From: Pseudoblastomonas marina
Lineage (GTDB): Bacteria; Pseudomonadota; Alphaproteobacteria; Sphingomonadales; Sphingomonadaceae
Assembly: GCF_014641655.1 (NCBI RefSeq)
Contig: NZ_BMID01000001.1
Span: 372,001-436,000 of the forward strand
Length of the DNA stretch: 64,000 nucleotides
Direction: 5' to 3'
A program made the translations under genes and the position numbers. This document shows, in pieces, positions 1-64,000 of this stretch. Under the pieces are notes generated by a model. The model was not told the origin of the DNA. It searched no databases and worked only from the letters and a program-made list of their open reading frames with translations. The first letter of the stretch is position 1. Every line of letters begins with the position of its first letter.

Positions 1-3000
1 AGCGCGACGGTCCGGTCGGCCCGGCGCCGCTCCATCGCCAGCTGATTGTCCGCCGACCTGATGAAGCGCGCGGCGAAGTCGCGCACGGCCTCGTTCTCGT
101 CGTCTTCCCACTCGGCGACGAGGGCCTTGCGCGCCTCCTGCGCCTCGACGGAGCCGTATTCGCCGACGAGCACGCCGCTTGAGTCGATGACGATGTCGAC
201 GATGTTCAGCAGCTCGTCGTCCGCGGGCAGGAAACCGACGATCGCGCGCAGCAGCGGATGCAGGAACTTCTCGCCCTCGTAGGCCCTCAGCACCGAGAGC
301 ACGAAGTTGATGCCCTCCCGACCCTGCTCGAGCTGGCCGTAGAGCAGCGGATAGAGCGGATGCTCCAAGTTGGGGAAGAGCTCGGCGATCAGCCGGCCGC
401 CGTGGAACTGCGAGAAGGCCGGATTGGCGTCGAACCACGCCCGCGCCGCCGCCACGATCTCGCCTGGGGCGGCCGCGAGCGGGGCGCGCAGGTCGTGGAC
501 GCCGTGCGGCAGGTCTTCGTAGCGGATGTCCCCGTTCTTGCTGTCGTGCTGGAAGCGCCGGCCGATCAGCTCGATGACTGCATGGACGTGCTCGGCCGCG
601 ATGACGGCGAGCATCGCTTCGCCGTCGCTGCCCAGGCGCGGCATATCGGTCATCAGCGCGAGCAACGGGTCGACCTGCTCGGCGGAGAGTTCCTTCAGCA
701 GCTCGACCTGGTCCCAGTTGAACATGCCGCCGGTCCAGCTGAACACGCCGCGTGACGCCAGCGACCGCGCGGCCGGCAGGTAGATCTCGTCGAACAGGCC
801 CTGCGGATGCCTCGCCGACTGCCGGGCGGCGGCGATGGCGGCGTTGTGCAGGATCGCGTCGTCCGCCGCGGCCAGCCCCTTAGCGGTGATGGTGGCCAGC
901 AGGTCGAACCGGAACGCCTCGGCGAACTGCAGGTAGTAGGCGATCGAGGACAGGTGCCGGTCCTCGCCGATCCAGCCCTCTAGCAGGCGGTCTATGTCCG
1001 GGCCGCGACCGGCTTCCCAGAGTCCGTGGAGCATGCCAGGCAGCCATGCCGCGAGGCGGTCGCTGAGCCGGGGCAACCACGACAGCAGGATGTCGGGCTG
1101 GGTCGTCGCGAGCCGCTTGATGAAATCCTGGAGTCCAATGAACGTCGCCCCATCGCTGCTGCGCGTCTCGACAAAGCGCTCGAGCCGCACGAGCCACTCG
1201 TCCGACGTGTCGGCCGTGAGGTCCGCGATCAGCGCTTCGATGCCGGCGGACTGCTCTTCCTTCCTCGCCTCGTAGTCGAAGCCCGGCTTCGCCCACATGC
1301 TCGCGGTCACGCTGTCGTAGCCGACGAGCAGCCGGTAGCGGGCCAGTTCGGGATCGGCGTCTAGCGCGGCACGGACTTCGGCGAACGCCTCGAGCAGCCG
1401 CCCCTGCGCTGCCACCAGCGCGGCGTTACCAGCCATGGCGGGCGGCAGCGCGTGGTAGGCGTAGTATCGCTGGTGGACGGCGACTTCGAGATGCCGCCTC
1501 GCCTCGAGCCCGAGGCCGGGGATCACCCCGGCGAAGAACCCCATGACCCGTGCGAGGTCGTCCATAATGACCTCGCCGAGCTGATCGGTGTAACCGGCGT
1601 TGTTCGGCGTGCTGCCCGCGGCGAGCATGGCGTGCCGCACGTTGCCCTTCGCCCCGTCGTCGGCGAGGAGCCTGTGCAGGCGCTCGAGCTGTCCCAGCGC
1701 ATCGCGGCGAATCTGCTTCAGCTCGTCGGTGACGACGACCGATCCGTTGTGAAGCAGCATCGCATCGGCCTTCCAGCTGGTGCCGGTCACTGTGGTCGAA
1801 AGGGTCTCCTTCAGCATGATGGTGGCGCTAGCGGTGGCGTCGACCAGGGAGGCATCCTCCATCCCCGCGATTCTGTCGACGATCAGCCGCTGGATTCCCG
1901 GCCCGACCCTCTTCCAGGCATGGAGGTCATACTGGGCGAACCGCCGGGCGAGATCGTCGATCGGCTTGCGCTCGTCGTCCGTGGCGGCGGCGCTTCGCAT
2001 GGCGATCACGGCGTCGAACATCCGCTCCGGCGCCGCGTAGAGCAAATAACCGCTTTCTAGGATCCGGCAGATCTTGACGATGACCGCGTGCGCCCTGGTG
2101 CCGGGATATTCGCGGTTGAAGTACTTGAGTGGCACCTCGGGCATCCCGGGCGCACGCATCGCCGCGTCGGACATCGTGTCGATGATGTCGGGCGCGGCGG
2201 CTACGTACTCATCGAAGTGGGGAAGCACGAAGTCCGAGTAGCGCTCGACCGTCTCCTCGAGGCTGTTGCGGTCGTCACAGCCGCGGATCGCCGCGAGGGC
2301 GTCGCCGTCGAACATTTCCTTGCCGTCGCGCAGTCGGGCATAGTCGCTGGCGATCTTGTCGAAGGCGTAGCCCGCCGGCTGGAGGTGTTCCTGCATTACC
2401 TTGCGCAGACGCTTACGCATCGCCTCGATCTTCGCGACCCCGAACCCCACGTCGGTCATCGGCTTGTAGATGGTGTCGTGCGCCATCTCGGCCCAAGCGT
2501 GGTCAAGGATCGTTTGGATCTGGATCTCGCAGCGCAGTCCGGCGAACCGGCGGTATTCGGGGAGCGCGCAGCGAGCCTCGCTCAGCGTCACCACCCAGTT
2601 CTCAGATATGAAGAATTCGGCGCCCTCCTCCTTGCTCTCGGGATAGTGCATCTTGGAGCGATCGTAGTCGACGTCGAAGTTGTCGCGCAGGATGCCGCTG
2701 TTCCGGAACCGCTCGACGTCGCCGTTGGTGTAGAGGATCACGCGGCAGCCCGCGACGTCTTTGGCGAGGTCGCCGATAGGCGTGTCGGCCTTCGCCCCGG
2801 CCCTGGCGAGCTTCGCCTCGAGCGACGCCGGTTCCTTCGCGCGGCCCTGGATGTTCTGCAGGCGAAGGTCGCGTCGCTCGGCGATCGCGGCCTCGAGGAT
2901 GTCCGACACCGCCTCGGCGAAGTCGGCATACAGCGCCATCCCACCGGTCTGATATTCGTCGAAGGTCATTCCGCGCTCCCGGCCCGCATCCAGATCGGCA

Positions 3001-3011
3001 AGACGAGGCAT
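1..3011 (-). CDS. Large RelA/SpoT-domain protein, 3' end cut by window edge
   Basis: An open frame of about 1000 codons runs from an ATG at 3011 to the window edge without a stop. Residues about 55-185 form a RelA/SpoT nucleotidyltransferase-like domain: DVAGCRVI near 85-92, then GLRCEIQIQT followed by DHAWAEMAHDTIYK near 158-183. These match the EIQ.RT and WA...H..Y signatures of (p)ppGpp synthetases. The segment that normally carries the GYR.xH motif reads differently here, so synthetase activity is not assured; no HD hydrolase domain precedes it. The remaining 800 or more residues are helical and I do not recognise them. An internal ATG at 2969, starting MTFDEYQ, has a better ribosome site (GGGAG) and may be the true start. 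It adjoins vsr and a methyltransferase, so a defence role is plausible but inferred. Confidence 0.75.
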   Translation of the reverse strand, partial: MPRLADLDAGRERGMTFDEYQTGGMALYADFAEAVSDILEAAIAERRDLRLQNIQGRAKEPASLEAKLARAGAKADTPIGDLAKDVAGCRVILYTNGDVERFRNSGILRDNFDVDYDRSKMHYPESKEEGAEFFISENWVVTLSEARCALPEYRRFAGLRCEIQIQTILDHAWAEMAHDTIYKPMTDVGFGVAKIEAMRKRLRKVMQEHLQPAGYAFDKIASDYARLRDGKEMFDGDALAAIRGCDDRNSLEETVERYSDFVLPHFDEYVAAAPDIIDTMSDAAMRAPGMPEVPLKYFNREYPGTRAHAVIVKICRILESGYLLYAAPERMFDAVIAMRSAAATDDERKPIDDLARRFAQYDLHAWKRVGPGIQRLIVDRIAGMEDASLVDATASATIMLKETLSTTVTGTSWKADAMLLHNGSVVVTDELKQIRRDALGQLERLHRLLADDGAKGNVRHAMLAAGSTPNNAGYTDQLGEVIMDDLARVMGFFAGVIPGLGLEARRHLEVAVHQRYYAYHALPPAMAGNAALVAAQGRLLEAFAEVRAALDADPELARYRLLVGYDSVTASMWAKPGFDYEARKEEQSAGIEALIADLTADTSDEWLVRLERFVETRSSDGATFIGLQDFIKRLATTQPDILLSWLPRLSDRLAAWLPGMLHGLWEAGRGPDIDRLLEGWIGEDRHLSSIAYYLQFAEAFRFDLLATITAKGLAAADDAILHNAAIAAARQSARHPQGLFDEIYLPAARSLASRGVFSWTGGMFNWDQVELLKELSAEQVDPLLALMTDMPRLGSDGEAMLAVIAAEHVHAVIELIGRRFQHDSKNGDIRYEDLPHGVHDLRAPLAAAPGEIVAAARAWFDANPAFSQFHGGRLIAELFPNLEHPLYPLLYGQLEQGREGINFVLSVLRAYEGEKFLHPLLRAIVGFLPADDELLNIVDIVIDSSGVLVGEYGSVEAQEARKALVAEWEDDENEAVRDFAARFIRSADNQLAMERRRADRTVA

Positions 3012-3213
3012 ATCGAAAGTCCGTTTCGCACAATATCTCGTCTAGAACCTGCCGTTCGGCAAACGGCCCATCAGCAGACCTTAACTTGCACCCAACTGGA
3101 TGGGCTATGTCGAATAACTCATCAGTTGGTTTTTGATCCTCAAACCCCGGGCAAAGGTTTCACATTCGAGAACTTCACAGCATAGTGATCAATCGCAAAA
3201 TACGTAGGGCGAT

Positions 3214-3657
3214 CTATCCCAGATCAAGATTTTCGCTGTCGCCATCTCTAAGCCACTGAACAAGCCGAGGAATGGTCTCGTCGAGACCCTCTCTCAATCT
3301 ACACTCCCAAATCGTAGCTGTCCTCCAACCCAGTTGCTGCATGGAAGATAGGCAGCGAACGTCCCGCTCCACGTTTCTCGCAAATTTTTGCTCCCATTTT
3401 TCCGCATTGGTTTTCGGGGTCGTCGCCAATTTGCAACCCTGGTGGCGGTGCCAGAAGCATCCATGTACGAATATCGCTGCGCCATATTTGGGCAGAACAA
3501 GATCCGGCTGGCAGGGCAAATCCCTTCGTCGTCGGAGGGAAAAGCGAAACCCGCTGGCATGCAAACGTTTTCTAACGAGAAGCTCGGGCTTCGTGTTGCG
3601 CGAACGAATGCCCGACATCATTCGCGAACGCTCTTCCTTTGAAACGATATCGGCCAT
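3214..3657 (-). CDS. vsr: Very short patch repair (Vsr-type) DNA mismatch endonuclease
   Basis: 147 residues, the usual length for Vsr. The N-terminus carries the family signature MSGIRSRNTKPEL. The catalytic Asp lies in PDLVLP (about D52), and the zinc-site and catalytic His/Cys cluster is FVHGCFWHRH..C at about 63-75. Vsr nicks beside T:G mismatches that arise when 5-methylcytosine deaminates, protecting genomes that carry a cytosine-5 methyltransferase. That fits the divergent C5 methyltransferase starting only 42 bp away. The gene is transcribed towards the RelA/SpoT-domain gene, from which about 200 bp of AT-richer DNA separates it. Family assignment is firm; the mismatch context is unknown. 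Confidence 0.93.
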   Translation of the reverse strand: MADIVSKEERSRMMSGIRSRNTKPELLVRKRLHASGFRFSLRRRRDLPCQPDLVLPKYGAAIFVHGCFWHRHQGCKLATTPKTNAEKWEQKFARNVERDVRCLSSMQQLGWRTATIWECRLREGLDETIPRLVQWLRDGDSENLDLG

Positions 3658-3699
3658 TTTTACCCTGGTTGTCTCGCGAAGACCTGGTATGAAACTTCC

Positions 3700-5211
3700 A
3701 TGAAATCAAATCGGGTCTTTCGCACAATCGATCTCTTTGCCGGTCCGGGCGGGCTCGCCGAAGGCTTCTCGACCTCGACCGGACCTGCCGAATTCAAGAT
3801 CGATCTTTCCGTCGAGATGGATGCCGGAGCCTTTTCCACCCTCAGACTGAGAAGCTTCTATCGGAACCTCGATCCGAGCGGCAGGCAGGACTACATCGAC
3901 TTTGCGAACGGCGAAATTCCGCTGAAGGAAATCGTTCAGCGTCACGGAGTCGCCTGGGAGCAAGCGGAAGCAGAGACCGCCATGCTCGAACTTGGCAAGC
4001 CCGACGACGATCGAAAACTCGATGTGCGTCTGGACAAGCTCCTCGAGGACGATGCCGACAACTTCGTTGTGATCGGAGGTCCTCCCTGTCAGGCCTATTC
4101 GCTTGCAGGCAGATCCCGGAACGCTGGAAATGCCGACTACACTCCCGAGAAGGACCGCCGGCACTTCCTGTTTCGGGAGTATATCCGCATTCTCGACAAG
4201 GTGCGTCCCCGCGCATTCGTGATGGAAAACGTAAAGGGGATCCTGTCCTCTTCGGTTTCCGGGGGAAGAATCTTCGAACTCATCCACCGCGATCTGGCGA
4301 ATGCCGCCGGGCCCGACAGCTACCGTCTTTTCTCGCTATCGCCCGAACCCGACAAGTCAGGCTATTTGTTGCGGGCCGAGGAGCACGGTGTGCCCCAGGC
4401 CCGGCACCGTGTCATCATTCTCGGATTGCGTCAGGATGTGGCCGCCAGTCTCGATGCGAGCGAAATTCGACTTCCGAAGGCGACACGGGAAGTGTCGGTG
4501 GAGGAAGCCATCGGCGACCTGCCGGAGCTGCGAAGTGGGCTGAGCCGGGGAGAGGACAACTTCCCATGCTGGAAAAAGGCGGTAGGCGAAGCATTTCTGG
4601 CCGCGGCAGACGCCGCGCCCGAGGGGTCGGGGCTGCGCGAACGGCTATGGCAGCATCATAAGGCTATCCAGCAAAGAATGGAGACGGGTCGAAGTTCCAC
4701 GTCCTATGGCACCACGCCCCCGTCGGAATTTGTGAAAACACTACGCGACGATCGACTGATACGCCCACCCAATCACGAGACGAGAGGTCATATGACCTCC
4801 GATCTCGCCCGATATGCCTTCTGCGCGACATTTGCCGAGCTCGAAGGACGCCCCCCTTCCTCCCGGGACTTTCCCGAGGTTCTCGCGCCGAACCATCAGA
4901 GCTGGAATTCGGGAAAATTTGCCGACCGTTTCAAGGTGCAGGTTTGGAACAGACCCTCTTCCACCGTTACAAGCCACATTTCTAAGGACGGCCACTATTT
5001 CATCCACCCCGATCCGACCCAGTGCCGTAGCCTGACCGTAAGGGAGGCCGCCCGACTTCAAAGCTTTCCCGACGACTACGTATTCCTTGGCAACCGTACT
5101 TCGCAGTACGTACAGGTTGGAAACGCGGTACCGCCCGTCCTCGCCAGGCAAATCGCGTTGGTTCTGGGCCAGCTGCTTGCGGGCGGCATCAAACAGGCAA
5201 GGGCCGCCTAG
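3700..5211 (+). CDS. DNA (cytosine-5-)-methyltransferase
   Basis: 503 residues with the ordered motifs of C5 methyltransferases: motif I DLFAGPGGLAEGF (about 11-23) for S-adenosylmethionine binding, motif IV GGPPCQ (126-131) with catalytic Cys130, motif VI MENV (about 175-178), and a C-terminal motif X-like VQVGNAVPP. It methylates cytosine at a site I cannot infer; the variable target-recognition stretch lies at roughly 270-420. It diverges from vsr across a 42-bp gap and meets the AIPR gene tail to tail, with both stop codons inside one CTAG. It is probably the modification half of the adjacent nuclease/ATPase operon. Confidence 0.95.
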   Translation: MKSNRVFRTIDLFAGPGGLAEGFSTSTGPAEFKIDLSVEMDAGAFSTLRLRSFYRNLDPSGRQDYIDFANGEIPLKEIVQRHGVAWEQAEAETAMLELGKPDDDRKLDVRLDKLLEDDADNFVVIGGPPCQAYSLAGRSRNAGNADYTPEKDRRHFLFREYIRILDKVRPRAFVMENVKGILSSSVSGGRIFELIHRDLANAAGPDSYRLFSLSPEPDKSGYLLRAEEHGVPQARHRVIILGLRQDVAASLDASEIRLPKATREVSVEEAIGDLPELRSGLSRGEDNFPCWKKAVGEAFLAAADAAPEGSGLRERLWQHHKAIQQRMETGRSSTSYGTTPPSEFVKTLRDDRLIRPPNHETRGHMTSDLARYAFCATFAELEGRPPSSRDFPEVLAPNHQSWNSGKFADRFKVQVWNRPSSTVTSHISKDGHYFIHPDPTQCRSLTVREAARLQSFPDDYVFLGNRTSQYVQVGNAVPPVLARQIALVLGQLLAGGIKQARAA

Positions 5212-7286
5212 CCCATAGATTCGACTGGCGCCCCTTCATCCGCGAGCCGATTGATCAGAAGCTTCATGGCATTTCTTTCGGGCCGCGAAAGCGCGATATT
5301 CCCGGCCGAAAGCTTCTCCAGGGCCCGGTTGGACTTGTCGGAAAGCAGGCGCTTCTGGTTGGCGTTGGCACGAACCAGATCCGCTTTTGGAACGATCGAT
5401 AGCAGAACGACATCGAGATCAATTTCGTTGTCGATCTTTTTCGTGTCGCGCCCGGCCTTCTTCAGATCCTTTGCATCATCTTCGCTGAGTGTGACGTAGT
5501 CGGGAAGGGCGGGAACACTGAAATCCATCTTCGAGATATTTTCCCAGCAGGCCTGCATCTTGCAGTATTCGCCAACGTTGCGAGCTTCGGCCGGTGCGTC
5601 CTTGATCGCCGCGGCAATTTGAGGCGCAAGCACCTCGAGAAACTCCTGAAGCTCTTCCGGGACATCCTGTGTCGACCAGACAGTGTCCCAATTGATCGAC
5701 GCGCGTCCTAACTCACGCACATGAAGAGAAGCTCGGGCAAGCGTGTAGGTCACTGTCTGCGACTTGAAGCCACGATCTTCCTGGTACCATTCCGACTGCG
5801 CGATCATCTTGTCAGTCCACCTGAACAGCAGTGCCATTGAGCACGCGTTCCTGAACCAGGTCTCGTTGAAGTTTGCCTGCCCGGCTTTCCACGCTTTCGC
5901 CGTCTCGTTAGCGAAGTGCATGAAGCATTTCTGGGCGCCCTTCGACACGATGTCGGGCCGCCTTTCAAAAGTAGTCACATATTTCGCGAGATCGGTTTTC
6001 ACCATGACCTTGGCCTTGGGAAATTCAAGCTGATACTTCCGCCGTTCCGCCTTGCTCGCGTAGGCCATGCCGTCGCGATACTGGCCACGTGCACGCTCGT
6101 AAAACCACTTCTCGCCCGCTAGCGCACCGTCCTGCGGCGGCGCGGTCAGGACCCTAGAGTACCGTTCCATCTGCAGGTGGAAGGGATGGTTGGAGAAGAA
6201 ATCGGCTTCCGAGATCCGGTTCTGCGTATTCGCGTAGCGGGAAATCAGCGGCACCACCTTCTCGACCGATTCATCCGGTACGACCGAAAGCTTCATCTGG
6301 ACGTGGACTTTGTCGAGCGAGGCCTTCCCCACGTCCTTGGCATAGAGAATCGAGGCCGTTGTCTGCCCCCCGTTTACGATCTGGAGATCGTGTATCGAGG
6401 AAATGCCGAGCTGACCGTCTTCCAGTTGCCTGAGTTCCACACCTGATGCCGTCGCGGTCAGGCCATTATTGTAGGCGAAGAACATCTCGGGTTCTTCCCG
6501 AATCGTTTTGAGAATGCCCTTGTTCACTTTGGTTCTGGCCTGAAGGTAGGTCCGGACATTCTGCTCGAGTAGTCTCGCACCGTAGAGACCGTAGACGTCG
6601 GCGAGAACCTCGCCGGGCAACGCCAAAAGATAGGATTCGTATTCGCCGGACATCTTTGAAGCCCGCAGGCACGGGAGGGCGCCGCCGGCAATTCCTTCCA
6701 GATCGACCTCGATGGCTTCGGGTGTCGCCCGCGACTTTTGAATGTCGGCATATCTCGCAACATCGAGAACGGTGTAGACAACGGGCACTCCGGCAACATC
6801 CGCCATCAGCTGTGGGGGCCTGCGCGCAGCAAGTCTGGCGTTGGAAAACAGGATAACGCGAAGCCTGCGGATCGACTGCTGGTTCATGTAGATCGGATAG
6901 GCCGCCGCGAAGCACTGGCTGCTGTCCTCCAACGAGTTTATGAACTCGGGCGCGAGAGCGTTCTCGAAGAAATTGGTTGCCTGCTTGAGAGCGGAATCCA
7001 TCCTCGCGGCCTGAAGCGACTGAAGCTCGCGCCCCTCCCGAAAGTCGCAGATGGCCAAGTAGAGCGTGCCTCGATCTGCGTCGAAAGCATGACCGTCCAC
7101 CCGATACGGCCTTGAACCTCCTTCCTTGCGGCAGTGGGCATATTCGAGATCGATCGTGTCACCATTGTCGCTCGCGGCCTCGGCGAAAATCTCGAAGAAG
7201 GCCTCTTCCTGAAAGACTCCGCCGGCCTCCGCCTCGAGCATCACGTCTTCGCGAAGGTCCTCGAAAGCATCTTCCAGATCATCCAT
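5208..7286 (-). CDS. AIPR-family (abortive infection phage resistance) protein
   Basis: 692 residues. The AIPR core is clear at about 242-320: NVRTYLQ, then NKGILKTI, FFAYNNGLTATA and IHDLQIVNGGQTTASI. AIPR proteins recur in phage-defence and restriction loci; their biochemical activity is not well defined. The N-terminus (about 50-85) has a VDGHAFD...LYLAICDF segment that looks like the nuclease-like fold often found before AIPR, but the usual catalytic Q/E-x-K is not evident, so it may be degenerate. It is the last gene of a four-gene operon, overlapping its upstream partner by 8 bp. Its stop overlaps that of the convergent methyltransferase. Confidence 0.9.
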   Translation of the reverse strand: MDDLEDAFEDLREDVMLEAEAGGVFQEEAFFEIFAEAASDNGDTIDLEYAHCRKEGGSRPYRVDGHAFDADRGTLYLAICDFREGRELQSLQAARMDSALKQATNFFENALAPEFINSLEDSSQCFAAAYPIYMNQQSIRRLRVILFSNARLAARRPPQLMADVAGVPVVYTVLDVARYADIQKSRATPEAIEVDLEGIAGGALPCLRASKMSGEYESYLLALPGEVLADVYGLYGARLLEQNVRTYLQARTKVNKGILKTIREEPEMFFAYNNGLTATASGVELRQLEDGQLGISSIHDLQIVNGGQTTASILYAKDVGKASLDKVHVQMKLSVVPDESVEKVVPLISRYANTQNRISEADFFSNHPFHLQMERYSRVLTAPPQDGALAGEKWFYERARGQYRDGMAYASKAERRKYQLEFPKAKVMVKTDLAKYVTTFERRPDIVSKGAQKCFMHFANETAKAWKAGQANFNETWFRNACSMALLFRWTDKMIAQSEWYQEDRGFKSQTVTYTLARASLHVRELGRASINWDTVWSTQDVPEELQEFLEVLAPQIAAAIKDAPAEARNVGEYCKMQACWENISKMDFSVPALPDYVTLSEDDAKDLKKAGRDTKKIDNEIDLDVVLLSIVPKADLVRANANQKRLLSDKSNRALEKLSAGNIALSRPERNAMKLLINRLADEGAPVESMG

Positions 7287-8265
7287 CGATCAGCTCCTCG
7301 AAGGTGGCTTCGATATCCCTCGCATAGGGCTGACAATCGGAGGCGCGAATCCTGTATCGCACCTGCTCCACCCCTGGTCTGAGCTCCCCTCTCTCGATTC
7401 TCGGGAAATCGTCGCGAACTTCGTAGAGAGCCCTGTCGACCCGCGTCCACGTCTCCTCCTCGTATTCGGGGTGCGGCTCGTATCCCGCTCCCAAATATCC
7501 TATACCGAGGAGATCGGAAGCGCCCCCTCCGGTTGCCTTTGCCAAGTCGGCGAGTTCCTTTGCGATCGAATTCAAGGTGCAGGATCCGGCCGCCCCTTCC
7601 GGAGCAGGAGCAATGCCCTGATTGCAGATCAGTATCCTGCCCTGACGAGGATCGAGCTGATCTTCCGACGAAACGGAAATCATCCGATCGGCCGTCACGA
7701 CCTGCGTCTTCACCTCGAAGATCGTCGAACCCACCACGAAATCCTGTTCATGCCTCTCGTGCCCGGTCCAAGCATGCAGACCGGCAATTAGCCCCATGCG
7801 GGGCAGGAGCTCGTCCCGCAGGAACAAAAGTTCGCCGACAAGCCCGATTCGCTCGCTTCTGGTGAGCCGCCGATCTTGGCGGCGCTTCAGCATCTCGTGC
7901 CAGCGGTGAAGTTCTTCCAAGGTGCGGACGAAGCCTTCGGAGGACCTCGTCGCTGCGTTTGACCGCGTCGCGAGCATCAGACCAGCGCACATATGTGAGA
8001 AGATCTGGAGGTCAGCCTTGTCCTGAAGGCCGAGAACGAGTCGAACACGGCCGGCCTTGGGCTCCTCCAGCTCGATCGAAATCCCCATGACCTTGGGTAG
8101 TTTCGGAATTCCACCAGCCGGCCGGTCCGCGTCGAGCAGAAACACGTATTGTCCGCGACTATCCTGTCCGATCCGGAAGTCCAGAGGATGGCCGCTGTCG
8201 GCGAGCAGCACGTTTCGTGCACCCGATTCCGCCGGCGGCGAGAGAGATTCCCATGCCTCAAGCAT
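7279..8265 (-). CDS. PD-(D/E)XK motif protein (DUF4420-like), putative restriction nuclease
   Basis: Start chosen at the ATG at 8265 (MLEAWESLS), with GGGAG upstream and an 8-bp overlap with the Z1 gene; this gives 328 residues. A likely catalytic PD-(D/E)XK core is visible: a helix GLVGELLFL with Glu at about 145, then QDFVVGSTIFEVKTQ with Asp175, Glu184 and Lys186. Families of this type sit in operons with Z1 helicase-like and GHKL ATPases and a cytosine methyltransferase, where they are the expected DNA-cutting subunit. It overlaps the genes on both sides, implying translational coupling. The nuclease role is inferred from the motif and the setting. Confidence 0.87.
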   Translation of the reverse strand: MLEAWESLSPPAESGARNVLLADSGHPLDFRIGQDSRGQYVFLLDADRPAGGIPKLPKVMGISIELEEPKAGRVRLVLGLQDKADLQIFSHMCAGLMLATRSNAATRSSEGFVRTLEELHRWHEMLKRRQDRRLTRSERIGLVGELLFLRDELLPRMGLIAGLHAWTGHERHEQDFVVGSTIFEVKTQVVTADRMISVSSEDQLDPRQGRILICNQGIAPAPEGAAGSCTLNSIAKELADLAKATGGGASDLLGIGYLGAGYEPHPEYEEETWTRVDRALYEVRDDFPRIERGELRPGVEQVRYRIRASDCQPYARDIEATFEELIDG

Positions 8266-10957
8266 CCTGGTCTCCCGTGATCGCCTCGGCGTCGTCGTCG
8301 TCTTCCTGCTCGTACTGAAGTTCAAGCTGGGTCCGGTAGACCGCATTGACCTGGTAGGTGTGTTCCTTTGCCGGCCTTTTGGTCTCGGGAATGCAGAAGG
8401 AAAGCGTCACCGCCGGACTCCCGATCTTCAGAACATCGTCCGACTGTTCCTTGTGGTCCGGATCGTCGCGCAATGTCGGCTCGAATACGTGAACCAGCAT
8501 CATCGGCCGTTTTCGGACGCTACAGGCGGCACGTTCCTTCTTGTATTCGTCGTTCTCGAACCGCTGAAGTGCGTTCCTTTCCTGCTCCTCGTCGAGACCG
8601 ATCCATGCATCCGGCAGATCAGCCACCCGGCTCCTCGCGCCATAGACCCTGTATGCGCCATCCTTCACGATGCCTTTATCGCGACTTCTCATGCGTACGT
8701 CCTGTCCGGCGAAGCTCTTCGCGGCACCTGCCTGCTTCATCGGTATCGCAACGTCCCACTCGGACATTTCGTCGGAGATGCGATCCTGGACATAGTCCTC
8801 GAAAAGCGAGGATTCCGAGATCTTCGCAAGATCAAGATGGGGTCCGAAGTTGAACCTAGCGATCAACTCCAGCACGTCCCTGCCTCTTGCCCGCCAAGCA
8901 ACGTAGCCCGGCGCAACTTCCAACGGCTCGCCCAGCCGTTCCAAGAACTCCGTAACCGCGGCGTAATTCTCGTCGCCCTTTCTCGCGTCATTTGGAAGCG
9001 CGTGGCCCTCGACATGACGGGCGGAATAGTCCTGCGCGACGGTCAGCTTCTCTGCGGTCCGCATCTTGTTCGCTGCGGTCACGCGGATCGCCAGAGGGCT
9101 CTGGCGAACCTTCAGGCCGAAGTCGGCCGGCGTGCGGTTCGCGGCCTTCATGCGCTTCACTTCCTTGCGCAGTTCCTCGGTCGCCTCGTCGACGTACTCG
9201 TAGTGATTGAGCGACATTTGGGGAAGGTAGAGCCGGCAAATGTCCTCGTATCCCGGACGGTACCCGAACCAGCGCGCCATCTGCATCAGAGTGTCGCTCG
9301 CTGCCACGTTTCTGAGCAGATATGAAACGGTTAGCCCTTCAAGGGTCAAGCCGCGCGAAAGCGCGAGGCCACCGATGGCGATAACGTGAAGCCCGTGCAG
9401 CCTGTTGAGGCTGTAGTCGAGCACACCGCCCTTCATGTTGACCGTACGGACCTCGATGCTCTGAATGCCCTCGTTGAGGCAGGAAAGCACGTCGGACCAT
9501 TCGTAGTCGAGATCCGAATATTCCTCGTCGAAGCTGACCTTGAGATCGTCCATCGTATCGTCATGGATCCTCTCCGGATCGAGCGAACCATAGACGGAGA
9601 CGGCATCCTTGAGCTCGGAAAGGTATTCATGAACGTGTCCGAGGATCTGCGCCTGAATGGCATTGAAGCGGCTCACGTTTATCATCATCGAGCAGTGCGC
9701 ATCCCCCTTTTCCTGCAACACACGGATCGCACGCGTCAGGCAGAAAACCCTGACAGCGTGCTTCAGGCTTTCCGGAAGATCGGTGACCAGATCGCCACTT
9801 TTGTGCTTGAGCGGCAAGAGCGCCTGATAGTCGGCAACGGTCCTGACCATCTCGTCGCGAAGATCGCCGTCATCTCGAAAAACGCGGTGCGAGCCCACGT
9901 AGTTTGAAGGCGGATCGAGAGCCTTGATGAAATTGCCGGGAAACAGGTCGTCGTGCTCCATTTCCTCCGGCGATTCAGGATCGATGAAGATGTTCGCGAA
10001 TGGTGTTGCCGTGTATCCCACATAGGCGGACCGCGGAAAACGGGCGAGGATTTGCCGGATAATGCCGTTGATGGCCGTCGTAAGCTTGGGATCCTTTGCG
10101 GTGTTGATCGAGGCGTTGTCGGCTTCGTCGTCGATCAGGAGCAGGGGCAGCTCGAACCCTCCGGTTTCCTCCTGCTCGTCAATCCACTTCTCGAGCCTTT
10201 CTAGAACCGCCTTGTTCTTTTTCGTCACGAAGATCATCGGCTCTTGGTGACCGGCCAGACCGAAATAGATCCCGTCCATTCCGGCCTTGAAATCCGAGTC
10301 CCTGGTTGTGCCGACCGCGGGTATCCTTCTTTCGGTCGCGAATCTCTGGATCGGCAGCGACTGCTGTGCGGCCGCATTCGCGACCGATATCTTGCCTATG
10401 AACGTTTCGTCGAGACGCTCCTGCGTCTGGGTGCGAAGTGAATTCGTGATGCCGGCAAGGAGTATGATCACACGGTAGCCGGCATCCGCCGCCTTGCAGA
10501 TGAGAGCCGAGTAGTTGGTCGTCTTGCCCATCTGCACGTTGCCCATGACCATGCCGCGGACCGCCTGGTACGACGGATCGAGCGGGTTACCGCACAGGTC
10601 GAGGATTTCGTCGGTGTCGGTATCTAGCGTCGCGACGACGTTCGACGGCAGAACTCCGGTTTCGCGGTAGTACTTGCTGAGCCTGTTCCAGTAGTAGAAA
10701 CTTAGGCTGGCCTTTTTCTTCGACAGCCATGGCCGGTGTCCCTTCGAGATGACCGCGCCGCGCCTCTGGGTGACCCTGAAGCTCGCCTCGAGCTCCCGAA
10801 CGATGGAGTGAACCGACTCCTCGTCGAGATGGGTAAAGGGTCCGTCCTCCACCATCTGCTCGATTGCACCTTCGGGCAGACCGGCTCCTGTGGCGAAAAG
10901 CTCGGCATATTCCCGCTCTATGTTCAGCCGGAAAAAGGCAAGTTCCGCATCATGCAT
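8258..10957 (-). CDS. Z1-domain (endonuclease-associated) helicase-like ATPase
   Basis: 899 residues. Walker A is GNVQMGKT (139-146), Walker B is LLLIDDEADN (about 272-281), and the SF2-like motif III is YVGYTATPF (about 312-320). The Z1 signature follows later: SRGLTLEGLTVSYLLR, then QMARWFGYRPGYEDICRLYLP. Z1 proteins are ATP-dependent, helicase-like subunits of restriction-type loci and probably translocate on or sense DNA for the nuclease partner. It is the second gene of the operon, overlapping the GHKL ATPase gene by 8 bp upstream and the PD-(D/E)XK gene downstream. GGGTGG precedes the ATG. Confidence 0.93.
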   Translation of the reverse strand: MHDAELAFFRLNIEREYAELFATGAGLPEGAIEQMVEDGPFTHLDEESVHSIVRELEASFRVTQRRGAVISKGHRPWLSKKKASLSFYYWNRLSKYYRETGVLPSNVVATLDTDTDEILDLCGNPLDPSYQAVRGMVMGNVQMGKTTNYSALICKAADAGYRVIILLAGITNSLRTQTQERLDETFIGKISVANAAAQQSLPIQRFATERRIPAVGTTRDSDFKAGMDGIYFGLAGHQEPMIFVTKKNKAVLERLEKWIDEQEETGGFELPLLLIDDEADNASINTAKDPKLTTAINGIIRQILARFPRSAYVGYTATPFANIFIDPESPEEMEHDDLFPGNFIKALDPPSNYVGSHRVFRDDGDLRDEMVRTVADYQALLPLKHKSGDLVTDLPESLKHAVRVFCLTRAIRVLQEKGDAHCSMMINVSRFNAIQAQILGHVHEYLSELKDAVSVYGSLDPERIHDDTMDDLKVSFDEEYSDLDYEWSDVLSCLNEGIQSIEVRTVNMKGGVLDYSLNRLHGLHVIAIGGLALSRGLTLEGLTVSYLLRNVAASDTLMQMARWFGYRPGYEDICRLYLPQMSLNHYEYVDEATEELRKEVKRMKAANRTPADFGLKVRQSPLAIRVTAANKMRTAEKLTVAQDYSARHVEGHALPNDARKGDENYAAVTEFLERLGEPLEVAPGYVAWRARGRDVLELIARFNFGPHLDLAKISESSLFEDYVQDRISDEMSEWDVAIPMKQAGAAKSFAGQDVRMRSRDKGIVKDGAYRVYGARSRVADLPDAWIGLDEEQERNALQRFENDEYKKERAACSVRKRPMMLVHVFEPTLRDDPDHKEQSDDVLKIGSPAVTLSFCIPETKRPAKEHTYQVNAVYRTQLELQYEQEDDDDAEAITGDQDA

Positions 10958-12428
10958 TCTTCCACCCCTTTAATCGCAAATGTTCCTCGACCAGCGTCGA
11001 CTGGCCGCCCCACGGCTCCGTCACCTGGAGCAGCTCCCAGAGTTTCTCGAACGAGCCATCGCAATGGGCGAGGAGAGACGGCAGCGCCGCGTCGAGCCGC
11101 TCCAGAAACGCATCCCGGTCGAGAGCGCTCTGGTTCATCATCTCGGGTCTGGTCGTGAAATCCTCGCCGATGCTGACGGCCGGAAAGCAGTCCTCGACGA
11201 GATTGAGCGCAACGCCAAAGGACTGGCGCACTTCACGATCTTCGTGCTCAAGCAGGTCGGCAACGAGCGGATGCTCACGGTTTACATAGTACCGCACTTC
11301 GCCGCTCCGGACGTATTTTGCCCAGACGGGCGTCTTGCCGTCCGTTTGCTTGATCCTGCCTCCGCGGGACTGGAATACCTTTCCCGACTGCCCCTTGAGC
11401 GACTTCACGATCTCTCTCAGTCTCGACCTTAGTCCGGAGGGGAGCTGGGCCTCCGACTTGTCGACGGTGATCTTCCAGATCGCGTCGAGGCTGTTCGGGA
11501 TGTTCACCGCAATTCTGACCAGCTGCGAGAGCTCGCCGTGTCGAACCAGCCGGAACCACGTCCCGTGCATAATTAGCCTATGCTGACGGTAGACGTAGAA
11601 GCCCTGATTTTTGACGAAGCCCTCCTCGCCGCCCAGCCTCTCATGTTCCGCCGAGGAAATTTTCGAGAAGTGAGGAAGGATGAACGCCTGAACGCTGAAT
11701 GGCTTTCCTTCGAGCTCCAGATGTTCGACGGGCTTGGATTGTGTCGCCGGGTGATCACGCAGAAATGGGTCGATCGGATCTAGGGCGCCCTCGTTGAAGG
11801 TGATCGTCAGCTTCTTTCTGACGCCCATCTCGCCCGCAAGATAACGGTGGAATGTGAGCGCCAGCTCGGACTTTGCGTGTGCCAGAAGCTCGTTGAATTC
11901 CTTGGCCCTGACCTTTCCGTACTCAGATAGACGGTCGCAATTTTCCCAGATTATTTCGGTCCCGTCTCGCTCGAGCAGCTTGGGATTTGCGAGCTTCTCG
12001 ATCTCTTGGTGCTCGAGGATGCCCATCTGCCAGTCTTCGATATCGTCGAGGTCCCAGCTGGCTCCGGCATACTTCCCGTTCTTTCGTGTCAGAACGGTGA
12101 GCTTTCTGCATTGTGAGAGCGACGCCGACTTCATCCCCCAGCCGAAGCGCCCCAGGTCGTCCGCGGCCCGCTCGTCTTCGGGGTTTGCGCTCGCCGGCCG
12201 CATGGCACCGAAGAGTTCGTCTTCGGTCATGCCGTGGCCGTCGTCGAGAATTCGAACCGTCGGCTCTCCGTCTTCTCTCAGGCACAGGATCTCGATCATG
12301 CCCGCCCGGGCCTTGATGCTGTTGTCCAGCAGGTCCGCCAATGCGCTCGGCAGATTGTAATTGCCGAAGCTACGAGCCGAAGCCATCAGCGCGGCAGCGT
12401 CCGGCGGATTGTTCCTGTACTTGACCAC
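10950..12428 (-). CDS. GHKL (MutL/MORC-like) ATPase, first gene of defence operon
   Basis: 492 residues from a GTG at 12428. The Bergerat ATP-binding fold is complete: N-box ALADLLDNSIKA (Asn36), G1 box DDGHGM (62-67), G2 box GRFGWGMKSAS (93-103). The C-terminal half is not recognised. Bacterial MutL/MORC-like GHKL ATPases are known to travel with Z1, PD-(D/E)XK and AIPR genes in restriction-modification-like loci and are thought to form ATP-gated DNA clamps. It leads the operon GHKL-Z1-nuclease-AIPR. A 14-bp perfect palindrome lies 41 bp upstream of the start. Confidence 0.92.
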   Translation of the reverse strand: MVKYRNNPPDAAALMASARSFGNYNLPSALADLLDNSIKARAGMIEILCLREDGEPTVRILDDGHGMTEDELFGAMRPASANPEDERAADDLGRFGWGMKSASLSQCRKLTVLTRKNGKYAGASWDLDDIEDWQMGILEHQEIEKLANPKLLERDGTEIIWENCDRLSEYGKVRAKEFNELLAHAKSELALTFHRYLAGEMGVRKKLTITFNEGALDPIDPFLRDHPATQSKPVEHLELEGKPFSVQAFILPHFSKISSAEHERLGGEEGFVKNQGFYVYRQHRLIMHGTWFRLVRHGELSQLVRIAVNIPNSLDAIWKITVDKSEAQLPSGLRSRLREIVKSLKGQSGKVFQSRGGRIKQTDGKTPVWAKYVRSGEVRYYVNREHPLVADLLEHEDREVRQSFGVALNLVEDCFPAVSIGEDFTTRPEMMNQSALDRDAFLERLDAALPSLLAHCDGSFEKLWELLQVTEPWGGQSTLVEEHLRLKGWKNA

Positions 12429-12468
12429 CGTTTACAGCTTTGCCCCCTCGCTCCCCCGAGCATTTCGT

Positions 12469-12482
12469 GTCGCTATAGCGAC
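12469..12482. promoter_or_regulatory. Perfect 14-bp palindrome upstream of defence operon
   Basis: GTCGCTATAGCGAC is a perfect dyad ending 41 bp before the GTG of the GHKL ATPase gene, inside the 249-bp gap after the preceding hypothetical gene. Its TATA-containing centre and position suit an operator overlapping a promoter. It could also be a modification site of an endogenous methyltransferase. No regulator gene of the operon is adjacent. Confidence 0.4.
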
Positions 12483-12677
12483 GATCTATTCGCGACGTAA
12501 ATGCTTGTTTCGCCTAATTTCAAGTTGGTCGGGGATAGCGCCCCGGAGCGTGACCCACTTACTTGGTTCGTGCAATCTGTCAGGTGCATCGCCAGCTATT
12601 TCAAAGAGGCAATCTCGGAGTTGCAGGTGAAAGAGATTGGCATGGACCGGCTCCACGTGATTTGATTCCGATTTCAG

Positions 12678-13949
12678 TCAGCCGGTCGGTCTTCGATCAA
12701 AATCGTGGCGATATATAGGGGGCGCATCTCGCCCTTGGACAGCCCTGAAAACGAAGTCGTGGTCATCGTCGGAGCCAAAAAGCTTGCTGCGATCAAACCT
12801 TCGCTCGAGATTTTCCGCGGTGATTGCGCTTTCAAGGTCTGCCAGACGACGACTAACCCAGCGGTCGAACTCCACCACTCTCGGGTGGGCATGCTCCCCA
12901 TCGGGCTCACAGAATTTCGGAAGCAATTCCTTCAGTTTTTCGATCTCTTCGAGTTCTCGCAGAATACTCGTCAAGGCGGCGCCGCGACGCTGCTCGATAT
13001 ATTCCGTTCGCTGAGCGATTTCCCGCTGCCTTCGCGCTTCTTCGGCGGCCTTTTCCCGATTTTCCCGCTGCAGTCTCTGCTGTCGCTTGGCTGCGGCTAT
13101 AACCGCAACACCAATCGCAACTTCCGTGGCGATGACCTCGAGCCTCTGGACCTTGGCATCGTTGAAGGTTCGCCTCGGAGATGGCTCGCCTGCTACCCAT
13201 ACGTGATCCAGTTCCAGGCTGAGCTTTCCGGTCGGCCGCCAGTCCCATTCCGGCGTTACGGGTCGTTTCGACCAGTCAATGTCGAACCACCCATTTCTCC
13301 GCCTCTCCAGCATCCGGTCCCACTTCGCCTCCGCAGCCAGCTCGCTCGCCGTCGGCTGGTGTTTCAGGCGCTGAAAGGTTTCGGACAGGGAAAAGCCCAC
13401 ATCGTCCATTCCGTTGGTGAAGCGGGCCGGCCCCTTATCGGGCGAGACCAGATTAAAGTCCTGTATACACGCGGCACTCGTTACCTGCCCGAGGATTCTG
13501 CCAAGGCGATCGATCGACGCTGGAGCAATTTCGCAGCGAATGAGGCCGTCGCGAGCGCAGGTGACCAGCCCCATGTGAGAGGCGTGCGATCGCCTCAGAA
13601 CGGCCAGCGTGGCCGAGACGATTTCGCATTCGTCTGGCGAATGCCCTCCTTGATCGCCCGCTGCGCGGTCGCGTGCCTTGGCGCGCTCGCCAGCGAGTAC
13701 GCCTGGTTGGCGTGCGGCAATCAGAACCTTTCCATCATCGTCGGGCGGGGCCGCTCGAAGCGGCGTAACCGATACCTTCTTCCCTGCTTTCTGCTTTGCC
13801 CACCAGCCCGCCGGGGGTGTGGGGATCGCGTGCTTGCGACAGCTCTTGTGCAGAGCGACATCGGATAGCCCGAACTCCTTCGCCAGCTGTGTCATTGGTC
13901 GTGACCAGACGAGTGCATGGAACTCCTCACGGGTAAACGCCTTGGTCAT
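12678..13949 (-). CDS. Hypothetical protein with N-terminal helix-turn-helix-like segment
   Basis: 423 residues from the ATG at 13949 (MTKAFTREEF), preceded by AGGA; an in-frame ATG 18 bp further out has no ribosome site. Residues about 5-45 (REEFHALVWSRPMTQLAKEFG, then LSDVALHKSCRKHAIPTPPAGWW) look like a resolvase/terminase-type helix-turn-helix that reads phage or plasmid DNA. A charged helical, probably coiled-coil stretch with many Arg/Glu follows at about 275-370. I do not recognise the family with certainty. It lies upstream of and co-directional with the defence operon, but 249 bp separate them, so it is probably a separate unit. Confidence 0.75.
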   Translation of the reverse strand: MTKAFTREEFHALVWSRPMTQLAKEFGLSDVALHKSCRKHAIPTPPAGWWAKQKAGKKVSVTPLRAAPPDDDGKVLIAARQPGVLAGERAKARDRAAGDQGGHSPDECEIVSATLAVLRRSHASHMGLVTCARDGLIRCEIAPASIDRLGRILGQVTSAACIQDFNLVSPDKGPARFTNGMDDVGFSLSETFQRLKHQPTASELAAEAKWDRMLERRRNGWFDIDWSKRPVTPEWDWRPTGKLSLELDHVWVAGEPSPRRTFNDAKVQRLEVIATEVAIGVAVIAAAKRQQRLQRENREKAAEEARRQREIAQRTEYIEQRRGAALTSILRELEEIEKLKELLPKFCEPDGEHAHPRVVEFDRWVSRRLADLESAITAENLERRFDRSKLFGSDDDHDFVFRAVQGRDAPPIYRHDFDRRPTG

Positions 13950-14219
13950 GCTCGGAATCCTGCCCATTTGCTGGTTGCGCCATCGTGACGAGTCGCAACT
14001 CGCTTTGCGACGCCTCGGTCATGATAGCGCAGCAGCCACGCGAACGGGGCTCGATTGATCGCCCGGGCCCCGGACTCGTTTCAATGCATATATGCGCTGC
14101 ATTGGCATTCCGCTTAGATTTGATATCGAAAAATCAGATATACACGTTGAAATGCCGATCAAACGCTAATTGCGCCTATCAAATATGAGTCATAATCTCC
14201 GCCTCACTGGAGAAAAGAC

Positions 14220-15113
14220 ATGACCAAGATCAACGCCACCAACCTCCGCCTGCTGCGGGTGCGACGGAATCTGACCCTTGATGCACTCGAGGAGCTGTCG
14301 GGTGTGAACCGGGTAACAATCAGTCGCATTGAGAACGGCAGCAGGCAGAACAGCCGTCGTCATACCCTTGAAGGTCTGGCCAAGGCTCTTTCGACCGATA
14401 TCGAAACGCTGACCGGTCCCGACCTGAACGAAGGCTCGCCGGACGGGCCCTTCAGTGGGCGCAAGAGTCAGATGAATGTCCGTATGGCAGATGACGCGCG
14501 CAACGCGCTGGCGCTCGTCGCCCTCCGCTACAACGTGAAGCCCGCTCACATCCTGCATGTCGCGCCCTTCCTGTTCCTTTGGGCAGCCGAGGAAAGCCTC
14601 AGGCGCCGGCAGAAGCATCTGGACGAGGTCGCGAACCAATGGGACCTGCTGGGAAAACTCGCCGGGGCTCGTCACCTCAGTCCGAAACTGCAGGAAAGCT
14701 GGGAAGCCGATGATCTGATGGTCGCCGAAGAGGGCTCGATCAGGGCGAGGGACCTGTTCGGGCTGAAGATCGCCGACGAGCATCTGCGCGAGGAGTATGA
14801 GGACAGCGAGCAGAACCCGTTTGCACGTTTCCTCGCCTCGCTGGCCGCGGATCTTGGAGACCTTGCCGAGTTTGAGCACTGGTCGCCCTACTGGGACGGA
14901 CCGGGTTATACCCTGGGACAGAACGAAGCGGAGCGGCTGACCGGTGGGAACGCGGCGGCAGCAGGGGAGATCGTCCATGGCTATGCCCCGCTGCATGAGC
15001 TGCCGAGGGAAATCAGGGAAGCGGGCCCAAAAGCAATTGCGGAATGGGCGACCGAGGCGGGCAACAAGACCCGGGAAACCTGGAAGGGCCTCCTCGATGA
15101 GCTGGAGATCTGA
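14220..15113 (+). CDS. XRE-family helix-turn-helix regulator
   Basis: 297 residues. The N-terminal 65 residues are a Cro/CI-type domain: NLRLLRVRRNLTLDALEELSG, then VNRVTISRIENGSRQNSRRHTLEGLAKAL. A helical domain follows at about 80-160 (NVRMADDARNALALVALRYNV...), and an acidic C-terminus. GGAG sits upstream of the ATG. The stop is followed after 1 bp by the ATG of a DUF4258-like gene, so the two are translated together. This resembles an antitoxin/regulator upstream of a small RelE-like partner, although it is much longer than a typical antitoxin. The gap upstream (13950-14219) is AT-rich and contains the likely promoter. Confidence 0.85.
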   Translation: MTKINATNLRLLRVRRNLTLDALEELSGVNRVTISRIENGSRQNSRRHTLEGLAKALSTDIETLTGPDLNEGSPDGPFSGRKSQMNVRMADDARNALALVALRYNVKPAHILHVAPFLFLWAAEESLRRRQKHLDEVANQWDLLGKLAGARHLSPKLQESWEADDLMVAEEGSIRARDLFGLKIADEHLREEYEDSEQNPFARFLASLAADLGDLAEFEHWSPYWDGPGYTLGQNEAERLTGGNAAAAGEIVHGYAPLHELPREIREAGPKAIAEWATEAGNKTRETWKGLLDELEI

Positions 15114-15114
15114 A

Positions 15115-15390
15115 ATGGGCGCTCTCGGCATTTCACGGCACGCCCGGACCCGCATGGCGCAGCGCGGACTGAGAGAGGCGGATATCGACCTGATCCTGAG
15201 GCTGGGCAGCGAGGTTGAAGGCGGGATCCTGGTGCGCCGGAAGGATTTCGAGCGCTATGCGGCAGGTCTGCGGGATCAGTTGCGAAGGGCCGAGCGCCTC
15301 GTGGGAAAACGCCTGGTCATGGCGGATGACACACTCGTCACCGCCTATCATTCCAGCGGAACCGACACCAAGCGTCTACTGCAGAACTGA
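15115..15390 (+). CDS. DUF4258-like small protein (possible RelE-fold toxin partner)
   Basis: 91 residues starting MGALGISRHARTRMAQRG, a motif typical of DUF4258 proteins. That family shares the compact RelE/barnase-like fold with several RNase toxins. Another visible block is LVMADDTLVTAYHS near the C-terminus, where such proteins keep a conserved strand and His. It starts 1 bp after the stop of the XRE gene. The order regulator-then-toxin and the tight spacing suggest a toxin-antitoxin-like pair, but neither toxicity nor RNase residues can be proven here. Confidence 0.72.
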   Translation: MGALGISRHARTRMAQRGLREADIDLILRLGSEVEGGILVRRKDFERYAAGLRDQLRRAERLVGKRLVMADDTLVTAYHSSGTDTKRLLQN

Positions 15391-15425
15391 ATGCTGGATG
15401 TTTCAGGTACTGATCGGAGGAACGG

Positions 15426-15659
15426 ATGTCCTACTGGGTCTACGAGAACTGGACGCACGACCGGGCGCGGATGCATGCAGGATCATGCAGCCGCTGCAAC
15501 GACGGGTCCGGTGCTCATGCCGCAGGCTCGGGTCGAAATGGGCGGTGGCTGGGTCCCTTTGACGGTCGTGCCGAGGCTGAGCGCATCATGTTGGGGCTGG
15601 GCCGATCGGATGCGGGGGTCTGCGCCTTCTGCGGCGCAGGAGATTCGAACCGGCCTTAA
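15426..15659 (+). CDS. Small Cys-rich hypothetical protein, possible zinc ribbon
   Basis: 77 residues with two CxxC knuckles, CSRCN (about 21-25) and CAFCG (about 67-71), spaced like a zinc ribbon. It opens MSYWVYENWTHDRARMHAG. A strong GGAGG lies 5 bp before the ATG. It follows the DUF4258-like gene by 35 bp on the same strand, so it may belong to that unit. Function is unknown; small proteins of this look are common in accessory regions. Confidence 0.7.
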   Translation: MSYWVYENWTHDRARMHAGSCSRCNDGSGAHAAGSGRNGRWLGPFDGRAEAERIMLGLGRSDAGVCAFCGAGDSNRP

Positions 15660-15835
15660 CATAACGTCAGTCGTGAAGCGAATAACGTGCGGGGACCCTA
15701 CGCAGGCCTATAAAGTTCTAACTTGCTGCGAAGGCGGGCAACAGTATGGTCGAGGGCGATCTGGCGATATCTCGTTGCCGCAATAGATTTCAATAACGAT
15801 AAGGCGCGAGCCGATAGCAACGGTGGCGATCGACG

Positions 15836-16522
15836 ATGCAATTCCTGACGCGCCTGTTTGTCGATCATAGTTTCGATGAATGGGCATCAGACCAGACGCT
15901 TCTCGCTGCTCGCGTATTAAACCAAGCCGCAGCAGATCTCATCCTGCAGACTGAAGAAGATCTCACCAAGGCAGGATGGAAGGACGGACTTGTCGACCCG
16001 AACGCCTTCCTCAGGGAAAAGATCGCACCGCGTATCAGGGCAGTTGGCGAACCACTGGCGCTCATGCTGATCGAGGATGCGAACGAGGCACTCCAATCGC
16101 TGGCAAACGAGCGGGCTCTCTGGAGTCGAAACATCGAAGATGCCCCAGTGCATGGCAACTCCTTTGAGGGGGCGGGCGATATCGCAGCGACGGCAATACC
16201 CCTTGGGGCTGGCGCTGCGGCGGCTGCCGCACTGCCCTATTTGGCAATCTCTTCTACGAGCGCTTACTTCGGATTTGTCACTACCACTGCCATAAGCTGG
16301 CCGATCGTGGTGGGCGGAGGAGCTATCGCAGCGCTCGGAATTGCCACTGGCATCATCGAGGGTAGCCGCCTCTGGTCGAAGCTCGAAGCTCGCTTGCGAC
16401 GCAAGTCGCGGGAATTGATCATCTCAGCTTTGCTGCGAGGCACCGCGCAGCGCCCCTCGATCCTTGAACAGCTGGAATCTGAATATAGGCAGACCGCTGA
16501 ACGAGCTCGATCCATCGCATGA
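15836..16522 (+). CDS. Hypothetical membrane protein, first of a two-gene cassette
   Basis: 228 residues. The N-terminal half is helical and soluble. Two hydrophobic, Ala/Gly-rich segments sit at about 118-145 and 150-175 (ATAIPLGAGAAAAAALPYLA and ISWPIVVGGGAIAALGIATG), and a basic, helical C-terminus follows. I do not recognise the family. The stop overlaps the ATG of the next gene in ATGA, so the two proteins are probably made together. Base composition is less GC-rich than in the core genes of the window. The hydrophobic hairpin suggests insertion into, or conditional binding to, the inner membrane. Confidence 0.7.
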   Translation: MQFLTRLFVDHSFDEWASDQTLLAARVLNQAAADLILQTEEDLTKAGWKDGLVDPNAFLREKIAPRIRAVGEPLALMLIEDANEALQSLANERALWSRNIEDAPVHGNSFEGAGDIAATAIPLGAGAAAAAALPYLAISSTSAYFGFVTTTAISWPIVVGGGAIAALGIATGIIEGSRLWSKLEARLRRKSRELIISALLRGTAQRPSILEQLESEYRQTAERARSIA

Positions 16523-17523
16523 CCGGCCGGGCCAATACCCTGCTGCGAGAAGTCCCTCGTGCTCTCCTCGCGAGGGTCAAGAGCGGTGAATACGAGGTTT
16601 TCGGATCGATTATTCGATCCAGGGCATCAGGGCGGATCGTAGGACACCTTCAAGAAACTTCCGCTCTTGGCAAATTGGTTTGGCAAGGTCCCATGGGAAT
16701 GGCGAGCTTCTTGGCTGATGCTGTTACTGCCGTCCAGAATGAGCAGATCAAGGCAGCAGTCGAGGTGGTGAAGTCCCTGCAGCTTGCCAATCTGGCGCTG
16801 AGTGCAGCATCGATCGGCGTTTCGGTGGCGGGCACAGGCGCACTCTTGCACAAGCTTTCTGACGTGGAGCGTAAGGTCGATGAGTTGCAGCCTTTGCTGG
16901 AGGTGTTGAGCAGGAATATCAGGGATCTTCGTCAAGAACGAATTGAGGAGGACTTTACGCGGCTTTCGACACTGCTCGCGCAGCTGGAAGAGTGTTGGAG
17001 TCTCTCCCAACCAGAAATGGAGTGGCGCGCAATTGCTCGCGAAGCGCATTTCCTTGCCGAGAACTTCAAGCGGCGCCTGCAGGAGACCAAGAAGGAAGGA
17101 GCGGATCCGCTCGCAGTAATGCCTTTCCTCGACGCGTTCGGACTTGCCTCGATGGTGCGGGTAACTTCGAGAATGGCCTGTGACGACACCGGAGCTGCGC
17201 TAGAAGCGGCCAAGGCGTCTGCCTCTGATCTCATAGCCATGGGCCGCGAGATTCAGCTTGCGCCATTGGTCCTCGCACGCGTTCGGCAATCCACTGATGC
17301 GATGGGTACACCAGCATGGACCAAGGCGATTGAGGAAACCGAGACCGAGCTTCAAGCGCCGATTGGCGTGCTTCGCCAACAGGAAGCGGCTGCCGCCTCA
17401 CGTGCCTTAACCATTGAACATCTTCGTTCGCTCAATGTTTCCGGGCGACAGTGGCTCGAGGCGGCCCGCGTGGAAGAGAGATTCCCGGTCGTCTATTTTC
17501 CCTTCGATGATTCCGATTTTTAG
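16519..17523 (+). CDS. Hypothetical protein with hydrophobic segment and coiled coil, second of cassette
   Basis: 334 residues. A hydrophobic segment at about 92-112 (LANLALSAASIGVSVAGTGA) is followed directly by a predicted coiled coil at about 113-160 (KLSDVERKVDELQPLLEVLS, then NIRDLRQERIEEDFTRLSTL). The rest is helical. No catalytic motif is apparent. It overlaps the upstream membrane-protein gene by 4 bp. The pairing of two small hydrophobic/coiled-coil proteins in an accessory region resembles membrane-acting effector pairs, but this is only an inference. An imperfect hairpin with a T run downstream could terminate the unit. Confidence 0.7.
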   Translation: MTGRANTLLREVPRALLARVKSGEYEVFGSIIRSRASGRIVGHLQETSALGKLVWQGPMGMASFLADAVTAVQNEQIKAAVEVVKSLQLANLALSAASIGVSVAGTGALLHKLSDVERKVDELQPLLEVLSRNIRDLRQERIEEDFTRLSTLLAQLEECWSLSQPEMEWRAIAREAHFLAENFKRRLQETKKEGADPLAVMPFLDAFGLASMVRVTSRMACDDTGAALEAAKASASDLIAMGREIQLAPLVLARVRQSTDAMGTPAWTKAIEETETELQAPIGVLRQQEAAAASRALTIEHLRSLNVSGRQWLEAARVEERFPVVYFPFDDSDF

Positions 17524-17584
17524 GCTGTCCTTTTTTCGGAGTTGCCGTCTCTCCGTGCTGTCACGCCTCGCCCGGCGTCGGGGT

Positions 17585-17638
17585 GGCCGGTCACTGGAGG
17601 AAAGGTGAGACTCCAGCGACCAGCCTGCCGGTGTTTTT
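17585..17638 (+). terminator. Candidate hairpin terminator after the two-gene cassette
   Basis: Arms at 17585-17599 and 17610-17624 (core CTGGAG and CTCCAG) pair at 13 of 15 positions. T5 follows at 17634-17638. It lies 60 bp past the stop of the cassette. A second hairpin, GCTCCCTG and CAGGGAGC with a 6-nt loop at 17661-17682, lies just beyond and downstream of the gene on the other strand. The region between the two convergent genes is noncoding. Confidence 0.45.
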
Positions 17639-17696
17639 CCCGCGACCGCCGGCTGCGCGTGCTCCCTGTCATTGCAGGGAGCGGGCTCGCGCCGCG

Positions 17697-18056
17697 CTAC
17701 CCGCTCACGCAGGCATCAAGTGCCCTGCGTGCGGTGTCGAGCGTGGTCACGCGAAGGCGAGCCAGTGGCTTGTTGCGGAAGGTCTCCAGCGTGTTGAGAT
17801 TGCTGTTGCGGCCGGTCTTCGACCCCGGAAGCCAATCAGGCGCAAGGTCGTTGATCCGTCCCTCGGCGAGCGACCGGGTGAAGTAGAGCAGCGGCGTCCC
17901 CGCGCGTTTCTCGACTGCCACTTCGTGGCCACACGCCGTGCGATAGCGCAGGACATATTTGGAATGTCCTTTCGGGTGTTCCTCAATGTTTCGGTGGCTG
18001 ATGAGAAGCGCGTGCAGTTCAGCGGTCTGGCGACCGAGGCCGGTGGTGTGGTCCAT
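17697..18056 (-). CDS. Hypothetical protein, accessory region
   Basis: 119 residues from the ATG at 18056 (MDHTTGLGRQTAEL), which has AGGAG at 7 bp; a TTG two codons earlier would be too close to that site. The protein contains YVLRYRTACGHEVAVEKRAG and LLYFTRSLAEGRINDLAPDW, suggesting a small alpha/beta fold. I do not recognise it. It lies 23 bp after the stop of the next gene on the same strand, and the two form a likely operon driven from the operator-bearing promoter near 19 kb. Confidence 0.7.
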   Translation of the reverse strand: MDHTTGLGRQTAELHALLISHRNIEEHPKGHSKYVLRYRTACGHEVAVEKRAGTPLLYFTRSLAEGRINDLAPDWLPGSKTGRNSNLNTLETFRNKPLARLRVTTLDTARRALDACVSG

Positions 18057-18079
18057 ATTCAATCTCCTGTTTTCTAAAT

Positions 18080-18976
18080 TCAGTTCTGAATGCCAAGCTT
18101 GGCGGTGATGCCATTGATGACACCGGTCGGCAGGACGCTGCCCTGATCAAACCAGTTGCGAGCGTCATCGAAGGTGAAGCCCAGCTCGTTGCCGAGAGTT
18201 GAGAGGGGGCCCAGATTGACGATGCTGGCGATGAGCAGCCCTCGTGTCGCACCGCATGCATCGGAGTTGGCCAGCTCGCGGGTCAGCCAGGCAGGGGCGA
18301 TCTGCGCAACCTTGAAGTCCTTCCTGCCGACAAGCCATTCGAGCGCGTCTAGGGCATTAAGCGAGACGAATGCCGGCGCTGCCTTGCCACGCTGACGGAC
18401 GGCACGGTCGGCACTTGTCCGGACCTGCTTTCCTGGTCCGCAACGGTTACGAATTGTCCGGATGTCGAGACCGGAAAGAAGGGCGAGATCACCCACGCTC
18501 AATGCGGTTTCGCTCTCGCCGCAGAACCCGCCTTCAATCGTCTCGATCAGATTGAGCCATGCAAACGAGAGGTTGTAGAGTTGCCTGACGGCGCCATTCC
18601 GTGCCCCGGTCAGATCCGTGCCGCCAAGCGCGACGTCCGGCAGGGTCGAGAGGAAGTGCTCGAGGAAATAGAGATTGTCGTTTCGGCCGAATTCGGTGTC
18701 CGGGCGGTTGGGATCGTCGATCGACAGCCCGCGAGCGGAGACCATGGCATGGAGTCGCCGGACCCGCTCGGCGATGTCGAACCGGTCGAGGTCAATTGCA
18801 GCAATCGCTTCCTCGGACAGGTTCTCATCCGCGAGCCCCTCAACCTCGATGCCGAGAAAGCCGTTTCGAAGTTCTTCACCCAGGGGTGCCGCCAGCGTGA
18901 AATAGAGATCATCTGCCTTGAGCAGAAGGCAGTGCCTCAAATTGGTCTCGGTGTCCGTGAGAGACGGGATTTCCAT
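18080..18976 (-). CDS. Hypothetical, putative DNA-binding protein behind tandem palindromes
   Basis: 298 residues from the ATG at 18976 (MEIPSLTD), with GGAG at 7 bp; farther in-frame starts lie inside the promoter. A helix-turn-helix-like stretch is visible at about 160-182 (LSVGDLALLSGLDIRTIRNR). The rest is helical and unrecognised. The promoter upstream has clear -35/-10 elements and two GTGATAT-type palindromes, so the gene is tightly regulated. Autoregulation is a reasonable guess because no other regulator adjoins. The 119-residue hypothetical gene follows in the same direction. Confidence 0.72.
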   Translation of the reverse strand: MEIPSLTDTETNLRHCLLLKADDLYFTLAAPLGEELRNGFLGIEVEGLADENLSEEAIAAIDLDRFDIAERVRRLHAMVSARGLSIDDPNRPDTEFGRNDNLYFLEHFLSTLPDVALGGTDLTGARNGAVRQLYNLSFAWLNLIETIEGGFCGESETALSVGDLALLSGLDIRTIRNRCGPGKQVRTSADRAVRQRGKAAPAFVSLNALDALEWLVGRKDFKVAQIAPAWLTRELANSDACGATRGLLIASIVNLGPLSTLGNELGFTFDDARNWFDQGSVLPTGVINGITAKLGIQN

Positions 18977-18990
18977 GACTGCGCTCCGTT

Positions 18991-19054
18991 GTGATATCTC
19001 CATATCACTCACTTGGAGGATTCGGTCAAGCTAAAAATGATATCTACATATCAC
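18991..19054 (-). promoter_or_regulatory. Promoter with two palindromic operators
   Basis: On the minus strand, -35 TTGACC (19029-19024) and -10 GATATG (19006-19001) are separated by exactly 17 bp. The -10 lies inside a perfect dyad, GTGATAT / ATATCAC with 4-nt centre, at 18991-19008. A second copy, TGATAT / ATATCA with 4-nt centre, lies at 19037-19054 just upstream of the -35. The centres are 46 bp apart. This is the arrangement of a repressor-controlled promoter. Confidence 0.7.
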
Positions 19055-19118
19055 GCTCTACTTCAGTCCAGTCAGTGGTGCCCCATTTTCATCCATCGTC
19101 GTGGCCCTGCCCTCTCGA

Positions 19119-20579
19119 TTACCAAGGCCTGCGCTCCAGCCGCACCACGTTGCGAGCCCTGCCATCCGGTTCGTATTCGGTGAGAAGCCAAGTCCAGTGC
19201 TTCAGCTGATGGCGAACGAACTGACTGAAGCTGTCCGCCTGGTCGTCGTACTTGCCGTGCGGGAAGGCGCGCAGCTCGTTCCGGAAGTCGTCGAGCCACG
19301 GCGCCTCTCGTGGCAACAGAAATCGTCCTGATTCAACTTCCGCAAGGCACGCGTTGAAGCGGTCTTCCTTGCTGGTCACGGGAGCGACTGCAATCGGACG
19401 CAACCTGTTCGTCGCTCGCAGTTCCTGCAGCAACGCATGCCCGCTACCTGCCTTTTCGATTATGACCCGGTCGGCACGATAGCGTCGGCTGAGATCCTGG
19501 ACCGCTCGGAACAGGTCGGGATAGTCGAGCCGTTTGCGGAGCACGTCGAGGAGGTACCATTTTCTCTCGTGGCGCTCGAACCCCCAGGTTGTGCACACCG
19601 AGTAGTCGCTGGTCGGTGCCGCACTCATTCCGGTGTCCCAGCTCTGGACCACCTTGAGGAAGTCGTGCCGCTCCGGAGGTTCATCGTAGACCCCAAACCA
19701 CTTGAGCCGGATCATGTTGCCCTCGGCTGTAACGGGCTCCTGCTGGTACTGCGAAGAGAAGACCACCGGGCCGAGATCACGACGCAACTGGTCAAGCGTC
19801 GCGCGGTTTTCGCGGGAAGGGTTGAGCAGGTCGCCGATTGATCGATGGTGTGACCGTCCCCTGCCGGTCGCGACGCACTCCTCCTTCTCGGCAATGGCGG
19901 GGAGGTTGAGGTGTTGGTATCCCTTCTCGAACATGTAGGCGGGCAAGTCATCCTCGTGGAGGCGTTGCTGGATCGAGATAATGCGCCCCGTTGCCTTGTT
20001 GTTGAGGCGGCTCAGCAAGGTATTGTCGAACCAGTCGCGCAGGTTCTGCCGTTCGACAGCGCTCTTTGCCTCGTCGGCCTTCATGCAGTCATCGACGATA
20101 ATGATGTCTGCGCCGAAGCCCGTAATCGAACCCTGCACCGAAACTGCCTTGCGTACGCCGCCTGCCGTCGTCTCGATTTCGAGGGCGCGGTTGCCGCGAT
20201 CGCTTATCCGCGTGCCTGGAAAATCCTTCTGGTACCAGTCGCTCTCCATCAGCGTGCGGGTCTGGTTCGAATGGTGCCGGGCGAGGTCCTGGCTGTAACT
20301 CGCGACCATGATCTTGGCTTTCGGCTCGTGTCCAAGGACCCACGCGACAAACGCAACAGACGCGGTCACCGACTTCAGGTGCCGCGGCGGAACGGTGATA
20401 ACGAGGCGCCGCTCCTCGCCAGATCGTGCCTGCATGAGGGCATGGCAGATCGCTTCAAGGTACCAAGCCAGCTCGAGCGGCGGATCTCCGGGGTGAAGCG
20501 TCTCGAACGCCTTAATCAGGAATAGCTCGAACTGCTGGCGGCGCATGGCCGACAGGAGGGTGGGTTTGTGTAGGTTCAT
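19119..20579 (-). CDS. terL: Phage terminase large subunit
   Basis: 486 residues. The ATPase domain has a Walker A-like PPRHLKS (64-70) and Walker B IIIVDD (159-164). The C-terminal RNase H-like nuclease has SWDTG near 315 and matching acidic residues further on (DYSVCTTWG; DDQADSF near 455). Large terminases power DNA packaging into phage or gene-transfer-agent heads. It follows the DUF5681 gene with an ATGA overlap, in the usual small-then-large order. No portal, protease or capsid gene follows; the next genes downstream are hypotheticals. It is therefore part of a remnant, a satellite-type element or a re-used packaging module. Confidence 0.93.
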   Translation of the reverse strand: MNLHKPTLLSAMRRQQFELFLIKAFETLHPGDPPLELAWYLEAICHALMQARSGEERRLVITVPPRHLKSVTASVAFVAWVLGHEPKAKIMVASYSQDLARHHSNQTRTLMESDWYQKDFPGTRISDRGNRALEIETTAGGVRKAVSVQGSITGFGADIIIVDDCMKADEAKSAVERQNLRDWFDNTLLSRLNNKATGRIISIQQRLHEDDLPAYMFEKGYQHLNLPAIAEKEECVATGRGRSHHRSIGDLLNPSRENRATLDQLRRDLGPVVFSSQYQQEPVTAEGNMIRLKWFGVYDEPPERHDFLKVVQSWDTGMSAAPTSDYSVCTTWGFERHERKWYLLDVLRKRLDYPDLFRAVQDLSRRYRADRVIIEKAGSGHALLQELRATNRLRPIAVAPVTSKEDRFNACLAEVESGRFLLPREAPWLDDFRNELRAFPHGKYDDQADSFSQFVRHQLKHWTWLLTEYEPDGRARNVVRLERRPW

Positions 20580-21172
20580 GACCTCACTCCTTGCTGTTCA
20601 GCCAATTGCGCTTCGAAGGCAGCCAGTATGGCGAGATCAGCGGAGGAGAGGCTCTCGTCGGTCGTCAATTCCTCGTCAGGTCCGGCGACATCGGGAACCG
20701 CGACCCGCCATAGCTTCATCAACTCGAACTGTGCGCGGGCATCGCCCTTCAGGGCCTTTTCCAGCGTCTTCTGCAGGACCGCCTCGATCTTGCTAATCTT
20801 CCTGGTTCCCTCGGAAGTCCGGACAGCCAGCTTTCCGCCAAGTGTCTCACGCACGATGGTGTTGAGACCCTTTGCCCCCTTGGGCCGGCCCCTTGGATTT
20901 CCGGACTGGCCCGGCTTGAAGCGGGTCGTCACAGGCGGTTTCCCGTAGCCGACTTCGTAGACCGGACCTGGTGAACCCGCTCTAAGTTCTTCTTCAGCAT
21001 CGATTGGGCTCAGCTTTGTAGGTTCGGGGTCGTTGGTGTCCGGAAGCAGGTCGGACGTATCTATCGGCGGCACTGTACGAGTGCGTTTTCTCGCTGGTGG
21101 CAATCGGCGAGGCTGGTCCTCGTCCTCCTCGGGGAAGGCGCTGATCCAGTCGGGAGCAGGTTTGAACGGCAT
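20576..21172 (-). CDS. DUF5681-domain protein, probable small-terminase-like
   Basis: 198 residues from the ATG at 21172 (MPFKPAPDWI), with GGAG upstream; a TTG at 21244 would overlap the previous gene. The DUF5681 signature TRFKPGQSGNPRGRPKGAKG lies at about 85-105, followed by a helical region (TIVRETLGGKLAVR..., about 107-170). DUF5681 proteins are usually encoded directly before a large terminase and probably bind DNA for packaging. Here the stop overlaps the terL start. The first 70 residues are low-complexity and charged. Confidence 0.85.
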   Translation of the reverse strand: MPFKPAPDWISAFPEEDEDQPRRLPPARKRTRTVPPIDTSDLLPDTNDPEPTKLSPIDAEEELRAGSPGPVYEVGYGKPPVTTRFKPGQSGNPRGRPKGAKGLNTIVRETLGGKLAVRTSEGTRKISKIEAVLQKTLEKALKGDARAQFELMKLWRVAVPDVAGPDEELTTDESLSSADLAILAAFEAQLAEQQGVRS

Positions 21173-21240
21173 GGCTCGTCTCCGGAAAACATGGGATGGC
21201 GCGCCGGCCAATTGGTCGGGCCGGCGCGCGAAGAAACTGA

Positions 21241-22662
21241 TCAAGCAGCGCTGGTCGTTTTTTGGGCCGCCGGGATTTCATTCTCGGCCGGGTTGTCGGC
21301 GCGGAGCGCGGCAACTTCGGCAAAGCCTTGGCCAGTTTCGAGCAGCACGGCTCTCTCGCCTGTCATGGTTTCCCATCGCCGGATCGCGACATCGACATAT
21401 CCCGGCTCGATCTCGATGCCGTACCCCCGACGCTTCGTGCGTTCGCATGCCAGTATCGTGGTGCCAGAGCCCATGAAGGCGTCTAGCACGATTTCACCGG
21501 GGTGGGTGACGTCTCGGATCGCGTCGGCAACGAGGGCGGTGGGCTTGACGGTCGGGTGGTCCGCGAGATCCTTCATGCGGTCCTTCCCGAAGGTATTTAT
21601 GCCTGCGTAGTCCCAGACGTTGGTGCGATAACGCCCGTGCTTGCCCAGCTCGACGTTGTTGGTATGCGGGGCCTTCCCCTTCTTCGTGATGAAGACCAGC
21701 TCGTGCTTCGACCGGTACAGGCTCCCCATCCCCCCGTTGTTCTTGTTCCACGCGCACAGGTTGAGCAGCGAAAGTCCGTTACCCTCGATTGCGGACAGCA
21801 ACTCGCCGAGATGACGCCAGTCCATGCACAGATCGAGCACCGCGCCGTCCTTGCAGTGTGGAAGCATCGCCGCGATGAACTCTGACAGGAACGCGGTGAA
21901 CTCGGCCTTGGTCATCTCGCCTGAGGCCATGGCAAACTCGGCATGGCTCACCTTGCCGAGCCCACAGACGTGCCCCGAGACGGGGACGTTGTAGGGTGGG
22001 TCGGTGAATACCATCGCAGCCGTCTTGCCATCGAGCAGCTTCGACCAGTTCGCAGTTTCGAGGCTGGAGCCACAAAGGAGTCGGTGCTCGCCGAGAAGCC
22101 ACAAGTCGCCAGCGCGACTGACTGGTTTTGCCGGCGGTTCAACCTGGTCGTCAGCATGGTCCGCGCTGGGCTCGTCGGCCGGCCCGAAATCTTCCTCGAG
22201 CACCAAGTCAATCTCGGCCGTTTCCCAGCCCAGTATCTCGACCGGGGCCTCATCGAACTCGATGATCGCGGCCAGTTCGATCGCCAGCGCCTCGCGATCC
22301 CAAGCCCCGAGTTCAGCGAGCCGGTTGTCGGCGAGCCGATAGGATCGCACCTGCGCTGGGCTCCATTGGTGGGCGACGATAACAGGCACCTCGGTTATCC
22401 CGACGCGGCGAGCCGCTTCGAGGCGCGCCTCGCCAGCAATGATGATGTCCTGCTCATCGACCAGCATCGGCATCGCGAACCCGAATACTCGGATTGAACC
22501 GGCGAGTTTGACCAGCTGCTTCTCCGGGTGCTTGCGTGGATTGTTCTCGTATCGCTTGAGCGAGACCAGCGACCGATACTCGATTGGGCCGAGCTTTTGC
22601 TCGAGCGAGGCGATGTCATTGCGAATGCCGTTGGCGGCCCGCTTCTTTGATTGGCTTTTCAT
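21241..22662 (-). CDS. ParB-domain DNA adenine/cytosine-N4 methyltransferase
   Basis: 473 residues from the ATG at 22662 (MKSQSKKRA), with AAGGA at 9 bp. A ParB/sulfiredoxin-like domain lies at about 28-120: SLVSLKRYENNPRKHPEKQ, then IIIAGEARLEAARRVG and RSYRLADNRLAELGAWD. The methyltransferase domain starts near 185, with motif IV TDPPYNV (220-226) before the SAM-binding motif I DAFMGSGTT (about 413-421), the order of beta-class enzymes. ParB-methyltransferase fusions recur beside terminase genes in prophages and probably modify packaged or replicating phage DNA. The target site is unknown. Confidence 0.92.
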   Translation of the reverse strand: MKSQSKKRAANGIRNDIASLEQKLGPIEYRSLVSLKRYENNPRKHPEKQLVKLAGSIRVFGFAMPMLVDEQDIIIAGEARLEAARRVGITEVPVIVAHQWSPAQVRSYRLADNRLAELGAWDREALAIELAAIIEFDEAPVEILGWETAEIDLVLEEDFGPADEPSADHADDQVEPPAKPVSRAGDLWLLGEHRLLCGSSLETANWSKLLDGKTAAMVFTDPPYNVPVSGHVCGLGKVSHAEFAMASGEMTKAEFTAFLSEFIAAMLPHCKDGAVLDLCMDWRHLGELLSAIEGNGLSLLNLCAWNKNNGGMGSLYRSKHELVFITKKGKAPHTNNVELGKHGRYRTNVWDYAGINTFGKDRMKDLADHPTVKPTALVADAIRDVTHPGEIVLDAFMGSGTTILACERTKRRGYGIEIEPGYVDVAIRRWETMTGERAVLLETGQGFAEVAALRADNPAENEIPAAQKTTSAA

Positions 22663-23163
22663 CTGAAATGTCCTTCGTTGCCGAGCAGGCAGCACGAGTA
22701 GGGACGAGGCTTGCAGCACGCGGGCGACAACCAAGGTCCCGCCAGGTGCAGTGCACGGCGGTTGCTGTTGGTTGTCCCGAGAATTGCTGCTGTGCGCCGA
22801 AGGGCGCGGTGCCTCTGCCTCGAAGGACAGCGATGAGGTTGGATTGGGCTCCCTGCTCGTCAAGGAGGCCGAGCAAAAATAGTCCGCGAAAATCGCGAAC
22901 ATGCTTCCCTGCTAATCGACAGATTGATCCCTGCTCGCGCCTGTAAATTCCCTGTTATCGTTTTAGGGAAATCCATTCTGGGAATGGCTGATTTCTGCCG
23001 GTCCAGCGTACCGACCCGGCCCCTCATCGGAGGCATAATTCATCTTTTCCCTGTTAATTCCCTTGAAGCAGGGAATTGCATGTGGAGAGCGGTTCGCAGC
23101 TGACTGCCTCCTCCGCCATTTTCCCCGATCGTTTACGAACCGTCACGACCGCGCGCGGGATGA
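22663..23163. other. Noncoding 0.5-kb gap at the island edge
   Basis: This stretch separates the phage-like genes from ligD. I see no convincing gene: an in-frame extension of the methyltransferase covers 22663-22902 but lacks a ribosome site and has no recognisable sequence. The promoter of the methyltransferase unit should lie here. The part from 22905 to 23077 carries the TTCCCTG-type repeats described separately. Confidence 0.6.
22905..23077. repeat. Cluster of TTCCCTG(T/C)TA motifs and nested inverted repeats
   Basis: Copies are TTCCCTGCTA (22905), ATCCCTGCTC (22927), TTCCCTGTTA (22948), TTCCCTGTTA (23047) and an adjoining AATTCCCT (23056). Inverted partners are AGGGAA at 22965 and AGGGAATT at 23070. 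AATTCCCT and AGGGAATT form a perfect 8-bp hairpin with a 6-nt loop. CCATTC and GAATGG form another at 22973-22987. The cluster sits at the junction between phage-like genes and core ligD, so it could be an integration end or a regulator-binding array. Confidence 0.6.
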
Positions 23164-25692
23164 CTAGAGATCGGGCAGTCGCTGTTCGGCGAAGCCCCAT
23201 CCGGCCAGCGCCTTGCTTTCGGCGCGCTCCACGAGGCGTTTCGCATCGTCGATCGAAAACGGGTGCGCATTGTCGATCGATTTCAGCTCGTTCCAATCGA
23301 TCGGAACCGCCACCGGCGCGCCGCTCCGCGCGCGTGCGGAGTAGGGCAGCACGGCGGTGCTGCCACGCTGGTTGCGCAGCCAGTCGATGAAGATCTTCCC
23401 CTTGCGCTTGGCCTTGCTCATCGTGGCGGTGAAGCGGTCGGGCTCGGCGATCGCGAGCGCCTCGGCGAAGCGCCGCGAAAAGTCCTTGTGCGCGTCCCAC
23501 GTATGGCCGGTCCTCAGCGGCACCACCACGTGCACGCCCTTGCCGCCCGAGAGCATGGCGAAACTGACCAGGCCGAGATCGGACAGCCGCGCCCTGATGT
23601 CGCGCGCCGCGTGCCTGACATCGGCGAAATCGAGACCCTCGTCGGGATCGAGATCGAACACCATCCGGTCGGGCGCTTCGACGTCGTCGCTGCGCGAACC
23701 CCAGCCGTGGAACTCGATCGTCCCCATCTGCACGCATTGCAGGATACCGCGCGCATCCTCGACATAGAGGTAGTCCTCGGTCCCGCCGTCCTTCTCGCGG
23801 ATCGGGACGTGGTGGACGTGGTCGCCAAAGGCCCCGCTATCGTGCTTCTGGAAGAAGCATTTCTTTGCGCGCCCCTGCGGGCAGCGAACAAGGCTGACCG
23901 GCCGGTGGCCGGCAAACGGCAGCATGATCGGTGCAACCGCGGCATAATAATCGGCGAGCTGCCCCTTGGTCTGCCCGCTATCGGGAAAGATGATCCGCTC
24001 GCGGCTGGAGATCTTCACCACCTCTTCGGGTGCGGGCGTCGGCGCTGCGCGTTCGGGCGTCACCTTTTTAGCGGGCTTGTCCGAACGCAGGCCGAGATAG
24101 CTGCCGTGGCGGATGTTCCCGTCGGCGGTGAATTCGGAAAAGGCCACTTCGACGACGAGTTTCGGAGTGAGCCACGTGACACCGCGGGCGCTTGCCGAGT
24201 CGGTCTCGACCGGCGGCGTCTTGCGCTCCAGCCGCTTCATCTTCGCCGCCAGCTCGTCGAGTTCGTCGGTGGTGAACCCTGTGCCGACATTCCCCTTGTA
24301 GACCAGCTCGTCGCCCTCGTATTGCGCCATCAGCAGCGAGGCGAAGGGGCGGCCGCGGGCCGAACTCTTCTTCCACCCGACGATGACGAATTCCTGCCTC
24401 CGGGTGCATTTGACCTTCACCCACGCCTTGCTGCGCGCGTGGCGATAGGGGGCATCGATCTTCTTGGCGATGATCCCTTCCTGCCCGGCCCCGCACATCG
24501 AAGCGTAGAGTTGCTCGCCCGCGCCGATGACGTGATCGGCGATATGGATCGGGGGCTCGGCGGTGGAGAGCAGCGCTTCGAGCCGCTCCTTGCGCTCGAT
24601 ATTGGGAAGCTTCGCCAGATCCTCCCCGTCGAGAGAAAGCAAGTCGAAAGCATGGAAGGCGAGCGCATCCTGCTTCGACTGGCTCCCGTGCCCGCGCTTG
24701 AGGACCTGCTGCAGCGTCGAGAAATCGGGATTGCCCCTGGGGTCATAGGCGACGATTTCGCCATCGATCAGGCAGGCCGGCAGGTCGAGCGCGGCGATCG
24801 CTTCGACCAGCGGGCCGAACTTGTCGGTCCAGTCCTTGCCGCTGCGGGTGAAGACCCGCACCTCGTCACACCTGGCGGCGACCAATGCGCGATAGCCGTC
24901 GAACTTTATCTCGTGCATCCACCCGTTCCCGGCGGGAACCTCGTCGACCAGGGTGGCGAGCTGGGGCTGGGCGAACTTGGGAAGCGGGGCAGGCTTTCGC
25001 TTGCTGCGTGGCTTGGCATTGCGGGCATTGCGGGAGGAGGCCTTTTCCATTTGTGCGAGGAAGGCTTCATCCTTCTTGCCGGCGAGCAGGTATTCCCCCT
25101 TCTTGTCGGCCGCGATCTCGGCCATCGAGCGACCGGTGAGCACGCTGGTCAGCTCGCGCTCGACCAGTCCATCGCCCGCCTCGGCATGCCCGTCCTGCAA
25201 TTTCCTGAGCAGCCAGTTTTCGCGCTTTTCACCGGGCTTCTTTTTCAGCCGGATAAGCAGCCAATCGCCCCGCATCCGCTCGCCTTCGAGGCGGAAGTGG
25301 AGGTGGCCCTTTTCGAGGTCCTGCGCGCTTTTGCCTTCGACCGGGGCCCAGCTGCCACGATCCCACAGCATCACCGTGCCGCCGCCATATTCGCCCTTGG
25401 GAATCGTGCCCTCGAACTCGGCATAGGACATCGGATGGTCTTCGGTGCGGACCGCCAGCCGCTTGATGTCGGGATCGGGCGAGGGACCCTTGGTGACCGC
25501 CCAGCTCTTGAGTACGCCGTCCACTTCTAGCCGCAGGTCCCAGTGGAGCCTGGTGGCGTCGTGCTTCTGCACGATGAAGAGGTTGCCGTTCGTGCTGCTT
25601 TGCGCCTTGCCCGAGGGCTCGGGCGTCCGATTGAAGTCGCGTTTCGCATTGTAGGTCGCCAGCGGATCGGCCGGCTTGCGCCCGCTCGCCAT
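23164..25692 (-). CDS. ligD: DNA ligase D (multifunctional NHEJ ligase)
   Basis: 842 residues from the ATG at 25692 (MASGRKPADPLATYNAKRDF). Three domains lie in the order phosphoesterase (about 35-185, with FIVQKHDATRLHWDLRLE), ATP-dependent ligase (about 230-530, catalytic Lys in HEIKFDGYRAL) and archaeo-eukaryotic-primase-type polymerase (about 560-840, with VFDLDPDEGLDF supplying the metal-binding Asp pair and SGGKGVHVVVPL). LigD resects, fills and seals double-strand breaks held by Ku. The gene starts 1 bp after the stop of ku on the same strand, the usual NHEJ operon. Length and domain order match the standard large LigD. Confidence 0.96.
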   Translation of the reverse strand: MASGRKPADPLATYNAKRDFNRTPEPSGKAQSSTNGNLFIVQKHDATRLHWDLRLEVDGVLKSWAVTKGPSPDPDIKRLAVRTEDHPMSYAEFEGTIPKGEYGGGTVMLWDRGSWAPVEGKSAQDLEKGHLHFRLEGERMRGDWLLIRLKKKPGEKRENWLLRKLQDGHAEAGDGLVERELTSVLTGRSMAEIAADKKGEYLLAGKKDEAFLAQMEKASSRNARNAKPRSKRKPAPLPKFAQPQLATLVDEVPAGNGWMHEIKFDGYRALVAARCDEVRVFTRSGKDWTDKFGPLVEAIAALDLPACLIDGEIVAYDPRGNPDFSTLQQVLKRGHGSQSKQDALAFHAFDLLSLDGEDLAKLPNIERKERLEALLSTAEPPIHIADHVIGAGEQLYASMCGAGQEGIIAKKIDAPYRHARSKAWVKVKCTRRQEFVIVGWKKSSARGRPFASLLMAQYEGDELVYKGNVGTGFTTDELDELAAKMKRLERKTPPVETDSASARGVTWLTPKLVVEVAFSEFTADGNIRHGSYLGLRSDKPAKKVTPERAAPTPAPEEVVKISSRERIIFPDSGQTKGQLADYYAAVAPIMLPFAGHRPVSLVRCPQGRAKKCFFQKHDSGAFGDHVHHVPIREKDGGTEDYLYVEDARGILQCVQMGTIEFHGWGSRSDDVEAPDRMVFDLDPDEGLDFADVRHAARDIRARLSDLGLVSFAMLSGGKGVHVVVPLRTGHTWDAHKDFSRRFAEALAIAEPDRFTATMSKAKRKGKIFIDWLRNQRGSTAVLPYSARARSGAPVAVPIDWNELKSIDNAHPFSIDDAKRLVERAESKALAGWGFAEQRLPDL

Positions 25693-25693
25693 G

Positions 25694-26533
25694 TCAGGCG
25701 CTCTTCTTGCTCTTCGATCCGGACTTTGCGGCGCCGGACTTCTTCTCACCGACCGATTTCTTGAGCGCCGCCATCAGGTCGATCACGTTGCCGCCTTCGC
25801 TGCCACCCGGCTCGTCGACGTCCTCGATGATCGCCTTCTTGCTCTTGGACTTCGCCTTCTTGTCGATCAGCTTGCGCAGCGCCTCGACATAGCGATCCTC
25901 GAATTCGCTCGCGTCGAAGGGCGCGCTCCTCTCCTCGATCAGCTTGGTTGCGAGGTCGAGCAGTTCCTTCTTCGGCTTGGACTCGTCGATCTCGGAGAAG
26001 AACCCCTGCGCCTTGCGCACCTCGTCGGCATAGCGCAGCGTTTCGAGCAACAGTCCCTTGCCGCACGGCTTGATTGCGACCAGCTTCTCGCTGCCGCGCA
26101 CCGAAAGCTGGCCGAGCGCGACCTTCTTGGACTTGCGCAACGCCTCGCGCAGCACGACGAAGGCTTCCTCGGCGAGATCGTCCTTCGGTGCGACGTAATA
26201 GGGCTTCTCGAAATAGAGCGGATCGATCTCGCAGGCGTCGACGAACTGGACCAGTTCGAGCGTCTTGCGGCTCTCGATCTTGACCGCCTCGATCTCTTCG
26301 TCCTCGAGCAGCACGTATTCGCCCTTGGAGATCTCATAACCCTTGATGATCTCGTCGCGATCGACCGGACCTATGCCGGGAGCGGTCTTTTCGTACTTGA
26401 TGCGCTTTCCGCTCGGCTCGTGGATCTGGTTGAACCTGATCTTCGCGCCCGACTTGCTCGCCGAATAGATCTCCACCGGAATCGAAACCAACGCGAGTCT
26501 GATTTGCCCCTGCCAGTAAGCGCGTGCCGCCAT
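25694..26533 (-). CDS. ku: Ku protein, NHEJ DNA-end binding
   Basis: 279 residues from the ATG at 26533 (MAARAYWQGQIRLALVSIPV), preceded by GGAGG; a longer frame exists but lacks a ribosome site. The bacterial Ku core is clear: MAARAYWKG-type opening, INQIHEPSGKRIKYEKTAPG-like segment and the long beta-barrel/bridge region. The C-terminus is Lys/Ser-rich (KKSVGEKKSG...), as in many bacterial Ku proteins, where it helps DNA binding. Ku dimers ring broken DNA ends and recruit LigD, encoded immediately downstream. Confidence 0.96.
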   Translation of the reverse strand: MAARAYWQGQIRLALVSIPVEIYSASKSGAKIRFNQIHEPSGKRIKYEKTAPGIGPVDRDEIIKGYEISKGEYVLLEDEEIEAVKIESRKTLELVQFVDACEIDPLYFEKPYYVAPKDDLAEEAFVVLREALRKSKKVALGQLSVRGSEKLVAIKPCGKGLLLETLRYADEVRKAQGFFSEIDESKPKKELLDLATKLIEERSAPFDASEFEDRYVEALRKLIDKKAKSKSKKAIIEDVDEPGGSEGGNVIDLMAALKKSVGEKKSGAAKSGSKSKKSA

Positions 26534-26664
26534 TGCTTGCCTCCGTTTCCTGAAGAACAGCGCTTGGCCCGTGAAATGGTTTCGCTCGCCCCGGGCAGGC
26601 CAAACCCGCATGCCGAAGTCATCGCGCCTGCTCCGGTTTCCGGCTGCCACCGATGCCGATCAGG

Positions 26665-29600
26665 TCACGGCGCCGCGTTGCCGTTGGCCAGCAGGTGCGC
26701 GGTGCTGTCGAGAATCGCGTCGGCGCTGGCCGGCTTCGGGACCACCAGGTCGTCGTCGAACTGGGGCGGCAATTCGGTGCGCGAACCATAGCCGGTAACG
26801 AACACGATCGGGATACCGATCTCTTTCAGCTTTTCCGCCAGCGGTATCACGGTCGTCCCTTCGGCGAGCGCGAAGTCGAGGACCGCGATGTCGGCGTTTG
26901 CGTAATCCGATCCGAGCGCGTCCTCCAGCTTGAGAAACGGGCCGATTATCTCAGCGCCGACCGATGCGAGGACGTCGGCATGCTGTTCGGCGATCAGCCA
27001 TTCGTCGTCGAGGACGAGCACCTTCTTGTCCTTGAGGCAAGCGTGCGAGGCGTGGTCGGCAATCACCTGCTTTTGCGGTTCGGCTTCGGCCACCGGCAGC
27101 AATCGCGTCATCGGCATGTCGAGGACTACCTCGATACCCTTCTGTTTCCATTCGATCGAGACGTGCGCGCCAAGCTGCTGGTGCGCCATCCGGTCGAGCA
27201 CCGTGGTGCCGAAGCCTTGCCTCTCCGGCTTGGTGACCTCGGGGCCGCCACTTTCCTTCCAGCGCAGTTCCAGCCGATCGCCCTCGATCTGCTTCCAGCG
27301 CACCTCGACCTTGCCGCGCGAGCGCGAGAGCGCACCGTATTTGAGCGCGTTGGTGGTCAGTTCGTGGAAGATCATCGAGAGCGATTGCGCGGCGCTCGGC
27401 GAGACGGTGATCTTCGGTCCCGACAATTCGACCTGGCCATCGGCGGCCTGGCCGACGACCTCGTCCTGCAACAGCGATCGCAAGTGTGTCCCCGACCAGC
27501 GCGCCTGCGCCAGCAGGCTGTGCGTGCGCGCCATCGCGTCGAGCCGGGCCGAGAAATCCTCGAGGAATTCCTCGACGCTGTCGGTCGTCTTCGACGTGAT
27601 GCGGGTGATCGACAGGATGACCGCGAGCAGGTTCTTCACGCGATGGTCGAGCTCGCGCATCATGAACTCGTTCTGCTCCTCGTGCTGCTTGCGCTGCGTG
27701 ATGTCGCTGTTGATGCCCAGCACGATCTGGCGATCGCCCTGGGTCACGCGTTCGCCCTTGCCGAACAGCCAGATCATCTCGCCATCGGGGCGGAAGAAGC
27801 GGAACTGCTCCTCGAACGGCTTGCCCGTCTCGACCGTCTTGCGCATCGCCTGTTCCACCCGCTCGCGGTCTTCCGGAGCGATGTGATCGTAGAAGGTCTC
27901 GGCGGCGGGACGCGACTTGGCGTTGACCATTCCCGTGATCTTGCGGAGGCGCTGGTCCCAGGTGACCTCGTCGGTGGCGGTGTCGACGGTCCACACCCCC
28001 ATGTTCGCGACGCTGATCGCAAGCGAGAGGACCAGCCGTTCGCGGGCGAGGAATTCCTCGCGCGTGGACTGCATCACTGCCAGGGCGATGATGTTGGATG
28101 CGGCCTCGAGGATGGAGAGATCCTCGTGGCTGAACACCCCGGCCTTGCGATCGTGCAGGCCGATCACGCCCCACGGTTTCTGCCCGACCGTGACGACGGT
28201 GCTGATTCCCGATCTCACCGAATGGTCCTTCAGCAGCGGGGGGCCTTCGAAGCGTTTCTCCTCTTCGAGGTCGGCGACGAGCACCGCACCTTCTTCGAGC
28301 ATCGTATAGCCGGCCTGGCTGTGCCGCCCGGCCGTGACTTCGGACTTTCCGATCGTGCCGGGATTCCAGCCCGCACCGGCGACCAGGTTGAATGCCTTTC
28401 CATCGTCGGAAAGCTTGAGAACCTTGCTGAAATCGCAGTCGAGCGCTTCGCGCAGCGAGGCACAGGCCTCGTCGAGGAAATCGTCGATTTCGCGGATCGA
28501 CAGCGCGGATTGGCCGAGCTTCGCGATAATGCGCGCCTGCCGCTCGCGCGAGGCGAGCAATCGTGCGGTGCGGGCCTGATCGGTAATATCGGTGAAGGTC
28601 GCGACGACGCCGCCGATCCGTTCCTCGGACGTGCGATAGGGCTGCAACCGGCGCAGGTATGTGCGGCCCTCGTCGTCCGAGATCTCGCATTCGATCGGCT
28701 GGAGGTCTTCGAGGACCTTGCGTGCGTCTTCCTCGAAGGCGGGGTCGTCGATCTTGCGCGCCAGGTCGCCGAACGGACGCCCGATATCGGTGTCGCGGAG
28801 TTCGATCAGGCCGCGCATGGTCGGGGTGAAGCTCGAGATGTGGAAATCGTTGTCGAGAAAGATGACCGGCAGTCGGGTGGACGACAGCAGGTTGCGCAGG
28901 TCGTCGGTCGCCTTCTCGACCTCCTCGATCTTGTCCTCGAGCTGGTGGTTGACGGTGACCAGTTCCTCGTTGAGCGATTGCAGCTCCTCGCGACTGGTCT
29001 CTAGTTCCTCGTTGGCCGATTGCAGCTCTTCGTTGGAGGCCATCGCCTCCTCGTTGCTGGCCTTCAATTCCTCGTTCGAAGTTTCGAGTTCCTCGACCGT
29101 GGTCTGCAGGTCCTCGCGCACGATTTCGAGTTCGTGCTCGAGATGGCGGACCTGCTCGTTGCCGGTTTCGGCTGCGCTCGCATCGTCGGAAACGGACGAG
29201 TGCGGATCCCCGACCTCGACGAAGGTGACGAAAAAGCGAGCCTCGTCCGCGCTCTCGCTCTGTCCCAGCTCGACGCAATCGACCCGCACCGTCTGGTCGC
29301 GATCGGCGAACCGAACCGCCACGGTGCGGCCGTCGGGCTTTTCTCCCATTGCGACCCGGCGCACGGTATCGCGCACCCGCGCACGCAGCGTGGCGGGTAG
29401 CAGTTCGTAGACATTGTGGGTGGGCGGACCGTCGGGAGTCTCGACGAAGCGCCGGACGGGGCCGGAATAATGCACGATCGTGCCATCGGGTTCGATCACG
29501 ACCCCGGCCGGAGCGTAGCGATCGAGCAATGACAGGCGGACCTGCTCGTGGAGCTCGTTGGTCCGGCCGCGCTGGGCCTTGGCGAGGAATTGCGAGATCC

Positions 29601-31047
29601 GACCGGGAGTGGTGCTGCCACGCTGCCTCGCTGTAAAGCGCGCCTCGGCCCGGCCAGGGCGTCGCCGGTAGATATGTGCCTTTTTCGAGATCGACTTGAA
29701 CTTGCGCGATTGGGTCGAGACCGTTTCCGAGGTGCCCAGCAGCAGGAAGCCTTCCTCGCGCAAGGCGAAATGGAACGTGTCCATCAATTGCCGCTGGTGC
29801 GCCGCATCGAGGTAGATCAGCAGGTTGCGACACGAGACCAGGTCCAGCCGCGAGAAGGGCGGGTCGTGGAGGATGTCCTGGTGCGCGAACACGACCCGTT
29901 CGCGCAGGCGTTTGTGCACGCGAAAGTGATTGTCCTCCCGGCGGAAGAATTGCCGGAGCCGTTCTTCCGAGACATCGGCGGAGATGCTGTTCGGATACAG
30001 ACCCTCGCGACCTTGCGAGATCGCGTCGACGTCGAGATCGCTGGCGAAGATCTGCCAGTCGCACGGATGCTCCTGCTGCGCGCAATGTTCCTCGAACAGG
30101 ATCGCCAGCGTATAGGCTTCCTCCCCGCTCGAACAGCCGGGCACCCAGATGCGCAGCGGTCCGGTCCCGGCCGCTTCGACCAGCGGGGTGATCACCTTGG
30201 CGACCACTTCGTCCCACACCGTATCGTCGCGAAAGAACGAGGTGACGTTGATCAGCATATCGTCCGCGAGCTGGCGCAATTCATTCGGGTCCGAGCGCAG
30301 GTGCTCGAGATATTCGGACGGCTTCTCGAACCTGAGCAGCTTGAGCCGGCGACGGATCCTGCGGCCGATCGTTCCCGGTTTGTAGGCGGAGAAATCGAGC
30401 CCGAGCCGGGCCTTGATCAGCGCGATAACGCTGTTGAGGTCGGCCTGGCCGAATTCCTGCTGGTCGCCATTGTCCATGCGCTTGGCATGCTCGGCGATCG
30501 ACGCGCAGATTTCCCCGATCGTACCGATCTTGTCGGCATTGCCCGAATCGATCGCCGCCTGCGGCATCCCGTCATACAGCGCGGTTTCGGGCGACTGGAC
30601 GAAGCTCAACCCGCCCGCCCCCTTGATCGCGCGCAGGCCAAGCGTGCCGTCGCTTCCCGTTCCGGAGAGGATCACGCCGATCGATTGCGGGCCTGCGGCT
30701 TCCGCCAGCGAGCGCATGAAATAGTCGATCGGCATGCGCGAACCGCGCGGTTCGAGCGGGGTTTGGACGAACAGGCCGTGATCGACGATGCTCAGATATC
30801 TGTCGGGTGGCAGGACGTAGATATGCCCCGGCTCAAGGGCGAGATCTTCCTCGGCCTGGATGCAGGGAAGCTTCGAATCGCGCCCGAGTATGCTGACGAG
30901 CTGGCTTTCGTGGTCGGGCGCGAGATGCTGCAGGATGACGTAGGTCGCGCGCGAATCCGTCGGGATGCACTCGACGAGTGCCTTGAGCGCCTCGATCCCC
31001 CCGGCCGAGGCGCCAACTGCGACAATCGGATAGTCGAACTTGGACAT
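26665..31047 (-). CDS. CheB/CheR/PAS/GAF/HWE histidine kinase-receiver fusion
   Basis: 1460 residues. In order: CheB methylesterase (1-190, with GASAGG Ser, LQHLAPDH His and [10 protein letters not shown] Asp); CheR methyltransferase (about 210-465, with [15 protein letters not shown] and [11 protein letters not shown]); a PAS-like region; a long Glu-rich coiled coil (about 640-720, repeating SNEEL); PAS (about 725-840); GAF (about 860-1000); PAS (about 1010-1140); an HWE-type kinase ([14 protein letters not shown] with the phospho-His, and [11 protein letters not shown] carrying the W-x-E); HATPase; and a C-terminal receiver (about 1340-1455, LVLDDEW and VLDFAL). Such fusions are sensor kinases, not adaptation enzymes of a chemotaxis cluster; no other che gene is nearby. 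Confidence 0.93.
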
Positions 31048-31134
31048 CGATTGCTCACCCTACCCCATGGCAGCGATGGTAGACGCAATACCGGTGATAA
31101 GCCACTGCCGAACGCCTAACAAATGTTGGGGAGC

Positions 31135-31911
31135 TTACGGGGATCTGCGAGCCTGGAAAAAGCGACGATAGGCGAGGTCGCGCTCAATCCGCCGGCGATC
31201 GGTGAACCGCACCGAATTGCCGTCGCGTACGATGATGCCGGTATCGACCAGCTTCTTGAACACGCGGCTCACATGCACCGCTGTCAGGCCGAGCATGTCG
31301 GCGAGTTCCGCTTGTGCGAAAGGCGTATGAATCCAATCCGGCGCCTTGCCGACCGTGCGCAATTCGTCGGCGAAGTCGAGCAACAGCAGAAGCGTTCGCT
31401 CCATCGCCGGAAGCGAGATGAAGGCACGGATCCGTTGCGTCGTCCGCATCGCGCGCGCCAGTTCGTGGCGCTTGATCGTGCTCGCCAGGCTCGCATCCTC
31501 GTTCAGCTTCTCGTCTAGCAGGCCGGGTTCGAGCAACGTCACGCTCGCGCCGCCCTTGAAAAGGATGTCGTCCTGCTCTTCGAACCGGGACAGCCGCGAC
31601 CAGTTGCAAATCGCGCCGGGACCGAAGAAATCGGCGATGTGACGTCGCCCGTCATGCATGATCGCGAACTTGTACGCCCATCCGCTTTCGATCACGACGA
31701 TGCTGGCCAGATCGCCGCGCTCGGCCCAGGCCGGGGTGTCGCGATCATAGCCACGCCGGCCCCTGACGAGCGAGCGGAGCGTGTCACCGGATTCGACCGC
31801 GGAAAACTTGCCGAGGCGGCTTACCAGCGAAGCGAGCGGAACTGTCTCCGGTGCCGCCACGGCCTCCGGATGCAGTGCTGCCCCATTCTTCCCAGCCTTG
31901 GCATGCCCCAT
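31135..31911 (-). CDS. Crp/Fnr-family transcriptional regulator
   Basis: 258 residues. The N-terminal half is a cyclic-nucleotide-binding-like beta-barrel (IVVIESGWAYKFAIMHDGRR, then HIADFFGPGAICNW). A long dimer helix follows, and a C-terminal winged helix with TPFAQAELADMLGLTAVHVS, then RVFKKLVDTGIIV. It lacks the four-Cys cluster of Fnr, so it is not an iron-sulphur oxygen sensor of that kind. The gene diverges from the flavin reductase gene across a region holding two TTCATGAA palindromes. Target genes and ligand are unknown. Confidence 0.9.
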   Translation of the reverse strand: MGHAKAGKNGAALHPEAVAAPETVPLASLVSRLGKFSAVESGDTLRSLVRGRRGYDRDTPAWAERGDLASIVVIESGWAYKFAIMHDGRRHIADFFGPGAICNWSRLSRFEEQDDILFKGGASVTLLEPGLLDEKLNEDASLASTIKRHELARAMRTTQRIRAFISLPAMERTLLLLLDFADELRTVGKAPDWIHTPFAQAELADMLGLTAVHVSRVFKKLVDTGIIVRDGNSVRFTDRRRIERDLAYRRFFQARRSP

Positions 31912-32259
31912 GTGAAGTTAACGCTCCCAATACCGGCAGGTTCCAAACTAACACTGGTATTTCATGAACTTGGTCGCCGCTATGCACGTTCATGAAAAAT
32001 ATCGGCTTCGGTGCGATTCGACACCCGCTTGACCGATGTTATCGACAGCGCCGGGGCACGCGCCCAGCCTTTCGCACGCGGGTGGCACGGGCCGTTCCCG
32101 CCCGGACCGCGCCCGAAACCGAATCCCTCCCCTTCGGGCCACCCGCAATCGCCCGGCGGTTTCGCCCCCACCTCGCCGACACCTCGCCCGTGCGCCGCGC
32201 GCGAGACGAGCCATCGAGGCGTATTGCCCTTCCCGGCTCTGGCCCCTAGCGAGGCGGAA
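31912..32259. promoter_or_regulatory. Divergent intergenic region, crp-like gene to flavin reductase
   Basis: This 348-bp gap separates the two divergent genes. It contains two TTCATGAA octamers within TTTCATGAAC (31960-31969) and GTTCATGAAA (31988-31997). The two 10-mers are exact reverse complements of each other, with centres 28 bp apart. The rest, from about 32010 to 32250, is Pro-codon-like GC-rich sequence that stays open in the flavin reductase frame but has no family similarity I can see. Confidence 0.5.
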
Positions 32260-32874
32260 GTGCTCGACAAATCCGCCTTTCGCAATGCGCTGGGAAGCTT
32301 CGTGACCGGGGTCACCATCGTGACTGCGCGCGATCCCAGGGGAGAGCCGGTGGGGCTCACCGCCAACAGCTTCAACTCGGTCTCGCTCGACCCGCCGATG
32401 GTGTTGTGGAGCCTCGCACTGTCGTCGCATTCGCTGCCCGCCTTCCGCGACGCGACCGCCTGGGCGGTGCATATCCTCGCCGCCGACCAGCAGGATATGT
32501 CGGATCGCTTTGCCCGGTCGGGTGCCGACAAGTTCGGCGGCCTCTCCGTCTCGGACGGGCCCGAAGGGGCGCCGCTGATCGCCGGCTGCGCGGCGCGTTT
32601 CGGCTGTCGCGCGCGCTACGAATACGAGGGCGGCGACCATGCGATCTTTCTCGGCGAGGTGGTCGATTTCGCCCGCAGCGCGGCCGAGCCGCTGGTCTAT
32701 CATTCGGGGCGCTATGGCAGGCTGATGCCCAAGGATGGAGGCGGGATCGATCCGCAGGACCACGCCGCGCTGGTGACCGCCGGACTGGTCGAGGAAGGCC
32801 CCGACGGCTGGCGGTTGACCGAGACGGGCGAGGCGCAGCGCGCGCTGCTCGACAGGATCGCCCAAGCCGACTGA
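32260..32874 (+). CDS. Flavin reductase family protein
   Basis: 204 residues from a GTG at 32260 (VLDKSAFRNALGSFVTGVTI), with GAGG at 5 bp. The frame stays open to an ATG at 32011, but that extension is Pro-rich and unlike the family, so I prefer the short form. The flavin-binding split-barrel is typical: FRNALGSFVTGVTIVTA, LTANSFNSVSLDPPMVLWSL, then FLGEVVDF and LVYHSGRYGRL. These enzymes reduce FMN or FAD with NAD(P)H for partner monooxygenases. No partner oxygenase adjoins; acs follows 60 bp downstream. A short C-terminal helical tail (about 160-204) is unusual. Confidence 0.85.
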   Translation: MLDKSAFRNALGSFVTGVTIVTARDPRGEPVGLTANSFNSVSLDPPMVLWSLALSSHSLPAFRDATAWAVHILAADQQDMSDRFARSGADKFGGLSVSDGPEGAPLIAGCAARFGCRARYEYEGGDHAIFLGEVVDFARSAAEPLVYHSGRYGRLMPKDGGGIDPQDHAALVTAGLVEEGPDGWRLTETGEAQRALLDRIAQAD

Positions 32875-32934
32875 ACCGGCTTGCACGCGCTTCGCCGCTC
32901 GCCCATCGTTGCGGGAGAGAGGAGATCCAAGCGC

Positions 32935-34836
<1,902 letters not shown>

Positions 34837-35526
34837 CTAGACCGCCTCGATCGCGTAGCCGGCCGAGCGCACGGTGCGCACCGGATCGGGCTCGCCTTCG
34901 ATCTCGATCGCCTGGCGCAGGCGCCGAATATGGACGTCGACCGTGCGCTCCTCGATCTCGCTGGCGGTGCCCCAAACGGCATCGAGCAATTGTCCGCGGC
35001 TGAAGACCCGGCCCGGACTTTCCATCAGGTGCCGCAGCAGGCGGAACTCGGTCGGGCCGAGCTTCAACTGTTCGCCCTTGCGCGTCACGCGGTGCTGGAC
35101 GGGATCGAGCTCGATCCCGCCGACGGTCAAGCTCTCGCCCGCAAGGGCGGGGCGGATACGGCGCAGGACGGCATTGGCGCGCGCCACCAGTTCACGCGGG
35201 CTGAACGGCTTCGACATGTAATCGTCGGCCCCAGTGTCGAGACCGCGGATCTTGTCATCCTCGGCGCCGCGTGCTGTGAGCATGATGATCGGCACCTGCG
35301 CGGTGCCGCTGTCGCGGCGCAACCGGCGGCAGACCTCGATCCCGCTGGTGCCTTCGATCATCCAGTCGAGCACGACGAGATCGGGCACTTCCTCGCGCGC
35401 CAGCAGCAGCGCCTCGTCGCCGTCGGAGGTCGCCTGCACCCGGTATCCGGCAGTCTCGAACCGGTAGGCCAGCATCTCGGCGAGCGAGGGATCGTCTTCG
35501 ACGAGGAGGAGGTAGGGTTGGGCCAT
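34837..35526 (-). CDS. phoB: PhoB-type phosphate response regulator
   Basis: 229 residues. The receiver is canonical: acidic pair in LLLVEDD, phospho-acceptor Asp in VVLDWMIEG (about D54), Thr in MLTARG, Lys in SKPFSP. The OmpR-type winged helix (about 130-226) has LKLGPTEFRLLRHLMESPGR and RTVDVHIRRLRQAIE. It activates Pho-box promoters when phosphate is scarce. It is last in the minus-strand order pstS-pstC-pstA-pstB-phoU-phoB, 22 bp after phoU. Its cognate sensor phoR lies 12 kb away at about 48 kb. Confidence 0.95.
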   Translation of the reverse strand: MAQPYLLLVEDDPSLAEMLAYRFETAGYRVQATSDGDEALLLAREEVPDLVVLDWMIEGTSGIEVCRRLRRDSGTAQVPIIMLTARGAEDDKIRGLDTGADDYMSKPFSPRELVARANAVLRRIRPALAGESLTVGGIELDPVQHRVTRKGEQLKLGPTEFRLLRHLMESPGRVFSRGQLLDAVWGTASEIEERTVDVHIRRLRQAIEIEGEPDPVRTVRSAGYAIEAV

Positions 35527-35548
35527 TGCTCGTTACCCCCGTCGGCGG

Positions 35549-36268
35549 TCAGTCTTCGGTCGGCGGGTTGTCGCGGTCGTCGAACATCTGCGCGTCGTGG
35601 TCGTGCCCGCCATCCTCGACCAGCGTGTTGCCGGTGGCGGCGAAGTAGACCTGTTCGGCGACGTTGCAGGCATGGTCGGCGATGCGTTCGATATTGCGCG
35701 CGATGAACAGCATCTGCGCGGCGGTGCCGATCGTCTGCGGGTTCTCGACCATGTGGGTCACGACATTGCGGAAGATGCTGTCGTAGAAGGCGTCGACCTT
35801 GTCGTCGCGGGCGATGATCTCCTTGGCGCGGGCGGCATCGCGCGCGGCAAAGGCATCGAGCACGTCGTGGACCATTTCGCCGGCCAGTTCGCCCATTGCC
35901 GGGATCAGCGTCAGCGGCTCGAAATGCTTGCGTCCCTCGATCTTGCCGATCCGCTTGGCGATGTTCTTGGCATAGTCGCCGATCCGCTCGAGCACGCCCG
36001 AGATCTTCAGCGCGGCGACTACTTCGCGCAAATCGTCGGCCATCGGCGCGCGCAAGGCGATCAGCCGCACCGCGAGGCGATCGATTTCGGCCTCGAGCGC
36101 ATTGATCTGCGCATCGCGCTTGCGGACCTTCTGGGCGAGATCGTTGTCGCCGGTTTCGAGCGCGGTGATCGCTTCGGTAACGGACAACTGGGCGAGACCG
36201 CCCATCTCCGCGATCAAGCCGCGCAGCTGGGTGATGTCTTCGTCGAATGCCTTGACGGTATGTTCCAT
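35549..36268 (-). CDS. phoU: PhoU, phosphate signalling regulator
   Basis: 239 residues from the ATG at 36268 (MEHTVKAFDEDITQLRGLIA). The start sits right at the end of pstB, so the longer open frame through pstB is spurious. Two three-helix PhoU repeats are visible, each with the metal-binding E/D-x-x-x-D pattern (ALEAEIDRLAVRLIALRAPMA, and ERIADHACNVAEQVYF). PhoU links the Pst transporter to PhoR and keeps the Pho response off in high phosphate. Its place between pstB and phoB is the standard one. Confidence 0.95.
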   Translation of the reverse strand: MEHTVKAFDEDITQLRGLIAEMGGLAQLSVTEAITALETGDNDLAQKVRKRDAQINALEAEIDRLAVRLIALRAPMADDLREVVAALKISGVLERIGDYAKNIAKRIGKIEGRKHFEPLTLIPAMGELAGEMVHDVLDAFAARDAARAKEIIARDDKVDAFYDSIFRNVVTHMVENPQTIGTAAQMLFIARNIERIADHACNVAEQVYFAATGNTLVEDGGHDHDAQMFDDRDNPPTED

Positions 36269-36269
36269 A

Positions 36270-37076
36270 TTATCCGTACCTTCCGGTGATATAGTCCTTG
36301 GTACGCTCTTTCTTCGGGTTGGTGAAGATTTCCGAAGTAGGGCCGAATTCGACCATCTTGCCAAGGTGGAAGAAGGCGGTGCGCTGCGAGACGCGCGCGG
36401 CCTGCTGCATCGAGTGGGTGACGATGACAATCGCATAGCGACCGCGCAGATCGTGGATCAGCTCCTCGATCCGAGCGGTGGCGATCGGGTCGAGCGCCGA
36501 ACAGGGCTCGTCCATCAGGATCACCTCGGGATCGACCGCGATCGCGCGAGCGATGCAAAGCCGCTGTTGCTGGCCGCCCGACAGTGCGGTGCCCGAATCG
36601 TCGAGCCGGTCCTTGACCTCCTCCCAAAGGCCGGCTCGCTTGAGCGAGCGTTCGACTACCTCGTCGAGCGCGTCCTTGCTCGAGGCGAGGCCGTGGATCT
36701 TGGGGCCGTAGGCGATGTTCTCGTAGATCGACTTGGGAAACGGGTTGGGCTTCTGGAACACCATGCCGACCCGCGCGCGCAGTTGCACGACGTCGAGCTT
36801 GGGATCGTAGATGTCGTCCCCGTCGAGCTTGATCGTTCCCTCGACCCGCGCGGTCGGGATCGTGTCGTTCATCCGGTTCAACGAGCGCAGGAAGGTCGAC
36901 TTCCCGCAACCCGACGGGCCGATGAACGCGGTGACGTAGTCGGTCGGAATGTCGATCGAAACGTCGTCGATCGCCTTCTTGTCGCCGTAGAAGACCGAGA
37001 CGCCCTGCGCCTCCATCTTGGGCGGGCCCGAGGGGGCGGCGGAATCGTCTTCGAACTGGGAGGTCTGGGTTACCAT
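36270..37076 (-). CDS. pstB: Phosphate ABC transporter ATP-binding protein PstB
   Basis: 268 residues. Walker [11 protein letters not shown]-loop, signature [14 protein letters not shown], Walker [13 protein letters not shown] and the switch His in [13 protein letters not shown] are all present. PstB drives phosphate import across the inner membrane through PstC and PstA. The start overlaps the pstA stop by 7 bp, and the phoU ATG follows its stop after 1 bp. The sequence [32 protein letters not shown] contains the PstB-specific stretch after Walker A. Confidence 0.97.
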
Positions 37077-38356
37077 GATTTCTCGAACCTGTTGCGCAGG
37101 TAGATGGCGATGGCGTTCATCGCGAGGAGGAACAGCAATAGCACGATGATCGCGGCGCTCGTGCGCTCGACGAAGCCGCGGTCGATTTCATCGGACCAGA
37201 GGAAGATCTGCACCGGCAGGACGGTCGCCGGCGAGGTGAAGCCTTCGGGCGGGGTGGCGATGAAGGCGCGCATGCCGATCAGCAGCAGCGGCGCGGTCTC
37301 GCCCAGCGCGCGCGCCATGCCGATGATCGTGCCGGTCAGGATTCCGGGAAGCGCGAGTGGAAGCACGTGGTGGAACACGACCTGCATCGGCGAGGCACCG
37401 ATCGCCAGCGCACCGTCGCGGATCGAGGGCGGCACCGCCTTGATCGCGTTGCGCCCGGCGATCACGATCACCGGCATCGTCATCAGCGCCAGGGTCAGGC
37501 CGCCGATCAGGGGAGCGGAGCGATAATTGGGGAAGATCGTCAGGAACACCGCGAGGCCGAGCAGGCCGAAGATGATCGAGGGTACCGCGGCGAGATTGTT
37601 GATCGAGACCTCGATCACGTCGGTCCAGCGGTTCTTGGGCGCGAATTCCTCGAGGTAGAGCGCCGCGAGGACGCCGATCGGGAAGGCCAGCAGCAAGGTC
37701 ACGATCATCGTCAGGATCGAGCCCTTGAGCGCCCCCCAGATCCCGACTTCCTGCGGATCGGTGGCATCGGCGCGGGCGAGGAAGCCGCTGTCGAAGTTCT
37801 TGTCGAGCTGGCCGGCATCGGAGAGCTGGGTCGCCAGCGCCTGCAATTCGGGCGAGCCGTCGCCTTCGAGTGCCTGCGCGAAATCGTCGGTCGTGGGGAG
37901 CCAGAAGGTCTCGCTGCGGTTCAAGATCCCGGGGTCGTCGGCGATCGCGTCGGCCACCTCGCGCCAGGCCTGGCTGCCGAGCTTGTCGGCACCCTCCGCG
38001 CCAAGCGCTTCTTGCGCGAAATATTCGACCACGTCGGGCAGGCCCTGCTGCTCGAGCGCCAGTTGCGCGCCGTTGCCTTCCATCGCTGCCGGATTGGCGG
38101 CGAGCCCGGCCTGGGTGAAATCGATCGGCACTTCGAGCTCGGCGCGCTGGAAGCCGCCGATGCCGTTGATGGTCATCGTGGCGAGCAGGAACAGCAGCAC
38201 CACGACTGAGAAGATAATCGCGCCGAGCCCGGCATATTTGAAGCGCTTCTCTGCCTTGTAGCGCTGCCGCAGCCGCGCCTCGAACTCGGGCGTACGGGTG
38301 GGCGCGCGCAGCGGGCGGGGGTCGTCGGTCGCAGAGGATGTCACGGCGTCACTCAT
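37070..38356 (-). CDS. pstA: Phosphate ABC transporter permease PstA
   Basis: 428 residues. The C-terminal 230 residues are the permease: several membrane helices and the EAA loop ([28 protein letters not shown]). The N-terminal cytosolic tail and first helix (about 40-65) are followed by about 130 residues of periplasmic sequence with no counterpart in short PstA proteins (around 280-300 residues). Long forms are common in alphaproteobacteria. It overlaps pstC by 8 bp and pstB by 7 bp, so translation is coupled. Confidence 0.95.
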
Positions 38357-39734
38357 AGGCTTCGCGATATTTCTTGACGACGCGCAGCGCGACGAAGTTG
38401 AGCGCCAGCGTCACGAGGAACAGGACGAAGCCGAGCGCGAAGGCGGCGAGCGTCGCCGGATGGTCGAAACTGCCCTCGCCGGTGAGCAGCGCCACGATCT
38501 GCACCGTCACGGTGGTCATCGATTCGAGTGGGTTGCCGGTAAGGTTGGCGGCGGTCGAGGCGGCCATCACCACGATCATGGTTTCGCCGATCGCGCGGCT
38601 GATCGCCAGCATCACGCCCGCGACGATGCCGGGCAGCGCGGCGGGTACCAGCACGCGCTTGATCGTTTCGGACTTGGTCGCGCCCATCGCGAGGCTGCCG
38701 TCGCGCATCGCGCCGGGGACGGCGGCGATGCTGTCATCGGCCATCGAGGACACGAACGGGATGATCATCACGCCCATCACGAGGCCGGCGGCCAGCGCGC
38801 TCTCGCTCGAGGCATTGGAGATGCCAACCGACATGGCCATGTCGCGGATCGCGGGGGCGATGGTGAGCGCCGCGAAGTAGCCGTAGACCACGGTCGGCAC
38901 GCCGGCGAGCACTTCGAGCGCGGGCTTGACCCAGGTGCGGACCTGGGGCGGGGCGTATTGGGTCAGGTAGATTGCGCTCATGAGGCCGAGCGGGATGGCG
39001 ACGATCATGGCGATGATCGCGCCGATGAAGATCGTGCCCCAGAACAGCGGGATCGCCCCGTAGCGGGTGACGTCGGGATTGTCGGCGCTGGCCATCGGGT
39101 CGGGTGCCCAATGCGTGCCGAACAGGAAGCTGACCGGGTCGACCATGCCGAAGAAGCGGATGGTTTCGAACACGAGGCTGACGAGGATGCCGAGCGTGGT
39201 CAGGATCGCGACCAGCGAGGCGAGCAGCAGCAGCACCAGCATGCTGCGCTCGACCTTGGTGCGCGCGCGGAAATCGGGCTTCACCCGCAGGAAGGCGAAG
39301 GCCCCCCCGGCGAAGCCGAGCAGCAGTGCGACGACGAGGCCGATGATATTGGTGCGTTCGATCGCCCCGCGAAACGGCTCGATCAGCGGGCGCGCCATCG
39401 GGTCGAACACGCCCTGCGCCGCACCGGTCGCGACCGCGCGGGCCTCGGACAGGATCTGGGTCCGCTTGAAGCCGAACTCGGGCAGCGCGTCGGCGGCCGG
39501 GTGGGCGAGGACCGAATTGAGCACGATCTGCGGTGCGATGATGCTCCACAGCACCGCGAAGGCCACGATCGGGACGGCCACCCACAGCGCGACGTACCAG
39601 CCGTGATATTGCGGCAGGCTGGCGAGCCGCCCCGTGTCCGAGGCGGCTCGCATGCCGTAGGCCCGCGCACGTGCCGCGAGCCACCCGGCCAGGCCCAGTC
39701 CGAGGGCCAGGAGAAACAGGATGGCAGGCGACAT
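38349..39734 (-). CDS. pstC: Phosphate ABC transporter permease PstC
   Basis: 461 residues. The N-terminal two membrane helices and a periplasmic region (about 30-160) precede the permease domain, whose EAA loop reads GAMRDGSLAMGATKSETIKRVLVPAALPG. It pairs with PstA to form the channel for phosphate delivered by PstS. It starts 17 bp after pstS. Length exceeds the enterobacterial PstC (about 320), matching the long alphaproteobacterial form. Confidence 0.95.
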   Translation of the reverse strand: MSPAILFLLALGLGLAGWLAARARAYGMRAASDTGRLASLPQYHGWYVALWVAVPIVAFAVLWSIIAPQIVLNSVLAHPAADALPEFGFKRTQILSEARAVATGAAQGVFDPMARPLIEPFRGAIERTNIIGLVVALLLGFAGGAFAFLRVKPDFRARTKVERSMLVLLLLASLVAILTTLGILVSLVFETIRFFGMVDPVSFLFGTHWAPDPMASADNPDVTRYGAIPLFWGTIFIGAIIAMIVAIPLGLMSAIYLTQYAPPQVRTWVKPALEVLAGVPTVVYGYFAALTIAPAIRDMAMSVGISNASSESALAAGLVMGVMIIPFVSSMADDSIAAVPGAMRDGSLAMGATKSETIKRVLVPAALPGIVAGVMLAISRAIGETMIVVMAASTAANLTGNPLESMTTVTVQIVALLTGEGSFDHPATLAAFALGFVLFLVTLALNFVALRVVKKYREAYE

Positions 39735-39751
39735 GGTTGCGGATCAGGTCC

Positions 39752-40795
39752 TTAGTTGAGTTCGGAGCCGTCGATGGTGGTGTACTGCGTCGCCGCAGTC
39801 TGGTTGCGCGCCATCGTGTCTTCGGGCGAAGCGACCAGGCCGATATCGGCGAGCGGGCCGCCCTTGCTCCACATCGTGGTCCACTGGGCGAGATATTGCT
39901 TCAGGCCGGGGATCGCATCGAGATGCGCCTTCTTGACGTAGACATAGAGCGGACGCGCGCCGGGATACTCGAAATTCGAGATGTTCTCGTAGGTCGGGTC
40001 GACTCCGTTCATGGGGAGCCCCTGCACGCGGTCGGCGTTTTCCTCAAGGTAGGAATAACCGAAAACCCCAACGGCGTCCGAATTGCCGGTGATCTTCTGG
40101 ACGATGAGGTTGTCCTGCTCGCCCTGGTCGACATAGGCACCGTCGCTGCGGACTTCGGTGCAGATTTGATCGTAACGATCCTCGTCCGCTTCCTTGACCG
40201 CTTCCATCTCTGGGTTGGCTTCGCAGCCGACTTCGAGGACCAGCTCCTTGAGCGCGTCGCGCGTACCCGAGGTCGAAGGCGGGCCGTAGACCAGGATCGG
40301 CTTGTTCGGAAGCGAGGGGTCGACGTCCGACCAGTTCTTCGCGGTCTGCTCTTCGCCATAGGGACGGGCGGCCAGCGCCCGATAGACGATCTCGGGGGTC
40401 AGGTTCATGTCGATGCCGCCCTGCGCCGAGGCAAAGGCGATTCCGTCGAGGCCGACCTGCAGTTCGATGATCTCGGTCACGCCATTGGCCTGGCAGGTTT
40501 CGAATTCGCTCGCCTTCATGCGGCGCGAGGCGTTGGCCATGTCGGGCGTGCTCGGGCCGATGCCCGAACAAAACAGCTGGATGCCGCCGCCGGTGCCGGT
40601 CGATTCGATGATCGGCGAACCGAAATCGGGATTCGAGCGGGCGAAGGCTTCGGAGACGGCCTTGGCGAACGGATAGACGGTCGACGAACCGACCGCGCGA
40701 ATCGAATTCCGGGTGTCGCCCCCGCCTTCGCTGCCACACGCGGCAAGTACCAGCGTCGCCACCGAGGTGAGCGCGATTTTCGAGAACTTCGTCAT
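39752..40795 (-). CDS. pstS: Phosphate-binding lipoprotein PstS
   Basis: 347 residues from the ATG at 40795 (MTKFSKIALTSVATLVLAAC), with AGGGG upstream. The lipobox LAAC (Cys20) predicts an acylated, membrane-tethered protein. Phosphate-binding family motifs include IRAVGSSTVYPFAKAVSEAF, SPIIESTGTGGGIQLF and YGPPSTSGTRDALKELVL. It captures phosphate in the periplasm for PstCAB. A strong three-repeat Pho box starts 51 bp before the ATG, and the gene leads the pst-phoU-phoB operon. Confidence 0.95.
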   Translation of the reverse strand: MTKFSKIALTSVATLVLAACGSEGGGDTRNSIRAVGSSTVYPFAKAVSEAFARSNPDFGSPIIESTGTGGGIQLFCSGIGPSTPDMANASRRMKASEFETCQANGVTEIIELQVGLDGIAFASAQGGIDMNLTPEIVYRALAARPYGEEQTAKNWSDVDPSLPNKPILVYGPPSTSGTRDALKELVLEVGCEANPEMEAVKEADEDRYDQICTEVRSDGAYVDQGEQDNLIVQKITGNSDAVGVFGYSYLEENADRVQGLPMNGVDPTYENISNFEYPGARPLYVYVKKAHLDAIPGLKQYLAQWTTMWSKGGPLADIGLVASPEDTMARNQTAATQYTTIDGSELN

Positions 40796-40845
40796 GGGAA
40801 ACCCCTTTTGCATTGGTCCAATTGCCGGCCCTTTGCGCCGGTGTG

Positions 40846-40874
40846 ATGACACTTTCGTGACATCCGAATGACAG
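40846..40874 (-). promoter_or_regulatory. Pho box upstream of pstS
   Basis: Read on the minus strand, three 7-mers are spaced 11 bp apart: CTGTCAT, ATGTCAC and GTGTCAT, each separated by 4 nt (TCGG, GAAA). This matches the alphaproteobacterial and enterobacterial PhoB site, made of CTGTCAT-like direct repeats. It ends 51 bp before the pstS ATG, so it should drive pstS-pstC-pstA-pstB-phoU-phoB when phosphate is low. Confidence 0.85.
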
Positions 40875-40916
40875 GCGCCAGGGAATCGCCGCAGCAAGTC
40901 CCTAGCGTTCCGTCGC

Positions 40917-42302
40917 TTAGAAATCGACCTGCCCGCGCAGGCCGAACACGTCGCCCGAATAGGAGGTCGAACCGAACGGGCCGACATAGGCGGCGTCGTC
41001 GAATTCGATGCGCCCGTAATTGAGCATGAAACGGGTGTTGTCGGTCGGGGTCCAGACGAGCGAGGCGAGATAGGCGTTCTGCTGCCCGCCGAGCACGGTC
41101 CCGTCGTTGAGGTCGAGGTAATCGTAGCGAAGCACGACCTGGACCGCGCCGAACCCGCCATTGCCGACTTCGTTGACCGGCTTCACCCGGTCGAACTTGC
41201 CACCCTTGTAGCCGCGCGTGTCGGGGGTGAGGAACATGCCGACTTCGGCATAGCCGCCGAAAAATGCCGGGCTGGAAGGCAGCGCCGGACCTTCGAGCGT
41301 CTGCCAGAAGGCCTCGCCCGCGGCGTGGAACCGGCCGGCAATCGCGGCGGCCTCGAGCCCGAAACCGGTCTCGCTGTCCGCGCCGAGCGTGCCCGTGCTG
41401 ACGAAGCGTTCGCCGGTGAAGTGGACCTGCGGGCGCTGGCGATAACGCACGGTCGATCCCGCTTCGAGGTCGGCATAATGCGCCGAGCCACCAAAATGCA
41501 GCTGGGTCGAACCGAGCTTGGGCATCGCGACCACGCGGCCGTCCATGCTCCAGTTCTTGTTCGACAGGTCACCGATATTGTCGGTGAAGAAACCGCCCTG
41601 CGCGAGCACGAGGTCGCCCTTGTACTGCGCCGAGACGCCGACCCGGCGCTCGAAACCGAACGCATCGGTGAAGGCGGCGCGCTCGAGCATCGAGGTGAAG
41701 CGGCTCGAGGTCAGTTCCTCGAGGCTCTGGAAGTTGTTGTGCTGGCCGACCGACACTTCGAGGTCGCCCTTGCCATAGGTCAGGATCGCGTCGGTGATCT
41801 CGACGTCGTTGCCCGCGAAATCGAGTTCGAACTTGTAGCCGAAGCCGCCCGGCATCTCGCCTTCGACCCCGAGCCGTGCGCGGCGCACCTCGTTGCCCCA
41901 GCCTTCGGAGCGGCCCGTCTCATTGGGGACGTTCACGAAGCCGGCATCGTATTGCAGGCGACCGCGCGGCTTGAAGCTCCAGCCGTCGCCGGTGGAGATT
42001 TCGGGAGCACCCTTGAAGGCGACACTGGTGCCGTCGCCCGAATCGGCTGCGGCGGCCTTCGCCTCGGCAGCAGCTTCGGAGGCCCCGGCGGCAAGCGTAC
42101 GCGTTTCCGCGATCGCGGCATCGCTTTCGGCTTGTTCGGCTTCGAGTTGGGCTTCGAGCGCTTCGATTCGCGCGCTCATTGCGGCCATGTCGGCGCGCAT
42201 CTTGGCGAGCTCGGCCGCGGCGGCAGCCGAATCCTGCGCCATGGCGGGGGCGGACATGGTCGCGATGGCGATCGCGGCGGTGGTCGAAAACAGGTGTTTC
42301 AT
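40917..42302 (-). CDS. OprP-like phosphate-selective porin
   Basis: 461 residues from the ATG at 42302 (MKHLFSTTAAIAIATMSAPA), with a signal peptide cleaved after AMA. A short coiled coil (about 28-62, AKMRADMAAMSARIEALEAQ) should project from the outer membrane and trimerise it. The remainder is a beta-barrel of the OprP/OprO type (FKPRGRLQYDAGFVNV..., ending RGQVDF with a terminal Phe). It passes phosphate into the periplasm for PstS. A Pho box lies 43 bp upstream, and pstS is next on the same strand. Confidence 0.88.
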   Translation of the reverse strand: MKHLFSTTAAIAIATMSAPAMAQDSAAAAAELAKMRADMAAMSARIEALEAQLEAEQAESDAAIAETRTLAAGASEAAAEAKAAAADSGDGTSVAFKGAPEISTGDGWSFKPRGRLQYDAGFVNVPNETGRSEGWGNEVRRARLGVEGEMPGGFGYKFELDFAGNDVEITDAILTYGKGDLEVSVGQHNNFQSLEELTSSRFTSMLERAAFTDAFGFERRVGVSAQYKGDLVLAQGGFFTDNIGDLSNKNWSMDGRVVAMPKLGSTQLHFGGSAHYADLEAGSTVRYRQRPQVHFTGERFVSTGTLGADSETGFGLEAAAIAGRFHAAGEAFWQTLEGPALPSSPAFFGGYAEVGMFLTPDTRGYKGGKFDRVKPVNEVGNGGFGAVQVVLRYDYLDLNDGTVLGGQQNAYLASLVWTPTDNTRFMLNYGRIEFDDAAYVGPFGSTSYSGDVFGLRGQVDF

Positions 42303-42344
42303 GGCAAGTCCCGATTGTTCGCGTGTCGAGTTCGCGATCCCGCT

Positions 42345-42373
42345 ATGACGGGCAAATTGCACATTTATGACAC
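42345..42373 (-). promoter_or_regulatory. Pho box upstream of the OprP-like porin
   Basis: On the minus strand the repeats are GTGTCAT, GTGCAAT and CCGTCAT, each separated by 4 nt (AAAT, TTGC), so 11-bp periodicity is exact. The box ends 43 bp before the porin ATG. The middle copy is the weakest. Confidence 0.8.
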
Positions 42374-42448
42374 GCGCGATCTGCGCTGTGGACGAGCCGC
42401 GCCGAGAGCCGACCCGCATCGGCCGCGTATCCGCGAAGGCTCATGGTC

Positions 42449-42477
42449 CCGTCATGAAACTGCAACATTGGCGTCAT
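42449..42477 (+). promoter_or_regulatory. Pho box upstream of the lipoprotein/TonB-receptor unit
   Basis: On the plus strand the repeats are CCGTCAT, CTGCAAC and GCGTCAT, separated by 4 nt (GAAA, ATTG). The same 11-bp spacing is kept. It lies 125 bp upstream of the lipoprotein start and faces away from the porin, giving a divergent pair of PhoB sites. Confidence 0.8.
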
Positions 42478-42602
42478 GTTAAGCCAATGATTTCGCTGTG
42501 GATTCTGCAAAGAAACCGTCACGTCCCAGCCCTAGTCCCCCGGCTCGACACACGAATCGTGTGCGTCGCATCGAATTCATCTGAACGAGGGGGCTTCCAG
42601 CC

Positions 42603-44156
42603 GTGACCAATCTCAACCGTGTTCTTCTTCTCGGCGTCAGCGCGCTCGCCGTCACCGGCTGCGAAGCCGATGAAATCGTTTCGCCCGGGACTTCCGGCGA
42701 CGTGAACGTCGTGATCAACAATCCGACCCCGTCGCCGACCCCGACGCCGACTCCCACGGGCGGCACCGTGACCGCGGCGGCCGGCTGCCCGACAATCAAC
42801 TCGACCGGCGGGCTCACCGATTCGGGCACGATCGCCGGCCCGACCGGGACCTATCGCATCTGCTCGCTCCCCGCGGTGATCGATGCCGACGACACGCTGC
42901 CTTATATTGCGGGGCTGCTCTATGCCCTGCCCGGCCGGGTCGACATCGGTGCGGACCGTGGTTTCGCCAGCACCGGATCGAGCGTCGAGCTCACGATCGA
43001 GCCGGGGGTGATCGTTTACGGAGCGACCGGTCGCTCCTTCCTCGTCGCCAATCGCGGCAACCAGCTGATCGCCAACGGCACCACCGCGCGCCCGATCGTC
43101 TTCACCAGCCGCGACAACGTGCTCGGCCTCAGCACCGACGCCTCGACCGGCCAGTGGGGCGGCGTTGTCCTGCTCGGCCGCGCGCCGGTTTCCGACTGCC
43201 GCACCGGCGGGTTCAACACCGCCGCGAGCCCGAACAACAATCCGACCTGCGAGCAGGAACTCGAAGGCACCACCACGCTCACACTGTTCGGCGGCGCCAA
43301 CAGCGCCGACAGCTCGGGTTCGCTGCGCAACGTCCAGATCCGCTACTCGGGTTTCAGCCTCGCACCGGGCCGCGAACTGCAGTCGCTCACCACCGGCGGC
43401 GTGGGATCGGGCACCACGTTCGAGAACATCCTGACCTTCAACAGCTCGGATGACGGGATGGAGTTCTTCGGCGGTTCGGTGAACATGAAGGGCGTCGCCG
43501 TGATCGGTGCCGATGACGATTCGATCGACGTCGACACCGGGGCGCAGGCCAACATGCAATACGTGGTGGCCGCGCAGCGCAGCGCGGGCGGCGACAGCCT
43601 CATCGAACTCGATTCGCCCGATGGCGACTTCTCGACCGATGCGCGGCCGCAGACCGTGCTGCGCGTCGCGAATTTCACCTTCCTCGAGCGCAGCACCGGC
43701 AATTCGCAGGCGGTCCGCGCACGCGGCGGCGCCAAACTGGTGCTCGTCAACGGTGTGATCGATACCGACAACGAGACCTGCATCCGGATCGACGAAGCGG
43801 TCACCATCGCGGCCGACCCGGTGTTCAACTCGCTGGTCGGCGATTGCGACGCCGCGGCGCCGTTCAACGGCAGCTCGGGCGCCACCACCGCCCAGGTCCA
43901 GAGCGAATTCGCCGCCGGTTCGAACAACAACGCGTCGTTTACGATCACGCTGACGGCGGGCTACATCAACGGCTCGAACGAGAACGGCGTACCGGCATTC
44001 AATGCCAATTCGCTGTCGACCTTCTTCGATACCACGACGTTCATCGGCGCGGCGCAGAACGCCGCCTCGAGCCGCTTCGGCAACTGGACCTGCAATTCCT
44101 CGATCCTCGGCTTCGGCAGTGCGAACGGCAATTGCACCGGCCTGCCCGTCTACTGA
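42603..44156 (+). CDS. Secreted lipoprotein, beta-helix-like, Pho-linked
   Basis: 517 residues. The N-terminus MTNLNRVLLLGVSALAVTGC carries a lipobox (VTGC), followed by a Pro/Thr linker of PTPTP repeats (about 40-50). The body is rich in short strands with Asn, Ser and Gly (GATGRSFLVANRGNQLIANG, SSDDGMEFFGGSVNMKGVAV), suggesting a right-handed beta-helix, with several Cys. Proteins like this are found beside TonB-dependent receptors in sphingomonads; their function is not settled. It follows a Pho box and precedes the receptor gene by 107 bp, so it is likely part of a phosphate-starvation surface system. Confidence 0.8.
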   Translation: MTNLNRVLLLGVSALAVTGCEADEIVSPGTSGDVNVVINNPTPSPTPTPTPTGGTVTAAAGCPTINSTGGLTDSGTIAGPTGTYRICSLPAVIDADDTLPYIAGLLYALPGRVDIGADRGFASTGSSVELTIEPGVIVYGATGRSFLVANRGNQLIANGTTARPIVFTSRDNVLGLSTDASTGQWGGVVLLGRAPVSDCRTGGFNTAASPNNNPTCEQELEGTTTLTLFGGANSADSSGSLRNVQIRYSGFSLAPGRELQSLTTGGVGSGTTFENILTFNSSDDGMEFFGGSVNMKGVAVIGADDDSIDVDTGAQANMQYVVAAQRSAGGDSLIELDSPDGDFSTDARPQTVLRVANFTFLERSTGNSQAVRARGGAKLVLVNGVIDTDNETCIRIDEAVTIAADPVFNSLVGDCDAAAPFNGSSGATTAQVQSEFAAGSNNNASFTITLTAGYINGSNENGVPAFNANSLSTFFDTTTFIGAAQNAASSRFGNWTCNSSILGFGSANGNCTGLPVY

Positions 44157-44162
44157 TCCGAC

Positions 44163-44205
44163 GAGGGCGGGGCGCGGGCCTTGGACGGCCAGCGCCCCCG
44201 CCCTC
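44163..44205 (+). other. Long GC-rich stem-loop between lipoprotein and receptor genes
   Basis: GAGGGCGGGGCGC (44163-44175) pairs with the segment at 44192-44205 (GCGCCCCCGCCCTC), with one bulged base; an inner GGCC pair shortens the loop. No T run follows, so it may be a transcript-stabilising or attenuating element rather than a full terminator. It could set different levels for the two genes. Confidence 0.55.
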
Positions 44206-44263
44206 CCATGCGGCGGCGAAGCATCGCCCTCGCGATTGAAATACTTTCCTAGGGGGCACCCAC

Positions 44264-47053
44264 ATGTCGACCGGCAAGCGTCTGGCGGGAATTCTACTGC
44301 TCGGCACCGCTCTCACCTTTCCGCACCTCGCACTCGCACAGGATACGCAGGGCGTCCCGCCCGGCGATGACCCGTCGACCGAGGCCAGCGCCGAGCAAAA
44401 CGAAAACCAGATCGATCCGGCAGCGGACGATGACCAGGGCCAGGATGTCGAGGTCTCGATCCCCGGCGGCAATCGAGTCATCATCCGCGGCAATCGCGAA
44501 CGCGACGTCTCGCGCGATTCGGGCCAGGTCCTGTCGGTCCTCACGGCCGAAGACATCGCCCGCACCGGCGAAGGCGACGTGGCTGGCGCGCTCACCCGCG
44601 TCACCGGCCTCAGCACGGTGGGTGACGGACGCGTCTTCGTTCGCGGCCTCGGCGATCGCTACTCGCTCGCGCTCCTCAACGGCCTGCCGCTGCCGAGCCC
44701 CGAACCGCTTAGCCGCGTCGTGCCGCTCGACATCTTCCCCACCAGCGTGGTCGCATCCAGCCTCGTGCAGAAGACCTATTCGGCCAACTTCCCCGGCGAA
44801 TTCGGCGGCGGGGTGATCAACCTCACCACCCGCGCCGTGCCGACCGAAAGCTTCGTGGCGATCAGCGCCAGCGGCGGGATCGACACCGAGACCAATTTCT
44901 CCAACGGGCTGACCTATTACGGGTCCGACTGGGACAAGTTCGGCTTCGACAACGGCAATCGCGACATCCCGTCGAACCTCCAGGCCTTCTTCGACAGCGG
45001 GCAGCGGATCGAGAACACCTCGGTCGAAACGCAGGAAGGCATCGCCGCACAGATCTTCCCGCTCAACCTCGTGACGCTGCAACGAATCGACGAATTGCCG
45101 GCCAACTGGTCGGCGGGCATCGCGATGGGCACCTCGTTCGAGGTCGGCGGCGGCAATTACCTCGGCGTGATCGCGACCGCGAACATCTCGAACAGCTGGC
45201 GCAACCGCAACGTGCGCTCGCAACAGGCGAATACCGACCTGTCGACGCTGACCGACGATTTCACGACCTTCGTCACCGACAACAACGTGCTGGTGAACGG
45301 GCTGCTCAGTTTCGGCCTCGACATCGGCGAGCACACGATCCGCTGGACCAACCTCTATATCCGCGACACGCTCAAGACTGCGCGCCTCTCGCAGGGCACC
45401 GAGTTCGACAAGGGCGCGACCGGCTTCGATTTCATCAACCAGAACACCGCCTGGTTCGAACGCCAGCTGATCGACAGCCAGCTGGTCGGCGAATTCGACT
45501 TCGAGCCGATCGACGTCGATGTCCGGTTCGGTTTCGCGCAGACCGATCGCGAGGCGCCCTACAACGCGACATTTTCCTACACCCGCACCAATGTGGTCGA
45601 CGACACGCCCGACGTGATCGATTCGGTCGGCGAACAGTTCGCGGTCTATCTCAACCAGGCGTCGGACACCGGCCTCAGCCGCGTCTCGTTCGACGACCTG
45701 ACCGAGAAGCTCTGGTATGGCGGCATCGACTTCGGGTTCGAACCCTTCGACAGCCTCGCGATGACTGCAGGCCTGGCCTGGACCGACACCGACCGCAGCT
45801 CGATCCGCCGCGAATTCATCCCGCGCGCGGAAGCGGTTCCGCTGACGCTGACCGATCCGGTGACCGGGGCGACGCAGACCTTCACCCCCAACCCGCAGTT
45901 GATCCCGGTGATCGGGCTGCGGCGTCCGGGCGACATCATCAATGGCGCGACCCTCGCGCTGTTCGACATCACGCTCGCCGAAGCGAGCCCGTTCCCCAAA
46001 TTCGACGCAAACCTGTCGATCCTCGCGGGCTACGGCCTCGTCAACTGGACCCCGATCGAGGCGATCTCGGTCGAGGCCGGGGTGAGGTACGAAATCGCCG
46101 ACCAGTCGGTCGCGCTCGACCAGTCGGTGTTCGACGCGCCGATCCTCGGCGCCACCGCGACCGACCTGTCGGAGGACTATATCCTCCCCGGCGCGACGGT
46201 GACCTGGTTCGCGACCGACGATCTGCAGCTGCGCATCGCGGCATCGAAGACGATCGCCCGTCCGCAGTTCCGCGAACTCGTCGAGCAGACCTATTTCGAT
46301 CCCGAATCGAACCGCACCTTCCGCGGCAACCCGTTCCTGGTCGACAGCCAGCTGACCAATGCCGAGGCGCGCGCCGAGTATTATTTCGGCAGCGCGGGCG
46401 ACAAGTTCAGCGTCGCGGGATTCTACAAGAAAATCGATCGCCCGATCGAGGCGTTCATCGCCGCGAGCGCGGGTGGCGGCCTCGTCACCTCGTTCGCCAA
46501 TGCGCCCGAAGCCCGGCTCTACGGCGCGGAAGTCGAGCTGCAATACACGTTCGACCTGTTCGGCCTGGGGTCGTTCTTCGAAACCAGGCAGTTCGCGCTC
46601 CGGGGGAACTACACCTACACCAGTTCGGACATTCGCGTGCAGACGGGCGACCAGACCTTCATCCCCCCGGGCGGCGCGACCGATGCGATGGTCGTGTTCA
46701 CCGATGGCGACCGGCTGGTCGGCCAGTCGGACCATATCGCCAATGTGCAGGTGAGCTTCGAAGATACCGAGAAGCTGTCGCAGTTCAGCGTGCTGCTCAA
46801 CTATGCGAGCGAGCGGGTTACCAGCCGCGGATTCCAGCGGCCCGACGTGATCGAGGATCCGGGCCTGACCGTGGACTTCGTCGCGCGACAGGAACTGGGC
46901 ATTTTCGGGACGCCGATCGATATCGAGTTCGAGGTCCGCAACATCTTCGGTCGCGACAATTTCGAATTCCAGGAAAACGGCACCAACCGGATCGAGATCA
47001 ACACCTACGAGAAGGGCACGCGCTTCTCGCTGGGGGCGAAGGTCGAGTTCTAG
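44264..47053 (+). CDS. TonB-dependent outer-membrane receptor, Pho-linked
   Basis: 929 residues with signal peptide MSTGKRLAGILLLGTALTFP...ALA, an acidic linker (about 28-65), a plug domain (about 75-200; VLTAEDIARTGEGDVAGALT, then GRVFVRGLGDRYSLALLNGL) and a 22-strand barrel ending in GAKVEF with a terminal Phe. TonB receptors import large or scarce ligands using proton-motive force. The Pho box in front of the upstream lipoprotein gene and the phosphate genes on both sides suggest a phosphate-bearing ligand, which is inferred. A strong terminator follows. Confidence 0.92.
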   Translation: MSTGKRLAGILLLGTALTFPHLALAQDTQGVPPGDDPSTEASAEQNENQIDPAADDDQGQDVEVSIPGGNRVIIRGNRERDVSRDSGQVLSVLTAEDIARTGEGDVAGALTRVTGLSTVGDGRVFVRGLGDRYSLALLNGLPLPSPEPLSRVVPLDIFPTSVVASSLVQKTYSANFPGEFGGGVINLTTRAVPTESFVAISASGGIDTETNFSNGLTYYGSDWDKFGFDNGNRDIPSNLQAFFDSGQRIENTSVETQEGIAAQIFPLNLVTLQRIDELPANWSAGIAMGTSFEVGGGNYLGVIATANISNSWRNRNVRSQQANTDLSTLTDDFTTFVTDNNVLVNGLLSFGLDIGEHTIRWTNLYIRDTLKTARLSQGTEFDKGATGFDFINQNTAWFERQLIDSQLVGEFDFEPIDVDVRFGFAQTDREAPYNATFSYTRTNVVDDTPDVIDSVGEQFAVYLNQASDTGLSRVSFDDLTEKLWYGGIDFGFEPFDSLAMTAGLAWTDTDRSSIRREFIPRAEAVPLTLTDPVTGATQTFTPNPQLIPVIGLRRPGDIINGATLALFDITLAEASPFPKFDANLSILAGYGLVNWTPIEAISVEAGVRYEIADQSVALDQSVFDAPILGATATDLSEDYILPGATVTWFATDDLQLRIAASKTIARPQFRELVEQTYFDPESNRTFRGNPFLVDSQLTNAEARAEYYFGSAGDKFSVAGFYKKIDRPIEAFIAASAGGGLVTSFANAPEARLYGAEVELQYTFDLFGLGSFFETRQFALRGNYTYTSSDIRVQTGDQTFIPPGGATDAMVVFTDGDRLVGQSDHIANVQVSFEDTEKLSQFSVLLNYASERVTSRGFQRPDVIEDPGLTVDFVARQELGIFGTPIDIEFEVRNIFGRDNFEFQENGTNRIEINTYEKGTRFSLGAKVEF

Positions 47054-47079
47054 GACGGCGCAACCGCAAGGACAAACAG

Positions 47080-47115
47080 GGGCGTGGCACCGCGAGGTGT
47101 CGCGCCCTTTCTCGT
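47080..47115. terminator. Intrinsic terminator after the TonB receptor gene
   Basis: A 12-bp stem, GGGCGTGGCACC with GGTGTCGCGCCC (two G-U pairs), closes on the stable tetraloop GCGA. TTTCTCGTT follows. It starts 27 bp after the receptor stop and lies between convergent genes, so it may serve both strands. Confidence 0.85.
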
Positions 47116-47119
47116 TGCT

Positions 47120-47785
47120 TCAGTCGAGGTCGAGGACGTAGCCGAGCGGGCGGACCGTGCGGATCACGTCCTGCGCACCGGCCCGCTTGAGCGCCCGGCG
47201 CAGGCGCGCGACCCAGACATCGACCGTGCGTTCGTCGACCGGGTGGTGATCCTTGCCGAGGCCGGATATCAGCTCGCTGCGGGTCATCACCCGGTTGGCA
47301 TTGCGGCCGAGGAAATGGAGTAGGCGGAATTCGTTGAGCGGGAGCTGAAGCAATTCGCCGTTCCAGCGCGCCTGGATCGCATCGGTGTCGACCAGCAGCG
47401 GACCGTGCTGCAACCGGCTGCCGATCTCGGTCCGGACCTGGCGCGGCAGGGTCTCGTCGAGCAGCCGATGGAGCGATTCGGGCGAGAGCGGGCCGAGGAT
47501 CACGTCGTTCGCGCCGGCCGCGAGCGACTGCCGTGCCTGGTCGACCGAATCGTCCCGCAGCAGCATCACGATATGCGCGCGAGCGTAGCGCGGATCGGCC
47601 CGCAATGCGCGGCAGCGCTCGACCCCGCTCTCGCCTTCGAGCGCCCAGTCGAGCGCGACCCATAACGGGCCGTCGCCGGGAACGACGCGATCGAGCCGGC
47701 CGATGCGCAGTTCCACCCCTTCGGGCGCGGCCTCGGCTGCGGCGAAACTGGGCGGCGAGGTAACGAGAAGATCGACAATCTGCAC
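47120..47785 (-). CDS. Winged-helix response regulator with degenerate receiver
   Basis: 221 residues from a GTG at 47785 (VQIVDLLVTSPPS), with AAGGGGG upstream; a TTG at 47812 is an alternative. The OmpR-type DNA-binding domain is intact (LQLPLNEFRLLHFLGRNANR, then ERTVDVWVARLRRALKRAGA). The receiver is not: the acidic pair is replaced by VTSPP, the conserved Thr by Leu (MLLRDD) and the Lys by Leu/Gly (VILGPLSP), while the phospho-acceptor Asp in VALDWALEG remains. It lies 90 bp downstream of phoR, in the place where phoB often sits. It may act without phosphorylation or by a modified mechanism. Confidence 0.85.
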   Translation of the reverse strand: MQIVDLLVTSPPSFAAAEAAPEGVELRIGRLDRVVPGDGPLWVALDWALEGESGVERCRALRADPRYARAHIVMLLRDDSVDQARQSLAAGANDVILGPLSPESLHRLLDETLPRQVRTEIGSRLQHGPLLVDTDAIQARWNGELLQLPLNEFRLLHFLGRNANRVMTRSELISGLGKDHHPVDERTVDVWVARLRRALKRAGAQDVIRTVRPLGYVLDLD

Positions 47786-47833
47786 GCGCGCGACATCCCC
47801 CTTTCGGTGCAATGTCGTCGCTGCCTATCTAGC

Positions 47834-47851
47834 GTTACAGGTCTGTGACGC
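47834..47851 (-). promoter_or_regulatory. Possible two-repeat Pho-box-like site
   Basis: On the minus strand GCGTCAC and CTGTAAC are separated by 4 nt. They sit between phoR and the atypical regulator gene. The third repeat expected of a full box is missing, so this is weaker than the other three. Confidence 0.4.
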
Positions 47852-47874
47852 TGCGGACCGAAAATTGCCCCTGG

Positions 47875-49059
47875 TCAGGTCGGCGAGGCGTCGATCGTCG
47901 GCAGGCGGATGCGGACGGTGGTTCCCTCGCCCAGCACCGAATCGATATCGAGCCTGCCCTGGTGCCGTTCGACGATGTGTTTGACGATCGCGAGGCCGAG
48001 GCCGGTCCCGCCCGAGGCGCGGCTGCGGCCCGGATCGGTGCGGTAGAATCGGCGGGTGAGGTGAGGCACGTGTTCGGGCGCGATGCCGGGGCCGCGATCC
48101 TCGACCGCAAGGATCACCGAATCGCGTGGCCCGGGCGACAGCGTGACCGAGACGCCCTTTTCGGCGTCGCCGTATTTGAGCCCGTTCTCGACGAGGTTGC
48201 GTACCACCTGTTCGAGCTGTTCGGGATCGCCCAGCACGGTAAAATCGCGCGGCGAGCGAAAGGTGACACGATCCTGCCGGTCGGGTCCGGCGCCGTCGCG
48301 CGCGGCGCGCTGGACGAGCGGGCCGAGGTCGATCGGCTTGGCCGGTCGTTCGTGCTTGCTCGCCTCGACCCGGCTCAGGCTCATCAGGTCGGAGACCAGC
48401 GACTGCATCCGCCGCGCCTCGCGTTCGATCACGGCGAGGAACTTGAACCGTTTTTCCTCGTCCGGCTGGGCTTCGGGATCGGCGAGGATTTCGACATAGC
48501 CGAGGATCGAGGACAGCGGCGTGCGCAGCTCGTGGCTCGCATTGGCGACGAAATCGGTGTGCGCGCGACTGAGATCGGCCTCGCTCGACCGGTTGACCAG
48601 TTCGAGCAGGATCCGGTCGCGCCCCACCGGGCGGCGGCGCAAATCCCACACGCTGCGCGGGGAAACCAGCCCCTGGATGCGGACTTCCTGTTCGTCCTCG
48701 CCATGCAGCATCGCGATTGCTTCGGGATGGCGCAGCGCGACGCGGGCGTCCTGGCCGACAATGTGCGCGCCGAGCACTTCGCGCGCGGCGGCATTGGCGC
48801 GCGTCACCCGCATGTGCTCGACGAACAGCAGCGGCGTGCTCAGGGGTTCGAGCAGGTGCTCGATCGCTTCATCGTCGAAATGATGATCGTCGTCGGACAG
48901 AATGTCGTCGGGATTGGACGGCTGGACGAGGAACAGCGAGGCGAGCCACAGCACGCCGATCGCCAGCGCCAGCTCGAATCCGGCACCCGAGGCAACCATG
49001 AAGATCATCCCGACCAGCGCCGCCAGTGCGCCGGCCATGATGCGGCCCGGTCCGCTCAT
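47875..49059 (-). CDS. phoR: PhoR-type phosphate sensor histidine kinase
   Basis: 394 residues. Two membrane helices lie at about 5-50 (MAGALAALVGMIFMVASGAG, then ELALAIGVLWLASLFLV). A PAS-like region follows (about 75-160), then the phospho-acceptor box FVANASHELRTPLSSILGY, the N box LVENGLKYG and the G boxes DRGPGIA and GTGLGLAIVKH. PhoR phosphorylates PhoB when phosphate falls and is held back by the Pst/PhoU complex. It is encoded 12 kb from phoB, next to the atypical regulator. Confidence 0.92.
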   Translation of the reverse strand: MSGPGRIMAGALAALVGMIFMVASGAGFELALAIGVLWLASLFLVQPSNPDDILSDDDHHFDDEAIEHLLEPLSTPLLFVEHMRVTRANAAAREVLGAHIVGQDARVALRHPEAIAMLHGEDEQEVRIQGLVSPRSVWDLRRRPVGRDRILLELVNRSSEADLSRAHTDFVANASHELRTPLSSILGYVEILADPEAQPDEEKRFKFLAVIEREARRMQSLVSDLMSLSRVEASKHERPAKPIDLGPLVQRAARDGAGPDRQDRVTFRSPRDFTVLGDPEQLEQVVRNLVENGLKYGDAEKGVSVTLSPGPRDSVILAVEDRGPGIAPEHVPHLTRRFYRTDPGRSRASGGTGLGLAIVKHIVERHQGRLDIDSVLGEGTTVRIRLPTIDASPT

Positions 49060-49166
49060 CGGTGAAGCCTCGATGCCATGCGGTCATCGCCCTATCGGGC
49101 GCGGGCGAGGTGGACAAGCGCGGGCTTTGGCGGCACCCCCTGCCACCAGACCTGCGAGAGGATGCG

Positions 49167-50339
49167 ATGCCCATCAGCGACGGCGATTTTCCCGAACTGC
49201 GCGAAGCCGTGCGCGCGCTGTGCGCCGATTTTCCCGGCGAATACTGGCGCGAAAAGGATCGCGAGCGGGCCTATCCGGGCGAGTTCGTCGCCGCGCTCAC
49301 GAAGGCCGGCTTCCTCGCCGCGCTGATCCCGGAGGAATATGGCGGGTCGGGGCTGAGCCTCGAGGAAGCGGCGATCGTGATGGAGGAAATCCAGGCGGCG
49401 GGCGCCAACGGCGCGGCGGCGCATGCGCAGATGTACGTGATGAACACGCTGCTGCGCTACGGTTCGGACGCGCAGAAGGCGCGCTACCTGCCCGATATCG
49501 CCAGCGGCGAGTTGCGGCTGCAAGCCTTCGGCGTGAGCGAGCCGACCAGCGGGACCGACACGCTCTCGCTGCGGACGCGGGCAGTCCGCAAGGGCGATCG
49601 CTACGTGATCAACGGGCAGAAGATCTGGACCAGCCGGGCCGAACATTCGGATTTGATGATGCTGCTGGCGCGCACCGCCCCGCGCGACGAGGCGAAGTCG
49701 AAGACGCACGGACTGTCGCTGTTCCTCGTCGACATGCGCGACGGCAATTCGCGCGGGATGGCGATCGAGCCGATCCGCACGATGATGAACCATTCGACCA
49801 CCGAAATCTTCTTCGACGATTTCGAGATCCCTGCCGACGCGCTGATCGGCGAGGAAGGCGAGGGCTTCCGCTACATCCTCTCAGGGATGAACGCCGAACG
49901 GATCCTGATCGGCGCCGAGTGCGTCGGCGATGCCAAGTGGTTCATCCGCAAGGCGAGCGAATATGCCGGTTCGCGCGAGGTGTTCGACCGTCCGATCGGG
50001 CAGAACCAGGGTGTCCAGTTCCCGATCGCGCGTTGCTATGCGCAGATGCGCGCCGCCGAGCTGATGGTGCGCCACGCCGCGCGCGCCTATGACAGCGGAG
50101 AGGGCGCGGGGAAGGCCGGCGGCGAACAGGCCAACATGGCGAAGCTGCTCGCCTCCGAAGCCAGCTGGTCCGCTGCCGACATGTGCGTGCAGACGCATGG
50201 CGGATTCGGTTTCGCGGAAGAATACGACGTCGAACGCAAGTTTCGCGAGGCGCGGCTCTACACCGTCGCGCCGATCAGCACGAACGCGATCCTGAGCTAC
50301 ATCGCCGAACACGTGCTGGGCCTTCCGCGCTCCTACTGA
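49167..50339 (+). CDS. Acyl-CoA dehydrogenase family protein
   Basis: 390 residues from the ATG at 49167 (MPISDGDFPELREAVRALCA), with GAGAGG at 7 bp; the longer frame upstream has no ribosome site. The three acyl-CoA dehydrogenase domains are visible: helical N-terminus, mid beta-domain with RLQAFGVSEPTSGTDTLSLR and WTSRAEHSDLMM, and C-terminal helices with FDRPIGQNQGVQFPIA and QTHGGFGFAEEYDVERKFREAR. It should oxidise an acyl-CoA with FAD; the substrate is unknown. A KASIII-type synthase gene follows 18 bp after the stop. Confidence 0.93.
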   Translation: MPISDGDFPELREAVRALCADFPGEYWREKDRERAYPGEFVAALTKAGFLAALIPEEYGGSGLSLEEAAIVMEEIQAAGANGAAAHAQMYVMNTLLRYGSDAQKARYLPDIASGELRLQAFGVSEPTSGTDTLSLRTRAVRKGDRYVINGQKIWTSRAEHSDLMMLLARTAPRDEAKSKTHGLSLFLVDMRDGNSRGMAIEPIRTMMNHSTTEIFFDDFEIPADALIGEEGEGFRYILSGMNAERILIGAECVGDAKWFIRKASEYAGSREVFDRPIGQNQGVQFPIARCYAQMRAAELMVRHAARAYDSGEGAGKAGGEQANMAKLLASEASWSAADMCVQTHGGFGFAEEYDVERKFREARLYTVAPISTNAILSYIAEHVLGLPRSY

Positions 50340-50357
50340 CCGCGCTAGGACAGCGCC

Positions 50358-51479
50358 ATGACCGCCTCCCCAGTGATCTCCGCCACCGGCCTGTTCACCC
50401 CGCCCGAGAGCATCTCGAACGAGGAACTCGTCGAGAGCTTCAACGCCTATGTCGCGCTGCATAACGCGCGCAATGCCGAGGCGATCGCCGCCGGCGAGGT
50501 CGAGCCGCTGACCGAAAGCTCTACCGGTTTCATCGAGAAGGCGAGCGGGATCAAGTCGCGCCATGTCATGGCCAAGGCTCCGGTGCTCGACCCCGAAATC
50601 ATGGCCCCGCGCTGGGACGAGCGCGGCGACGACGAATTATCGATCATGGCCGAGATCGGGGTCAAGGCGGCGAAGCAGGCGCTCGAACGCGCCGGTCGCA
50701 AGCCCGAAGACGTCGACGCGGTGCTGTGCGCGGCCTCGAACATGCAGCGCGCCTATCCGGCGATGGCGATCGAAATCCAGGACGCGCTGGGGATCGAGGG
50801 CTTCGCGTTCGACATGAACGTCGCGTGTTCCTCGGCCACCTTCGGGATCCAGACCGCGGCCGATTACATCCGCGCGGGGAATGCGAAATCGGTACTTGTC
50901 GTCAGTCCCGAGATCACCAGCGGCCACCTCAACTGGCGCGACCGCGATTCGCACTTCATCTTCGGCGACGTGGCGACGGCGGTGCTGGTCGAGGCGAAGG
51001 ACATTGCGCCGGAAGGCCACTGGGACATCCTCGGCACCAAGCTGAAGACCGTGTTCTCGAACAACATCCGCAACAATGCGGGCTTCCTCAATCGCGCGCA
51101 TCCCGAGACCCGCGACGCGCCGGACAAGCTGTTCGTCCAGGAAGGCCGCAAGGTGTTCAAGGAAGTGGTGCCGATGGTCTCGGCGATGATCCTCGAGGAA
51201 GCCGACCGGCTCGGCGTCGATCCAAAGTCGCTGCGGCGGCTATGGCTGCACCAGGCCAATGCCGGGATGAACCGGCTGATCGCGCACAAGGTGCTCGGCC
51301 ACGAGGCGAGCGAGGACGAGAGCCCGACCGTGCTCGACACCTATGCCAACACGTCGAGCGCTGGCTCGATCATCGCCTTCCACAAGCACAGCGAAGACCT
51401 TGGCGCAGGCGATACCGCGCTGATCTGCTCGTTCGGGGCGGGCTATTCGGTGGGCTCGGTCTTCATCCGCAAGACCTGA
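50358..51479 (+). CDS. Beta-ketoacyl-ACP synthase III family protein
   Basis: 373 residues. The KASIII catalytic triad is intact: Cys in NVACSSATFG, His in LWLHQANAGM and Asn in DTYANTSSAGS. These enzymes join an acyl-CoA to malonyl-ACP or a second acyl unit. A N-terminal segment with EELVESFNAYVALHNARNAE is longer than in housekeeping FabH, pointing to a specialised member. It is next to, and co-directional with, the acyl-CoA dehydrogenase, suggesting a shared pathway. An exact substrate cannot be read from the sequence. Confidence 0.9.
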   Translation: MTASPVISATGLFTPPESISNEELVESFNAYVALHNARNAEAIAAGEVEPLTESSTGFIEKASGIKSRHVMAKAPVLDPEIMAPRWDERGDDELSIMAEIGVKAAKQALERAGRKPEDVDAVLCAASNMQRAYPAMAIEIQDALGIEGFAFDMNVACSSATFGIQTAADYIRAGNAKSVLVVSPEITSGHLNWRDRDSHFIFGDVATAVLVEAKDIAPEGHWDILGTKLKTVFSNNIRNNAGFLNRAHPETRDAPDKLFVQEGRKVFKEVVPMVSAMILEEADRLGVDPKSLRRLWLHQANAGMNRLIAHKVLGHEASEDESPTVLDTYANTSSAGSIIAFHKHSEDLGAGDTALICSFGAGYSVGSVFIRKT

Positions 51480-51488
51480 GCGCGCGGA

Positions 51489-51863
51489 TCAGGCCGCGCG
51501 GCGCTTGTCCGCCAGGATATCGAGGATGATGTTGGGCGGGCACGGCTTGGCGCAGATATGCGCCTTGGGAAACCGCTCGTCGAGATCGCCCGTATCGGTG
51601 TGACCCGAATGGAAGATGATCGGGATGTTCGCCTCGCTCAGCTTCTCTGCGAGCGGGAAGACGTCGCCATCGGTCAGCTCGATATCGAGGATCGCGAGGT
51701 CGGGCTTCGCCGATTTGGCTGCGGCCTGTCCTTCGGCGAGGGTGGCATGGGGACCATCGATCAACAGTCCGAGCACCTTGGCCTGTTCGACCATGTCGAG
51801 ACCGACGATGTAATCGTCTTCCATGATGAGCACGCGCGGCTGCGCGCTTTGCTTATCGGTCAT
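51489..51863 (-). CDS. Stand-alone receiver (response regulator) protein
   Basis: 124 residues, receiver only: acidic pair in VLIMEDD, phospho-acceptor Asp in LAILDIELTDG, Ser in IIFHSGH, Lys in ICAKPCPP. There is no output domain, so it probably passes phosphate to, or buffers, a kinase. Its sequence pattern (EDDYIVGLDMVEQ..., LAILDIEL) resembles the receivers paired with HWE/HisKA2 kinases, such as the one at the end of the CheB/CheR fusion protein. It lies convergent to the KASIII gene. Confidence 0.9.
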   Translation of the reverse strand: MTDKQSAQPRVLIMEDDYIVGLDMVEQAKVLGLLIDGPHATLAEGQAAAKSAKPDLAILDIELTDGDVFPLAEKLSEANIPIIFHSGHTDTGDLDERFPKAHICAKPCPPNIILDILADKRRAA

Positions 51864-51922
51864 CCACTTTCCCCGAATATTGCCTTGCTGGGCGACTCAA
51901 CGAGTCCCCAGCGACTCGGTTC

Positions 51923-53974
51923 CTATCTGGCGGCCCTGTGGATAAGTGTATCCGAGGAAAGCAATTGCGGCAAATTTTCCGCCGGTTTGCCCGGCTCGTA
52001 CCAGACATAGAGCGGCACGCCCGCGCTGCCGCGTTCGGTCAGATAGCGGGTGATGGCAGGGTCACGCCGGGTCCAGTCGCCGCGCAGCACGACGACGTCG
52101 GCCGTTTCAAAGGCCTGTTTCACCGATTCGGTCTCGATCGCGGTCGCCTCGTTGACCTTGCAGGTCACGCACCAGTCGGCGGTCATCCATACGAAGACCG
52201 GCCGCCCGGCGGCGCGCGCCTGCGCCAGCGCTTCGGCCGAGAAAGGTTGCGTCGGGAGAACGCCGTCCCGCTCCGCCGAAGCCTCGCCGACGAGGTGCGG
52301 CGTGACGAGCATCGCGCCCACGCCGACGAACATGGCCGCGAGGATCGCGGCAACCGCAGGCCTGCCGCTTTGCTGGCGCATCCCGGCGCGCACCAGCAGC
52401 GCTAGGATCACCGCGGCGAACACGCTCGTCCCGAGCAACAGCGTCCACCCGCCCATCCGCCAGGCGAGCCAGGCGAGCGCCAGCGCGGTCAACCCCATCG
52501 GCAGCGCCATCCAGCGGCGGAAGCGCTCCATCCATGCGCCCGGTTTCGGCAAGGCCCGGCGCAGCGGGCGGACGAAGCCCAACAGCAGGAACGGCAGGCC
52601 GAGTCCGATCCCGAGCGCGGCGAACAGCGCCAGCGCCTGTGTCACCGGCAACAACAATGCCGCGCCCAGCGCCGCGGCCATGAACGGGCCGGTGCACGGC
52701 GTGGCGACGAAGCTCGCCAGCAAACCGGTCGCGAAGGCGCCGCGCGTCTCGCCCGCCTTGCTGCCGCGCGCGCCGAAGCCGGGGATCGCGAACTGGTAGA
52801 GCCCGACGAGGTTGGCGGTGATCGCCATCGCCAGCAATGCGAGCAACACGATCACCACCGGCTCTTGCAACTGGAACGCCCAGCCGACCTGTTCGCCGCC
52901 CGCGCGCAAGGCGAGCAGCAACCCGCCCAGGCCGAGTGCCGCGAGTGTCGTCCCCGCGGTGTAGGCGAGCCCTTCGCGCCGCGCGGTCGCCTCGTTCGCG
53001 CCGTGGCGCAGCAGCGCGAGCGCCTTGAGGCTGAGGATCGGGAACACGCAGGGCAGCACGTTGAGCAGCACCCCGCCGAGCAACGCGCTTAGCAGCAGCC
53101 ACGGCAGCGCCAATCCGCCCGCTGCGCCATCGAGCGGCGTGCCGCCCGGGGCGACCGAGCCGGGCTCGGTGGTAAAGGCGAGCCCGTTGCCCGCCTCGTC
53201 GAGGCGCAGCACGGCATCGAAGCGCGACGGCAGCGGCTGTGCGCCGGATGGGCGTTGCAATTCGAACACCACTGCCCCGTCCTGCCGCAGCACGCGCTGC
53301 GGGGCGGCGGCATCGACCACGCCCTTCTGTTCGACGAACAGGTGCGGCTCGGTCAGCGCGACGCCATTGGGAAGCGGGATCGACACTCGAATCGAGCCGG
53401 CCTGCTCCTCGAACCGTGCCGGGCGATCGAGCGGGGCGGGGAGCGCTTGGCGCCAGCGATCAAACCGCGCGGTCGCCTCCGCCGATGCTCGCGCTACCCG
53501 GACCGTCGCGCTGAGCCGCGCGCGCTCGGGTACGCAGAGCCTGTCCGAGCAGGCGAGCCAGTTCGCCTCGACCGCGATCGGGACCATCGTTCCCGGCTCG
53601 GCATCGGATGGCGCGGTGATCGCGAAGAGGACACCATAGGGATCCTCGTAGACGTGGTTCATCAGGCCCGAGATCAACAGCGTATCGGGGACCGGATAGC
53701 GCGGGTCGGACACAGTCCAGCCATCGGGCAGGTCCCAATCCAGCGTCATGCCGAGCCCGGCATCGCCGGGGTTCGTCCAGTATCCGTGCCATCCCTTTTC
53801 GGGGCGGAAGTCCAAGGCGAGCGCGACACTTTCGGCGGGCGCGACCGGGCCTTCCGCGACCAGGGCGGCGGCGACGCGCTGCGGACCGCCGGCAGGTCCG
53901 GTCGGCAGTTGGGCGCTGGCGGGAAGTCCCGACAGGCCGACGACAGCGATGATCAGGAGAACGAAACGAAGCAC
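51923..53974 (-). CDS. DsbD-like thiol:disulfide interchange protein
   Basis: 683 residues from a GTG at 53974, preceding the hydrophobic leader VLRFVLLIIAVVGLSGLPAS; an ATG at 54040 is an alternative, and the much longer open frame runs antisense through the phosphatase gene. The periplasmic N-terminal domain has paired Cys in ACSDRLCVPE (about 150). A multi-helix membrane domain with LLNVLPCVFPILSLKAL and FVATPCTGPFMAAALG carries two catalytic Cys. The C-terminal thioredoxin domain has TADWCVTCKVNE. It moves electrons from cytoplasmic thioredoxin to periplasmic disulfides. Confidence 0.88.
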   Translation of the reverse strand: MLRFVLLIIAVVGLSGLPASAQLPTGPAGGPQRVAAALVAEGPVAPAESVALALDFRPEKGWHGYWTNPGDAGLGMTLDWDLPDGWTVSDPRYPVPDTLLISGLMNHVYEDPYGVLFAITAPSDAEPGTMVPIAVEANWLACSDRLCVPERARLSATVRVARASAEATARFDRWRQALPAPLDRPARFEEQAGSIRVSIPLPNGVALTEPHLFVEQKGVVDAAAPQRVLRQDGAVVFELQRPSGAQPLPSRFDAVLRLDEAGNGLAFTTEPGSVAPGGTPLDGAAGGLALPWLLLSALLGGVLLNVLPCVFPILSLKALALLRHGANEATARREGLAYTAGTTLAALGLGGLLLALRAGGEQVGWAFQLQEPVVIVLLALLAMAITANLVGLYQFAIPGFGARGSKAGETRGAFATGLLASFVATPCTGPFMAAALGAALLLPVTQALALFAALGIGLGLPFLLLGFVRPLRRALPKPGAWMERFRRWMALPMGLTALALAWLAWRMGGWTLLLGTSVFAAVILALLVRAGMRQQSGRPAVAAILAAMFVGVGAMLVTPHLVGEASAERDGVLPTQPFSAEALAQARAAGRPVFVWMTADWCVTCKVNEATAIETESVKQAFETADVVVLRGDWTRRDPAITRYLTERGSAGVPLYVWYEPGKPAENLPQLLSSDTLIHRAAR

Positions 53975-54079
53975 GCTGGTAACACTATCCGCCCATGCAG
54001 GGCCGCGCCAACCCTTGCGCTCGCCCGATACCGGTTCCATGGACGCGGGCGAAGCCGCTTGCAATTGCCAAGGATGATT

Positions 54080-55780
54080 ATGCGCCGCCTCCTCTCCCTC
54101 GCCGCCCTCGCTTCCGTCACCCTGCCGCTCGCCGCCTGTGCGCAGGCAACCGCAGAGGCCGCGCCGCGATCCACGGCCCCGACGACGAGCGCGGCGAGCG
54201 CGACCGAGGAGTCGCCCAGGCTCGTCGTCATGGTCGCGGTCGATCAACTTTCCTCCGACCTGTTCGCGCAATTTCGCGACGATTTCACCGGCGGCCTGGC
54301 GCGATTGGCGCAAGGCGCGGTGTTCCCCAGCGCCTACCAAGGGCAGGCTGCGACCGAGACCTGCCCCGGTCACTCGACCCTGCTCACTGGCGTGCGTCCG
54401 GCGCGCAACGGGATCGTCGGCAACAACTGGGTCGAGGCGTCGAGCCCGCGCGAGGACAAGGCGGTCTATTGCGCCGAGGATACGACCGATCCCGCCAGCA
54501 CGCGCCGCAAGCCGGTCGTCTCGGCGCGACACCTGCTGGTCCCGACCCTCGGCGAATGGCTCAAGCAGGCCGACGAGGATAGCCGCAACGTCGCGGTCTC
54601 GCTCAAGGATCGTGCGGCGATGATGCTCGGCGGCACCGCCACCGACGCCGCCTGGTGGTGGGACGGCGAAGCCTTCGTGACCCATGCCGGTCGCCCCGCC
54701 GTGCGCGACATCGACACGATCAACGCTGCCATCGCGCGTACCATCGCGACGGGTGACAATCCCGTCCTCGACCGGTCGACCCCCGGCTTCTGCGCCCGCT
54801 TCGACCGATCCTTCACCGCCGGGCCGGTCGAATTCGGGGCCAACCCGCTGGCCGTACGACCGGGCAATGAGGGCGACTGGCGCCGCAGCCCACGTTCGGA
54901 TCGCGCTACGCTCGCGGTCGCGCTCGACCAGCTCGATGCCAACCGGCTGGGTCAGCGCGATGCGACCGACGTGCTCGCCGTCAGCCTGTCGGCGACCGAC
55001 TATGTCGGCCATGCCTACGGCACCAACGGCCTCGAAATGTGTCTCCAGCTCGCCGCGCTCGACGACATGCTCGGCGATTTCTTCGGCGAGCTCGACGATC
55101 GCGGGATCGACTACGTCGTGGCTTTCAGCGCCGACCATGGCGGGCAGGACGCGCCCGAACGGCTGGTCGAAATGGCCGATCCGGGTGCCGCACGGTTCGA
55201 TCCCTCGCTGATCTCGGACGATCTCGAACTCGAGGTTCGAAGCCGCGCCGGGATCACTTTCGATCGCCGACTGGTCTACAACTACGCCAGCGAATTCGTG
55301 CTCGATCCCGGTCTTTCCACCGCCGATCGCCCGCGCACGATCGAGGCGCTGAAGGCGATCCTGCTCGAACACCCCCAGATCGAAGCGGTGTTCAGCGAGG
55401 CCGACATGCTGGCAACCCCGGCGCCCGACGGCAATCCGCAGGACTGGACGGTCAGGCAACGCGCCCGCGCCTCGTGGCGCAAGGGCCGCTCCGGAGACGT
55501 CACGATCCTCCTGAAACGCGGCGTGTCCGCCGTCTCAATCCCGGGCGAGGGCTATATCGCCACCCATGGCAGCCCGTGGGATTACGACCGCCGCGTCCCG
55601 CTCGCCTTCTGGCGCAAGGGCATGGATGGCTTCGAACAGCCGGTCCCGGTCGAAACGGTCGACATAGCGCCGACGCTGGCCGCGCTGATCGGGCTCGACG
55701 TGCCCGAGGGATCATTCGACGGGCGCTGCCTCGATCTCGATCCGGGCGAGGGCAATACCTGTGGAGCCGTATCGGAATGA
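54080..55780 (+). CDS. Alkaline phosphatase/nucleotide pyrophosphatase superfamily lipoprotein
   Basis: 566 residues from the ATG at 54080, with AAGG at 6 bp. A lipobox (PLAAC) ends the leader. Metal-binding and catalytic motifs of the PafA/NPP type are present: VAVDQL (Asp), ATETCPGHSTLLTG with the nucleophilic Thr, SLSATDYVGHAYG (Asp, His), AFSADHGGQDAP (Asp, His) and the late His in ATHGSPWDYDRRVP. It should hydrolyse phosphate esters in the periplasm. I see no Pho box before it. Its stop overlaps the next gene's ATG by 4 bp. Confidence 0.92.
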   Translation: MRRLLSLAALASVTLPLAACAQATAEAAPRSTAPTTSAASATEESPRLVVMVAVDQLSSDLFAQFRDDFTGGLARLAQGAVFPSAYQGQAATETCPGHSTLLTGVRPARNGIVGNNWVEASSPREDKAVYCAEDTTDPASTRRKPVVSARHLLVPTLGEWLKQADEDSRNVAVSLKDRAAMMLGGTATDAAWWWDGEAFVTHAGRPAVRDIDTINAAIARTIATGDNPVLDRSTPGFCARFDRSFTAGPVEFGANPLAVRPGNEGDWRRSPRSDRATLAVALDQLDANRLGQRDATDVLAVSLSATDYVGHAYGTNGLEMCLQLAALDDMLGDFFGELDDRGIDYVVAFSADHGGQDAPERLVEMADPGAARFDPSLISDDLELEVRSRAGITFDRRLVYNYASEFVLDPGLSTADRPRTIEALKAILLEHPQIEAVFSEADMLATPAPDGNPQDWTVRQRARASWRKGRSGDVTILLKRGVSAVSIPGEGYIATHGSPWDYDRRVPLAFWRKGMDGFEQPVPVETVDIAPTLAALIGLDVPEGSFDGRCLDLDPGEGNTCGAVSE

Positions 55781-56991
55781 GCGAACCTCGCGACCTCCTG
55801 ATCCTCGGCGGTGGGCTGGTCGGGATGACCTGCGCGCTGGCGGCCGCCAGGCAGGGCATTTCGAGCCACGTCGTCGACCGCGCGACGCCCGAACAGCTGA
55901 CCGCCGAGGGCGTCGACGGCCGGGCCAGCGCAATCAGCACCGCGAGCTGGAACCTGTTCGGCAATATCGGGCTTGCCGATGCGCTCGAACCATTGGGCTG
56001 CGGAATCGAGAACATCGCGGTGACCGACGCGATGAAGCCGGGGCGGATCGATTTCATCCCCGAACCGCACGAAGGCTCGCTCGGCCGGATGTTCGCCAAT
56101 CGCGACTTGCGCATCGCGCTGTTCGAGGCGGCGCGCGGCGAGGAACTGATCGACTGGCATTCGGGTGCCGAGGTCGTCGCGCGCCATCGCGACGCATACG
56201 GAGCGAACGTGACGCTGGCAGACGGGCGCGAACTGTCCGGCTCGCTGATGGTGGCGGCCGAAGGACGTCGTTCGCCGACCCGCGAGGAAGCGGGCCTGCC
56301 GCTCGCCCACTGGCAATACGACCATGCCGCGATCGTCACCGCGCTCGCGCACGAGAAGCCGCATGACGGCGTGGCGTGGGAGATATTCTATTCCGCCGGC
56401 CCCTTCGCGCTGCTGCCCTTGCTCGACGACGCGCAGGGTCGCCATCGCAGCGCGTTGGTGTGGACGGTGAAGGAACGCGACGCGGCGGGCGTGACCAAGC
56501 TGGGCAAGCGCGCCTTCGAGGCCGAAGTCGCCAAGCGGATGCACGGGATCTACGGCGCGGTCGAGGAGATCGCCCCGCGCGCCGCCTGGCCGCTCGGCTT
56601 CCATCACAGCGCTCAGATCACCGACACCCGGCTCGCGCTGATCGGCGATGCCGCGCACGGCATTCACCCGATCGCCGGACAGGGGCTCAATCTCGGCCTG
56701 CGCGATGCGGCGACGCTGGTCGAGGTCGTCGCCGACGGGATGCGGCTCGGGCTCGAGCCGGGCGATGCGCAATTGCTCGCACGCTACGAACGCTGGCGCG
56801 GGCTCGACGCGTTTTCGGTGAGCGTGGCGACCGACGGACTCACCCGCCTGTTCGGGATTCCCGGTGGCGCAGCCTCGGCGGTGCGGCGGCTCGGCATGGG
56901 CGCGGTCCAGCGCATCCCGGCGCTCAAGCGGTGGTTCATGGACGAGGCACGCGGTGTCTCGGGCGACCTGCCCGAATTGCTCAAAGCCTAA
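55777..56991 (+). CDS. UbiH/UbiF-family FAD-dependent monooxygenase
   Basis: 404 residues. The FAD Rossmann motif is LLILGGGLVGMTCALAAARQG (about 7-26), the mid motif DGRASAIS and the second FAD motif LIGDAAHGIHPIAGQGLNLGLRDA (about 285-308). All are characteristic of the UbiH/COQ6 ring hydroxylases that add oxygen to ubiquinone precursors. The gene overlaps the phosphatase gene in ATGA, an odd pairing. Which ring position it acts on is not visible. Confidence 0.9.
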   Translation: MSEPRDLLILGGGLVGMTCALAAARQGISSHVVDRATPEQLTAEGVDGRASAISTASWNLFGNIGLADALEPLGCGIENIAVTDAMKPGRIDFIPEPHEGSLGRMFANRDLRIALFEAARGEELIDWHSGAEVVARHRDAYGANVTLADGRELSGSLMVAAEGRRSPTREEAGLPLAHWQYDHAAIVTALAHEKPHDGVAWEIFYSAGPFALLPLLDDAQGRHRSALVWTVKERDAAGVTKLGKRAFEAEVAKRMHGIYGAVEEIAPRAAWPLGFHHSAQITDTRLALIGDAAHGIHPIAGQGLNLGLRDAATLVEVVADGMRLGLEPGDAQLLARYERWRGLDAFSVSVATDGLTRLFGIPGGAASAVRRLGMGAVQRIPALKRWFMDEARGVSGDLPELLKA

Positions 56992-57001
56992 GTTTCGGGG
57001 C

Positions 57002-57940
57002 CTAGTCTTCGGTTTCGCGCGCCGGGCTCGGCCGATCGAGCCGCGTGCCGCTCGAATCGCCGAGCGCCCGCGGTTCGAGGATCGCGGCGAGTTCGAGTCG
57101 TTCGAGCGCGCGCTGCGCGGCGAGGAAGCGGCGCGCATCGGCCAGCCAGGACGCGGCGGCTTCGGCATTGGGCAGGTTCGATACCTCGGCGATGGCCGGC
57201 TCGATCCGGCCAACCTGGAGGAATTGCTGCGCGCGTTCGATCCGCCGCGACGGCTTGGGGCTCGCGGTTTCCGCGCGGCGGATGGTGAACATCGAGGACA
57301 GCTCGTTGCGGAAGCGCTGCCAGCCGGTGGTGCTGGCGCTGGTATCGCCGAGCCGCGGGGCGAGCGCGTCGAGGCGGCGGGTGAGGTCGTCGAGCGTCAC
57401 CGGGTCGTCGGCGGCGGCGAACACCGCGGCGACCGCATTGGGCTGGGCATCCTCGAACCGCAGCCGCAGCTGGTCGCGCAAATAGCCGAGCTCGGCGCCG
57501 CGTTCGAGCGCGCGGCGGGTGGCGAAGGCGACCAGCAGGCCTTCGGCACGGGCCGCATTGCCGCGCGCGGCCTGCGCGCGCAGGTCGAGCTCGTTGAGCC
57601 GCGTCTCGACACCCGCGAGCCGCTGTTCGATCGGTGCGGCAACGGCTTCGGCCACGCGTTCCTCGGGCGTGGCGGTGTCGGTCGTGGCGGTCGGCGTGGG
57701 CGAAGGATCGACCGCCACCGGACTGCCGCTCGGTAGCGCCTCGGCCACCTGCTGCGGCTCTTCCTGGCCGAAGCGCTGGATGTCGACATAGCCGCCGCTG
57801 ACGAGGTACATCATCAGCAGGATCCCGACGACGAACGCTCCGAGCGTGATGCCGAGCCAGCCCAGCAGTCCGAGGCCCTTGCCGCCGGGTTTCTTCGCGT
57901 CGGGCGCGGTCTTGATGCGGTTGAACAGTTCGTCGGCCAA
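57002..57940 (-). CDS. Mitofilin/Mic60-like membrane protein in hem operon
   Basis: 312 residues from a TTG at 57940, with GGAAG upstream. The layout is cytoplasmic N-terminus, one membrane helix (about 23-46, LGLLGWLGITLGAFVVGILL), a Pro/Thr linker, a coiled coil (about 95-140) and a C-terminal region (RAQQFLQVGRIEPAIAEVSN, then AASWLADARRFLAAQRALER). That C-terminal pattern and the position right after hemC-hemD fit the alphaproteobacterial mitofilin (COG4223) family, which shapes intracytoplasmic membranes. Sequence similarity is judged by eye only. Confidence 0.72.
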   Translation of the reverse strand: MADELFNRIKTAPDAKKPGGKGLGLLGWLGITLGAFVVGILLMMYLVSGGYVDIQRFGQEEPQQVAEALPSGSPVAVDPSPTPTATTDTATPEERVAEAVAAPIEQRLAGVETRLNELDLRAQAARGNAARAEGLLVAFATRRALERGAELGYLRDQLRLRFEDAQPNAVAAVFAAADDPVTLDDLTRRLDALAPRLGDTSASTTGWQRFRNELSSMFTIRRAETASPKPSRRIERAQQFLQVGRIEPAIAEVSNLPNAEAAASWLADARRFLAAQRALERLELAAILEPRALGDSSGTRLDRPSPARETED

Positions 57941-57951
57941 GTGGTCTTCCT

Positions 57952-58635
57952 TCAGGCGAAACTCTGGCACAGCGCGCGCGCAGTTTCCAGCAATGCCGCA
58001 TCGCTGGTCTCGTCGGGTACAGCGACCGCGCGCCACCCGCGCCCTGCCGCCTCGGCGATCCGGGGGGAGAGGCAGGCAAGTGCGATGTTCATCCGCGCCA
58101 GCCCCATCGCGGTGCACAGGTGCGCGAAATGCTCGGCCGCGCGCGCCGAATGCAGCAACGCGGTGGAGGGGCCGCAGAGCAATTCGGCAAGGTCCTCGGG
58201 CATCGGCAGCGGGCGGCTCTCGTAAAGGATCGCGGTGCGGATCGCGACACCCTCTGGTGGGGCGACGGCGATGTGATCCACTCCGGCGAGCCGGAGGATA
58301 CTGGCATGGTCCGGATCGATGTCCGTCACCAGCGAGGCGATTCCGTCGGCCGCCTGCGCGACCACGTTGAACCCCGCCGCGCGGGCCTGTTGCGCGGTGC
58401 GATCGCCCACGACATAGGCGGGCAGGTGGACGATCTTGGCGAGTTCGTCGCCTCCGAAGCGCAGCGCGTTGGCGCTGGACAGCAGCACGGCATCGACCCC
58501 CGCAGCGGGCGCTTCCCAATCGCGGCCGCGCAATTCGAACAGCGGATACGGGTGGGCATCGAAGCCCATCTCGCGCGCCAGCGTAGCGGTGCGCGCGGCG
58601 GCGGGCTGCGGGCGAAGGATGACGAGCGGGGTCAC
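57952..58635 (-). CDS. hemD: Uroporphyrinogen-III synthase
   Basis: 227 residues from a GTG at 58635 that overlaps the hemC stop (GTGA). The fold is two alternating alpha/beta lobes; visible patches are VILRPQPAAARTATLA at the start, AVLLSSANALRFGG, AYVVGDRTAQQARAAGF and LLHSARAAEHFAHLC. HemD closes hydroxymethylbilane into uroporphyrinogen III for heme and related tetrapyrroles. The mitofilin-like gene starts 11 bp after its stop. The family is divergent, so context adds much of the support. Confidence 0.88.
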   Translation of the reverse strand: MTPLVILRPQPAAARTATLAREMGFDAHPYPLFELRGRDWEAPAAGVDAVLLSSANALRFGGDELAKIVHLPAYVVGDRTAQQARAAGFNVVAQAADGIASLVTDIDPDHASILRLAGVDHIAVAPPEGVAIRTAILYESRPLPMPEDLAELLCGPSTALLHSARAAEHFAHLCTAMGLARMNIALACLSPRIAEAAGRGWRAVAVPDETSDAALLETARALCQSFA

Positions 58636-59597
58636 CCGGCGCCTTCGAAATGGGCGGTGATGGCTTCGGGTGCCTCGTGCAGCAACTTTTCGGCCATCGC
58701 CCGGATCGGTTCATGCTCGCCCGGGGCAAATCGCGCCTCGCCCTCGCGCCGCATGGCCCCGTCGGGCGAGAAGATCGCGGCGCGCATTTGCCAGCCCTCG
58801 CCGTCGCGCATCGTCAGCGTCGCGATCGGGCTCGAGCACGACCCGCCCAGCGCATCGAGCAGGGCCCGTTCGGCGCGCAATTGCGCGTGCGTATCGGCGT
58901 GATCGATCGCGGCGAGATGGTGCTTGGCCGCGTCGTCTTCCGCGCGGCATTCGATCGCGATGATGCCTTGCGCCGGGGCGGGCAGGAATTCGGTCTCGTC
59001 GAGCGGGGTGCCGACCCCGATTTCGCCGAGCCGGTCGAGCCCCGCCTTCGCCAGCAGCGTCGCTTCGGCCTCGCCCGCCGAAAGTCGCGCGAGCCGGGTC
59101 GCGACGTTGCCGCGGAAGGTTACCACTTCGCAATCGGGGCGGGCGTGGAGGACCTGCGCGGCGCGGCGCGGGGCGCTGGTGCCGATCCGCGCACCGCGCG
59201 GCAATTCGCCGAGCGAGGCCGCGCCGACCAGCACGTCGCGCACATCGGCCCGGATGAGCGTCGCGGCGATCGCGATCGCCTCGGGTCGCCAGGTCTCGAC
59301 ATCCTTGGCCGAATGCACTGCGGCGTCGATCTCGCCGCCGAGAAGTTGCGCGTCGAGTTCCTTGGTCCACAGCGCCTTGCCGCCGATCTCGGCGAGTGGA
59401 CGATCCTGGATCCGGTCGCCGCTGGCGATCACCTCGACCAGTTCGACCGCGCCCGCATCCCAGCCATGCGCGGCGAGCAGCGCGTTGCGCACGGCATTGG
59501 CCTGGACGAGCGCGAGCGGCGAGCGGCGGGTGCCGAGGCGGAAGGGTCGGGCGCCGGTCGGACGGTCGGGGGTCGGAAGTTCGGGGGAAGCGGTCAT
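58632..59597 (-). CDS. hemC: Porphobilinogen deaminase (hydroxymethylbilane synthase)
   Basis: 321 residues from the ATG at 59597 ([20 protein letters not shown]). Family motifs: [28 protein letters not shown] (catalytic Asp), [40 protein letters not shown] and the dipyrromethane-binding Cys region [10 protein letters not shown]. It polymerises four porphobilinogens into hydroxymethylbilane. It leads the hemC-hemD-mitofilin-like operon and diverges from tsaD across 46 bp. Confidence 0.96.
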
Positions 59598-59643
59598 GTC
59601 TCGCGCTTGTGCTAAATGCGAAAAGCCTTCAGGGAAAGTGGCG

Positions 59644-60678
59644 ATGGCGCTGGTCCTAGGGATAGAAAGCAGTTGCGACGAGACCGCCGCGGCGCTTGTC
59701 GATGGCGATCGACGCATCGTTGCGCAGCGGATCGCCTCGCAGGACGAGGAACACGCGCCCTATGGCGGCGTGGTGCCCGAAATCGCCGCGCGCGCGCATG
59801 CCGACCGGCTCGCGCCCCTCATCGCGGCGGTGCTCGAAGAGGCTGATGTCACTCTCGACCAGTGCGATGCGATCGCCGCGACCGCGGGGCCCGGCCTGAT
59901 CGGCGGGGTGATGGTCGGCTTGGTGAGCGCCAAGGCGCTGGCGATGGCGAGCGGGAAGCCGCTGCTCGCGATCAACCACCTCGAAGGCCACGCGCTGAGC
60001 CCTCGGCTGGCCGATCCGGCGCTCGAATTCCCCTATCTGCTGTTGCTCGTCTCGGGCGGGCATTGCCAGCTGCTGCTGGTCGAGGGAGTGGGCGAATATC
60101 GCCGCCTCGCGACCACGATCGACGATGCGCTGGGCGAGGCTTTCGACAAGACCGCCAAGCTGCTCGGGCTCGGCTATCCGGGCGGTCCGGCGGTCGAGAA
60201 GCTGGCGCGCGAGGGCGACCCAAAGGCCGTTCCGCTGCCGCGCCCGCTGGTCGGGAGCAAGGAGCCGCATTTCAGTTTCGCGGGCCTCAAGAGCGCGGTG
60301 CTGCGCGCGGTCGAAAGCGGCGAACACGCCGATGCGGATATCGCTGCGGGCTTCCAGCAGGCGGCAGTCGACTGCCTGCTCGACCGCACCCGCCGCGCGC
60401 TCGACCGGATCGACACGCCACCGGCGCTGGTGGTGGCGGGCGGGGTCGCCGCCAACCAAACCGTGCGCGGCGCGCTCGAAGGGCTGGCTGCAGAACACGA
60501 TATGCGCTTCGTCGCGCCGCCCTTGCCTTTGTGCACAGACAATGCCGCGATGATCGCCTGGGCGGGGATCGAACGCTTGCCGCTCGGGCAGTTCGACCCG
60601 CTCGACGTGGCGGCGCGCCCGCGCTGGCCGCTCGATCCGGAAGCAGAGGCGGTGCGCGGCGCAGGGGTGAAGGCATGA
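59644..60678 (+). CDS. tsaD: tRNA N6-adenosine threonylcarbamoyltransferase TsaD
   Basis: 344 residues. ASKHA-fold motifs: [37 protein letters not shown] (metal-binding His pair shared with [12 protein letters not shown]), [32 protein letters not shown] and [16 protein letters not shown]. With TsaB, TsaC and TsaE it makes t6A37 in tRNAs that read ANN codons. It overlaps gpsA by 4 bp (ATGA). Confidence 0.97.
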
Positions 60679-61661
60679 CGATCGGCGTGATTGGGGCAGG
60701 GGCCTGGGGCACTGCACTGGCGCAGGCGATGGCGAGCGACGGCAGCGACGTGGTGCTGTGGGCGCGCGAGCCCGAACTGGTGGACGAGATCAACACCGAG
60801 CGCACCAATTCGCTCTACCTGCCCACGGCCAGCCTCCACGAAACGATCCGCGCGACCGGCGAGATTGCCGATGTCGCCGCGCTCGACACGGTGCTCGTCG
60901 TCACGCCCGCGCAGCATCTCGGCACGGTCCTTTCCGACCTGGGCCGCTGCCCCCGCGACCTCTTGCTGTGTTCGAAGGGGATCGAGCGCGACACCGGGCG
61001 CCTGATGGCGGACGTCGCCGCCGAGGCCGCGCCCGACAGCGAGCTTGCTGTGCTCTCGGGCCCGACCTTCGCGCACGAGGTCGCCGCAGGCCTGCCGACC
61101 GCGGTGACGCTCGCCTGCGCGGGCGGACGGGCGCAGTGGGATCGGCTCAAGGCGCAGATCGCGCGACCGCATTTCCGGCCCTATTATACCGACGACGTGG
61201 TCGGCGCCGAGATCGGCGGCGCGGTCAAGAACGTGCTCGCGATCGCCTGCGGCGTGGTCGACGGATTGCAACTGGGTCAGAACGCCCGCGCCGCGCTGAT
61301 CGCGCGCGGCTATGCCGAGATGCTGCGCTTCGGCGAGGCGCTTGGCGGGGATCGCGACACGCTGGCGGGCCTGTGCGGTCTCGGCGATCTCGTCCTGACC
61401 TGCTCTTCGACCTCAAGCCGCAATTATTCGCTCGGCAAGGCGCTGGGCGAGGGGATGAGCGCGGAAGAGGCGCTGTCGGGCAAGAATTCGGTCGCGGAAG
61501 GCAGCCACACCGCGCCGGTACTGCACGAACTGGCGCAGCGCGATCGCATCGACATGCCGATCGTGGCCGCAGTGGTGCGGATCCTCTCGGGCGAGGCCCC
61601 GGCGCGCGAGGTCGTTGCCGATATCCTCGCCCGCCCGCTCAAGGCGGAAGTCGGAGCGTGA
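60675..61661 (+). CDS. gpsA: NAD(P)-dependent glycerol-3-phosphate dehydrogenase
   Basis: 328 residues. NAD-binding [16 protein letters not shown] at the start, then [26 protein letters not shown], the catalytic Lys in [18 protein letters not shown] and [21 protein letters not shown]. It reduces dihydroxyacetone phosphate to sn-glycerol-3-phosphate for phospholipids. It is translationally coupled to tsaD (ATGA) and to the flippase gene (GTGA). Confidence 0.97.
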
Positions 61662-63172
61662 ACCAGTTCCCGCCGGAGCAACCTCCCCTCGAGGCCGAGG
61701 GGCGCGCCGAAATGACCGCGCTCGCCAAGGGCGGGCGAACCAACTTCTTCGGCTTCGTGCTGCGCCTGATCGCGCGCATCCCATTCCTCTACATCGCCGC
61801 GAACTGGTACGGCCCGGCCGAGCTGGGGCGGTTCGCCTCGGCGCTGGTGCTGGCCGAATTCGCCGCCATGCTCGCGACGATGGGCGAGAAGCGCGGTCTC
61901 GCCCAGCGGCTGACCGACGGCGAAGGGCCCGAATCCAACATCGTGTATGACGGGTTGTTGCTGTCCCTGATCGTCAGCGCGGTGTTCGCCGGCGTGCTGT
62001 GGCTGGTGCCGCAACCGATGTTCCCCTCGGGCGAGTACAGCCGGATCGACCGGTTGGTGGTGCTCGCGATCCCCGCCATCGCGCTGACCGAGATCCTGCT
62101 CGCGGCGCAGGCCTACAAGTTCGACATCGCGACCACCGTCCGCTCTCGCGCGATCGTCGAACCGTGGGCGATCTCGATCCTCGCGCTCGTGTTCTACTAC
62201 CAGATCCCCGACGAGGGGCTGATGCTGGCCTTCCTCGCCAGCGTCTACGCCGCGCTGCTGACCGCGCTGTGGCCGTTCCTGCGGACCTATGGCCTCCCGA
62301 AGGGCTGGCTTCCGCATCCGGTCACGATGGGGCGGATCGTGGTGCGCGGCCTGCCGCTCGCGGGCGCGGACGCGATCGAATGGGGCACGCGCCGGCTCGA
62401 CATCTTCCTGCTCGGGCTGTTCGCTTCGCCGGTGGCGGTCGGCATCTACTACGTCGCGCAGCAGATCGCCTCGCTGCCGCAGAAGCTGAAGCAGAGCTTC
62501 GATCCCGTCCTCGGCCCGGTGATCACCAGGGCGGTGAAGGAGAAGGACTGGAAGCGGATCGCGAGCCAGGTGCGCCAGGTCGCTTTCTGGATCGTCGCCG
62601 CGCAGGCGGGAATCGCGCTGACACTCGGGATCGCGGGCGATTCGCTGATGCGCCTGCTTGGCCCGACCTATCCCTTCGCCACCGCCGCGCTCGCCTTCCT
62701 GCTCGCGGCCGAAGTGGTCGCGGCCCTGGCGGTCACCTCTGAAGCAGCGCTGGTCTATGTCGCGCGCGTGCGCAATTTGTGGCTTTCGGTCACCACGATC
62801 GTGCTCCAGGCGGTGCTGACGATCGCCTTCATGGTGATCGGGCGCAGCTACGGAATGGCGGACGGAGTGCTGGCCGCAGGCGCCGCCTTCGCACTGGTGC
62901 TCGCGCTCGGCTTCGCCTCGATCGCCAAGGGGATCGTGCTGTCGCGGATCCTCGGGGCCTCGGTGAACAATTTCCGCTGGGCGCTGGTCTATGCCGCCGC
63001 GCCCGCGGTGCTGGTCGGCTGGGCGTTCACGGAGGCGCCCGAATGGGGCCGGTTGCTGATCGGTATCCCGGCGGTGCTCGCGGTCTATGCCTGGGTGGTG
63101 TGGAAGCGCGGTTTCACCGAGGACGACCGGATGCTGTTCCGCAAGAACATGGTGCCGCAGGCCGAGGATTAG
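61658..63172 (+). CDS. Polysaccharide biosynthesis (MOP/Wzx-like) flippase
   Basis: 504 residues from a GTG at 61658 that overlaps the gpsA stop. About 12-14 hydrophobic helices alternate with short loops (FFGFVLRLIARIPFLYIAAN, LLLSLIVSAVFAGVLWLVP, IVVRGLPLAGADAIEWGTRR and others), as in O-antigen/polysaccharide exporters of the MOP superfamily. It would move a lipid-linked glycan across the inner membrane. No glycosyltransferase gene is adjacent, so the substrate is unknown. Confidence 0.87.
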   Translation: MNQFPPEQPPLEAEGRAEMTALAKGGRTNFFGFVLRLIARIPFLYIAANWYGPAELGRFASALVLAEFAAMLATMGEKRGLAQRLTDGEGPESNIVYDGLLLSLIVSAVFAGVLWLVPQPMFPSGEYSRIDRLVVLAIPAIALTEILLAAQAYKFDIATTVRSRAIVEPWAISILALVFYYQIPDEGLMLAFLASVYAALLTALWPFLRTYGLPKGWLPHPVTMGRIVVRGLPLAGADAIEWGTRRLDIFLLGLFASPVAVGIYYVAQQIASLPQKLKQSFDPVLGPVITRAVKEKDWKRIASQVRQVAFWIVAAQAGIALTLGIAGDSLMRLLGPTYPFATAALAFLLAAEVVAALAVTSEAALVYVARVRNLWLSVTTIVLQAVLTIAFMVIGRSYGMADGVLAAGAAFALVLALGFASIAKGIVLSRILGASVNNFRWALVYAAAPAVLVGWAFTEAPEWGRLLIGIPAVLAVYAWVVWKRGFTEDDRMLFRKNMVPQAED

Positions 63173-63309
63173 GATCGGAGAGCAGGGCGCATTTCGGACG
63201 CGCTCTGACACCTTTGCCACATTTTGGCCACATTCACAGCCGGTTCACTTCACCGGGCCCAGCCTTCCTTTCATCGCGGGAGAACGATGAGGAAGAAGGA
63301 GTGGGAGAG

Positions 63310-64000
63310 ATGAAAAAGGCGACGAAATTCGCGATTGCGGTGGCAACGATCGCGTTGGTGGCGGGCTGCGCTTCGGGAGACGAGGCGATCGAGGAGGGTG
63401 CCGTCCAGACCGACAGCGCCGGCGTCTACTCGCCGCCGCCACCGCCTCCGGCGATGATGGCCGAACGCGCCGCGATGGCGGTTCCCCCGGTGATCGTGCC
63501 GATGGAAGCCGATAGCGAACGGTACGACGGCGAGGAGGTTTCCCCGGTCAAGCGCGTGGCGGACGAGCCGGTCTCCACCTTCGCGGTCGATGTCGACACC
63601 GGCGCCTACGCCAATACGCGGCGCTACCTGCGCGACGGGCGGCGCCCGCCCAAGGCGGCGGTGCGGACCGAGGAATTCGTCAACTACTTCCGCTACGATT
63701 ACGCCAAGCCGCAGGATCGCTCGACTCCGTTCTCGGTCGCGACTGCGGTCGCGCAGACGCCGTGGAACGAGGATACCCGCCTGCTGCGGATCGGTCTCCA
63801 GGGTTACGACCTGCCCCGCGACCAGCGCCCGGCGGCCAACCTCGTCTTCCTGCTCGACGTGTCGGGTTCGATGAACAGTCCCGACAAGCTGCCGCTGCTC
63901 AAGACCGCGCTCAAAGGACTGGTCGACAACCTTCGCGACGAGGACCGCGTCTCGATCGTGGTCTATGCCGGCGCCGCCGGACTGGCGCTCGATCCGACCA
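63310..64000 (+). CDS. von Willebrand factor A domain lipoprotein, 3' end cut by window edge
   Basis: The first 230 residues are visible from the ATG at 63310 (MKKATKFAIAVATIALVAGC), which has GGGAGAG upstream. The lipobox is VAGC. A Pro-rich stretch (YSPPPPPPAMM) and a YfbK-type N-terminal domain (VSTFAVDVDTGAYANTRRYL, then RTEEFVNYFRYDYA) follow. The MIDAS metal motif VFLLDVSGSMNS lies near residue 190. Proteins of this kind are surface or periplasmic and bind partners through metal; the role is not known. The frame is open at the edge. Confidence 0.85.
   Translation, partial: MKKATKFAIAVATIALVAGCASGDEAIEEGAVQTDSAGVYSPPPPPPAMMAERAAMAVPPVIVPMEADSERYDGEEVSPVKRVADEPVSTFAVDVDTGAYANTRRYLRDGRRPPKAAVRTEEFVNYFRYDYAKPQDRSTPFSVATAVAQTPWNEDTRLLRIGLQGYDLPRDQRPAANLVFLLDVSGSMNSPDKLPLLKTALKGLVDNLRDEDRVSIVVYAGAAGLALDPT

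What the first reader, a model, noticed from the sequence alone, without database searches (positions are those of the whole stretch)
3214..12428. GHKL-Z1-PD(D/E)XK-AIPR operon facing a C5 methyltransferase and Vsr: a MORC-type restriction/defence module
Four minus-strand genes overlap by 8 bp at each junction. They encode an intact GHKL ATPase (N, G1, G2 boxes), a Z1 ATPase (Walker A/B), a PD-(D/E)XK protein with D175/E184/K186, and an AIPR protein. A C5 methyltransferase converges on them (shared CTAG stop) and a Vsr gene stands back to back with it. Related sets are known from comparative genomics of MutL/MORC-like ATPases in restriction systems, but as far as I know the mechanism of this set has not been worked out. 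The ATP-clamp plus helicase-like plus nuclease design suggests more than simple cutting.
Basis: partly seen in the sequence, partly recalled or inferred. Interest (0 to 1): 0.75.

Follow-up and report, generated by a model that had tools for sequence, protein, structure and literature searches.

The report
MZA-like restriction system with exchangeable methyltransferase
This is a new member of a known but mechanistically unsolved kind of bacterial anti-phage gene set, and its relatives suggest that a swappable DNA methyltransferase with a repair nuclease marks the host's own DNA so that a four-protein machine attacks only foreign DNA.

Summary
Observation confirmed: vsr, a convergent C5 methyltransferase (MTase) and an overlapping GHKL-Z1-DUF4420-AIPR operon lie at 3214-12428. 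Not new in kind: Iyer 2008 listed such operons, Miller 2022 described an MTase-bearing set like this one, and the core is homologous to the phage-tested mzaABCDE system (though below all four NCBIfam cut-offs and without the sigma factor MzaA).

What I add: (1) 70 of 73 well-flanked GZDA loci have a C5 MTase within 5 kb, including loci of the sigma-bearing MZA clade; the three exceptions are all E. coli mza loci, and 5307 of 5426 E. coli genomes carry dcm-vsr elsewhere. (2) MTase and Vsr are exchanged against a nearly constant core; Vsr tracks the MTase's recognition domain, the core proteins hardly or not. Some cassettes are Dcm-like. (3) AIPR is predicted to be a degenerate PD-(D/E)XK domain plus a ParB-like domain that holds most of the conservation.

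Best reading: an ATP-driven restriction system restrained by 5-methylcytosine, whose core does not itself read the MTase's site. A shared fixed site is not excluded. Key prediction: mzaABCDE should harm dcm-negative E. coli.

The parts
3214..3657 (-). vsr: very-short-patch mismatch nicking endonuclease
   Evidence: Pfam Vsr 89 bits; NCBIfam vsr 127 bits, above cut-off 97.85; aligns to E. coli Vsr 1cw0 over residues 2-143
3658..3699 (.). 42-bp divergent intergenic region between vsr and the MTase
   Evidence: coordinates; sequence read
3700..5211 (+). C5 cytosine methyltransferase, 503 aa; region between motifs VIII and IX (taken as TRD) 245-413
   Evidence: Pfam DNA_methylase 161.5 bits; best PADLOC model DrmMII 316 bits; G15, C130, Q233, R235 in 104 of 104 rows; TRD bounds
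5208..7286 (-). AIPR protein (MzaE homologue): PD-(D/E)XK-like domain about 1-190, ParB-like domain about 208-364, mostly helical remainder
   Evidence: MzaE 345.5 bits, cut-off 1050; model; fold comparison; conservation
7279..8265 (-). DUF4420, putative PD-(D/E)XK nuclease (MzaD homologue), 328 aa from the later start (open frame to 8346)
   Evidence: MzaD 87.9 bits, cut-off 420; D, E, K 108 of 108; model and fold comparison
8258..10957 (-). Z1-domain ATPase (MzaC homologue), 899 aa
   Evidence: MzaC 501.9 bits, cut-off 1500; Walker A and B invariant
10950..12428 (-). GHKL/MORC-type ATPase (MzaB homologue), 492 aa, GTG start
   Evidence: MzaB 274.8 bits, cut-off 850; ATP-binding boxes and MORC motif conserved

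Best explanation
An ATP-driven restriction system of the MZA-like, methyltransferase-linked kind. Steps are inferred unless marked. (1) The C5 MTase methylates the host's sites; Vsr nicks T:G mismatches left by deaminated 5mC (family knowledge). (2) The MORC-type GHKL protein closes as an ATP-gated clamp on DNA and loads or holds the complex (inferred from its class). (3) The Z1 ATPase moves along DNA and is licensed by DNA lacking 5mC, as CglI's Z1 ATPase works only with its nuclease on unmethylated sites and DISARM's DrmAB is slowed by 5mC (shown for those systems, not here). (4) DUF4420 cuts with its PD-(D/E)XK site (residues conserved here; cutting not shown). (5) AIPR, a degenerate nuclease domain plus a ParB-like domain (predicted here), serves as nucleotide-gated sensor or assembly factor. 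The core does not itself read the sequence that the MTase reads; it responds to 5mC or to the MTase. That is why the MTase-Vsr cassette can be exchanged, or in E. coli be supplied from elsewhere (Dcm-Vsr).
For: Near-obligate MTase: 70 of 73 GZDA loci with at least 5 kb on both sides have one within 5 kb; the 3 others are E. coli. 106 MTases in 977 kb near the core, 2 in 416 kb further out. Vsr in 60 of the 73, never without an MTase. Exchange: L034/L035 core identity 0.89, MTase catalytic part 0.39, TRD 0.32, Vsr 0.43; likewise L046/L137, L047/L058, L087/L101, window/L054. Over 84 loci TRD distance, given core distance, follows Vsr (partial r 0.36, 0 of 300 permutations) but not G (-0.09), Z (0.04), D (0.06). 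Dcm-like MTases: L087 46 of 82 and L153 45 of 84 identical to E. coli Dcm in residues 301-405; L153 lies next to an EcoRII-C nuclease. AIPR folds. Precedents: CglI, DISARM, unlinked MTase/Vsr dependence in Caulobacter.
Against: No phenotype was tested. 62 of 104 TRDs join one cluster at 40% identity, so many exchanged MTases may share a target. AIPR shows a weak tie to the TRD (0.12, 4 of 300). TRD and catalytic part move together (r 0.90), so the test is of whole MTases. The test for local troughs in the core lacks power: Vsr itself reached only 41 of 500 there, and Z1 42 of 500. dcm is nearly universal in E. coli (5307 of 5426), so co-occurrence with mza says little; I saw dcm in two mza-positive chromosomes only. 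L153's MTase may serve the EcoRII neighbour alone. ParB-like matches have Z near 6 and Foldseek E above 0.001.
Confidence: 0.48

Rival explanations
1. Classical restriction-modification: the core recognises one fixed site and every linked MTase is isospecific, so swapping is harmless; the shared site might be that of Dcm (CCWGG), which would also explain why E. coli needs no linked MTase.
For: 62 of 104 TRDs connect at 40% identity; Dcm-like MTases stand beside cores of different clades (L087, L153, L060, L138); CglI, the biochemically known Z1 system, is site-specific.
Against: 58 TRD clusters at 50% identity among 104; L087 and its sisters L091, L099, L101 align at 0.12-0.13 over 69 TRD positions; the window MTase matches Dcm at 27 of 103 positions of that region.
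Confidence: 0.25
2. The MTase is the specificity subunit of the restriction complex (as in type I, type III or, by recall, BREX): the core binds whichever MTase is present and attacks sites that it finds unmethylated.
For: Exchange of the MTase with little change in the core; near-obligate linkage.
Against: E. coli mza loci have no linked MTase, so a resident enzyme of another lineage would have to dock; no core region clearly co-varies with the MTase.
Confidence: 0.15
3. The MTase-Vsr pair is an independent neighbour of the core in defence islands, and the core tells phage from self by other means.
For: E. coli mza, which protects against phage (recalled; called validated), lacks the pair; in L153 and L152 the MTase lies beside another nuclease gene.
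Against: 70 of 73 linkage and about 22-fold enrichment near the core; MTase and AIPR share their stop in the window.
Confidence: 0.08
4. Abortive infection: phage sensing triggers cell death or shutdown, with AIPR as effector and the MTase acting like an antitoxin.
For: AIPR's family name; in the draft locus L026 AIPR is in pieces, GHKL is not found and the MTase is reduced to 192 aa, as if lost together.
Against: AIPR's nuclease-like domain has no conserved ExK: its only columns at 90% or more are F30, F106, D175, R178; the conserved nuclease residues are in DUF4420.
Confidence: 0.1

Closest known systems
MzaABCDE (MZA) anti-phage system, as annotated in E. coli
   Same: Homologous GHKL, Z1, PD-(D/E)XK and AIPR proteins in the same order; loci close to it, L134 and L143, also carry MTase and Vsr.
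   Different: No MzaA sigma factor beside the window core; all four proteins below NCBIfam cut-offs (275/850, 502/1500, 88/420, 345/1050 bits); the window has linked MTase and Vsr, the E. coli loci do not.
Putative defence system 'type II' of Miller, Stern and Burstein 2022 (PMC9523054, section 11 read in full)
   Same: Z1, PD-(D/E)XK (printed DUF4220) and cytosine MTase as core; AIPR in type II; MORC associated; 'reminiscent of mzaABCDE'.
   Different: That text ties repair endonucleases to type I and a putative regulator to type II; the window has Vsr and no conserved regulator. Sequences were not compared.
Third-type MORC operons of Iyer, Abhiman and Aravind 2008 (PMC2292703, parts 1-3 of 4 read)
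   Same: MORC with the distinct SF-II helicase, RE-fold protein, DNA methylases, Vsr; AIPR named in the figure legend; the MORC motif.
   Different: A comparative proposal (DNA looping); cassette exchange, the E. coli exception and AIPR's fold are not in the parts read.
CglI / NgoAVII (PMC4267653 passages; PMC5737866 abstract and conclusion)
   Same: MTase (C5 by recall) plus a Z1-bearing ATPase that needs its nuclease and unmethylated sites to hydrolyse ATP; translocation proposed.
   Different: Nuclease is PLD-B3; no GHKL, no AIPR.
DISARM (PMC9142583 passages)
   Same: Linked C5 MTase (the window MTase's best PADLOC model is DrmMII); ATPase slowed by 5mC, sequence-independent as its authors propose.
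   Different: No DrmA, DrmB or DrmC model among the matches shown for the ten proteins scanned.

Membership tests
MZA (mzaABCDE) | MzaB, C, D, E homologues in that order | tested here: met
MZA (mzaABCDE) | each protein above its NCBIfam equivalog cut-off | tested here: not met
   all four below
MZA (mzaABCDE) | adjacent sigma-70 type MzaA | tested here: not met
   an MzaA-like model built from four seeds finds 14 of 139 loci, 12 of them in the 13-row clade of E. coli, and nothing in the window's first 24 kb
Miller 2022 type II system | Z1, DUF4420, C5 MTase and AIPR, with MORC | tested here: met
Miller 2022 type II system | associated putative transcriptional regulator | tested here: inconclusive
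   gene 12678-13967 upstream has no Pfam, PADLOC, NCBIfam or PHROG match and was found in 3 of 116 loci
prokaryotic MORC (Iyer 2008) | GHKL boxes and the motif GhXhhpXXRhl | tested here: met
   residues 276-286 read; that this lies in an S5 domain was not tested
PD-(D/E)XK nuclease (DUF4420) | conserved D and ExK residues | tested here: met
   D202, E211, K213 in 108 of 108
PD-(D/E)XK nuclease (DUF4420) | the fold | tested here: inconclusive
   second look: PvuII Z 7.4 (rmsd 3.8, 116 residues), DpnI 7.3, HincII 5.7 over 160-355; Z under 8, and Foldseek had nothing under E 0.001
ParB/SspE-type fold (AIPR 208-364) | ParB N-domain fold | tested here: inconclusive
   ParB, PadC, KorB, BrxU, SspE at Z 4.1-6.1 over the same stretch; Foldseek E above 0.001
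active PD-(D/E)XK nuclease (AIPR 1-190) | intact D and ExK residues | tested here: not met
   fold-like matches (AF1548 8.7, FokI 8.3), but none of the four columns conserved at 90% is part of an ExK
CglI/NgoAVII | PLD-B3 restriction subunit | tested here: not met
   no such domain in the ten proteins
DISARM | DrmA, DrmB, DrmC | tested here: not met
   ten proteins scanned (for the MTase the best 25 of 55 matches are shown)
Restriction-modification system | unmodified DNA is cut, modified DNA spared | not testable with these tools
   needs bench work

The most novel reading that the evidence does not exclude
MZA-like systems are restriction machines with a sequence-blind core and a plug-in self-mark: any C5 methyltransferase-Vsr cassette, linked or resident, protects the host, and the core attacks DNA that lacks 5mC. 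E. coli MZA has no cassette of its own and lives off the 'orphan' Dcm-Vsr, which gives Dcm a hidden role as antidote.
Probability: 0.27. Interest if true: 0.8.

Novelty: new member of a known kind. Interest (0 to 1): 0.5.

Why it matters
If the reading holds, an anti-phage system of unknown mechanism becomes a methylation-governed one, the activity of mzaABCDE in E. coli without a linked methyltransferase is explained, and the long-puzzling Dcm-Vsr pair gets a testable role: loss of dcm should hurt only cells that carry mza. It would also be a system whose self-mark can be exchanged by swapping two genes, and it gives a fold-level idea of what AIPR proteins are.

Tried and rejected
Gene 12678-13967 as a fifth operon gene: no family match, found in 3 of 116 loci: rejected. 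A core region that carries specificity: partial correlations and windows gave at most AIPR as a whole (4 of 300) and Z1 near 661 (42 of 500); not convincing, and one search had little power (Vsr, which does track the TRD, 41 of 500). Target of the window MTase from solved MTases: 43 matches, mostly over catalytic motifs, no TRD lead. Solved relatives by sequence: none for AIPR (profile, E 1), Z1 (profile, E 0.01), GHKL (single sequence, E 0.01). Island borders: flank 1-3200 matched none of 5 relatives, the other flank scattered places. Dcm by distribution: 0 of 185 genomes of a class over the Dcm cut-off (49 with any match), so that sample could not answer; the E. coli counts are saturated. 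Seven unannotated phage records with a Z1 relative were not followed. Gao 2020 is not held and is cited from recall; the source strain of the tested mza was not checked. PMC8011034 (passages) reports C5 MTases and Vsr near other paraMORC-linked genes; not pursued.

ORFs run mechanically from the first start codon. The Z1 tree is a quick one with several long branches. Dropped before counts: L042 (same place as L143), L149, L151; L048 has no Z1; L096, L144, L130 as identical copies; these three plus L147 and L150. In one search only MTases over 380 aa, over 300 aa, AIPR over 500 aa were used. The three E. coli loci are one lineage; L147 and L148 have mzaB interrupted by an IS, L150 does not.

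Claims of addition (MTase in the sigma-bearing clade, E. coli exception, cassette exchange, AIPR fold) rest on not having met them in the paper searches, whose listings were capped.

Full report
WHAT IS THERE. At 3214-12428 lie vsr (minus), a C5 cytosine methyltransferase (plus) and four minus-strand genes, AIPR, DUF4420, Z1 and GHKL, each confirmed by Pfam. The three operon junctions are 8-bp ATGNNTGA overlaps, and MTase and AIPR share CTAG. The genes are poorer in G+C (0.53-0.60) than the window (0.64), as expected of an acquired island.

HOW COMMON. DUF4420 was found in 15 of 385 genomes of the class and in 27 of 398 of the phylum, 24 over the cut-off. Of 116 loci including the window, Z1 was found in 115, DUF4420 in 112, C5 MTase in 106, GHKL in 105, AIPR in 102, Vsr in 85. 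All four core genes stand in the window's arrangement in 95 of 115. With gammaproteobacterial, plasmid and E. coli loci added, 139 loci with Z1 were tabulated.

WHAT IT IS CALLED. NCBIfam and PADLOC name the core proteins MzaB, C, D and E, but all four score below the NCBIfam cut-offs, and no MzaA sigma factor was found in the window's first 24 kb. In the Z1 tree (quick method) the window sits among 12 alphaproteobacterial rows, apart from the 13-row clade that holds E. coli mza and 12 of the 14 loci with an MzaA-like match. Miller et al. 2022 (PMC9523054, section 11) describe a putative system with Z1, PD-(D/E)XK and cytosine MTase as core and, in type II, AIPR, with MORC, at about 20% identity to mzaBCDE; that the MTase is a core part of such sets is therefore their finding. 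Iyer et al. 2008 (PMC2292703, parts 1-3 of 4) list the same parts including Vsr and proposed DNA looping. So the locus is a new member of a described kind. Its GHKL protein meets Iyer's MORC motif at 276-286.

THE METHYLTRANSFERASE IS NEAR-OBLIGATE, EXCEPT IN E. COLI. Among GZDA loci with at least 5 kb on both sides, 70 of 73 have a C5 MTase within 5 kb and 60 of 73 a Vsr, never Vsr without MTase; the three without are the E. coli loci L147, L148, L150 (annotation). Of all 110 GZDA loci, 104 have an MTase; the other three lacking it, L043, L092 and L128, have a cut flank. There are 106 MTases in 977 kb within 5 kb of the core and 2 in 416 kb beyond. In the 13-row clade, 9 of the 10 loci that are not E. 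coli have a linked C5 MTase; the tenth, L043, has a cut flank. L134, whose MzaC scores 1325 of 1500 bits, has an MzaA-like sigma factor (586 bits, cut-off 800), MzaBCDE homologues, MTase and Vsr together.

THE CASSETTE IS EXCHANGED. In the 70 loci the nearest MTase lies upstream on the core's strand in 32, downstream on the other strand in 18, downstream on the same strand in 12, upstream on the other in 8. Close cores carry unlike MTases: L034/L035 core identity 0.89, catalytic part 0.39, TRD 0.32, Vsr 0.43; L046/L137 core 0.77, TRD 0.36; L047/L058 0.76 and 0.38, while L047/L056 (0.74) keep theirs (0.86); window/L054 0.75 and 0.33; L087/L101 0.75 and 0.12. Over 84 loci, TRD distance, given core distance, follows Vsr distance (r 0.36, 0 of 300 permutations) but not GHKL (-0.09), Z1 (0.04) or DUF4420 (0.06); AIPR shows a weak tie (0.12, 4 of 300). 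Seven swapped against twelve retained pairs show no local trough below 5% in any core protein (permutations reaching the maximum: G 433, Z 42, D 464, A 320 of 500), but Vsr, as a control, reached only 41 of 500, so this second test is weak. Against a strong conclusion: 62 of 104 TRDs join at 40% identity, though they fall into 58 clusters at 50%, so part of the exchanged enzymes may share a target.

THE E. COLI EXCEPTION. mzaC occurs in 55 of 5426 E. coli genomes; dcm-vsr over at least 80% of its length in 5307 of 5426. In the two mza-positive chromosomes that I looked at, dcm and vsr are annotated: G1/2, about 64 kb from mza (its mzaB is interrupted), and Res13-Lact-PEA12-26, about 69 kb away. 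Elsewhere Dcm-like enzymes stand beside MZA-like cores: L087 (Pusillimonas), downstream on the core's strand, 46 of 82 identical to E. coli Dcm in residues 301-405; L153 (Neorhizobium petrolearium, sigma-bearing), 45 of 84, next to an EcoRII-C nuclease. This suggests, without proving, that resident Dcm can stand in for a linked MTase. That these enzymes methylate CCWGG is inferred from the likeness.

FOLDS. The DUF4420 model (pLDDT 92) matches PvuII (Z 7.4), DpnI (7.3) and HincII (5.7) over 160-355 in the second-look alignment, while Foldseek alone gave nothing under E 0.001. AIPR (pLDDT 88, pTM 0.58) matches PD-(D/E)XK nucleases over about 1-190 (AF1548 8.7, FokI 8.3, AspBHI 7.7) and ParB-type domains over about 208-364 (6.1, 6.0, 5.9; BrxU and SspE 4.1-4.5); Foldseek again nothing under 0.001. 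Columns conserved at 90% or more: 4 of 186 in the first domain, 38 of 156 in the second, 24 of 221 and 1 of 98 in the rest; none of the four is part of an ExK. I take AIPR as a non-cutting partner with a possible nucleotide-binding centre. A search for AIPR with ParB, DUF262 or SspE listed 8 of 17 papers; none of those listed holds AIPR together with ParB.

MECHANISM. The nearest biochemistry is CglI/NgoAVII, where the Z1 ATPase hydrolyses ATP only with its nuclease on unmethylated sites and is thought to translocate (PMC4267653 passages; PMC5737866 abstract and conclusion), and DISARM, whose DrmAB ATPase is slowed by 5mC and, its authors propose, reads no sequence (PMC9142583 passages). With these, the most economical reading is a methylation-restrained, ATP-driven restriction machine with an exchangeable mark.

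Noticed in passing
window 16519-17523 (+), with 15836-16522 (+) directly before it: The second gene matches JukB (Juk system) over residues 6-148 (48.5 bits); the first has no match. Perhaps a second defence system in the island.
   Followed up: no
window 19119-22902 (-): Terminase large subunit, DUF5681 protein and a ParB_N plus N6/N4-methyltransferase fusion in a row: probably a phage-derived remnant beside the defence genes.
   Followed up: partly
L055 and L144: A Gemmobacter megaterium contig and a Shinella sp. plasmid carry the whole set with rounded identities of 1.00 for GHKL, Z1, DUF4420, AIPR, MTase and 0.99 for Vsr: probably a recent transfer.
   Followed up: no
L147 9662-10774 and L148 9664-10776: IS421 interrupts mzaB at about the same place in two E. 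coli loci whose mzaC genes are about 94% identical: a preferred site, exchange of the broken gene, or selection against mzaB.
   Followed up: no
L149: E. coli ES5 carries two mza copies in tandem with an integrase fragment between them.
   Followed up: no
L026: Apparently decaying relative: AIPR in three pieces, GHKL not found, MTase of 192 aa, Vsr present; draft contig, so assembly error is possible.
   Followed up: no
L152 15646-16815: A gene with the AspBHI N-terminal domain and Mrr_cat lies between mzaE and a C5 MTase in Thalassospira marina; by recall AspBHI cuts modified DNA, so the pairing is odd.
   Followed up: no
L145: A Z1 protein without DUF4420, GHKL or AIPR matches nearby, beside an annotated HaeIII-family nuclease and C5 MTase, on a Helicobacter plasmid.
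   Followed up: no
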